This document shows positions 1 through 36,718 of a DNA stretch of 36,718 nt, in pieces; the first letter of the stretch is position 1, and each line of letters opens with the position of its first letter. Position numbers and translations under genes: made by a program. A model generated the notes under the pieces. That model made no database searches, was not told the DNA's origin, and was given only the letters and a program-made list of their open reading frames with translations. The stretch is from Lysobacterales bacterium (GTDB lineage: Bacteria > Pseudomonadota > Gammaproteobacteria > Xanthomonadales > SZUA-36). The DNA is taken from positions 1 through 36,718 of the forward strand of contig JAOUCS010000023.1 in the NCBI GenBank assembly GCA_029859645.1, in the 5' to 3' direction.

Positions 1-41
1 AGGGAAACAATCAGAATGACGATGAAAATCAGTGACTTCAT
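1..41 (-). CDS. Start of an exported or membrane protein (partial)
   Basis: An ATG at 41-39 on the minus strand overlaps the acyl-CoA dehydrogenase stop codon (TAATG arrangement) and opens a frame that runs off the window. The visible residues are MKSLIFIVILIVS, one Lys followed by an unbroken hydrophobic stretch. That is typical of a signal peptide or a first membrane helix. The overlap implies translation coupled to the upstream dehydrogenase and membership of the same leftward operon. Only 13 codons are visible, so the family and function cannot be stated. Confidence 0.5.
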   Translation of the reverse strand, partial: MKSLIFIVILIVS

Positions 42-1207
42 TACATGCCCTGCAGGCCGCGCTTGGCCAGCGCTCGCGCAATAATCAGGCGTTGAATTTC
101 ACTGGCGCCCTCCCAGATGCGGTCTACGCGAATTTCGCGGCTAAACCGCTCGGCACAGTTTTCCCGCATGTAACCGCGGCCGCCGAAGATCTGCACTGCC
201 CGGTCGGCGATGCGATAGGCGGCCTCGGAGGCATAGAGTTTCGCGATCGAGCAGCGGGCATGGAGCGACTTGACGTCTTCGCCACGGTCATGCGCCTCTG
301 CCGCCTCGAAAGTGATCAGGCGTGCTGCCCATAACTCGGTTACGCTGTCAGCGAGCATCGCCTGCACCATTTGCTTGTCGATCAGCTTGCCGCCGTCCAC
401 TTCCCTTTCCTTCGCCCAGGCGGTTGCTTCCTCGATCAGCCTGGCGGCTGCGCCACAATCTCTTGCGGCGATCATTAATCGTTCGCGTCGGAACCAGCTG
501 TGGGAGAAGGTCATGCCGTCACCCTCGGCGCCGATGCGGTTCGCTTCGGGAATCAGTACGTTGTTGAATCGCAACTCCGGGTGGTGATGGTCAAAAGTGT
601 GACTGAACAACGGCACGCGGATTTCTTCGATTCCCGGGGTGTCTTTGTCGAGGAAAAACATCGCATCGCTGCCGGCATGCGGGCCATTGACCAGTTTGGC
701 CTGCAGGAAGAAGTAATCGGCCAGGTTGGCGCTGGTCACGAACCATTTCTCGCCGTTGACGCGATATCCTTCATCGGTCAGTTCGGCCACTGTATTGACC
801 ACCACGTCAGAACCGGATTCGGCCTCGGTAATGGCGTAACATTCCTTTCGATTACCCGTCATCAGCGGCAGTACATAGCGTTGCAGCTGTTCCTCATTGC
901 AGGCCTCGAACATCCATTCGTGCGGTTCTGAAAAACACCAGCACAGTGCATTGGTGACGCGACCCAGCTGTTCCCAGACGGCCACCTGGTCGATTGTGCG
1001 CAGTTGCAGACCGCCGTATTCCTTCGGCACATCCATGGAACTGAATCCCAGCTTCACCGCCATTTGCTTGTGCTGCCTGGCGACCTCCGCCGGTAAACGG
1101 CCCTCGTTCATTTCAGCCTCGAGCTCACAGGGGATCAATTCCTCCTCTGCAAATCTCCGGGCCTTGCCCTGCCATTCCCGGCTGGTCTGATCCAGGTTGA
1201 GTTTCAA
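41..1207 (-). CDS. Acyl-CoA dehydrogenase family flavoprotein
   Basis: This 388-residue protein has the normal length and order of the acyl-CoA dehydrogenase fold: N-terminal helical domain, middle beta domain with the AITEAESGSD flavin/substrate segment (about 125-135), and C-terminal helical bundle. The C-terminus carries QIFGGRGYMRE and RIWEGASEIQRL, where Glu366 of WEG is at the usual catalytic-base position. It should oxidise an acyl-CoA to the 2,3-enoyl-CoA and pass electrons to ETF. The start is TTG, overlapping the TetR stop as TTGA; an in-frame stop lies just upstream and GGAG sits 9 nt before it. The enoyl-CoA hydratase and CoA ligase in the opposite arm suggest a shared beta-oxidation branch. 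DmdC-like MMPA-CoA dehydrogenases belong to the same superfamily, so substrate identity is open. Confidence 0.9.
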   Translation of the reverse strand: MKLNLDQTSREWQGKARRFAEEELIPCELEAEMNEGRLPAEVARQHKQMAVKLGFSSMDVPKEYGGLQLRTIDQVAVWEQLGRVTNALCWCFSEPHEWMFEACNEEQLQRYVLPLMTGNRKECYAITEAESGSDVVVNTVAELTDEGYRVNGEKWFVTSANLADYFFLQAKLVNGPHAGSDAMFFLDKDTPGIEEIRVPLFSHTFDHHHPELRFNNVLIPEANRIGAEGDGMTFSHSWFRRERLMIAARDCGAAARLIEEATAWAKEREVDGGKLIDKQMVQAMLADSVTELWAARLITFEAAEAHDRGEDVKSLHARCSIAKLYASEAAYRIADRAVQIFGGRGYMRENCAERFSREIRVDRIWEGASEIQRLIIARALAKRGLQGM

Positions 1208-1857
1208 GGCTGTTTACTCCTGCCGGGAAAATGACGGGGAAACGTGATGGCCAGGTAGCTCATGCAAATCCGCCTTGCATGTTCCCTGGTCATGCAACGC
1301 GGGTTGGTCAGCAAGTCCAGCCATAGGCCGGATGTCATTGCGGACAGAGATGCTGCGACGGATTTCGCGTCCAGGTTTTGGTAGCCACCCTGATCTACCA
1401 GGTCGTGGCAGGCCTGCTGCAATTCAGCGCGGTATTCCATGTCGCGCATCGCACAGATTTTGCGGTAGGTGGGACGCGATTTACTCTCCCCCCAGAAAGC
1501 AAACCACACCGCCAGCTTGTTGCGGTCGCATACGGGAGCCTTGAAGTCCATGGCGACCATCGCCGCCAGCCGGTCGGCCGGATCATCCCCTGCTTTGAAT
1601 ACGGCCTTTTCCCAGGTCTCACGGTACTGCTCCGACAGGAATCGTAAAGTTTCCACCAGCAGGCGGTCCTTACTCTGGAAATGCAGGTTGATGATTCCCT
1701 GGCTCAAGCCGGCTTCGCTTGAGACTGTCGCCATGGTGGTGTCGGACATGCCGTTTTTCGCCACGGAGCGGATGGTTGCCTGAATCAGTTGTTGCTGCCG
1801 TTCTTGCTTGGGAGCGGTCCTTTTCCGGGCCGGTGATTTGAGTGCTGCTTTGCCCAA
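1204..1857 (-). CDS. TetR-family transcriptional regulator, BetI-like
   Basis: This 217-residue regulator has an N-terminal TetR helix-turn-helix at about residues 20-65 (QLIQATIRSVAKNGMSDTT, then GLSQGIINLHFQSKD) and a BetI-type ligand domain recognisable by AVWFAFWGES and GLWLDLL. BetI controls choline/glycine betaine genes, and relatives often sense quaternary-ammonium or related catabolic substrates. The start is TTG with GAGG about 5 nt upstream; no ATG occurs before the DNA-binding domain. It is the first gene of the leftward operon and diverges from the aminotransferase, with a 22-bp palindrome beyond its start. It probably represses both arms until a substrate or CoA intermediate appears. 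The ligand is unknown. Confidence 0.88.
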   Translation of the reverse strand: MGKAALKSPARKRTAPKQERQQQLIQATIRSVAKNGMSDTTMATVSSEAGLSQGIINLHFQSKDRLLVETLRFLSEQYRETWEKAVFKAGDDPADRLAAMVAMDFKAPVCDRNKLAVWFAFWGESKSRPTYRKICAMRDMEYRAELQQACHDLVDQGGYQNLDAKSVAASLSAMTSGLWLDLLTNPRCMTREHARRICMSYLAITFPRHFPGRSKQP

Positions 1858-1928
1858 TGGATCCTCGCTTTGTCGCGATGCGGTTGCAGTAAAGGATATT
1901 CAATATAAAAGACTCCCGCTCCGTTTGC

Positions 1929-1950
1929 AATGAATGAACAATCATTCATT
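1929..1950. promoter_or_regulatory. Perfect 9+4+9 palindrome, probable TetR operator
   Basis: AATGAATGA and TCATTCATT form a perfect 9-bp inverted repeat with a 4-nt spacer between the divergent TetR and aminotransferase genes. Size and symmetry fit a TetR-family dimer site. The repeat covers the first ATG of the aminotransferase frame (1930), so either binding blocks initiation directly or the true start is downstream. Confidence 0.65.
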
Positions 1951-3327
1951 CGCTATGGACAAATGCACCCGTGGTATGAGAACCTAGACTCCGTCGAAAA
2001 ACAGCAGAATCCCATGCCCCGCTCATTACAGAATTCCAACCGCCATCATCAAAAAGCTTTGCAAAAGCTTCCACTGGGCGTTTCCTCAAATTTCCGCTAC
2101 TGGGGCGAAGACAAAACCATTTACATTGAAAAGGGTCGCGGCGGACGCCTGTGGGACATAGACGGCAACGAATACATCGATTACCGCATGGGCTACGGGC
2201 CGGGAATTCTCGGTTATGCCGACCCCAGGGTAGACCAGGCGGCCCGCGAGGGCATGGAGGTCGGTGGCGTATTCGCGCTTTCCACCGAGCTCGAATACGA
2301 GGTGGCGAACCGAATATCAAAGATGGTGCCCGCCGCCGAACTGATTCGGTTCTCGAATTCGGGCACCGAAGCGGTGATGGCCGCATTGAGGCTGGCCCGG
2401 GCTTATACCGGTAAAGACTCCCAAATAGTGGTAGAAGGTGGTTATCACGGGGTGTTCGATGCCGTGCTGTGGTACGCCGATATCGAGGAATGGGATCCGG
2501 CCACCGGCGACCCGCCGATCGAGGCGGACAGCGAGGGTATTCCAAGCCTGCTGAAGAAGCTGGCCCACTTCACGCCCCTGAACGACGCCAATTACCTGGA
2601 AGACCTGCTCAAGCGCCACCACCAGAGCATCGGCGCCTTCCTGATCGAGCCCATCATGGGCAATTGTTGCTCCATCACGGCCACGCGCGAGTACGTGCAG
2701 GCGGCCCGCGAACTCTGCGACCGTTACAACGTCGTGATGATCATCGACGAGGTCAAAACCGGCTTCCGCGTGGCCCGCGGCGGCGTGCAGGAATTGCTCG
2801 GAGTGCAAGCTGATCTGTGCACTTTCGCCAAGGCCGTGGGTAATGGCTACCCCATATCGGTAGTGGCTGGCCGGGAATACATCATGCGGAAAATCGGTGA
2901 TGGGGTGATCCACGGCGGCACCTACACCTGCCATTCCGTTGCGCTGGCAGCGGCGAACCGGACCCTGCAGATTCTCGATGAGACAGATGCACTGGAAACG
3001 ATCGCTGAATACGGCTCAGCCATGCAGAAGGGCATGAGCGAAATCCTGGGCAACCGCGGCATCCCTCACTCTTTTGTCGGGCACCCATCAATGGGGGGAC
3101 TGTTCTTCAGGGATATGCCACCATCCAATTACCGTGACTGGCTGGATTCCGACTACACGTTTTATGACGCCCTGGCGCCGGAGTTGCACGATCTGGGTGT
3201 CCTGTGCGAGCCGGATTCCCGTGAGCCCTGGTTCATCTGCGAGGCGCACTCGAACGACGACAGTCTTGACGATACCCTGGCGGCATTTGCACAGGCCGTC
3301 GATACCACCATGAACAAGCTTGAATAA
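1930..3327 (+). CDS. Class III aminotransferase, glutamate-1-semialdehyde aminomutase-like
   Basis: This 465-residue PLP enzyme has the class III fold. FSNSGTEAVMAALRLARA binds the PLP phosphate, MIIDEVKTGFR supplies the Asp under the cofactor ring, and TFAKAVGNGYP carries the Schiff-base lysine (Lys301 counted from 1930). It resembles HemL-like enzymes, but no tetrapyrrole genes are nearby and the setting is catabolic, so amine transfer from a pathway intermediate is more likely. It is the first gene of the rightward arm; a GTG-started flavoprotein follows after 15 nt. The start is uncertain: ATG 1930 lies inside the palindrome, and ATGs at 1963 and 2014 are alternatives. The last gives MPRSLQNSN, a more usual N-terminus for this group. 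No candidate has a strong ribosome site. Confidence 0.85.
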   Translation: MNEQSFIRYGQMHPWYENLDSVEKQQNPMPRSLQNSNRHHQKALQKLPLGVSSNFRYWGEDKTIYIEKGRGGRLWDIDGNEYIDYRMGYGPGILGYADPRVDQAAREGMEVGGVFALSTELEYEVANRISKMVPAAELIRFSNSGTEAVMAALRLARAYTGKDSQIVVEGGYHGVFDAVLWYADIEEWDPATGDPPIEADSEGIPSLLKKLAHFTPLNDANYLEDLLKRHHQSIGAFLIEPIMGNCCSITATREYVQAARELCDRYNVVMIIDEVKTGFRVARGGVQELLGVQADLCTFAKAVGNGYPISVVAGREYIMRKIGDGVIHGGTYTCHSVALAAANRTLQILDETDALETIAEYGSAMQKGMSEILGNRGIPHSFVGHPSMGGLFFRDMPPSNYRDWLDSDYTFYDALAPELHDLGVLCEPDSREPWFICEAHSNDDSLDDTLAAFAQAVDTTMNKLE

Positions 3328-3342
3328 TACGGAGTTGAAACC

Positions 3343-4965
3343 GTGACCAAAAAATATGACGCGATCGTCATCGGTGCAGGCCACAACGGCCTGACCAATG
3401 GCGCCTATCTCGCCAAGGCAGGGCTGAATACCCTGATGGTGGAGAAGAATGAGCATATCGGGGGCGCCACAACCAGCCTGCCCAGGTATAAAGATGACTG
3501 GATCTATTCGAATTGCTCATACGTATGCAGCCTGCTGCGGCCGGAGGTGTACCGCAGCCTGAACCTGGCGAAATATGGCCTGCAGGTGGTGCCCTATGGC
3601 GGCGCCGTGACCATCGCGGAAAACGGCGACTACATCGGCTCCTACGTGGACCCGGACAAGGCTCGTCGCGAGGTCGCCCGGCACAGCCACCGCGACGCCG
3701 ACGCCACTGCGCGCTTCGACCGCGACATCATGCGCCAGTGCCGCTTCATCCGGCAGTTCCTGCTGCGCACGCCGCCCGACCCCACTTCGTTCAAACCGCG
3801 TGACCTGCTCGAGATGATGTACATGGGCAAGGAGGCACTGAAGCTGGGCGAGGACCTGATTTACGACACGATGCGTTTCTACACGATGAGCATCTCGGAC
3901 TTTCTCGATGAATACTTCGAAAACCCGCTGGTCAAGGCGTCACATTCCGGCAGCGGCATCATCGGTTCCGCGTTGGGCGTCATGTCGCCTGGCACGGCAT
4001 ACATTCTGCTGCATCACGCCATGGGGGACGTGGACGGCAGCATGGGCGCCTGGGGCTTTGCCCGCGGCGGCATGGGTGCTATATCGAAAGCCATGTACGA
4101 CTGCTTTACCGATTATGGCGGCGAGACCCTGACCGGTAACGGCGTCGACCAGATCATCGTCAAGAACGGCCGTGCGGTTGGTGTGGCCCTGGAAAATGGC
4201 GACGAACATTATGCCGATGTCATTGTGTCCAACATGACATTGCCCCGCACTTTCCTCGAATGCATGGATCCGAAAGACCTGGACCCGGGCTTCCTGAAGA
4301 AAGTGAAGAATTTCAAAATTCGCGGCTCCTCCGGCAAGATCAACATCGCCCTCGACGGCGTGCCAAAATTCACCGCCCTGCCCGAAAACAGCGAACTGGC
4401 CCGCGGCGACATGCACCTGATCGACTCGACCGAACGGCTCGAGCGTGCCTACGACGACTGGAAGGACGGTATCTGGTCGCAGGATCCGTACATTGACATG
4501 CTGATTCCTTCGCTAACCGATCCGACCATGACACCTCCGGGCAAACATTTCATGTCGTTATTCGTGCAGTACGTGCCACCGAGAATCAAGGGCAAGGACT
4601 GGACCGATCAACAGGTACAGCAGTTCGCTGACACCGTGATCAACCAGATCGAAGAATACGCGCCGGGATTCAAGGACCTGATCCTGCACATGGAAGTCCG
4701 CACCCCGCGCGAACTGGAGAACGAGGTTGGATTGACCGAGGGTAACATCTTCCAGGGTGAACTCACGCTGGACCAGTTGCTGTTCAACCGGCCGATACCG
4801 GGTTATGCCCAGTACCGGGGCCCGGTGAAGGGCATGTACATGTGTGGATCTTCCACCGCACCGGGTGGCGGCGTGATGTCCGCGCCGGGCGCCAACGCGG
4901 CCCGGGAAATTCTCGGTGACCTGAATAAAACCAACACGGTTCCGGAGGGCTGGCTCGATGACTAA
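3343..4965 (+). CDS. CrtI/PYROXD2-like FAD-dependent oxidoreductase, copy 1
   Basis: This 540-residue flavoprotein opens with an ADP-binding Rossmann motif (VIGAGHNGLTNGAYLAKAG, then a Glu and an IGGA segment). It ends with the family's second FAD segment, GMYMCGSSTAPGGGVMSAPG. That layout is typical of the phytoene-desaturase/PYROXD2 group, whose members oxidise or isomerise C-C or C-N bonds. The start is GTG, with GGAG 8 nt upstream. Its last 8 nt overlap the start of a second gene of the same family, so the two are probably co-translated and may form a heteromeric or sequential pair. There is no carotenoid context, so phytoene is not a likely substrate. The actual substrate cannot be deduced. 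Confidence 0.88.
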   Translation: MTKKYDAIVIGAGHNGLTNGAYLAKAGLNTLMVEKNEHIGGATTSLPRYKDDWIYSNCSYVCSLLRPEVYRSLNLAKYGLQVVPYGGAVTIAENGDYIGSYVDPDKARREVARHSHRDADATARFDRDIMRQCRFIRQFLLRTPPDPTSFKPRDLLEMMYMGKEALKLGEDLIYDTMRFYTMSISDFLDEYFENPLVKASHSGSGIIGSALGVMSPGTAYILLHHAMGDVDGSMGAWGFARGGMGAISKAMYDCFTDYGGETLTGNGVDQIIVKNGRAVGVALENGDEHYADVIVSNMTLPRTFLECMDPKDLDPGFLKKVKNFKIRGSSGKINIALDGVPKFTALPENSELARGDMHLIDSTERLERAYDDWKDGIWSQDPYIDMLIPSLTDPTMTPPGKHFMSLFVQYVPPRIKGKDWTDQQVQQFADTVINQIEEYAPGFKDLILHMEVRTPRELENEVGLTEGNIFQGELTLDQLLFNRPIPGYAQYRGPVKGMYMCGSSTAPGGGVMSAPGANAAREILGDLNKTNTVPEGWLDD

Positions 4966-6511
4966 CACCAACAACATCGTCATCATTGGCGGCGGCCATA
5001 ACGGCCTGGTATGCGCAGCCTACCTGGCCAAGGCCGGCAAGAACGTCACGGTATTGGAAGCATCAGAAGAAGTTGGCGGCCCGGCGGCCACCCGCGAATT
5101 TGCACCCGGCTACAAGGCTTCCTGCGCCCACTTGCTGAACCTGCTGGATGACGGCATCAGGGAAGAACTTGAGCTATCGTCCAACGGCCTGTCCATTGCG
5201 AAAGAGAACCTGACCACCATCGCACTGGCCAAGGATGGAAACCACATCACCATCACGCCAGACAGCGTGGAGGGTAGCGGCCTGACCGCTGAAGACAAGG
5301 CTGCCTACGCCGAGTACCGACGTTTCATGACGAAATTCGCCGGGATTATCGGCGCCATGCATAACCTGGTACCCCCCAGGATCACCACGGACAAGGAGAA
5401 CCTGGTGCCGATGGCGAAGCTGGCCTGGAAAGTGCGCATGCTGGGACGCGATGACATGCGCGAACTGCTGCGGATCGGCGGTATCAACATCTATGACGTG
5501 CTAAAGGAGAACTTCGACAACCCGCTGCTGAAAGGCGCACTGAGCCTGGATGCAGTGCTCGGCACCTTCTCCGGCCCGCGCTCGAACAACAGCGTATTCA
5601 CGGCTCTGCACCGGATGAGCGGCAACAACAGTGGAGCAGCAGGCGCAGCATCGATACCCGCCGGCGGCATGGGCGGCGTGATGCAGGCTATCGCGGGCGC
5701 CGCCTCCAGGGCAGGCGCCGAAATCCGCATCAGCAGCCCGGTCAAACGCATCCTGATGGACGGCATGGCGGTTTCCGGCGTGGAGTTGGAAAATGGCGAA
5801 CAGATTTCAGCCTCAACCGTTATTTCCAATGCCGACGTCAGGACCACCATCCTGGACTTGCTGGGCGCACGCCACGTGGAGGCCGACTTCGCCCGCCGGG
5901 TCAGCAACATCCGCAGCAAGGGCAATGCCGCCAAGCTTCACCTGGCGCTGGACGGCTTGCCTTCCTTCGCAGGTTTGAACGAGTCCCAACTGGGAGAGCG
6001 GCTGGTCATCGCACCTTCCGTAGAATACGTGGAGCATGCTTTCAACCACTGTAAATACGGCGAGTTCTCGGCTCAACCGGTCGCGGAAATTACGCTTCCA
6101 AGCATTCATGACCGATCACTGGCTCCGGATGGAAAACACGTTCTGTCCGCAATTGTTCAATATGCGCCGCGCGAACTGGGAACCGGCTGGACCGAGGGCA
6201 AAGCCGCTTTCAGCAACGCCATCATGGATGTGCTGGAAACCTACGCCCCTGATGTTCGCGAAAGGACCGTTGCTACCGAACTGCTGACCCCGCAAGACAT
6301 GGAAAAAGAGTTCGGTATGACCGGCGGCCACTGGCACCACGCGGAGCTGTCGCTTGACCAGTTCCTGATGCTGAGGCCGGTACCCAGGTCGGCCCAGTAC
6401 AAAAGCCCGGTCGATGGCCTGTACCTGTGTGGCGCCGGTTGTCACCCGGGTGGCGGCATCATGGGTAGTGCCGGAAAGAATGCGGCAAACGTCATCCTGG
6501 CAGATCAGTAA
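4958..6511 (+). CDS. CrtI/PYROXD2-like FAD-dependent oxidoreductase, copy 2
   Basis: This 517-residue paralogue of the preceding gene has an N-terminal FAD motif, IIGGGHNGLVCAAYLAKAG, and a C-terminal segment, GLYLCGAGCHPGGGIMGSAG. It overlaps the upstream gene by 8 nt. The pair share architecture and several blocks but have diverged in the substrate half: CSYVCSLLRPEV in copy 1 corresponds to CAHLLNLLDDGI here. This points to an old duplication with different or complementary roles rather than a recent copy. An 17-nt gap containing AAGGGACGG separates it from the GcvT-family gene. It probably oxidises an amine-bearing or unsaturated intermediate of the same pathway. Confidence 0.88.
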   Translation: MTNTNNIVIIGGGHNGLVCAAYLAKAGKNVTVLEASEEVGGPAATREFAPGYKASCAHLLNLLDDGIREELELSSNGLSIAKENLTTIALAKDGNHITITPDSVEGSGLTAEDKAAYAEYRRFMTKFAGIIGAMHNLVPPRITTDKENLVPMAKLAWKVRMLGRDDMRELLRIGGINIYDVLKENFDNPLLKGALSLDAVLGTFSGPRSNNSVFTALHRMSGNNSGAAGAASIPAGGMGGVMQAIAGAASRAGAEIRISSPVKRILMDGMAVSGVELENGEQISASTVISNADVRTTILDLLGARHVEADFARRVSNIRSKGNAAKLHLALDGLPSFAGLNESQLGERLVIAPSVEYVEHAFNHCKYGEFSAQPVAEITLPSIHDRSLAPDGKHVLSAIVQYAPRELGTGWTEGKAAFSNAIMDVLETYAPDVRERTVATELLTPQDMEKEFGMTGGHWHHAELSLDQFLMLRPVPRSAQYKSPVDGLYLCGAGCHPGGGIMGSAGKNAANVILADQ

Positions 6512-6528
6512 AGGGACGGAACAGCATT

Positions 6529-7734
6529 ATGAGAACAGTAAATTTCAGTAGCGACCACTACAAAGACGCGGTCTTCCCCAGCCCTTTCCATTCACGGCAG
6601 AAGCAACACAACCAGCTCAAGGAATGGACGCGCTGGGCGGATTACCTGTCGGTGCCCGCCTATTGGTGTGCCGACATGGAGTATTTTTCCGGCCGTAACG
6701 CCTGCGGTGTGTTCGATATCACGCCGATGGTCAAGCACCTGGTCACCGGGCCGGACGCCCTGCCCTACCTGAACCGCCTGATGACGCGCGACGTCAGCAA
6801 GATCAAGCCGGGCCGGGTCGGTTACAGCGTCTGGTGCAACGAGGCCGGGCGGGTCATCGATGACGGCACGATCTTCCACTTGAGAGAAGGCGTTTACCGC
6901 ATCTGTTCGCAGGAGCACCAGATCGACTGGTTCATGACCAATATGCTGGGCTTCGACGTGGAAATCACCGAAGACACCCACGACGTCGCGGGCCTGGCTG
7001 TGCAGGGTCCCACCAGCTGCGCAATCCTCAAGGACATGGGACTGGAAGGCATCGAGAACCTGACGCCGTTCGGGCTGACCTATTTCGATTTCGAGGGCAC
7101 TGAACTGATGGTGTCGCGCACGGGCTTCACCGGCGACCTCGGCTACGAGTTATTTATTGACCCTGACTACGCCGAAGTATTGTGGGATCGCCTGTTCGCC
7201 GCGGGTGAGTTACGCGGCATCAAGGCCATGGGCAGCGAAGCGCTGGACTTGTTGCGTATTGAAGCCGGATTCATCCTCGCAGGTGTCGATTTTCTGCCGG
7301 CGATGGAAGCGGTGCGCCCGACCCACACCCGTTCGCCTTTTGAATTGGGGCTGGGCTGGTTGGTGAGCTTCGACAAGGGCGTCTTCAACGGGCGGCAGGC
7401 TCTGCTGGAAGAAAAGGAAAAGGGTTCCCGCTATAACCTGGTCAAGCTGGACATCGACGGTAACAAGCCTGCCAAGGACTCCTTCGTTTACGTCAAGGGC
7501 GGCAAAAAAATTGCCGGTACCGTGACCTCGGCCATGTGGTCGCCTTCGGCCAAGGCCAGCATTGCTCTGGCGTCGCTGGAAGCTCCGCTGGGCCAACCCG
7601 GTGAGGAATTTGAAGTAGAGATCTATTACCAGCGTGAGCTGAAATGGAGCCGGGTCATGGCTCCTGCACGCGTGGTGAAAGACGTGTTCTGGAATCCACC
7701 GCGGAGACGGCAGACGCCGCCAGCGGATTTTTGA
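6529..7734 (+). CDS. GcvT-family aminomethyltransferase, probable THF-dependent demethylase
   Basis: This 401-residue protein has the GcvT fold. Residues GRNACGVFDITP (55-66) begin the folate-binding domain, NEAGRVIDDGTIFHL carries the conserved acidic pair (Asp111/Asp112), and SRTGFTGDLGYELF follows. A C-terminal beta domain ends near residue 390. Glycine-cleavage T-protein works with GcvH and GcvP, neither of which is present. Stand-alone members (DmdA, LigM-type demethylases, dimethylglycine-type enzymes) transfer a methyl or one-carbon unit from an N-, S- or O-methyl substrate to tetrahydrofolate, and that is the likely role here. An AGGGACGG purine run precedes the ATG. A hairpin-bounded repeat element lies 22 nt downstream. 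The exact methyl donor is unknown. Confidence 0.85.
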   Translation: MRTVNFSSDHYKDAVFPSPFHSRQKQHNQLKEWTRWADYLSVPAYWCADMEYFSGRNACGVFDITPMVKHLVTGPDALPYLNRLMTRDVSKIKPGRVGYSVWCNEAGRVIDDGTIFHLREGVYRICSQEHQIDWFMTNMLGFDVEITEDTHDVAGLAVQGPTSCAILKDMGLEGIENLTPFGLTYFDFEGTELMVSRTGFTGDLGYELFIDPDYAEVLWDRLFAAGELRGIKAMGSEALDLLRIEAGFILAGVDFLPAMEAVRPTHTRSPFELGLGWLVSFDKGVFNGRQALLEEKEKGSRYNLVKLDIDGNKPAKDSFVYVKGGKKIAGTVTSAMWSPSAKASIALASLEAPLGQPGEEFEVEIYYQRELKWSRVMAPARVVKDVFWNPPRRRQTPPADF

Positions 7735-7756
7735 GATAGGCCAGACTATGGCAGTT

Positions 7757-7869
7757 GAGGTATCAGTCCAGAGCCCTGTTTACCGGACACGCTCGAGACG
7801 TCCCTGTTCGCTCTTCGGCTGCTCCCGACAGCCGAGGGTTCTGCAAACTGGGCTCTGGACTGATACCTC
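7757..7869. repeat. Repeat element copy 1: conserved core within 25-bp inverted arms
   Basis: Arms 7757-7781 and 7845-7869 are inverted repeats of each other (24 of 25 positions; the outer 20 are perfect). They enclose a core at 7785-7838 that recurs, inverted, at 28449-28502 with 50 of 54 identical positions. Inside the core, CTTCGGCTG and CAGCCGAGG form a second hairpin. The arms are unrelated in sequence to those of the other copy. The element lies between two co-directional operon genes and would fold in the transcript. Confidence 0.85.
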
Positions 7870-7893
7870 CGCCGATACCCTGGTCTAATTCTG

Positions 7894-9996
7894 ATGAAGG
7901 GCAGGCACCACGTATTAGACCCCTTGCTTCGGCCGGCTTCCATCGCGGTGGTTGGCGCGAGTGAACGGCAGCATTCCGTGGGACGCCGAACCATCGAGAA
8001 CCTGTTGACGGGCGAGTATCCGGGACGGCTGTATGCGGTCAATCCCGGCTACGAATCGGTGCTGGGTGTGCCGTGTTTTCCGAACCTGGAATCATTGCCT
8101 GAAACGGTCGAGCACGTGGTGCTTACGCTGGGAGATGCCCGCATCGAGGAGGCTCTGGATGCCGTTATTGAGCATGGCGCCACTGCTGCTACGATGATGT
8201 CTGCGCTGATGCTGGCGGAAGACAGCGAACCGCTGTTGCGTGACCGGATCGAAGCGAAAGTAAAGGCCTCCGGCCTGATCGTCTGCGGCGCTAATGGCAT
8301 GGGTTTCTACAATTGCCTGGACGGGGTCTGGGTGTGTGGATTCGACACGCGTGAAAACCATGTCCGGGGCGGTAACGTCACGCTGATCAGTCATTCCGGT
8401 TCCGGCATGGCGGGCATCATGGACTGCGAAGAGCGCATCGATTTCAACCTGGCGGTGTCCACCGGGCAGGAACTCTGCGTTCGTATGGACCAGTACATGG
8501 ACTGGGCGCTGGAACAGGATGGCACCCGCGCCATCGGCCTGTTCATGGAAACGGCACGTAGCCCGCAGGGAATGATCGCGGCTTTCGAGAAGGCCAACCA
8601 GAAGAACATCCCCGTCGTGGTTTTGAAGGTCGGGAGAACCGAGCTTGCAGCCCGACTCGCCGTGTCCCACTCGGGCGCCATCGCCGGCCGCGACGACACC
8701 TACCAGGCGCTGTTCGACCGCTACGGAGTTCAACGTGTCAATGACATGGACGAACTGGCGACCGCCCTGATCATGTTCGCGCAACCGCACCCGGTCGCGG
8801 ACGGCTCGCTGGTCAGCATCCACGACTCAGGCGGCGAGCGGCAACTGCTGATCGACCTGGCCGCCGAGATGAATGTACCGCTGGCCCGCGTGCGACCCGG
8901 TACGGAAACCCGGCTCGAAGGACTACTCGATCCCGGGCTGCCGCCGGTCAACCCGCTGGATGCCTGGGGTGCCGGCGGGCCGGGGGCGGATCAGATCATG
9001 GAGGACTGCCTGGCCGCAATGATGAGCGATGACAACGCCGCGATTGGCGCAGTAATCCATGACCGTGGACCGTTGAGCAGCCTGTATGATGAGTACTTTG
9101 ACTACATGCGGGCCGGACACGAAGCCTCCGGAAAACCGGTGTTCCTGGTTTCCAACCGCCAGGGCACCGGGACGGATTCCAGGGCGGTGACAATCACCCG
9201 GGAAGGCTTCCCCGTACTGGACGGCATAAGGCCTTTCCTCGCCGGCGCCCGTTGCCTGTTCGAATATCGGGATTTTCAATCGAGACAGACTGCCCCTCTC
9301 CCAGCCCCGGACAAAGATGCCGTTTTGCGCTGGCAATCGAGGCTGGCCAGCGGCGACACACTCGAAGAATATGAATCCACCCGACTACTTGGCGACTTTG
9401 GTGTGCCCGTCAACCCAGCGGAACTGGTATCCACCGAAGAATCCCTGCTCGATGCTGCGGAGCGTTTTGGTTATCCCCTCGTCCTGAAAACCGCTGAGCC
9501 AGGCATTTTGCACAAGACGGATTGTGGCGGAGTGGTTTTGAATATAGAAACCGGGGAACAGTTGCTGACCGCTTATGACGACCTGTCGGCGCGGCTCGGA
9601 GCGCAGGTCATACTGTGTCCCATGCTGCAGGTCAGCGGGGTCGAGATGGTGCTTGGCCTGGTGCGCGATGAACAGTTCGGTCCGTTGGTGATGCTGGGTT
9701 TCGGCGGCGTCAACGTGGAGACCATTCGCGACGTCGCCTATGCCCTGCCACCGTTTGACCGGACGGTAGCCATGCACCTGCTCGACAAGCTCCAATTGCG
9801 CCCCCTGCTGGACGGATTACGCGACCGGCCGGCCGTCGACGCCAGTGCTTTTTGTATCGCAGCGGAACGTTTCTCCATGATGGCCGCAGCGCTGGGAAAC
9901 ACGGTGAACGAGATCGACGTAAACCCTGTCATCGTCCATCCAAACGGGTGTGTAGCGGTGGATGCCCTGGTCATTGGGCACGTACCCGGATCGTGA
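7894..9996 (+). CDS. Acyl-CoA synthetase, NDP-forming (acetate-CoA ligase family)
   Basis: This 700-residue single-chain enzyme has a CoA-binding Rossmann domain (LLRPASIAVVGASERQ, about 10-130), succinyl-CoA-synthetase-like ligase domains (about 150-460) and an ATP-grasp domain (about 485-700). The phosphorylated histidine should be His259 in SHSGAIAG. A second conserved His lies in ILHKTDCGGVVLN near residue 540. It would activate an organic acid as its CoA ester, or run in reverse to save energy as ATP. Its place between a demethylase and an enoyl-CoA hydratase suggests it activates the carbon skeleton for beta-oxidation. ATG 7894 lacks a clear ribosome site. DmdB of the DMSP route is AMP-forming, so this is not a direct counterpart. 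Confidence 0.88.
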   Translation: MKGRHHVLDPLLRPASIAVVGASERQHSVGRRTIENLLTGEYPGRLYAVNPGYESVLGVPCFPNLESLPETVEHVVLTLGDARIEEALDAVIEHGATAATMMSALMLAEDSEPLLRDRIEAKVKASGLIVCGANGMGFYNCLDGVWVCGFDTRENHVRGGNVTLISHSGSGMAGIMDCEERIDFNLAVSTGQELCVRMDQYMDWALEQDGTRAIGLFMETARSPQGMIAAFEKANQKNIPVVVLKVGRTELAARLAVSHSGAIAGRDDTYQALFDRYGVQRVNDMDELATALIMFAQPHPVADGSLVSIHDSGGERQLLIDLAAEMNVPLARVRPGTETRLEGLLDPGLPPVNPLDAWGAGGPGADQIMEDCLAAMMSDDNAAIGAVIHDRGPLSSLYDEYFDYMRAGHEASGKPVFLVSNRQGTGTDSRAVTITREGFPVLDGIRPFLAGARCLFEYRDFQSRQTAPLPAPDKDAVLRWQSRLASGDTLEEYESTRLLGDFGVPVNPAELVSTEESLLDAAERFGYPLVLKTAEPGILHKTDCGGVVLNIETGEQLLTAYDDLSARLGAQVILCPMLQVSGVEMVLGLVRDEQFGPLVMLGFGGVNVETIRDVAYALPPFDRTVAMHLLDKLQLRPLLDGLRDRPAVDASAFCIAAERFSMMAAALGNTVNEIDVNPVIVHPNGCVAVDALVIGHVPGS

Positions 9997-10042
9997 TAAT
10001 GTGGAAGTATCCCTGACGCCCGCAATTCCAAAAGGAACTGCC

Positions 10043-10894
10043 ATGAAATTTGAAACCATCAAGTACGAGAAAGACGGCCCACTTGCCTGGATCACCCTAA
10101 ACCGGCCGGAAAAACTTAACGCAATCAGCCAGACCATGACTGCGGAAATACTTCTCGCCACGGATAAAGCCCAATGCGATGACGAAGTGAGCGTGATCCT
10201 GATCAAGGGAGAGGGCCGGGCCTTTTCGGCCGGCTTCGACCTGGAACCCGAACCCGAGGGTGACCTGGATGAAGACGAAAAGCTGCAGGCGCTGAAACTC
10301 GAATTACACCACGATTTCGACCTGATCATGCGCTTCTGGCACAGCCCCAAACCCACCATTGCCGCGGTGCACACTTATTGCCTCGGCGGCGCGATGGAAC
10401 TGGCGGTCGCCTGTGACCTCACGATTGCAGCCGCCGGCTGTCGCTTTGGCGAGCCGGAAGTGAAATTTGGCAGCGGTGCGGTCGCCATGATCCTGCCTTA
10501 TATTTGCGGCCCGAAGCGGGCGAAGGAAATCCTGCTGACCGGCAATGACCGGATCAGCGCCGAACAAGCCGAGGCCTGGGGCCTGATCAACCGTGTAGTA
10601 AGACCTGAAAATCTGGAGACCAGAGCCCGCGAACTGGCGCTGGAGATCGCCCGCAACGACCAGCATGCGGTGCGCATCACCAAGCAGGCGATCAACAAGA
10701 CCTATGAATTCGGCAAGATGCGCAACGCCCTCAAACACGCCCTGGAACTCGATATCGCGATCGAAAGCACCGAAACGGAAGAGTCCCGCCGTTTCAATGA
10801 AATCCTCCGGGAAAAAGGCGCCAAGGCGGCCATCGAGTGGCGCGACGAGCGGCTGGGTTACACGGGGCAGGTGAAGCGTCATGACATCGGGTGA
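10043..10894 (+). CDS. Enoyl-CoA hydratase/isomerase family protein
   Basis: This 283-residue crotonase-fold protein has NRPEKLNAIS near residue 20 and the oxyanion-hole segment GRAFSAGFDLE (58-68). Both catalytic glutamates of true hydratases are at the expected places: Glu119 in GGAMELAVACD and Glu139 in FGEPEV. It should hydrate a 2,3-enoyl-CoA. The ATG at 10043 is chosen because AAGGA lies 7 nt before it and the crotonase N-terminus begins there. A longer frame from 9962 would overlap the preceding gene and adds no family sequence. The last 14 nt overlap the glutamine-synthetase-like gene. It probably acts after the acyl-CoA dehydrogenase across the divergent promoter. Confidence 0.92.
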   Translation: MKFETIKYEKDGPLAWITLNRPEKLNAISQTMTAEILLATDKAQCDDEVSVILIKGEGRAFSAGFDLEPEPEGDLDEDEKLQALKLELHHDFDLIMRFWHSPKPTIAAVHTYCLGGAMELAVACDLTIAAAGCRFGEPEVKFGSGAVAMILPYICGPKRAKEILLTGNDRISAEQAEAWGLINRVVRPENLETRARELALEIARNDQHAVRITKQAINKTYEFGKMRNALKHALELDIAIESTETEESRRFNEILREKGAKAAIEWRDERLGYTGQVKRHDIG

Positions 10895-12254
10895 CCTGAA
10901 GGCAGAGCTCGACCGCTACCTCGCGGAACACCCGGAAACGAGGTTCATGGAGCCGCTGATCACCGACATGAACGGTATCCTGAGGGGCAAGCGGGTCGGC
11001 GTGGAAGAACTGGGCAAAGCGTTCAAAAACGGCGTCAACATGTGCGCCGCGACGACCATCCTCGATACCCTGGGAAATACCTTTGAAAACGTGCCTTATG
11101 GCCTGAATGATGGCGACCCGGACGCAAAGGCTTTTGCCGTCCCGGGCAGCCTGGCGCCGGTGCCCTGGGCGACCTTGCCGACAGCCCAGGTACTGCTCGA
11201 ACTGGTTGAACTGGACGGCAGCCCGAATGAGAACGACCCGCGCAATGTGCTGCGAAGAGCCATGCAGCCACTGTATGACCTGGGGTTGAGGCCGGTGCTG
11301 GCGCTGGAACTAGAGTTCTACCTGGTCGAATACGATGGCCAGCATTTCCAGCCGCGATGCCCCCGGATTCCGGGATCCGATCTACCGCAACCGGGCATGC
11401 AATACGAAGTGATGGAAGACCTTTACGAGGTCGATGATTTCCTGATGGATCTGAATGCCATCTGCAAGATACAGAACATCCCGGTCGGCGCGGCACTGTC
11501 TGAATTCTCACCCGGCCAGTTCGAAGTCAACCTGCATCACGTCGATGACCCGGTACTGGCCTGCGACCATGCCATGCTGCTCAAACGCGCTGTAAAAGCC
11601 GCGGCAAGGAAACACGACCTGGCTGCCACCTTCATGGCCAAACCTTTTGCCGACACGGCCGGCAGCGGCATGCATGTGCACGTAAGCCTGCTGGACGAAG
11701 ACGGCAACAACGTCTTCGCCGGCGAGAGCACCGACGGTGATTTTTCTGATACGCTACGCCATGCCATCGGCGGACTCGGCGAAGCCATGCCGGAAAGCGT
11801 TGCGCTGTTCGCGCCCAATGCAAATTCATACCGCCGCCACGCCCCCGGCAATTTCGTTCCCGCCGCACCGGAATGGGGACCCAACCACCGCGGCGTGGCC
11901 TTGCGCCTGCCGTTGGCCGGACCCGGCAACAAGCGTTTCGAGCATCGCGTCGCCGGCGCTGATGCCAATCCCTACTTTGTTGTGTCGGCCATCCTGGCGG
12001 GCATCCACCACGGAATCTCCAACCGGATTGAGCCAAGGCCAATGACCCCGGAACGGGCCAAGCTGAACTACCGGGTGGAAATTCCGATCCGCTGGCCGCA
12101 GGCCCTGGATGCCTTCGATAATGGAGAAATCCTGCCCCGCTACCTCGGCAGCGACTATCATGGGCTATATTCCGACTGCCGGCGCGAAGAAGAGGCAAAT
12201 TACAACGCGGAAATCCCGGCGAAAGACTTCGAGTGGTTTATGCGGGCTGTCTAA
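10881..12254 (+). CDS. Glutamine synthetase family protein, PuuA-like gamma-glutamyl ligase
   Basis: This 457-residue protein keeps the glutamine synthetase catalytic landmarks. LELEFYL and EFSPGQFEVNLHH supply metal-binding glutamates, KPFADTAGSGMHVHVS is the ATP signature, and NHRGVALRLP is followed by FEHRVAGADANPY. The Tyr-containing adenylylation loop of housekeeping GlnA is not evident. Relatives such as PuuA (putrescine), GmaS (methylamine) and IpuC (isopropylamine) join glutamate to an amine to start its breakdown. The setting beside amine-acting flavoproteins, an aminotransferase and a demethylase supports gamma-glutamylation of an amine rather than ammonia assimilation. It overlaps the hydratase gene by 14 nt and ends the rightward arm. 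The amine substrate is not known. Confidence 0.88.
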   Translation: MTSGDLKAELDRYLAEHPETRFMEPLITDMNGILRGKRVGVEELGKAFKNGVNMCAATTILDTLGNTFENVPYGLNDGDPDAKAFAVPGSLAPVPWATLPTAQVLLELVELDGSPNENDPRNVLRRAMQPLYDLGLRPVLALELEFYLVEYDGQHFQPRCPRIPGSDLPQPGMQYEVMEDLYEVDDFLMDLNAICKIQNIPVGAALSEFSPGQFEVNLHHVDDPVLACDHAMLLKRAVKAAARKHDLAATFMAKPFADTAGSGMHVHVSLLDEDGNNVFAGESTDGDFSDTLRHAIGGLGEAMPESVALFAPNANSYRRHAPGNFVPAAPEWGPNHRGVALRLPLAGPGNKRFEHRVAGADANPYFVVSAILAGIHHGISNRIEPRPMTPERAKLNYRVEIPIRWPQALDAFDNGEILPRYLGSDYHGLYSDCRREEEANYNAEIPAKDFEWFMRAV

Positions 12255-12269
12255 GCACCCTCGGATATA

Positions 12270-12290
12270 GTGGGTTTCTGAGTAAACCAC
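12270..12290 (+). terminator. Imperfect stem-loop after the catabolic cluster
   Basis: GTGGGTTT and AAACCAC can pair across a 6-nt loop just after the glutamine-synthetase-like stop. There is no T-tract, so this is a weak terminator candidate. It could equally be an operator for the downstream cyclase genes. A TATACT hexamer lies at 12304-12309 without a convincing -35 partner. Confidence 0.3.
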
Positions 12291-12334
12291 CTTGATCCGT
12301 CTTATACTCTCCCAAACTGACTGATATTTAATCT

Positions 12335-12655
12335 ATGGCAGACTCTGAATCACAACGTTATCAACTCGAAATCAACCATCTCAAGGAAACTATCAACGCG
12401 CTGCGCGAGGAGCTTGAGAAAAAACAAATGGAGATCAATCGACGCTTGCAGTCGTCAAAACAGGTCGCCAGTGAACAAATAAAGCAACTTGAGAAAACGA
12501 TTGACCAGATGCGCCTGCGGCTCGAAGAGGAGCATGCCGCAAGAGAATCTGAAGTCCAGAAAGCAACCCGGTCTCTGAATGAACAGCTACAGCAGGCACG
12601 GCAAACAAACGAGGCCTTGAGACTCCAACTGGGCCAGGAAAAAGACAATGGCTGA
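12335..12655 (+). CDS. Small coiled-coil protein coupled to the adenylate cyclase
   Basis: This 106-residue protein is almost entirely heptad-like helix: residues 8-100 are rich in Glu, Lys, Arg and Gln with regularly spaced Leu and Ile, and there are no membrane segments or signal peptide. It is predicted to be a soluble cytoplasmic coiled coil. Its last 8 nt overlap the start of the cyclase gene, so the proteins should be made together. It may dimerise with, or tether, the cyclase, whose GAF domains are themselves dimeric. No family was recognised and the partnership is inferred only from gene order. The start ATG lacks a strong ribosome site. Confidence 0.7.
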   Translation: MADSESQRYQLEINHLKETINALREELEKKQMEINRRLQSSKQVASEQIKQLEKTIDQMRLRLEEEHAARESEVQKATRSLNEQLQQARQTNEALRLQLGQEKDNG

Positions 12656-14948
12656 AATAATAAGTAGCAGCAAAACTGCGGCCCATTCTGAAGTTGTCAC
12701 TGATGAGCGCAGCACTGAACTGACCGAACTTTTGCTCACCCTTTCGAGGCAAATCGCAACGTTCACTAATTTGCCCTCGGCGCTTCGCCATATCGTGGAA
12801 GTCGCATCCAGGGAAATTCAGGCAGACAGGGCTTCTCTTTTCCTGAACGACCCGATGACCAATGAGCTTTACACACAATTTGCCCAGGGTGACCTGACTG
12901 AAGAGATCCGGATAATGAATGATACGGGAGTATCAGGAGCCGTATTTCAAAACGGTGAACCACTGATTATCCACGACCCGTATTCAGATCCACGTTTCAA
13001 TCACAGGATCGACAAACATACCGGATATAAAACTGAAGATATTATCTGTGTTCCGGTCAAGACCGCACGCGGTCAAACCATTGGTGTTTTGCAGGCTTTG
13101 AACAAACATCGCGGCCTGTTCAACCAGGACGATCTGAACCTGTTGATGGAACTGACCGCACACGCGGCCTATGCGCTCGACAGCATGATCGAGTTGGAAA
13201 GAATCAAGAAACTGCGACGCCACGAAGTGGAGTTTCTCGAGGTTATCTCTGAAATTTCCTCCGACATCAACATCGAATCGCTGTTGAAAAAGGTGATGTC
13301 AGAAGCCACGCGCATGCTTGATGCCGAGCGTTCGACACTTTTCCTGAACGATGAAAAAACCAATGAACTCTGGTCCCAGGTTGGCGAGGGGCTGGGGCTG
13401 ATGCAAATCAGGCTGCCCAACCACCTGGGTATCGCCGGTTCTGTGTTTACCACAGGAAAAAGCATCAATATTCCCCACGCCTATGCAGACCTGCGATTCA
13501 ATCCGGCTTTCGATCGCAAAACAGGGTTTTTTACCCGCTCCATTTTGTGCGTTCCGATCATCAATAAGGACGGTAAAACAATCGGTGTGACGCAGGTACT
13601 GAACAAGAAGACCGGGAGTTTCACGGCAGAGGACGAGTCCAGGCTTAAGACATTCACAGCGCAGATCGCTATTTCGCTCGAAAACGCCAGCCTGTTTGCA
13701 GACGTTCAGAACATCAAGAATTATAACGAGGGCATTCTGCTGTCCATGACCAATGCCGTACTGACCTTTGATGAGGATGGAAAGCTAAAAACCTGCAATA
13801 AAGCCGGTGAAAATATTTTTGACGACCCGGATAGGCCCATCCGTGGTAAATCAGCGACCGAGATATTTTCAGAGTCCAATCCCTGGTTGCTGGAAAAAAT
13901 TGAAGCGGTCCTTGAGGCGAAGCAGAATGATATGACCATCGATGCCGACCTCGAGGTCGGCGCAACCAAAATTTCAGCCAATGTCACTGTGATGCCGTTG
14001 CTGAGCGTAGACGGGAAATCGATGGGCTTTATTGTCATGATCGAAGACATTTCATCCGAAAAACGAATGAAATCGACCATGTCGCGCTATATCGACCCGT
14101 CAATCGCTGATCGTTTGATGGCGGACAAGTCAGATATTTTTGACGGCCAGAATGTTCGCGCCACTGTCCTGTTCAGCGACATCCGGGGTTTTACAACACT
14201 TACCGAGCAATTGGGACCGCAGGATACCGTTCATTTGTTGAACGAGTATTTTGAAATCATGGTGGACTGTATTTCCCGGGAAGGAGGCATCCTGGACAAG
14301 TTTATCGGTGATGCCATCATGGCCGGTTTTGGAATCCCGCAATCATTGGGAGACGACGAAGACCGGGGATTGCGAACCGCTTTGTCAATGATTCGCAGAC
14401 TGGGCGCCTGGAATGAAAGTCGTATCTCCATTGGAAAGCTGCCTATCAACATTGGTATCGGACTGAATACTGACAACGTCATTTCAGGGAACATCGGCTC
14501 CATAAAGCGGATGGATTACACCATGATCGGAGACGGTGTCAACCTGGCTGCTCGCCTGGAATCGGCCTGCAAGCAATACAGAACCAGCATTCTTATCAGC
14601 GAATTTACCAAGGAGCGCCTGAAGGGCACTTACCGTATGCGCGAGGCTGATCGAGTGGTGGTCAAGGGCAAAACCGTGCCGGTAAGCATATTCGAGGTGC
14701 TGGACTACCACACCGAAGAATCATTTCCCAGGATGATGGAAGTGCTCAGCTTTTACCAGGAAGGAATCAAGCAGTACCGTGCCTTGGATTGGGATAATGC
14801 CATCAGCCATTTCCGGAATTGCCTGGAACTCCAGCCCCGGGATGCCTTATCGGAAATGTATATCAAACGGTGCGAATTCCTGCGCGGGAATCCTCCGCAA
14901 ACCACCGACGGCCAATGGGATGGCGTCTGGGTACTGGATGGAAAATAG
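12648..14948 (+). CDS. Class III adenylate cyclase, GAF-GAF-PAS-cyclase-TPR-like
   Basis: This 766-residue cytoplasmic enzyme has GAF-A (about 42-178), GAF-B (about 205-350), PAS (about 360-470), a class III cyclase domain (about 500-690) and a short TPR-like tail (about 705-755). Metal ligands Asp511 (FSDIRGF) and Asp555 (KFIGDAIMA), the adenine-selecting Lys551 and Asp623, and transition-state residues Asn632 and Arg636 are all present, so it should make cAMP. GAF-B keeps a full NKFDE motif (Asn319, Lys320, Phe325, Asp329, Glu330); GAF-A keeps Asn, Lys, Phe and Asp but has Leu for Glu. The layout matches cyanobacterial CyaB1/CyaB2, which are activated by cAMP binding to GAF. AGGA lies 9 nt before the start. 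Confidence 0.92.
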   Translation: MAEIISSSKTAAHSEVVTDERSTELTELLLTLSRQIATFTNLPSALRHIVEVASREIQADRASLFLNDPMTNELYTQFAQGDLTEEIRIMNDTGVSGAVFQNGEPLIIHDPYSDPRFNHRIDKHTGYKTEDIICVPVKTARGQTIGVLQALNKHRGLFNQDDLNLLMELTAHAAYALDSMIELERIKKLRRHEVEFLEVISEISSDINIESLLKKVMSEATRMLDAERSTLFLNDEKTNELWSQVGEGLGLMQIRLPNHLGIAGSVFTTGKSINIPHAYADLRFNPAFDRKTGFFTRSILCVPIINKDGKTIGVTQVLNKKTGSFTAEDESRLKTFTAQIAISLENASLFADVQNIKNYNEGILLSMTNAVLTFDEDGKLKTCNKAGENIFDDPDRPIRGKSATEIFSESNPWLLEKIEAVLEAKQNDMTIDADLEVGATKISANVTVMPLLSVDGKSMGFIVMIEDISSEKRMKSTMSRYIDPSIADRLMADKSDIFDGQNVRATVLFSDIRGFTTLTEQLGPQDTVHLLNEYFEIMVDCISREGGILDKFIGDAIMAGFGIPQSLGDDEDRGLRTALSMIRRLGAWNESRISIGKLPINIGIGLNTDNVISGNIGSIKRMDYTMIGDGVNLAARLESACKQYRTSILISEFTKERLKGTYRMREADRVVVKGKTVPVSIFEVLDYHTEESFPRMMEVLSFYQEGIKQYRALDWDNAISHFRNCLELQPRDALSEMYIKRCEFLRGNPPQTTDGQWDGVWVLDGK

Positions 14949-15068
14949 AGGCGGTCAGAAGGGAACACAGACCGCTTTAAGAATTAACGATCTTCAAAAA
15001 AGCTGTCAGTCAAATTCGACACCGGCTTAGTTGCCCCTTTCCCTGTGGCGCCGGTGCTTGCTTTATCG

Positions 15069-15074
15069 TACATT
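15069..15074 (+). promoter_or_regulatory. Candidate -10 box for ada, possible leaderless start
   Basis: TACATT lies exactly 6 nt before the chosen ada ATG, which has no ribosome-binding site. That spacing would place transcription initiation at or near the A of ATG. No clear -35 box was found. An inverted repeat (CACCGGC 15020-15026, GCCGGTG 15050-15056) lies just upstream and could bind a regulator. Confidence 0.25.
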
Positions 15075-15080
15075 GCCTGT

Positions 15081-16136
15081 ATGACCTTGCCCCCCCGTGA
15101 AACGCTGCTGCAAGCGGTCGAGAAACACGACTCCAAATACAATGGCGTCTTTTTCGCAACGCGCGGCAACAGCGGCGAATTCTGTAATCCCGGGTGCAGG
15201 GCACGCAAGTCCGATCCCAAGCGCATGCGGTTTTTCGAAACCACGCGCGAAGCACTGGCTGCCGGTTATCGGCCCTGCAAAAAGTGTAAGCCGCTCAAAA
15301 TCGGATTGTCAGATCCTGATTGGATCGAAGCCCTGATGACGAATGTGGAATCCGACCCGGCCAGGCGCTGGCACGATTATGAACTCGAAAAGTTGGGCCT
15401 TGACCCTGCGGCCGTGCGCCGCTGGTTTATCGCCAATCATGGTCTGACGTTCCATGGATATACCCGCCTGAGACGACTGGGCCAGGCACTGAGACAAATT
15501 CAGCACGGCGAACCGGTCAGCCGGGCGGTGGTCGCCCACGGCTATGATTCAGAATCCGGCTTCCGTGAGTCGTTCTGCCAGGTTTTCAGTGCTCCACCAT
15601 CTGCCGTCGACCGGGAATCCTCTATCTGGATCAACCGGGTGGCCACACCGTTGGGGTCAATGATCATGGGGGTTTCCGACCAGGGGCTGTGCCTGTTGGA
15701 GTTCGCCGAGCGCAGAATGCTGGATACCCAGCTGAAACGCTTGCGCCAACGCATGGGAAGGGTTTTCCTGCCGGGAGATCACCCCTTGATGCAGCAGGTG
15801 AAAAATGAACTGGACGCTTACTTCGAAGGCAGCCTGAGAAAATTTACCGTACCACTGCAGGCGCCCGGAACCGAGTTCCAGGAATCGGTCTGGCGGGCAC
15901 TGGCCGATATTCCATACGGCGAAATCCGCAGCTACGGAGATATAGCCAACAAGATCGGCCAGGCCAGCGCCGTGCGGGCAGTCGGCCGCGCCAATGGTGA
16001 CAATCGCATTGCCATCATCATCCCCTGCCACCGTGTTGTGGGCGCCGATGGCGAACTGACCGGTTACGGTGGTGGGCTCTGGCGCAAAGAGTACCTGCTC
16101 GCCATGGAACAGGCCCAGGCTTTTCACCTGACCTGA
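15081..16136 (+). CDS. ada: Ada: methylphosphotriester/O6-methylguanine methyltransferase and activator
   Basis: This 351-residue protein has all three Ada modules. The N-terminal zinc domain has Cys35, Cys39, Cys66 and Cys69 (FCNPGC and PCKKC); the first accepts methyl from phosphotriesters in E. coli Ada. An AraC-type helix-turn-helix domain follows (about 80-180). The C-terminal O6-alkylguanine transferase carries acceptor Cys316 in IPCHRVVG. It repairs alkylated DNA and, once self-methylated, activates the adaptive response. ATG 15081 is preferred over GTG 15045 because the family N-terminus starts there. No alkB or aidB lies next to it, so its targets other than itself are elsewhere. The Ada assignment is firm; the start is less so. 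Confidence 0.93.
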   Translation: MTLPPRETLLQAVEKHDSKYNGVFFATRGNSGEFCNPGCRARKSDPKRMRFFETTREALAAGYRPCKKCKPLKIGLSDPDWIEALMTNVESDPARRWHDYELEKLGLDPAAVRRWFIANHGLTFHGYTRLRRLGQALRQIQHGEPVSRAVVAHGYDSESGFRESFCQVFSAPPSAVDRESSIWINRVATPLGSMIMGVSDQGLCLLEFAERRMLDTQLKRLRQRMGRVFLPGDHPLMQQVKNELDAYFEGSLRKFTVPLQAPGTEFQESVWRALADIPYGEIRSYGDIANKIGQASAVRAVGRANGDNRIAIIIPCHRVVGADGELTGYGGGLWRKEYLLAMEQAQAFHLT

Positions 16137-16206
16137 CTTTTGCCACAGGCAACCAACTCGAAACTACGATAACTTTGCGACTGCTTTTCCTAAGGACTCC
16201 TCAGAT

Positions 16207-17952
16207 ATGAATTCGTTTTCAATGCGCCTGCTCGCGGGCATTTACCTGGCTTTCACTGGCCTGACCGCGATCGCGGCAGATGATTGGGTGGAAGAAAGTA
16301 ACGCCAACACTCTGCAAGTGATGGAAGCCCAGGCCCGCATGTCACCTGAATCTTTTTCGTCGCTGGGGATCGAGTCAGTAGATGCCGAGGTCATGGATCT
16401 TGGACCGGAAATATACGAGCGTTCACAAGCCGCCTGGAAAGACCTGGTCGCAGTACTTGAAGAGCGTAAGAAAACAACCGAAAACCCGCGAGTTCTGCAG
16501 GATCTGGATATCCTGATCAAATCGCTCCATGACCAGATCCGGACCGATGAGCTTGAGCACAAGTACATGTTGCCGTATTACAACCTGTCGCAGACGTTGT
16601 ACTTCGGATTCCGCTCCCTGCTGGATCCGCGAAATGATCCGGCGCGCTACCCCGCTGCGCTTGAACGCCTGAAAAAATACACCGGCCAGGCAGAAGGCTA
16701 TCGTCCGCTGACCGACCTGGCTCGGGACAGAAGCTCAGAGCGCTTTTCGGTGCCAGGGCTGCTGGGGCCCTACCACGGAGAGCTGGAAAAACACCTGGGT
16801 AATGTCGAGCAATTCAAGGCAGGCCTGAACCAGGCATTCAGCGAATCGGGGCTGGAAGGCTGGGAGGAAAACCTTGCGCTGCTAACGGGCCAGCTGGATG
16901 ACTATGCGGAGTGGGTGAAACAGGAAATCGTTCCGCGCGGGCGCGATGATTACCGGCTGCCGGAAGAGGTTTACGCCGATAACCTGAAAAACTTCGGCGT
17001 GGACATGGATCCGCATCAGTTGATCCGCATGGCGCAACTGGGCTTCGCCGATCTGCAGATGCAGATGCAGTCCATCTCGACCCAAATTGCGAAGGAACGC
17101 GGCTGGGAATCCGCCGATTATCGTGATGTGATGGCTGAATTGGGTAAAGAACGAATTCCCGAGGCTGAGGTGCTCGATTACTACCGCAACATCCTGAAGG
17201 AACTCGAAACCATCATCCGCGATAACGAGCTGGTGACCCTGCCTGACCGGGAAGCTGCCATCCGTCTGGCGACAGAGGCCGAGTCGGCGGCCGCCCCCGT
17301 TCCCTTCCTGAGCCCACCGCAACTGATCGGCAACACCGGGCAACAGGGCGAATTCGTGCTGGTCACCCATTCACCCAACGAGGAAGACGGTGGAGAAGTC
17401 AGCGATTTCGGCAGCCCGGCGTCCACCTGGTCGTTGACCGCGCATGAGGCGCGCCCCGGCCACGAGATGCAATTTGCCTCGATGGTCGAAAGCGGCATTT
17501 CCCAGGCCCGTGTCATCTACGCCTTCAACAGCGCAAACGTCGAGGGTTGGGGCCTGTATTCCGAGGCCATCATGCAGCAATACCTGAGCCCTGAGGCCCA
17601 GTTGTTCGGGCTGAAGGCACGCCTGATGCGGGCAGCGCGGGCTTTCCTGGATCCAATGTTGAACCTGGGCCTGATTGGAAAGGAAGAGGCGATGGAATTG
17701 ATCACGCGGGATGTTGGGATATCAAAAGCGCTGGCCAACCAGGAAATTAACCGTTACACCTTCCGGGCACCAGGCCAGGCCACCTCCTACTATTACGGCT
17801 ACATGAACCTGATGTCGCTACGTGCTGAAGTGGAACTGCGCATGCGCGACCGGTTCAACCAGCGTGCTTATCACGATTTCCTGTTGCAGCAGGGCTTGCT
17901 GCCACCGGATATCCTGCGACAGGCAGTGCTCAGCGAGTTTGTTTCGCAGTGA
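16207..17952 (+). CDS. Exported DUF885-family protein, zinc-peptidase-like
   Basis: This 581-residue protein begins with a signal peptide (about 1-23, cleavage after a TAIAA-like site). It belongs to the DUF885 group: HEARPGH at 413-419 is a variant of the family's HEAxPGH zincin-like motif, followed by NVEGWGLYSE, whose Glu is a likely third metal ligand. The family is often annotated as M3-like or proline-specific peptidases but is poorly characterised. It should act in the periplasm or be lipid-free and secreted. AAGGA precedes the ATG. It ends 4 nt from the oppositely oriented outer-membrane protein gene with no terminator visible between them. The substrate is unknown. Confidence 0.82.
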   Translation: MNSFSMRLLAGIYLAFTGLTAIAADDWVEESNANTLQVMEAQARMSPESFSSLGIESVDAEVMDLGPEIYERSQAAWKDLVAVLEERKKTTENPRVLQDLDILIKSLHDQIRTDELEHKYMLPYYNLSQTLYFGFRSLLDPRNDPARYPAALERLKKYTGQAEGYRPLTDLARDRSSERFSVPGLLGPYHGELEKHLGNVEQFKAGLNQAFSESGLEGWEENLALLTGQLDDYAEWVKQEIVPRGRDDYRLPEEVYADNLKNFGVDMDPHQLIRMAQLGFADLQMQMQSISTQIAKERGWESADYRDVMAELGKERIPEAEVLDYYRNILKELETIIRDNELVTLPDREAAIRLATEAESAAAPVPFLSPPQLIGNTGQQGEFVLVTHSPNEEDGGEVSDFGSPASTWSLTAHEARPGHEMQFASMVESGISQARVIYAFNSANVEGWGLYSEAIMQQYLSPEAQLFGLKARLMRAARAFLDPMLNLGLIGKEEAMELITRDVGISKALANQEINRYTFRAPGQATSYYYGYMNLMSLRAEVELRMRDRFNQRAYHDFLLQQGLLPPDILRQAVLSEFVSQ

Positions 17953-17956
17953 GCAA

Positions 17957-19720
17957 CTACCAGCGGTAGCCGAAACTTGTCATGAACGAGTTTCGGGTTC
18001 CATTGACGCCGTAGAAGGCGTTGAAAGTCCAGTTTCGTCCGATGTCCTTGTTCACACCCAGCAGAAACAGGGTCTCCTCGATGTCGATGCCAATACCGAA
18101 TTCGACCGGATCAGGCCTCCCTTCGGGGTATAGCCTGCCCACTACCATTCGGTCGGTTTTCTGATATTGAACACCGGTCAGTACCTGCATTCCAATGTCA
18201 CCGAAGTCGTAGCCGACCATCCCGAGCAAAATCAGTGTGTTTAGTTTTGACTCAGTTTCATTAGTCAGCGCCCAGGCGTAAGTACCCGAGGCCGTGAAGA
18301 TCAGATTCTCATACTGCAGTCCGGTCGTCAGACCAAAGCCCAGCGTACTCCCTGTCGTCGAAGATGGAAAATCAACGAACTCCGGTAAATCTTCGCCGGT
18401 TTTCAGCTTGTAAAGCTTCTGAAAAGTAGGGGTAAACCTCAGCGTCACATCTGTATCCGTTTCCAGATGGCCGCCAACGACGCTTAGATTCAGGAATGGC
18501 AAAATCCACATGTCGCCCCGGACTTGTAAGCTCGTAATTTTACTGCTGAATTCACTGCCCAGCGCATCAATCAACGGAATATCCTCGACCACGGAAATAC
18601 CGCCAACGGTCACATCAAACAGGTCAATATCCGCATTCTGCCAGAGCCCGATCACACCAATACCATAGGTTTTCGGCAGTTCGAACCCTAGCTTGCGAAC
18701 TTCATCTGCGTAGAAAGGTAACTTGCGGCGCAGATCCAGCCTCACGGTCTCGGCAGCATCGAATTCATCAGTGATTTCCTGCCGGGTCCGGCTGGTCACC
18801 ACGATATTTTCCAACACGTCATCTTCGTCCAGTGGTGTCTGCCCATCCGGAGGAGTTGCCTCCCTTTCCGCCGGCGTTTTCAGACTTTCAGCATGTGCGA
18901 TGGCTATCGGAGTGGCTGATGGCTTGTCCACGAATAATTCGTCTGGTGCGGCCCGCCAGGCAATTTCGCCGAACTCTGAATGGCTGTATTTCAGCATCCG
19001 GCCCCAGGTATGAAGCTGCACCCATTTGCGTTTGTAGCGCAAAGAAAACTGCTCTTCCATCCAGTCAATGACATATCCACCCGGCTCATCAACTGCGCCG
19101 AAGCCCACAATTGACTTGAAGTCCCGATTTCGCACGCCGTCCCGCTCGATGGTTTTTTCAGCTGTGAACTCGATCCGGTTCAGCACACCGTCGATAATGT
19201 GCACTTCCCCAACCAGGAAAATCAACCAGCGCAGGCTACTGGGCACCCGCTCCTTGTCATAACGAAATGAGATGACCTCGTGACCTTCTTTTATTTCGCG
19301 AACCCGGAAACTCGTCGGGTCATACAAACGACGTTTCTTGCGAACATAGTTATCCTTACCCATGGTCACTTCCAGTGAGCGCTTGTAGCGCTTCAGGGAC
19401 TGCAGGGGTTGGTTTTCGAATTCAAAGTACAGGTCCCGGCCGTAATCCGTGTAGGGGTCGAATATCATCCGGAATCGTTCCGACCTCGGCACGCCTTCTT
19501 CGTCAATCGACTGGTAGTTCATCAGCATTTCCCAGTAGAGCCCCTGGCTCATCGGGAACAAGGCAATATCCAATACACGGGGACTGATCCCGCGGACCGT
19601 TAGCGGGTCGCTGTTGATGGGGCCAAGAAGTGGCGGCTCCGGCTCTTCCTGTGAAAAAACAGGGCACGATAAAATCACACTCAAGATGACAACAACAAAC
19701 CGAAAATTTCTATTGGACAT
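17957..19720 (-). CDS. Outer-membrane beta-barrel protein with N-terminal periplasmic domain
   Basis: This 587-residue protein has a signal peptide (MSNRNFRFVVVILSV, ending VFSQ) and a beta-rich periplasmic region of about 250 residues that resembles a LolA/LolB-like half-barrel only in general pattern. A charged Pro/Glu/Asp linker follows, then a C-terminal barrel of alternating strands ending in FGYRW, a normal BAM recognition end. In the linker, VLENIVVTSRTR resembles the TonB-box region of TonB-dependent receptors, but no plug domain was recognised. ATG 19720 (AGGAAAAG upstream) is chosen over TTG 19723. It is the last gene of the amidohydrolase-porin operon. No family was recognised. Confidence 0.75.
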   Translation of the reverse strand: MSNRNFRFVVVILSVILSCPVFSQEEPEPPLLGPINSDPLTVRGISPRVLDIALFPMSQGLYWEMLMNYQSIDEEGVPRSERFRMIFDPYTDYGRDLYFEFENQPLQSLKRYKRSLEVTMGKDNYVRKKRRLYDPTSFRVREIKEGHEVISFRYDKERVPSSLRWLIFLVGEVHIIDGVLNRIEFTAEKTIERDGVRNRDFKSIVGFGAVDEPGGYVIDWMEEQFSLRYKRKWVQLHTWGRMLKYSHSEFGEIAWRAAPDELFVDKPSATPIAIAHAESLKTPAEREATPPDGQTPLDEDDVLENIVVTSRTRQEITDEFDAAETVRLDLRRKLPFYADEVRKLGFELPKTYGIGVIGLWQNADIDLFDVTVGGISVVEDIPLIDALGSEFSSKITSLQVRGDMWILPFLNLSVVGGHLETDTDVTLRFTPTFQKLYKLKTGEDLPEFVDFPSSTTGSTLGFGLTTGLQYENLIFTASGTYAWALTNETESKLNTLILLGMVGYDFGDIGMQVLTGVQYQKTDRMVVGRLYPEGRPDPVEFGIGIDIEETLFLLGVNKDIGRNWTFNAFYGVNGTRNSFMTSFGYRW

Positions 19721-19741
19721 CAATCTTTTCCTAACCCGGAT

Positions 19742-21415
19742 TTATTCAAGTAACAGTACAAGGCGGGAGTTAAATCCGCTACTGCTGTCCTGCACCCCGT
19801 ACCTCGTATTCCAGATGTACCGATAATTCAGATTCACGTTGAAGAACGGAGTCAGCCACCAACTGATTCCTGCCGAGGCGATGTTCATATCTCCGCCTTC
19901 CACCAGGCCATCATTCAGATCCAGGTTGGACCAGCGCGCCGTGAGTTCCCAGGCCCCTTTCCCGCCCTGGTAAACGGAACGCGAAACCGGAATGTTACCA
20001 AACACACCGCTTTTCTTGTTGTAGGGTCGCATTTCACCGGTCAGGATCCAGGAGAGGCCGATCCAGTAGCCATCAAACCTCGGATTGTCCAGCTGCGGGT
20101 TGTCGACATAGGTCCGGGTGTATTCGGAACCCAGCCAGAACGGCCCCCGCCGCCAGGACAGCTCCCAGTTCAGGGTTTGTAGATCGTCTGCCGGCAGGAA
20201 GGTCGTGTCCTGATCAAAAGAAGTGTCCACGAATACCGGCGCCTTGTTGAATTCAGGTTCAGTCCGGTACCGGAATCCCTCTTTGGCGTTGGAATAGCGG
20301 TAGCCCATTCCCAGGTGCAACAAGCTGCTGTCGTCTTCTGTATGGAGCGGGGCCCAGGTCAGGCGCCCGACATACTGGGTGGCGCTCTCGTTGAAATCCT
20401 GGTCGGCATCGAACCAGTCATTGAACACGCCAATTCCCCACGAAGTGTGCCGCACGGGATCACTGCCGTTCCAGACGACGCCGACGTTGCGAGACGGCAG
20501 CATCGCATCGGAAACCGCACTGCGCTCTTGCATGTGGTTGAAGAGCATCGACTGCACCCGCTCGCCGGAGATCGGCTCTTTCTGCTTACCGATGCTCATC
20601 ACCGAGTTTTTCAGGAAAGGGATATCCAGCCGCCAGTCGAACCAGGCGACATTGTCACTTTCCTCGGTATCAAAACCCTTGTCAAAAGCGTTTGTCGCGC
20701 CAAATATTGTATACACCCAGGGCCTTTCAAAATTCAGCGTGCCTACGATGCCAAACCGAAAACCACGAACTTCACCACCGTCGAATTCGTCCAGGTTGCC
20801 CACCCTGCTCTCGCTGATTTCATCCTGGTGCAGCCAGTTCATGCGATCCAGCACCACGCCCGCGATGAATATTCCTGACACGGCCCTGGTCTCCCAGCGG
20901 TTCCACTTGCTGGTATCGGCGTAATCCAGTGGAATGGCCAAAGGCGGCGGCGTGTAGGCGAGCCACCCGGTCTTCACCGGCTCATCTTCGGGCTCGTCAT
21001 CGAACACTTCCAGCAAGCGGTTCTTCACTACAGCGCCATCGTGCACGGCAAACGTGGAGTACGATTTCGTATCCAGCATCACGTTGAAATTTTCGCGCGG
21101 GTCCTCGCGAAAAATCATGAAACTCGGAAGCTCGCCGAGATTCAGCTTACCGACAATAAATCCTCCGTTTGCGTTGACGACCTGTTGTGCTTCGTTTCGG
21201 GAAATCTTGTCCTCGGTCACCAATTCAAGCTTGCGATCACGGATCAGGATATTGACGACTTTGTCTTCGGATTCCCTGGCAGGGTCGATCAGGGTCACGT
21301 TGCGGACCAGGATGCTTTCGGGGCCCTGATTCTGCGCCATAGCCTGGGCTGCTACCAGCAGTAAACTTAACAGGGTAAGGATGAGACTGGCAGTGGTGGG
21401 TTTGATGATTCTCAT
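19742..21415 (-). CDS. OprP/OprO-like porin with barrel-less amidohydrolase domain at N-terminus
   Basis: The start at ATG 21415 gives a clear signal peptide ending AQAMA/Q and a 557-residue protein. Residues of about 40-130 read like an amidohydrolase beta-sandwich: ILVRNVTLIDP and VVNILIRDRKLELV match the N-terminal strands. After ANGGFIVGKL the chain goes straight to ELPSFMIFREDPREN and VHDGAVVKNRL, which match the C-terminal strands. The metal-binding TIM barrel that should lie between is absent. Residues of about 160 onward look like a phosphate-selective-porin (OprP/OprO) 16-strand barrel, ending RLVLLLE. It lies in an operon with a real exported amidohydrolase, so the domain may bind the same ligands. 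The TTG at 21427 is an alternative start. Confidence 0.8.
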   Translation of the reverse strand: MRIIKPTTASLILTLLSLLLVAAQAMAQNQGPESILVRNVTLIDPARESEDKVVNILIRDRKLELVTEDKISRNEAQQVVNANGGFIVGKLNLGELPSFMIFREDPRENFNVMLDTKSYSTFAVHDGAVVKNRLLEVFDDEPEDEPVKTGWLAYTPPPLAIPLDYADTSKWNRWETRAVSGIFIAGVVLDRMNWLHQDEISESRVGNLDEFDGGEVRGFRFGIVGTLNFERPWVYTIFGATNAFDKGFDTEESDNVAWFDWRLDIPFLKNSVMSIGKQKEPISGERVQSMLFNHMQERSAVSDAMLPSRNVGVVWNGSDPVRHTSWGIGVFNDWFDADQDFNESATQYVGRLTWAPLHTEDDSSLLHLGMGYRYSNAKEGFRYRTEPEFNKAPVFVDTSFDQDTTFLPADDLQTLNWELSWRRGPFWLGSEYTRTYVDNPQLDNPRFDGYWIGLSWILTGEMRPYNKKSGVFGNIPVSRSVYQGGKGAWELTARWSNLDLNDGLVEGGDMNIASAGISWWLTPFFNVNLNYRYIWNTRYGVQDSSSGFNSRLVLLLE

Positions 21416-21423
21416 TAACCAGG

Positions 21424-21591
21424 TCAAAGTCCCCGGCTTGCAGGCGCGACAATTCGTATTCTCTCCTGCATTCCCGTTTCAGCCATTCGTACTAGCTGAC
21501 CGTACCGCCAGGCTTCATCCTGGGCCAGGCCATTAGATACCCATAGCACCAGGGAATAGCAGATTGATAAGCTCAATCTACGGTTTTTCAT
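21424..21591 (-). CDS. Small exported protein, 55 aa, within the porin operon
   Basis: An ATG at 21591 opens a 55-codon frame ending at TGA 21424-21426. The product has basic residues MKNRR, a hydrophobic core (SLSICYSLVLWVSN) and a cleavage-like GLA/Q site. The mature part has about 32 residues, including AWRYGQLVRMAETG and ERIRIVAP. GAAGAGAT lies just before the start. It begins 19 nt after the OprB-like gene and ends 9 nt before the OprP-like ATG, filling what would otherwise be an unexplained 195-nt gap. The position and signal peptide make it likely to be real. No family was recognised; a periplasmic cofactor or processing partner of the porins is only a guess. Confidence 0.6.
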   Translation of the reverse strand: MKNRRLSLSICYSLVLWVSNGLAQDEAWRYGQLVRMAETGMQERIRIVAPASRGL

Positions 21592-21610
21592 ATCTCTTCA
21601 TACAAAATTG

Positions 21611-22909
21611 CTAGAACGCTAAACGCGCCCTGAGTCCAAAGACCCAAAGTGAATCATCCTCCGGATTCAGGGCTGGCTTCCTGATGTATTGAATGTCCGG
21701 TGTTATCGCCAGTTCTTTCCACAACTGAATGCGGTAGAACATTTCCAGCGTGTGCTGGTTATCCAAATCAGGTCCCCAGGTACTTTCGTTAGGCTTGCCC
21801 CAGTTGTAAGCCACACCCAGCTGGTTGCCACCTGGAACCGTCTGGTAGCCGAAGCCGCCTACCAGGCTTGTTTCCAACAGGCTGCCACCATCGTCCGCAT
21901 AGCCTGCGCGCAGAAAAGTAGTCCAGTGCTCGTTCACAAGCCGGCTGAATGATATGTTCGCACCCCAGCCGTCCGGCGTCGCCGCAGCCTTGCGCTCATC
22001 CGCGTGCCACAGAGTGAGGTGGACATTGTTCAGGAAAGCTGTTGCACGGGTCGAGTTCCAGCCAATCTCGAAATGGCTGAAATACTCGTGGTCATTGAAA
22101 AAAGTATCGAAGCCATCGCCCGGATTGGCGGGATCTGAATTGCTATCGGCAAAGCCTGCGATCATGTACAGATTGTCGTTCAGGTACCCGCCCAACCCCA
22201 GGCCCAGGCCTTCATTGGGTACCGGCATCGAAGCCGACCCGGTTGAAAATGCGAAGTTGAAAAAACCGGTCCACGGGCTGGCCAGCATATACACGTCGAC
22301 GTAATCAGTGACATCGACAAAGCCCCCGACAAACACCAGGTTGCCTCCCTTCATGCGTTGACGCCAGTAAAGGTTAGTCAGGCGGGCGCCCTGGTCGCTG
22401 AACGGGGGAAGGAACAAGCCATCATAGCCCACTTCAAATCCGAGACTGGCTGGTGGAATATTGCTGCCATAAGCATGGCGGTGCTCAACTTTCCAGATCA
22501 GCGCGCCGGAATTTCCCTCACCGTCGCTGGTGACTTCCCAGGATCCGAAGAAACGGTACATGCCGCCAAACGCATCGTCTTCGCCGGGGCTTTCAGTGGC
22601 TTTCAGATATGCAAATGAGTAATCACCACCCAGGCTGACGCCGTGGTCTTCCCGGATACGGTCTTTCCAGTCGAAGTATCCGCGAGCGAAGCTGCTCGGG
22701 AACATGGGCGTGACCTGGTTGGAATCGATATGCAGGCGGTTTTCGACCTGTTCCGGGCCTGCCAGGCTGCCGGGCCGATCGACGTCGATGCGCTCCGCGT
22801 CTTCCTGTGCGGCAACCTGAAACGACATGACCAGCGCCAATAGACCGGATAATCTGCTAGCCAGCGAATACTGTTCTCTATCGGTCATGGGGTAGCGCGC
22901 GCCTGGCAT
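21611..22909 (-). CDS. OprB-like carbohydrate-selective porin family protein
   Basis: This 432-residue protein has an N-terminal export signal (hydrophobic LSGLLALVMSF, cleavage near VAAQ) and an OprB-type barrel: GYFDWKDRIREDHGVSLGGDY at the start, GLGLGGYLNDNLYMIAGFAD in the middle and LEMFYRIQLWKELAITPDIQ near the end, closing with LRARLAF. OprB porins let sugars or other small neutral or acidic solutes cross the outer membrane. Beside an exported amidohydrolase and a second porin, it probably admits the substrate or product of that enzyme. ATG 22909 follows the amidohydrolase stop by 9 nt; ATG 22888 would give a shorter signal region and is possible. The transported solute is unknown. Confidence 0.87.
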   Translation of the reverse strand: MPGARYPMTDREQYSLASRLSGLLALVMSFQVAAQEDAERIDVDRPGSLAGPEQVENRLHIDSNQVTPMFPSSFARGYFDWKDRIREDHGVSLGGDYSFAYLKATESPGEDDAFGGMYRFFGSWEVTSDGEGNSGALIWKVEHRHAYGSNIPPASLGFEVGYDGLFLPPFSDQGARLTNLYWRQRMKGGNLVFVGGFVDVTDYVDVYMLASPWTGFFNFAFSTGSASMPVPNEGLGLGLGGYLNDNLYMIAGFADSNSDPANPGDGFDTFFNDHEYFSHFEIGWNSTRATAFLNNVHLTLWHADERKAAATPDGWGANISFSRLVNEHWTTFLRAGYADDGGSLLETSLVGGFGYQTVPGGNQLGVAYNWGKPNESTWGPDLDNQHTLEMFYRIQLWKELAITPDIQYIRKPALNPEDDSLWVFGLRARLAF

Positions 22910-22918
22910 ACTCGCCGG

Positions 22919-24295
22919 CTAGTTCAGCGTATTTTTGTAAATCTTTCCATCCTTCATGATGACGCGGATCGTTTCCGGGCTCTCCGGCCTGGGCTCAGCA
23001 TCGAACCACTTGTCACCGGTGCCGACTACCGAGAAATCTTCCAGCGGGTTTCCATCGATGATCAGGATATCGGCGTAAGCGCCCTCCTCGATAACTCCGA
23101 GTTTGCCCTCGGGATAAGGGTTTGTGAACTTGCCGGTCATGGCCGCTATTTCGCCACCGACCGAGGTCATTGCAACCAGCGATGTATGCGGACCGAAAAA
23201 CTCATGATTCAGGTGCTTCTCATAGGCGATCTGAATATTGCAGGCAGCCACCGTTCCGACGCAGTCGGTATGAAACCCGCGCTTTGCCGGGCATTTCCGC
23301 ATATTGTCGAGATAATCTTCGAAAGCCGCGCTGGCTGATTTTGCTTTGGCCAGGCTGGCAGGCACGTCCCTGACAGCCGGGATATCCAGCAATCCCGGGT
23401 CGAAAGCGGTCAGGTTGGTGGTGATGTAGGCGTTCTTTTCCTCCATCAGTTCCGAGATTTCACAATCAAACATGAAGCCATGCTCAATGGAGCGTACACC
23501 TGCATTCAGCGCGTTGATAATGGCTTCCTTCCGGTAGGAATGAGCCATCACATAGCTACCGTACTCGTTTGCAACCTGGACGGCCGCTTCGATTTCTGCC
23601 TGGGATCCGGCCAGCAATTGCCACGGATCGAAAGCCGAAACGACACCGCCTGACTGCATGAATTTGAGTTGTGTGGCACCCATCCGGAAATTATTGCGTC
23701 CATACTTTTGAACGTCAGCGACGCTGTCTACCTCCTGCGCCATGTTCAACCGACTGAAGTTGGATGACTGCCCGACCGGTGCCGTGTAATTCGCAAAATC
23801 CGCATGCCCGCCCCTGGTGCTCAGGAACGCACCCGAAGCATAGTGGCGCGGCCCGATGATTGTTCCGGCATCGATGGCGCGGCGTAGGCCGCCGTTAGCG
23901 CCTCCCGCATCACGAACGGTCGTGAAACCCTGCATCAGGTACATCTCGGCCATCTTGGCCCCGTGAATAGCCAGATCTTCCCAGGTGCTGTTCGCCTCCA
24001 TCGCCGGCAGCGTCGGGCCAGGCAGCATCAAGTGTGCATGGTTCTCGATAAAGCCCGGTAGCAGGGTGCGGCCACCGCCGTCCACCACCATTGCGCCGGG
24101 TGCGTCAATATTTCGTCCGACTTTGGCAATGAGGTTACCCTCGACCAGCACGTTGCCATCCATCAATTTGTTTTGCTTACCATCAAAAATTTTGACGTTC
24201 GTAAACAGCGTCTGGCTGGGGGTCGAATTCTGGGCAAACAGGACTGCCGGCAACAACATGAGGATCAAGGCAAATGCCCTACTGATTTTGGCCAT
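22919..24295 (-). CDS. Exported amidohydrolase, imidazolonepropionase/COG1228-like
   Basis: From ATG 24295 (AAGGAG 10 nt upstream) the protein has 458 residues and a signal peptide ending LFAQ. Its amidohydrolase features are complete: N-terminal sandwich strands (FTNVKIFDG), metal-binding His86 and His88 in ENHAHL, a probable carboxylated Lys in QLKFMQSGG, His in MAHSYR and IEHGFMF, a candidate Asp in FHTDCVGT, and a C-terminal EGAYADILIIDGNPLEDF. Exported relatives in this group include dipeptidases acting on Xaa-Arg, Xaa-Lys or Xaa-Pro bonds, so a cyclic amide or dipeptide is plausible. It is the first gene of the porin operon, divergent from an AraC-type regulator. A longer start at 24340 would spoil the signal peptide. 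Confidence 0.88.
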   Translation of the reverse strand: MAKISRAFALILMLLPAVLFAQNSTPSQTLFTNVKIFDGKQNKLMDGNVLVEGNLIAKVGRNIDAPGAMVVDGGGRTLLPGFIENHAHLMLPGPTLPAMEANSTWEDLAIHGAKMAEMYLMQGFTTVRDAGGANGGLRRAIDAGTIIGPRHYASGAFLSTRGGHADFANYTAPVGQSSNFSRLNMAQEVDSVADVQKYGRNNFRMGATQLKFMQSGGVVSAFDPWQLLAGSQAEIEAAVQVANEYGSYVMAHSYRKEAIINALNAGVRSIEHGFMFDCEISELMEEKNAYITTNLTAFDPGLLDIPAVRDVPASLAKAKSASAAFEDYLDNMRKCPAKRGFHTDCVGTVAACNIQIAYEKHLNHEFFGPHTSLVAMTSVGGEIAAMTGKFTNPYPEGKLGVIEEGAYADILIIDGNPLEDFSVVGTGDKWFDAEPRPESPETIRVIMKDGKIYKNTLN

Positions 24296-24382
24296 GTGTG
24301 GTTCTCTCCTTTCCGATGACTGCCAGATTGTATTCCACAAGGCTTCCGTTCCAGGTGAATAATCAGCCTCTAATTGATAATA

Positions 24383-24410
24383 TGCGCCATATATCGGGTG
24401 AATTGGCGCA
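24383..24410. promoter_or_regulatory. Inverted repeat TGCGCCA-N14-TGGCGCA between divergent genes
   Basis: Two 7-bp half-sites, 21 bp centre to centre (about two helical turns), lie in AT-rich DNA between the amidohydrolase and AraC genes. Their flanks (ATAATA and TTATG) extend the symmetry loosely. The position and spacing suit a regulator site controlling both directions, most simply the adjacent AraC-family protein. No binding data are available. Confidence 0.5.
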
Positions 24411-24471
24411 TTATGTCAATATATGAAGGGCTGAATTTAACTGGGCAGACATACCTGCGGAGCGTCACTGA

Positions 24472-25485
24472 ATGAAATACAGAAGACCCGCCACTCCCAG
24501 CTTGCCACTGGTCCGATTGAGCCTGGTGGGACCTCTGCTGCGATTGCTCGATCAACAGCACATTGATATCGAAAAACCGCTGGCTAAATTTTCACTCAAA
24601 CGAGCCGAGGTCAGCAATCCCGATGTCTTCGTGCCGGCACCCAAGATGTACGAGATCGTGGAATCGCTGGCGGAATTATCAGGTAACCCATATTTTGGCA
24701 TTCGTGCCGGCGAATCGCTCGACCCCTGGTCCTGGTCTCCACTGGCGGACATCGCCCACATATCCGCTACTTTGGGAGAGTTTCTGCTACGCTTCATGAA
24801 AAGCGCGCAACAGGATGCCTCCTCGGTAATATTTTCTCTCAACACTCAAAATGGCCGGTCTACTTTCCATGAAAAGCGTGTCACTGATGGCGGCATGATC
24901 CCGCGGCACAACGATGGCTTCACCATCGCCTACTTGCTGGCCATCCTCCGCCGCGCGCTTGGTCCCGATTGGGACGGTACCAGGGTAGTCGCCCGATGCT
25001 GCGACCCAGGCGTAATTCCCAGCAACTACATGGATATCAGGACGGCCAAATCGCATACATTCGGAGTCGCCATCAGCTTCCCCGCATCGTGGTTGTTGCG
25101 TCCCATTGCCATTGAGCAATCTTCGACCATACCGGCTATGCAACCGGTGGAGTCATCACCCAGTGGAGGCCTTACCGAAGATTTCCGCAGGCTGATTCAG
25201 CCATACCTGCACGAGCCTGATCTGAACGTGGACCGGGTGGCCGGCATCTGTGGTCTCAGTAGACGAACGTTGTCCCGCAGGTTGCAAACACATGGCACAA
25301 CGGCGCAACGAGAAATTCTCACACTCCGCCGTGAAAAAGCCGAAACCGAGCTGCAGGATACAACACGGACCATTGGTGCCATCGCGACCCGCCTGGGTTA
25401 TTCCGATCTGGCTGTTTTTTCCCGCGCTTTCAAACGCTGGACCGGCATGTCGCCCAGTCATTTCCGCAAAACCAGTCAAAGGTGA
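24472..25485 (+). CDS. AraC-family transcriptional regulator (OruR/ArgR-like layout)
   Basis: This 337-residue protein has an N-terminal ligand-type domain (about 15-215) of the PF12625 kind, typified by VPAPKMYEIVESLAELSGNPYFGIRAGE. A C-terminal AraC double helix-turn-helix follows (about 235-335): LNVDRVAGICGLSRRTLSRRL and IGAIATRLGYSDLAVFSRAFKRWTGMSPSHFRK. Proteins of this layout activate uptake and catabolic genes in response to amino acids, lipids or other small molecules. It is divergent from the exported amidohydrolase-porin operon across 176 nt that hold an inverted repeat, so it is the likely local activator. GGAG lies 10 nt before the ATG. The inducer is not evident. Confidence 0.9.
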   Translation: MKYRRPATPSLPLVRLSLVGPLLRLLDQQHIDIEKPLAKFSLKRAEVSNPDVFVPAPKMYEIVESLAELSGNPYFGIRAGESLDPWSWSPLADIAHISATLGEFLLRFMKSAQQDASSVIFSLNTQNGRSTFHEKRVTDGGMIPRHNDGFTIAYLLAILRRALGPDWDGTRVVARCCDPGVIPSNYMDIRTAKSHTFGVAISFPASWLLRPIAIEQSSTIPAMQPVESSPSGGLTEDFRRLIQPYLHEPDLNVDRVAGICGLSRRTLSRRLQTHGTTAQREILTLRREKAETELQDTTRTIGAIATRLGYSDLAVFSRAFKRWTGMSPSHFRKTSQR

Positions 25486-25548
25486 CCAGGCAGCAAGCGG
25501 TAATGACCCGGGGCCAGTACGCTTCACATCCGCTTCACAGCAATCCGG

Positions 25549-25554
25549 TACAAT
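25549..25554 (+). promoter_or_regulatory. Candidate -10 box TACAAT, possible leaderless start
   Basis: TACAAT matches the -10 consensus at five of six positions and ends 6 nt before the adenosyltransferase ATG, which has no ribosome site. Transcription would then begin at about the start codon. The two CTTCAC repeats upstream (25522, 25533) are not at -35 spacing. Confidence 0.35.
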
Positions 25555-25560
25555 CCCGGC

Positions 25561-26115
25561 ATGGGAAATCGCTTATCAAAAATCTACACCCGCACGGGTG
25601 ACAAGGGCACGACCGGCCTCGGCGACGGTGCGCGCGTGGACAAGGACAGCCTCAGGGTCGAAGCCTATGGCACAGTAGACGAGGTCAACAGCACAGTCGG
25701 GCTGGTTCTGGCAACCGAGTTGCCAGAAGCCGTCCGCGACTGCCTGGTCAACGTCCAGCACGAGCTGTTCGACCTGGGCGGCGAACTCTGCATGCCCGGC
25801 TACACGCTGGTGCCCGAATCTTACGTCGAGCGTCTGGAAAACTCGCTTGATGCCTTCAACGAGGACCTTCCTCCGCTGAAAGACTTCATCCTGCCCGGCG
25901 GCTCCGAAGCTGCGGCAAGATGCCACGTGGCCCGAACCGTGGCCCGCCGCGCCGAGCGCCGGGTGATCAGCCTTGCTCACAATGAGACGGTCAATGAGGC
26001 GAGCATACGGTACCTGAATCGGCTTTCGGATTTGCTGTTTGTTATTGCCCGGGTTCTGGCTCGGCATGAGGGTGGGTCGGAAGTTCTCTGGGTACACGGG
26101 GATAAGCGAACCTAA
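25561..26115 (+). CDS. Cob(I)alamin adenosyltransferase, PduO type
   Basis: This 184-residue protein has the standard PduO/MMAB core. KIYTRTGDKGTTGL forms the N-terminal ATP-binding strand-loop, RVEAYGTVDEVNS follows, and FILPGGSEAAARCHVARTVARRAERR is the signature helix. RYLNRLSDLLFVIAR lies near the C-terminus. It transfers adenosyl from ATP to cob(I)alamin, making the coenzyme for methylmalonyl-CoA mutase and other radical enzymes. No cobalamin-biosynthetic genes or B12-dependent mutase lie beside it, so it is probably a stand-alone salvage gene. It may indirectly serve propionyl-CoA produced through the nearby mmsA. It converges with the TPR protein gene. Confidence 0.94.
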   Translation: MGNRLSKIYTRTGDKGTTGLGDGARVDKDSLRVEAYGTVDEVNSTVGLVLATELPEAVRDCLVNVQHELFDLGGELCMPGYTLVPESYVERLENSLDAFNEDLPPLKDFILPGGSEAAARCHVARTVARRAERRVISLAHNETVNEASIRYLNRLSDLLFVIARVLARHEGGSEVLWVHGDKRT

Positions 26116-26155
26116 CGCGTGCCTGCCAGGCAACATTGAACCGCAGGGTGGAAAT

Positions 26156-26192
26156 GGGGTATTCGGATTCAGGACATGCTCTGAATCACCCC
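26156..26192. terminator. Bulged stem-loop between convergent genes
   Basis: GGGGT/ACCCC and GATTCAG/CTGAATC form nested stems around an 8-nt loop, with a 5-nt bulge (ATTCG) on one side. It lies between the convergent adenosyltransferase and TPR genes, where a shared terminator is expected. Neither strand has a T-tract, so intrinsic termination is not assured. A shorter TGCCTG/CAGGCA palindrome precedes it near 26120. Confidence 0.4.
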
Positions 26193-26198
26193 AATGGT

Positions 26199-27974
26199 TC
26201 ACCGCTTTGGAAAAGGCACCAGGGGCAAGCCCGTTTCCTCGGCCAACGCCTGGACGCGCGGATCTTCGTGCAATGAGCGGGGGGCCGTAAACCAGGGGAA
26301 CATGGCCAGGTACCAGGGAATTCGTGCGTCCCGTGCCTGTTCCATCCAATACACTGCCTGGTCGTTATCGTCCAGAGCGGAATAAATGATGATTAACGGC
26401 AAAGCGTAATGGGTAGTGTGCTCGAAAGCCTGGGCCACCTCCAGTGCCTTGTCAGTCTGGCCCGCCCAGGCGTAAGTCTGACCTAGCGCGAAAGACCAGA
26501 ACGGCAGATGGGCGATTTTCTCGTGAGCGGTGATGGCTTCGTCATAGTGGCCCTGCTCGAGGCGGACATTGCCCAGGGCGTACAGCGCAAGGGGATCATT
26601 GGGATTGAAGTCGAGCACCGATTGAACCATGTTCATCGCCTTGTCGTACTCCCCGGCATCACGGTACTGTTCGGCCAGCCAACCCCGGTAGAAATTGTGC
26701 AGCGGACTCAACTCGACGGTCTTTTCACCAGCGACGATGGCCTCACCGTCATCGCCCCTCAGCTCGAGAAACCAGGCCCGATGGTACCAGGCGTCGGCCA
26801 GGCTTGGGTTGAGCTCGAGCGCCCGATCGATACTGGCTTCGGCCGCTTCGAAATTCCATTCGCCATACCATTGGTACAAGCCCCTCGCGAGGTGGGCCTC
26901 TGCCAGCGTGGGATCCAGCTCCAAGGCTTTTTCGGCGGCAACCATGGCCCGTGTTGCGGCTTCCGATTTCGGCAATACAGAATGCACAAGCTCCATATAG
27001 CCCTGCCCCAACGCGGCGTAGGCCAGTGCACTGGTGGGGTCGTTGGCCAAGGCCTCTTCCAGTATTTCAATACCCCGCTGGTAGCCCTCCTGTGTTTCCT
27101 TGTGGAACTGGAACATGGCTCGCAGGTAAGCCTCGAAGGTGGCAGGACGGATTTGCAGTGAGCGAGTCAGCTGCTCTTCGTCCACCGCGGTCAGGTGCGC
27201 CTCGATGACGCGGGCCACGGAACGGGCCACGCTGGCCTGTATGGCAATCACGTTGTCGAAGGGTTGTTCGTATGTCTCCGACCAGATGTGCTGATCGGAC
27301 GCCGCATCGATCAGCTTGATCGAAATACGGACCAGGTTGCCGTCGCGAAAAACCGAACCTTCCACCACGCTTGCTACGCCCAGGGTACGGCCGACACGGG
27401 GAATTCCCTGACTCGTGTTGACCCTGCGTGCCGAGGTTCGGGACGTCACCTGGAGCGCGCTGACCCGGCCCAGGCTGCTGATCAGAGAATCGTGCATACC
27501 GGCCACGAAATACTGCTCGGTGGTTTCCGGATTCAGGTTCTCCAGTGGCAGCACGGCGACAGAAAGTGGATTTATGTCGCGGGTTTTCGGGGCGACATCT
27601 ATCGCAGCCTGCTCATCGATCACGTGTTGGGTCACGGTCGAAACGGTGAACACTGCGATGGCCACCAGGATCAACAGCACGGCATAATCGGTTTTCCGCA
27701 AACTGAGGGATTCCGGGAGCGCATCGTCCGCAGGCGGTGTCCGGGTGATACCTTCCGGGCCGATATCGTAACGCCAACTAAAAAACACCGTCAGCGGAAA
27801 ACCCGCAACGATGGCTATCCAGATATAACGCAAGGCACCCTCATCGATATCGAGTGCGGGAAACAGCAGGTCGGCTGCCTGCAGGGCAACCCAGGAGCCA
27901 ATAATGTAGAAAGCCGTCATGCGGAATACACGGCGGCGGCGCAGTTCACTGATCAGTCGGCCAAACCAGTTCAT
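26199..27974 (-). CDS. Membrane protein with TolB/FlgO-like domain and TPR repeats
   Basis: This 591-residue protein starts with a basic segment (ELRRRRVFR) and three hydrophobic helices (about 17-40, 48-66, 95-114). Then comes a TolB-N/FlgO-like domain (about 138-265; VAVLPLENLNPETTEQYFVAGMHD and VEGSVFRDGNLVRISIKLID) and several TPR units (about 270-570). In many proteobacteria this cassette sits behind a CadC-type DNA-binding or class III cyclase domain. Here neither is present and the chain begins at the membrane, so it is more likely a scaffold or stress-sensing relay. The start has CAGGCGATC upstream. No operon partner was found. Its function is unknown beyond protein-protein interaction. 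Confidence 0.8.
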   Translation of the reverse strand: MNWFGRLISELRRRRVFRMTAFYIIGSWVALQAADLLFPALDIDEGALRYIWIAIVAGFPLTVFFSWRYDIGPEGITRTPPADDALPESLSLRKTDYAVLLILVAIAVFTVSTVTQHVIDEQAAIDVAPKTRDINPLSVAVLPLENLNPETTEQYFVAGMHDSLISSLGRVSALQVTSRTSARRVNTSQGIPRVGRTLGVASVVEGSVFRDGNLVRISIKLIDAASDQHIWSETYEQPFDNVIAIQASVARSVARVIEAHLTAVDEEQLTRSLQIRPATFEAYLRAMFQFHKETQEGYQRGIEILEEALANDPTSALAYAALGQGYMELVHSVLPKSEAATRAMVAAEKALELDPTLAEAHLARGLYQWYGEWNFEAAEASIDRALELNPSLADAWYHRAWFLELRGDDGEAIVAGEKTVELSPLHNFYRGWLAEQYRDAGEYDKAMNMVQSVLDFNPNDPLALYALGNVRLEQGHYDEAITAHEKIAHLPFWSFALGQTYAWAGQTDKALEVAQAFEHTTHYALPLIIIYSALDDNDQAVYWMEQARDARIPWYLAMFPWFTAPRSLHEDPRVQALAEETGLPLVPFPKR

Positions 27975-28417
27975 GATCGCCTGCTTAAACCCGGGCCCCG
28001 CACTTAGAGCCCGTCTCGCTTGAGATTTTTACAAGAATACCCCGATAAAACCCCATTTGCGAGCATCCAGGTGATTGCACCTGATATTCGCCCTTTCGCC
28101 CCGGTCCTGATCAAAACTCAAGGACCATACTTCAGCGACCGCACCTTGCGGCCAATCGATGCAATACATTGGTATTGGACAAACACCGCAAGCGCAGGCA
28201 ATGAAGCGCTACCAGAATGCCGTTGCACGTGACTGATTTAAATATCAACTCAGATTTGCGTTAATTTTTGTGAGTAATTGACTCCAAGTTCAGTTGACGC
28301 TCTTACAAATTGCCGAACTTTTGGAGCCAGGTCATTTACCGTGCGCGGAGAGCTTATGCCAGTTCAAGTGCCTCGGTGTATCCTAAAGTCCTCCCGGCAC
28401 AAATTGGCACGGATTAG
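27975..28417. other. Long intergenic stretch, no gene recognised
   Basis: This is the left part of the only gene-free gap over 300 nt (27975-28567). No ORF with a ribosome site and coding character was seen on either strand. It contains an AT-rich patch at about 28225-28290 and must hold the promoter of the leftward TPR gene, but no convincing -35/-10 pair was found. The gap ends in the repeat element at 28418. Confidence 0.6.
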
Positions 28418-28530
28418 CAGCTCGGGGGTGGCTTGCCTGTTGTCGGGACCTTCGGCTGTCGGGAACAGCCGAAGAGCGCACAGGGATGTCTCGAGCGTGT
28501 CCTGACAACAGGCAAGCCACCCCCGAACTG
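28418..28530. repeat. Repeat element copy 2: inverted core within 30-bp arms
   Basis: Arms 28418-28447 and 28501-28530 pair at 28 of 30 positions, including 23 consecutive ones. The core 28449-28502 is the reverse complement of the 7785-7838 core with 50 of 54 matches. It contains a perfect hairpin of CTTCGGCTGT and ACAGCCGAAG with a 5-nt loop. It begins 38 nt past the mmsA stop on that gene's strand, so it would form a long stem at the end of the mmsA transcript and could stabilise or end it. Confidence 0.85.
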
Positions 28531-28567
28531 CGGCCCCAAACATTAAGATTAACCGATGCCTTTAATT

Positions 28568-30070
28568 TCAGTTACTGCTGGGGAAAGTATATTGAGCCTT
28601 CTCCCGCACCCCACCCTTCGGCCAGCGCTGCGTAATCGTCTTGCGGCGGGTGTAAAACCGCACTGAATCAGGCCCATAGGCAAACAGGTCGCCGAACAGG
28701 GAGCGCTTCCAGCCACCGAAGCTGTGGTAGGCAACAGGCACCGGCAGCGGCACATTCACGCCCACCATGCCGACCTTGATGTTGTCACTGAAGTATCGGG
28801 CGGCCTCACCGTCACGCGTAAATATGCAGGTTCCGTTCCCGTACTCGTGGTTGTCGATCAGGTCCATGGCTTCCTGCATGTTCTGGGCGCGCACCACGCA
28901 TAAAACCGGGCCGAAGATTTCGTCGTTGTAGATTTTCATCTCCTGCGTGACGCGGTCGAACAGCGTCCCGCCGAGGAAAAAGCCTTCTTCACAGCCTTCG
29001 ACCACCAGGCCGCGGCCGTCGACGACCAGGTCGGCGCCCTCTTCCACGCCCAGGTCGATGTAGCCCTTGACCCTGTCACGGGCCTCGCCGGTGACCAGCG
29101 GACCCATGTTGTTCGAGTTGTCGTTGCCGTTGCCGACTTTCAGTTCAGCCAGTTCGTCTTTCAATTTACTTACCAGGGCGTCGGCCGTATCGTCGCCTAC
29201 TGCCACTGCCACCGAGATGGCCATGCAGCGCTCGCCACAGGATCCATAGGCCGCCCCCATCAGTGCCGACACCGCGTTGTCCATGTCGGCGTCCGGCATC
29301 ACGATGGCGTGGTTCTTGGCCCCGCCCAGCGCCTGCACCCGCTTACCGTTAGCGCTGCCGGTGCTGTAAATGTATTCCGCGATGGGAGTGGAGCCAACGA
29401 ATGAAACGGCTTGCACCCGCGGGTCGGCCAGCAGGGTGTCGACCGCTTCCCTGTCGCCGTTGACCACGTTGAATACGCCGTCAGGCAGGCCAGCTTGCTG
29501 GAACAACTGGGCGATGAACAAAGGCGCCGATGGGTCCCGCTCAGATGGTTTTAACACGAACGTATTACCGCAAACGATGGCCATCGGGTACATCCACATC
29601 GGCACCATCGCCGGAAAGTTGAACGGGGTTATCCCTGCAACCACACCCAGCGGCTGGAATTCGCTCCAGCTGTCGATGGCCGGGCCGACGTTTTTGCTAT
29701 GCTCCCCTTTCAGCAGTTCGGGTGCGCCGCAGGCGTATTCGACCACTTCGACACCGCGTTGGAATTCACCGAGTGCGTCATGCAGCACCTTGCCATGTTC
29801 CTCGGTGATCAACGCTGCAACTTTTTCAGCATTCTGTTCCAGCAGTTCCTTGAAGCGGAACATGATGCGGGCCCGCTTGATCGGCGGCGTGTTCCGCCAC
29901 TCGGGAAACGCGGCTTCGGCCGCAGCAATGGCGTCTTCGACGGTGGACCTGGCCGCCAACGCTACCTTCCTCACAGCCTGGCCCGTTGCCGGGTTGAACA
30001 CGTCCTGGCTGCGTCCACTGTCCGGGACGTTCTGCCCGTTGATGAAATGGCCGATGGTTTCGTTACTCAT
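28568..30070 (-). CDS. mmsA: CoA-acylating methylmalonate-semialdehyde dehydrogenase
   Basis: This 500-residue aldehyde dehydrogenase has the MmsA pattern: [13 protein letters not shown] with oxyanion Asn151, [10 protein letters not shown], and nucleophile Cys282 in GERCMAIS. The glutamate that activates water in hydrolytic dehydrogenases is missing, with LGGAKNH in its place; this is characteristic of the CoA-acylating family. It converts methylmalonate or malonate semialdehyde with CoA and NAD+ to propionyl- or acetyl-CoA plus CO2. It lies 14 nt after the omega-aminotransferase in the same operon, the usual pairing for beta-alanine degradation (valine catabolism and myo-inositol are alternatives). 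AGGA is 9 nt before the ATG. A long hairpin repeat follows the stop. Confidence 0.95.
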
Positions 30071-30084
30071 ATCTGGTATTCCTG

Positions 30085-31407
30085 TCAGTCAATTTGATCG
30101 AGGACTTTGCGAACCTTCTCGAAAGTCATCGTAATGTCTTCGGGGCGGGAATTGAGGAACGGTGAGAACTGCAGAATGTCTCCGCCGTTGCGCACCATCA
30201 GGTCTTCTTCCCAGAAACACTTCTTGTGGGCCTCCAGTCCGCGGGCGCCAATTTCTCCGGGCCGGGCCACCAGGTCAATGCCACCCATCAGTCCAAAATT
30301 GCGGATGTCCGAGACCAGCGGATGACCTTTAAAGGCATGCAGTTCGTCCTCGAAATGCTGTTCCAGCGCTCGTGACTGCTCGAAGGTGCCCTCCTCGACG
30401 TAGGCATCCAGCGCAGCAATACCCGCCGCCGCCGCAACCGGGTGGCCTGAATAGGTATAGCCGTGGAACAGTTCGATCGCCTGTTTCGGACCGTGCATGA
30501 AGGCATCGTAAATCTCATCGCGCACCATCACGGCGCCCATTGGGATCACTCCGTTGGTCAGGCCCTTGGCCATGTTGATGATGTCCGGCATTACACCGAA
30601 GCGTTGAGCGCCAAACGGTTCACCGATCCGGCCGAACGCGGTAATGACCTCGTCGAAGATCAGCAAAATGCCATAGTGGTCACAGATCTCACGTAGCCGT
30701 TCCAGGTATCCCACCGGCGGAGGAATGATGCCGGCCGAACCGGAAACCGGCTCGACAATTACCGCGGCGATGTTGCCGCCATCGTGCAGCGCTGCCAGGC
30801 GCTCGAGATCATCCGCCAGGTGCGTGCCCCACTTGGGCTGGCCGCGGCTGAAGGCGTTGTGCTCCAGGTCCCAGGTATGTCGAAGATGATCCACGCACGG
30901 CAGCAGGCTGGCGCCAAAGGCCTTGCGGTTGGGCGTCATGCCGCCGACCGACATGCCGCCGAAATTCACACCGTGGTAACCCTTCTCCCGACCGATCAGG
31001 CGGGTGCGGTGTCCTTCCCCACGCGCGCGGTGATAGCCCAGCGCAATTTTAAGGGAGGTGTCCGCAGACTCTGAACCCGAATTGGTAAAGAAGATTTTGG
31101 AAAAACCTTCCGGTGCAATTGCCGTGACTTTTTCCGCCAGTTCGAAAACCTTGTCCGAACCTGCCTGGAAACCCAGCGAGTAATCCAGCATGGCAACCTG
31201 ATGTTGAACAGCTTCCACAATTTTGGGATGACAATGCCCCAGGCCGCTGGTCCACAACCCGGAGAACGCATCGTATATTCTGCGCCCGTCTTCGGTTTTG
31301 TAGTGGTGACCTTCGGCGCCGACGATGATTCGGGGACTTTCCTTGAAATCCCGATTAGACGTAAAAGGCATCCAGTAGGAGTCGACTGCTGTGCGGCTGA
31401 TACTCAT
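30085..31407 (-). CDS. Class III omega-aminotransferase, beta-alanine:pyruvate type
   Basis: The start at ATG 31407 gives 440 residues beginning [19 protein letters not shown], the usual N-terminus of this group, with GAGG 9 nt upstream; upstream ATGs at 31434 and 31470 lack ribosome sites. Class III PLP features include [29 protein letters not shown] and the lysine in [17 protein letters not shown]. Such enzymes move the amino group of beta-alanine, or other omega-amino acids, to pyruvate. The product, malonate semialdehyde, is the substrate of the following mmsA gene, which supports this specificity. Taurine or GABA could be side substrates, but no sulphonate or succinate-semialdehyde genes are nearby. 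Confidence 0.92.
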
Positions 31408-31452
31408 TTGATTAAACCTCGGACTTTTCAACATGCAGACAATATGACGTCT

Positions 31453-31460
31453 ATTATAAT
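31453..31460. promoter_or_regulatory. ATTATAAT: perfect -10 hexamers on both strands
   Basis: The 8-nt palindrome gives TATAAT on the minus strand (31458-31453), 46 nt ahead of the aminotransferase start, and TATAAT on the plus strand (31455-31460). The minus-strand box suits the aminotransferase-mmsA operon, but only a poor -35 (TTCTTT) is at 17-nt spacing. The plus-strand box is far from the FecR-domain start. Confidence 0.35.
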
Positions 31461-31620
31461 TAACATCCAACTCAAAAAGAAGGCATGAGAGGTCTTTTAA
31501 TGGCTAAAACGTCAATTATTTTGGCAATCGGCATGCAGTCTCAACTGCAGATCATGACCTGTATCGCTATCTGATCCATCTCCTCGCCTTTGAGGATTCC
31601 AACTGAGATAAACTGTCGGC

Positions 31621-32112
31621 ATGGCCATGAGTTTGCCATCGAGAATATTGCCACTGGGAGTTATCCTGTTGCTGTTCGTTACTCCACTATTGGCGCAAGA
31701 CGGCATCGGCATGACCGTTGTATCGCGCGGAGATGTGGAGATCATTTCCGCCGGGCAGACCAATCCACTGGGCCGCGGGGACTTCATTTATGAACATGAT
31801 GAGATCATTGTCGGCGAACGCAGCTTTGCCGTTCTTCAATTCATCGATGGAACGAAGCTAAGTCTGCGCCCTGATACCCATGTGATCATCGAGCAGTATC
31901 GTTTTCTCAGCCAGGATGACGACATGGCCTCGCTAAACCTGGCCAGTGGCGGCTTACGCGTCAATCTTGGCGCCATCTCAGGCCAGCACGGTAAATCGTA
32001 CCGGATACAAACGCCATCAGGGTTATTATTGGTTTCGGATCAGCAGGGCTCTCTAACGCTTTGTGATGATCAGATTTGTGACCAGCAGGGCCTGAGCGAA
32101 CTCCCCGACTGA
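31621..32112 (+). CDS. Exported FecR-domain protein
   Basis: This 163-residue protein has a signal peptide (about 1-26, cleavage near LLAQ) and then a FecR-type beta domain. The domain segments are VVSRGDVEIIS, GDFIYEHDEIIVGERSFAVLQFIDGTKLSLRPDT and YRIQTPSG. In Fec-type systems FecR is an inner-membrane anti-sigma regulator with a cytoplasmic N-terminus. This one is fully exported and has no sigma factor or TonB receptor beside it, so it is a FecR-domain protein rather than a signalling FecR. Two Cys (CDDQIC) near the C-terminus could form a disulphide. No ribosome site precedes ATG; a TAAACT hexamer ends 6 nt before it. Confidence 0.8.
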   Translation: MAMSLPSRILPLGVILLLFVTPLLAQDGIGMTVVSRGDVEIISAGQTNPLGRGDFIYEHDEIIVGERSFAVLQFIDGTKLSLRPDTHVIIEQYRFLSQDDDMASLNLASGGLRVNLGAISGQHGKSYRIQTPSGLLLVSDQQGSLTLCDDQICDQQGLSELPD

Positions 32113-32118
32113 CCTTGT

Positions 32119-32140
32119 GCGCAATGATGAAGCATCGCGC
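32119..32140. promoter_or_regulatory. Inverted repeat upstream of a sigma-54 promoter
   Basis: GCGCAATG and CATCGCGC pair at 7 of 8 positions around a 6-nt spacer, about 90 bp upstream of the sigma-54 element. That is a normal distance for an enhancer-binding-protein site. It also directly follows the FecR-domain stop codon, so a weak terminator is the alternative. It is not a clear NtrC consensus. Confidence 0.35.
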
Positions 32141-32230
32141 TGCCTTTGTGCCCTCTTTTGATGCATAACAGAACGTCGGTTGTGCTTCCTTATCTATACA
32201 AAAGATTGATATTCATACATATTATACAGA

Positions 32231-32245
32231 TGGCACGTTTCCTGC
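32231..32245 (+). promoter_or_regulatory. Sigma-54 (RpoN) promoter for the TorF-family porin
   Basis: TGGCACG followed by TTTCC and TGC gives the -24/-12 layout with the invariant GG and GC exactly 10 nt apart; the -24 block matches the consensus fully and the -12 block at three of four positions. Transcription would start near 32257, giving a leader of about 56 nt that contains an 18-nt palindrome and the ribosome site. Confidence 0.7.
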
Positions 32246-32264
32246 ATCTACCCGTGTGAAAGAC

Positions 32265-32282
32265 AATACCGCGCGCGGTATT
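32265..32282. promoter_or_regulatory. Perfect 18-bp palindrome in the porin leader
   Basis: AATACCGCGCGCGGTATT is a perfect dyad lying between the inferred sigma-54 start point and the ribosome site. It could bind a dimeric repressor, or fold as a hairpin at the 5' end of the mRNA and protect it from decay. No known operator was recognised. Confidence 0.5.
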
Positions 32283-32312
32283 GAAATATTGACCACCATT
32301 GGAGATGTCGCC

Positions 32313-33029
32313 ATGTTAATGAAGAAAATATTTCTCGCCGCGCTTGTATTGGCGCCCCTTGCCAGTTTTACCGCCCCGGCCCATGCAGAAATCAGCGCCA
32401 ATGTTGCCCTCGTTAGCGACTATCGCTTTCGCGGTATTTCACAGTCCAACAAAAACCCGGCCCTGCAGGGCGGTTTCGACTATGCGTTTGAAAACGGAAT
32501 CTACCTCGGCACCTGGGGTTCCACCGTTGACTTTGACAGCTCAGGCGATTTCAACGGCAGTCTAGAACTGGATGTCTACGGCGGCTGGACGACGGAATTT
32601 GGCGAAAACTCCAGTATCGACCTCGGCTACATCTATTATGCTTACCCGGGTGATGACAACGGTCTTGATGGCGATTACCAGGAGTTCTACGCAAATTACG
32701 GCTGGCGCGGTCTGAACCTGGGTGTTGCCTATTCGGATGATTACTACGGCGGTTCAGGAGAGTTCTGGTACCTGCAGGCCAATTATGACTGGAGCTTTGC
32801 CGAAATCTGGACGCTTTCACTTCATGTTGGATACAACGATTTTGACGAAGACATTTTTCTGTCTTCAGACAAGGGGCATTACACGGATTACTCGGTTGGC
32901 CTGTCTGTCGCCGTGGTGGGGGTGGACATTGGCCTGGCCTGGGTAGGCACCAACCTTGACGAGGATGATGTGTTCGGAACCGAATGGGGTGACGACACGT
33001 TAGTGGTATCACTCTCCAAGAGTTTCTGA
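32313..33029 (+). CDS. TorF-family putative porin
   Basis: The start at ATG 32313 (GGAG 8 nt upstream) gives 238 residues with a signal peptide ending PAHAE. The mature protein matches the TorF/Gcw_chp outer-membrane family: SANVALVSDYRFRGISQS at the N-terminus, repeated aromatic strands (LGYIYYAYPG, FYANYGWRGLNLGVAYSDDYYG) and a C-terminal VVSLSKSF ending in Phe. It is a small beta-barrel, probably a channel; its solute is unproven. It is monocistronic, behind a sigma-54 promoter and ahead of a strong terminator. Family members often sit near nitrogen-regulated genes, which would fit RpoN control, but no glnK or amtB is in view. A GTG start at 32256 was rejected. Confidence 0.88.
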   Translation: MLMKKIFLAALVLAPLASFTAPAHAEISANVALVSDYRFRGISQSNKNPALQGGFDYAFENGIYLGTWGSTVDFDSSGDFNGSLELDVYGGWTTEFGENSSIDLGYIYYAYPGDDNGLDGDYQEFYANYGWRGLNLGVAYSDDYYGGSGEFWYLQANYDWSFAEIWTLSLHVGYNDFDEDIFLSSDKGHYTDYSVGLSVAVVGVDIGLAWVGTNLDEDDVFGTEWGDDTLVVSLSKSF

Positions 33030-33084
33030 AATCAGGATAAGTTTAAGATATAGCTTTTCTGCGCCCGCTCGGCGGAAAGGAAAA

Positions 33085-33112
33085 ACACCCCGCCGGCCGG
33101 GGTGTTTTTTTT
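33085..33112 (+). terminator. Strong rho-independent terminator of the TorF-family gene
   Basis: ACACCCCG and CGGGGTGT form a perfect 8-bp GC-rich stem with a 5-nt loop, followed by a run of seven further T residues. It lies 56 nt after the porin stop and isolates that gene from the downstream sensor kinase pair. Confidence 0.93.
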
Positions 33113-33206
33113 ACCCTGCACCAGAGTATCGGTGACTCACTGGCGCTGACCTCAGGTGCCACCACCTTGCCAGTAATGCCTGGCTCTCCTGTCATTTGCG
33201 TTTTTC

Positions 33207-33434
33207 ATGGCGCAAAACCTCTGTACACTTGCCTGGATTGGGTTTGATGTGCTTCAGATAATCGGTGAGATGCGGACCATCCGGAAACGGATGTTGAACG
33301 GTGATGCAACCCTGACTGACAATGCACGGCTGGACCTGATCAACCTGACCACTTGCCTGGAGCAGACCGTTTGGATGTTACATAAATACCTGTGCGAAAT
33401 GATGGAATACCCCTCGGAGGCCCAAGATGACTGA
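33207..33434 (+). CDS. Small hypothetical protein overlapping the hybrid kinase
   Basis: This 75-residue frame encodes a mostly helical soluble protein ([19 protein letters not shown], then [24 protein letters not shown]) without a signal peptide. It overlaps the kinase start by 8 nt (ATGACTGA), and the kinase ribosome site lies within its last codons, so the two look translationally coupled. The first ATG has no ribosome site; ATG 33270 inside the frame is another option. No family was recognised. It might be a cytoplasmic accessory or chemoreceptor-like helper of the kinase, but this rests only on gene order. Confidence 0.55.
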
Positions 33435-36400
33435 CGGGGCAGGCAGCCACTATTTTGTAATGATGACGGCGCTTACCGTGGTATTCCTCGCGGTACTCGG
33501 CCTTGCGCTGGCGCGAATGCGGAAACGAACGGGGCAACAAAAACGTACCTTGATCCTGCTGATCCTGATGCTGCTGGCCAGTATCGCCGGTGGGCTATGG
33601 GTCCTGAAACTACTGGACCAGAACAACGATGCCTTCGCCTTCGCCAAGCAGCAACGCTACGATTCGCTGCAACTGGTTGACCTGGTGCGCCAGACCTCCG
33701 ATGACCTGACCCGCATGGCCCGAACATTTGCAGCCACGGGTGACGAGCGATTCCTGGATTATTTTGAACACATCCTGTCGATCAGGAAGGGAGACGCGCC
33801 CCGCCCTATCGATTACCACCGGGTGTATTGGGACCTGGTCTCCGCTTCTGGTGACTATCCCCGCGCTGACGGACAACCCGAAGCAATATCGGCAGTGATG
33901 GAGCGATACGGGTTTACTGGAGAAGAACTTTTTCTTATGGAGCAGGCAGAACGGGCTTCAAATGAGCTGGCCGTGCTGGAGTCCGAGGCAATAAGTCTTG
34001 CCCAGGGCCTGTATCCGGACGATAACGGCTGGTTTACCGTGCCCGGCGAACAAGACCGATCCAAAGCCATATCCATTCTTCACAGCGAGCATTATCACCG
34101 GGACAAGGCGCGCATCATGTCTTACATCGACCAGGCCGCCAGTGCGGTCGATGCCAGGACGCAATCGGTGATGGACGCACTGGAACTGCGCCGCCAGGAA
34201 CTTTCCACAGTAGCGATTCTCCTTGGCCTGGCGGCGCTGGTGATCGTGGCGGTGCTGTTCTTTTTCTCTGTTCGCCTGATAGCGCAGGACAAGGTTGACA
34301 GTGAACAATCCAAGGCGCCCCGGGCACGCCGTTCTGTCATTCGGGAAGTTCTGTTTAATTCCTGGGTCCTGTTTCTTGCCGTCGGCCTGGCCGCCATTTT
34401 CACTTCCGGCCTGATCTGGAGAAACATGCTCCAACTCGAGTTGGCGGAACGGGAAGGCATGAACGATTCATTCAGTACTGTTTTGAATTCGACTTCAAGG
34501 GCCATCCAGCACTGGTTTGATAAACAACAGGGTGAAGCCCGCGCCTGGGCGGGCTTGCTGTCCGTTGCAGATCCTGACCAGGAAATTGAGACGCTGATGC
34601 AACCGCTGCTCGGCGAAAATATTTACGTCGCTTTCCTGATTATCGACCGGAAAGGACAGGTGTCCGCAAGCGACAACAGTAGCTGGGTCGGGCGGCAACT
34701 GGGCAGTCTCACTGGCAAGAAATTCATCAAGCAGACTTTTGTCGCGCCTGGTTTCTCTTCGGTTTCCTTGCCGGGAAAATGGGGCATTAAGCAAGGCGAC
34801 AACAGCGACCAGGTCCTGATGGCGGTCAGTGCAGCCATCCGGGGCAGCGATGGTGAGTCAACGTCTGCCGTCGTTTTGTTGATAGATCCCGAACAGGAAT
34901 TCACAGAAATACTGCAACGTGGACGATTGGGTGATTCCGGTGAAAGTTACGCTTTCAATCGCTCCGGCCAACTGATCAGTGAAAGCCGATTTGACAAAGA
35001 TTTGCGGGAAATCGGTCTGATCGGGAAAGACCAGCGCGGCATCCTCAACATCGAAATCCGGAATCCGGGCGGCAACATGGTCGAAGGGTTCCGGCCATCC
35101 GCCAATCGTCAGGAACAGCCCCTGACCCTGATGGCTGCCAGTGCGATTGCCGGCAATAATGGCTTCGACCATGAAGGCTACAACGACTACCGGGGCGTTC
35201 CGGTAGTGGGCAACTGGACCTGGATCGAAGAACTCGGCCTTGGCATCGCGACTGAAATGGATGTTTCCGAAGCGACGGAGTCCATGGCGCGGATCAGGCA
35301 GCAGGCCGTTACGACAATCTCATTCATCCTTCTTTTGCTGTCCGGAATCACGATTACCTTTCTCTGGAACCGTGTAAACGCAGCCGTTGCCCAGCGGGAG
35401 CGGGAAAAATACGTGAAACAGACGAATCTGATCCTGAAAAACGCCACGGACGGGATTCTGACCATTGATGACGATCAGCGGATCATCCGTTTCAACCCGG
35501 CAGCGGAACAAATCTGGGGATACAGCGCAGAAGAAGTTCTTGGGCAGGAAATAACGATGCTGATTCCGGAGTATGCACGAAAGGGGCACCTGGCGAATGT
35601 GCATTGGTTCAGAGATTCGCAGATAGGCGGCGTGCATATGGAGGACCGTGGTCTTAATCTCGCAGGACAGAGAAAGGATGGGACCGTTTTTCCTGCCGAG
35701 GTCGGTATTTCCATGAGCGAAACGGATGGTGAGTACTTTTATTCGGCATTCATCAAGGACGTTACGGAACGCAGGAAAGCCGAGCAAGAACTCTTTGAGG
35801 CGAAGGAAGCGGCTGAAGTGGCCACCAAGGCCAAAGGAGATTTTCTGGCCAATATGAGCCATGAAATCCGGACACCGATGAATGCGGTTATCGGGCTCAG
35901 CGACCTGGCCTTAAGAACAGAATTGAACGACAAGCAGAAAGACTACCTCTCCAAAATCCACGCCTCAGCAGAATCCTTGCTGGGCATCATCAACGACATC
36001 CTGGATTTCTCCAAGATCGAAGCCGGCAGGCTGGATATTGAAGACATCGATTTCGAGATCGACCAGGTGCTGGATAACCTGGCAACCGTTGCCACCGTCA
36101 AGACGCGTGAAAAAGGTATTGAACTGCTGTTCAGGCGCGACCCACAGGTGCCCACGGTGTTGGTGGGCGACCCTCTGAGACTGGGCCAGGTTCTGATCAA
36201 TCTGACCAACAATGCGGTCAAGTTTACTGAACATGGTGAAATCGTCGTATCCATAGACCTGGTGAAATTCAAACAGGAAAAAGTAAGACTGAACTTTGCC
36301 GTCAGGGATACCGGTATCGGCATGACAAAAGAGCAACTAGGCAAGCTGTTCCAGTCCTTCTCACAGGCAGATACATCAACCACGAGGAAGTATGGCGGCA

Positions 36401-36718
36401 CCGGGCTGGGCCTGGCCATCAGCAAACAACTGGTCGAGATGATGGATGGCGAAATCAGTGTGGAGAGTGAGCCGGGTGTGGGCAGTGTTTTCAAGTTCGA
36501 CGTCCTGCTTGGCGTCGGCAAAGATGCACATGAACACACATTTGAAATCGTACCTGACCTGAGAGGATTGCGGGCCATTGTGCTGGATGATAATCCTACC
36601 GCCCGGGAAATCCTCCGCACCTACCTGGAGTCCTTTTCATTCCAAGTGGCCGAAGCCGCGGACGCCGAAGACCTGTTCCGGCAATTGCGTGAAGCAGAAA
36701 CGCCCTACGACCTCCTCG
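33427..36718 (+). CDS. Hybrid sensor histidine kinase, two membrane sensor modules (partial)
   Basis: The frame is open from ATG 33427 (GGAGG 6 nt upstream) to the window end, 1097 codons. It contains two N-terminal membrane helices (about 11-29, 41-60), a helical sensor (about 61-255), two more helices (about 260-282, 312-331), a dCache-like periplasmic sensor (about 335-620), a fifth helix (about 628-648) and a PAS domain (about 668-780). HisKA carries His812 in [10 protein letters not shown], HATPase has the N box near Asn929 ([11 protein letters not shown]) and [12 protein letters not shown], and the receiver domain starts at about 1047 with acidic Asp1054/Asp1055. The receiver's phosphoacceptor lies just beyond the window. 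The input signal and output partner are unknown. Confidence 0.9.

Follow-up and report, generated by a model that had tools for sequence, protein, structure and literature searches.

The window, the whole analysed stretch of 36,718 nt from a Lysobacterales bacterium, opens on nine genes whose joint function is the question raised here. An earlier note had proposed that they form one pathway, under a BetI-like regulator, for an N- or S-methylated amine. All nine ORFs were present, and profile models placed them in the families given there (Table 1). The packing is as tight as had been described; several adjoining ORFs overlap, and the widest spacers flank the CoA ligase, 159 nt on its upstream side and about 46 nt downstream. 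The aminotransferase (AT) probably starts near 2014 rather than at 1930, because its first 28 residues are unconserved over 31 aligned rows and a palindrome covers 1931-1948.

Table 1. Features of the cluster (window positions; strand; basis of assignment)
Feature	Position	Strand	Basis
Amidohydrolase, first codons	1..41	-	truncated at contig end; ATG overlaps ACAD stop; rest on contig C137
Acyl-CoA dehydrogenase (ACAD)	41..1207	-	PF00441/02770/02771
BetI-like TetR regulator	1204..1857	-	PF13977, PF00440; PRK00767 122.7 vs cut-off 118 bits; TIGR03384 127.3 vs 201.3
Probable operator, perfect palindrome TGAATGA-ACAA-TCATTCA	1931..1948	.	site conservation near TetR start
HemL-like class III aminotransferase (AT)	2014..3327	+	PF00202; ORF as listed begins 1930
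FADA, CrtI-like flavoprotein	3343..4965	+	CrtO/CrtI models, PF01593; homologues; fold match
FADB, second CrtI-like flavoprotein	4958..6511	+	CrtO/CrtI models, PF01593; same strand as FADA and GcvT
Stand-alone GcvT-like protein, probable folate-dependent demethylase subunit	6529..7734	+	PF01571, PF08669
NDP-forming acyl-CoA ligase	7894..9996	+	PF13380, PF13607, PF13549
Crotonase (enoyl-CoA hydratase family)	about 10043..10894	+	PF00378; ORF as listed begins 9962
PuuA-like glutamine-synthetase (GS) homologue	10881..12254	+	41.1% identity to E. coli PuuA

Position 41, previously taken as the cluster boundary, adjoins the contig end, and the cluster continues on contig C137 of the same genome, which overlaps the window edge by 193 nt with 2 mismatches. 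C137 adds an amidohydrolase (ORF C137:153-1877; PF07969, 339 bits), a GbcA-like Rieske oxygenase, an MTHFR-family protein, two adjacent MttB proteins, a corrinoid protein, a pterin-type methyltransferase and a RACo-like protein; a DUF1638 gene also lies there. Gene order across the junction is kept unbroken in one other genome (G015:C26), and all modules stand in a single run in another (G012:C32). The nine genes belong to a larger cluster that is apparently co-regulated.

Model evidence on the regulator is mixed: it passes PF13977 and PRK00767 and misses the cut-off of TIGR03384. No betA or betB occurs among the nine cluster genes or the model-tested genes of C137. Between the divergent units sits the palindrome TGAATGAnnnnTCATTCA; counting the window, 56 of 67 loci have it beside the regulator gene (at most 2 mismatches, at most 350 nt from the TetR start); over 31 rounds of a shuffle control the mean was 0.13 and the maximum 1. 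The genome holds a single perfect match, which is also its sole match with fewer than two mismatches. No copy was found by the C137 genes, and at 3 mismatches there was no excess over chance within the window. The palindrome is probably an operator through which both divergent units would be co-regulated.

Conservation was followed in 105 distinct related loci, which were picked by FADA similarity, with identical FADA ends counted once, and are not independent. Genes were called by identity cut-offs and coverage >0.4; gene content was counted in 43 'complete' loci, the 62 of 105 without 7.5 kb on a side being excluded. Homologues of all nine genes stand together in 5 of the 105 loci, eight in 7 more, and at least seven in 24. 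Gene order is conserved across genomes, and the scattering that would have spoken against a single pathway was not seen. A triad of FADA, FADB and the GcvT-like gene lies on one strand in 87 of the 89 loci with room for it, the exceptions being L063, where FADB sits behind a small intervening ORF and was missed by the test, and L115. GcvT orthologues (at least 59% identity) are present in 29 of 37 genomes of the window's own family (its own included; one as two fragments) and in 2 of 24 from the other families of the order. The cluster occurs in many marine gammaproteobacteria, and the triad extends over several groups of marine gammaproteobacteria and to some alphaproteobacteria. At least 580 stretches encode a FADA relative (one collection scan, paralogues included). 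Farther along the window, at 28568-31470, an MMSDH and an omega-AT exceed their model cut-offs, and similar genes lie near triads in loci L068 and L119; lying 16 kb away, the pair was dropped as cluster members.

FADA is 59-91% identical to 24 homologues, and its predicted structure (pLDDT 79, pTM 0.83) best matches a carotenoid desaturase (Z 34.0), with putrescine oxidase and MAO at Z about 21-24. The best NCBIfam match of the flavoproteins, which the earlier note labelled 'PYROXD2-like', is CrtO, with 274.3 bits against a cut-off of 1000. Both best matches would suit desaturases or isomerases in a cluster for lipid or terpenoid chemistry, a reading that we consider highly improbable in view of the GcvT linkage in 87 of 89 loci, the accompanying relatives of Rieske N-demethylases, polyamine transporters and aminotransferases, and the presence of putrescine oxidase and MAO in the same fold group.

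Among NCBIfam models, the GcvT-like protein scores best against TMAO demethylase, over the GcvT half of that enzyme (238.3 bits, below the full-length cut-off of 1100), and it matches the folate domains of TMAO demethylase, DMGDH and DMGO. A role in glycine cleavage was rejected, as the GcvT model cut-offs were missed (TIGR00528, 171.7 vs 235.85; PRK00389, 224.4 vs 300). The sulfonium or DMSP reading was also rejected, with the DmdA model PRK12486 missed (135.1 vs 410 bits), amine genes throughout and no tested gene indicating sulfur chemistry; the S-methylated half of the earlier proposal is not supported. The likeness to DMSP demethylation (DmdABCD, compared by DmdA only) that had been drawn is real at the level of a GcvT-fold enzyme, ACAD and crotonase, to which the CoA ligase can be added. 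In DMGDH, dimethylglycine oxidase and sarcosine oxidase, flavin oxidation and folate transfer are combined in one enzyme. The cluster shares with these, with heterotetrameric sarcosine oxidase and with TMAO demethylase a GcvT-type folate domain and a dehydrogenase for N-methyl groups, but its GcvT protein is separate and linked to two CrtI-type flavoproteins. Among the genome's three GcvT matches with E <= 1e-30 there is no long fused protein. Similarity search placed a second GcvT-sized homologue (35%) on C210.

N-demethylation is independently indicated by the neighbouring relatives of Rieske N-demethylases and by the MttB/corrinoid genes. Proline betaine, carnitine and glycine betaine are the substrates of the Rieske monooxygenases Stc2, CntA and GbcA, and the known Rieske enzymes matched in the comparison below likewise take betaines. 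GbcA is the best NCBIfam match of the C137 Rieske, which nonetheless lies far under the cut-off of NF058607 (324.6 vs 670 bits; 318-325 across the Rieskes scored). The Rieske of G004, 77% identical to it, has as nearest solved structures 3vca/4qup, a demethylase that we take to be Stc2, then 3n0q and then carnitine monooxygenase; the downstream genes differ from those of the known systems. On C137 the MttB superfamily model PF06253 is passed with 334.3, 312.2 and 658.4 bits (cut-off 25), and the two adjacent MttBs miss TIGR02369, the pyrrolysine-type trimethylamine methyltransferase (350.7 and 328.2 vs 525). MttB1 is nearest to glycine betaine methyltransferase and, nearly tied, trimethylamine methyltransferase. 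The MttB-type, corrinoid-binding, pterin-type methyltransferase and activase-like proteins recall MtgBCD, by which aerobic marine bacteria, R. pomeroyi among them, demethylate glycine betaine according to the accessible text of PMC12478193; unlike that system, the cluster joins a Rieske oxygenase, the split flavin/GcvT triad and PuuA-like genes, a set that does not appear in that text. MttB was found in only 7 of 12 family genomes tested, so that corrinoid chemistry is not obligatory.

These neighbours make a zwitterionic betaine (glycine betaine, gamma-butyrobetaine, beta-alanine betaine or 5-aminovalerate betaine) a possible substrate. MttB or Rieske enzymes and the triad would demethylate it, and AT, ligase, ACAD and crotonase would degrade the resulting amino acid, some steps being like DMSP demethylation or carnitine metabolism. 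Besides the Rieske relatives, the closest MttB1 structure and the aerobic use of MtgBCD, this is consistent with an ACAD, ligase and crotonase that fit a carboxylate, with a genome that has no PotF and with the missing long fused protein among its three GcvT matches. We hold it to be the less probable explanation, at roughly one chance in four, as relatives of PuuA, PuuB and PuuC are present, the PotF-like proteins retain acidic diamine contacts, and AT, ligase, ACAD and PuuA would be superfluous for glycine betaine itself.

The genes for amine breakdown point to another substrate class. The GS-like protein aligns with E. coli PuuA over 450 aa (1.6e-114) and misses the PuuA model NF045547 (200.5 vs 650); of the 17 positions compared in the GS-type motif, whose residue roles we assume, 15 are invariant over 27 rows, with E331 and H355 varying. 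Relatives add a PuuC-like aldehyde dehydrogenase (ALDH; 46-48% to PuuC, below the PuuC model cut-off), PuuB-like oxidases of DAO type (40-45% to PuuB; four members compared for each) and Pot-type polyamine transporters. A PuuB-like oxidase on C137 is 77% identical to one member of that set. In many relatives the ALDH gene lies between CoA ligase and crotonase; it is absent from this cluster, and other homologues reach 47% identity at best.

A Pot-type importer gene set is nearby in 27 of the 43 complete loci; 8 are without both Pot binding protein and Rieske at the cut-offs, two of these 8 holding partial matches. Among the stretches set aside by the locus-count cut-offs, L113 has a fragment of a Rieske gene and L145 one of PotF. 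All 28 PotF-like proteins of the relatives keep W37, D39, W244, D247, D278 and Y314 of E. coli PotF, presumably the pocket residues that contact the diamine, with S38, E185 and F276 mostly changed; the L096 protein misses PRK10682 (354.6 vs 636). A Trp at position 276 (28 of 28) was considered as an aromatic cage for a quaternary nitrogen, an idea abandoned since 3ttl, a polyamine-binding protein of solved structure, has Trp there as well. Neither a PotF-like protein nor a Pot-type importer was found in the window's own genome, and we therefore infer the substrate class, diamine-like, from the genes of relatives.

Compared with the Puu pathway of E. coli (PuuA, B, C, D, E), the likeness lies in the ligase, the PuuB- and PuuC-like enzymes and the polyamine-type uptake genes near relatives' loci. 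The differences are a BetI-like regulator in place of PuuR, a GATase without BLAST similarity to PuuD, the missed PuuA and PuuC models, and the added N-demethylation machinery and CoA ligase/ACAD pair. A simple putrescine-type route has no need of ACAD, ligase and crotonase. As a glutaryl-CoA dehydrogenase of a cadaverine route, the ACAD was set aside, tentatively, since its conserved TNALcWCFsEp has no evident counterpart of the glutaryl-binding Arg, which we take to mark that enzyme. The AT reached the cut-off of none of the 25 NCBIfam models listed for it, GntE coming closest with 446.6 vs 525; on the HemL model TIGR00713 for glutamate-1-semialdehyde aminomutase it scored 333.8 vs 527.3. 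HemL-like AT (13 loci) and omega-AT (19) never share a locus among the 43 (Fisher 1e-4) and alternate along a FADA tree built by a quick method, whose 'neither' group includes L107, L110 and L121. Although 11 of 43 loci scored without either, omega-AT is cut by the locus end in these three, which leaves 8 clearly without both.

Another alternative is that a single regulator serves two or more neighbouring pathways, in which the triad with Rieske/MttB would be a general N-methylamine demethylase and an unrelated amine/acyl-CoA route would lie next to it. Triads without other panel genes (e.g. L067, L090) would agree with this, as would the crotonase, mostly confined to the window's family (exceptions L091, L101, L109), and ACAD and CoA ligase, which act as a separate pair: they occur together in 13 of 43 complete loci and neither alone at the cut-offs used, below which L105 has a fragment of an ACAD, L142 a weak ACAD and a ligase fragment, and L145 a weak ACAD. 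The single conserved palindrome between the divergent units, the overlapping genes and the 24 loci with at least seven of the nine genes argue against it, and we judge it unlikely.

The explanation we prefer, with moderate confidence, is that the genes form a co-regulated island for the catabolism of an N-methylated compound that resembles a diamine or polyamine and is probably quaternary. On gene content the demethylation role is well supported, and the single pathway proposed earlier is supported for an N-methylated amine by gene order, the palindrome and the Rieske, MttB and corrinoid neighbours. The compound would enter, in relatives, by the Pot-type ABC importer; its quaternary nitrogen would lose a methyl group by MttB/corrinoid transfer to folate through the C137 genes and/or, as formaldehyde, by the GbcA-like Rieske oxygenase. 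FADA and FADB would oxidise the leftover N-methyl groups to an iminium, and the separate GcvT-like protein would hand the carbon to tetrahydrofolate, giving 5,10-methylene-THF, so that a split flavin/GcvT demethylase and corrinoid and/or Rieske enzymes may together strip the methyls. The PuuA-like ligase could then gamma-glutamylate the freed amine, AT could transaminate it, or both; an aldehyde dehydrogenase (PuuC-like in relatives) would yield an acid, which the NDP-forming ligase, ACAD and crotonase would take through CoA-bound oxidation. The BetI-like protein would act as repressor of both divergent units at the palindrome. What the sequences show directly is the gene content, its order and conservation, the palindrome and the link between the contigs, whereas the reactions and their sequence, the operator's function and the substrate class are inferred. 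Against this explanation stand the missing PotF and operon ALDH in the genome and its second triad (C195), around which matches to the Puu, Pot and Rieske panels are lacking out to 18 kb. So do the 8 complete loci with neither Pot binding protein nor Rieske, the ACAD, ligase and crotonase that a putrescine-type route could spare, the GATase unlike PuuD, the family genomes in which MttB was not found, and the palindrome's absence by the C137 genes and lack of excess in the window at 3 mismatches.

A literature search, with most subscription papers outside its coverage, found no description of this gene set. Homarine catabolism (Nat Microbiol 2026), in which Mgd is reported by PMC13390433 to take part, likewise has a marine N-methyl compound as its substrate and may be related. 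As a speculative extension, which we think doubtful, the island could be a bacterial pathway dedicated to mineralising N-methylated and quaternary polyamines, for example the long-chain polyamines and methylated silaffin lysine side chains that diatom biosilica releases, with three N-demethylation chemistries (corrinoid, Rieske, split flavin/GcvT) preceding Puu-type breakdown; Halieaceae, Porticoccaceae, OM182 and Woeseiaceae would have variants of it. Ligand screens of the BetI-like regulator and of the PotF-like binding proteins found in relatives offer a direct way to the substrate. If the triad is a new tetrahydrofolate-linked N-demethylase, methylated dissolved organic nitrogen would have a sink that has so far gone unrecognised, with a marker gene by which to trace it.

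Gene and family searches confirmed that the nine genes listed in the earlier note exist and fall into the families claimed for them. The cluster is built of two divergent units: the left one holds the BetI-like regulator and an acyl-CoA dehydrogenase (ACAD), and the right one a HemL-like class III aminotransferase, two CrtI-like flavoproteins (FADA and FADB), a GcvT-like protein, a CoA ligase, a crotonase and a PuuA-like ligase. The PuuC-like aldehyde dehydrogenase (ALDH) gene of relatives is not found between the CoA ligase and crotonase genes of the window; at the same site it is absent from the same-genus genome G001 (L040) and present in G003 (L042). A literature search found no description of this gene set in listings or abstract openings.

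The genome of the window comprises 3.84 Mb in 255 contigs, with the window being one entire contig (C240). The reverse complement of its first 193 bases agrees, apart from 2 mismatches, with the beginning of another contig of this genome, C137, and because of this overlap C137 is placed as starting within the ACAD gene and extending the leftward unit. It encodes an amidohydrolase, whose ATG overlaps the stop of ACAD, a Rieske oxygenase, an MTHFR-family protein, two MttB, a B12-binding protein, a DUF1638 protein, a pterin-binding methyltransferase and a RACo-like protein. Farther along lie a hydantoinase-A-like ORF, overlapping the RACo-like gene at its end (L155/L168), an MtrC/MtrF-like outer-membrane multihaem cytochrome, the third MttB of the contig and a pair of DAO-type oxidases, one with 77% identity to a PuuB-like protein of our search panel. 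The window's genome carries corrinoid methyltransferase genes (three MttB) along with an oxygen-using Rieske enzyme. The same order was seen unbroken on contig C26 of the family member G015 (L047, L166, L167): it runs from aminotransferase and regulator as far as RACo, with MttB3 and the two DAO oxidases following farther on. A single run in another genome (G012:C32) holds a PuuB-like oxidase, MttB and corrinoid genes, Rieske, PotI, PotH, PotG, two PotF, ACAD and the regulator together with the aminotransferase, FADA, FADB, GcvT, ligase, ALDH, crotonase and PuuA-like ligase. The C137-type Rieske gave exactly one match at E <= 1e-60 in each of 12 family genomes tested, and MttB proteins occurred in 7 of the 12. 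Going by the excerpts of PMC12478193, MtgBCD of Ruegeria is the nearest aerobic corrinoid system found. The excerpts of PMC13390433 cite a 2026 paper on a homarine pathway, and the cluster may be related to that pathway.

Coordinates of features in the window and in related loci
Feature	Position	Strand	Remark
Palindrome between the divergent units	1931-1948		probable operator
Gap between CoA ligase and crotonase	9996-10043		site of the ALDH gene of relatives
MMSDH + AptA-type omega-aminotransferase	28568-31470	-	680 and 662 bits, both over model cut-offs
Perfect palindromes upstream of a PF05118 gene	L126:321, L131:368, L143:8		
MtrC/MtrF-like cytochrome (C137)	L168:4891-7149		PF22113, 179 bits

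A GcvT orthologue is present in 29 of 37 genomes of the window's own family vs. 2 of 24 from elsewhere in the order. When the FADA alignment was used to scan named genomes, at least 580 of 593 stretches were confirmed and at least 79 distinct loci retained; by their titles, the matches listed come from Woeseiaceae, Halieaceae, Porticoccaceae, OM182, Pseudohongiella, Mesorhizobium and Kiloniella, among other groups. Cultured carriers include Kiloniella laminariae (L140), Aestuariispira insulae (L132) and a Mesorhizobium sp. (L147). The 105 distinct loci that contain a full FADA, many of which end at contig ends, have all nine genes in 5 cases, eight in 7 and seven in 12. Of the 89 loci with space for the whole triad of FADA, FADB and GcvT-like protein, 87 have it on a single strand. 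Co-occurrence was counted in the 43 loci that extend at least 7.5 kb to either side. ACAD is accompanied by the CoA ligase in 13 of them, and at the cut-offs applied no locus has one of the two without the other (Fisher 3e-11, with kinship not taken into account). Binding proteins of the PotF or PotD type occur in 27 and the Rieske protein in 22. The window's own genome also holds a second, diverged triad (L065, contig C195) in the order FADB-FADA-GcvT (GcvT 49%, FADA 59%); within 18 kb of it the panel found neither Pot nor Puu nor Rieske matches; PuuB-like oxidases lie near the triads of its relatives L066, L068 and L069.

In these 43 loci the HemL-like aminotransferase (13) and an omega-aminotransferase (19) never co-occur, and 11 loci show neither, three of them with an omega-aminotransferase cut by the locus end. 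On the FADA tree, the aminotransferase labels need 10 and 11 changes, 7 and 9 of them forced by well-supported branches. We read this pattern as suggesting that one aminotransferase was repeatedly swapped for another in the same role. MMSDH/omega-aminotransferase pairs like that of the window also lie near the triads of L068 and L119.

Of 67 loci, window counted, 56 have the palindrome TGAATGAnnnnTCATTCA (<=2 mismatches) no farther than 350 nt from the start of the regulator, vs. a mean of 0.13 and a maximum of 1 locus in 31 shuffles; the 11 loci lacking it there are ten alphaproteobacterial ones and L093. The window's own genome has one perfect match, that between the divergent units, and 13 other sites at 2 mismatches, with 3 matches for a reversed control pattern. 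At 3 mismatches the count in the window alone is not above chance, and no copies with <=2 mismatches were found in the C137 stretches. The argument for a putative operator is carried by its conserved place. In L126, L131 and L143 perfect copies just precede a small gene of the Asp/Asn beta-hydroxylase family (PF05118), which makes this gene a possible extra regulon member. In L088, where no regulator was found, a perfect palindrome stands between Rieske and FADA.

GcvT and the folate half of TMAO demethylase are the closest matches of the GcvT-like protein, which can also be aligned to DMGDH, dimethylglycine oxidase and sarcosine oxidase. For the Rieske protein (G004 protein as query), 3vca/4qup come closest, followed by 3n0q and next by carnitine monooxygenase; for MttB1, glycine betaine and trimethylamine methyltransferases are almost tied as nearest. 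The predicted FADA fold resembles carotenoid desaturases (Z 34.0) as well as the group of MAO and putrescine oxidase (Z ~21-24), a common fold being no proof of function. A lysine is kept in both flavoproteins (FADA K332, invariant; FADB K326, 99 of 104), which we take to be possibly the amine-oxidase lysine. Comparison with Puu proteins gave 41% identity to PuuA for the window's PuuA-like ligase, 46-48% to PuuC for the ALDH of relatives and 40-45% to PuuB for the DAO-type oxidase; the GATase gave no match to PuuD. Six E. coli PotF pocket residues, three of them acidic, are conserved in every one of the 28 PotF-like proteins examined, a pattern more in keeping with a dication than with a betaine.

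The simplest reading using all parts is that a quaternary diamine-like compound would be N-demethylated stepwise and then degraded by PuuA/aminotransferase/ALDH steps and CoA-bound oxidation. Against it stand the failure to find PotF in the window's own genome, the missing operon ALDH in the window and the existence of triads without Puu or Pot genes; it also leaves the requirement for ACAD and CoA ligase unaccounted for. An N-methylated amine is a probable substrate, while for a diamine or polyamine the case is evenly balanced. According to the excerpts of PMC4557024, diatom silaffins hold di- and trimethylated lysines and N-methylated oligo-propyleneimine chains, and for this reason biosilica polyamines may, as a speculation, be named as a candidate substrate.
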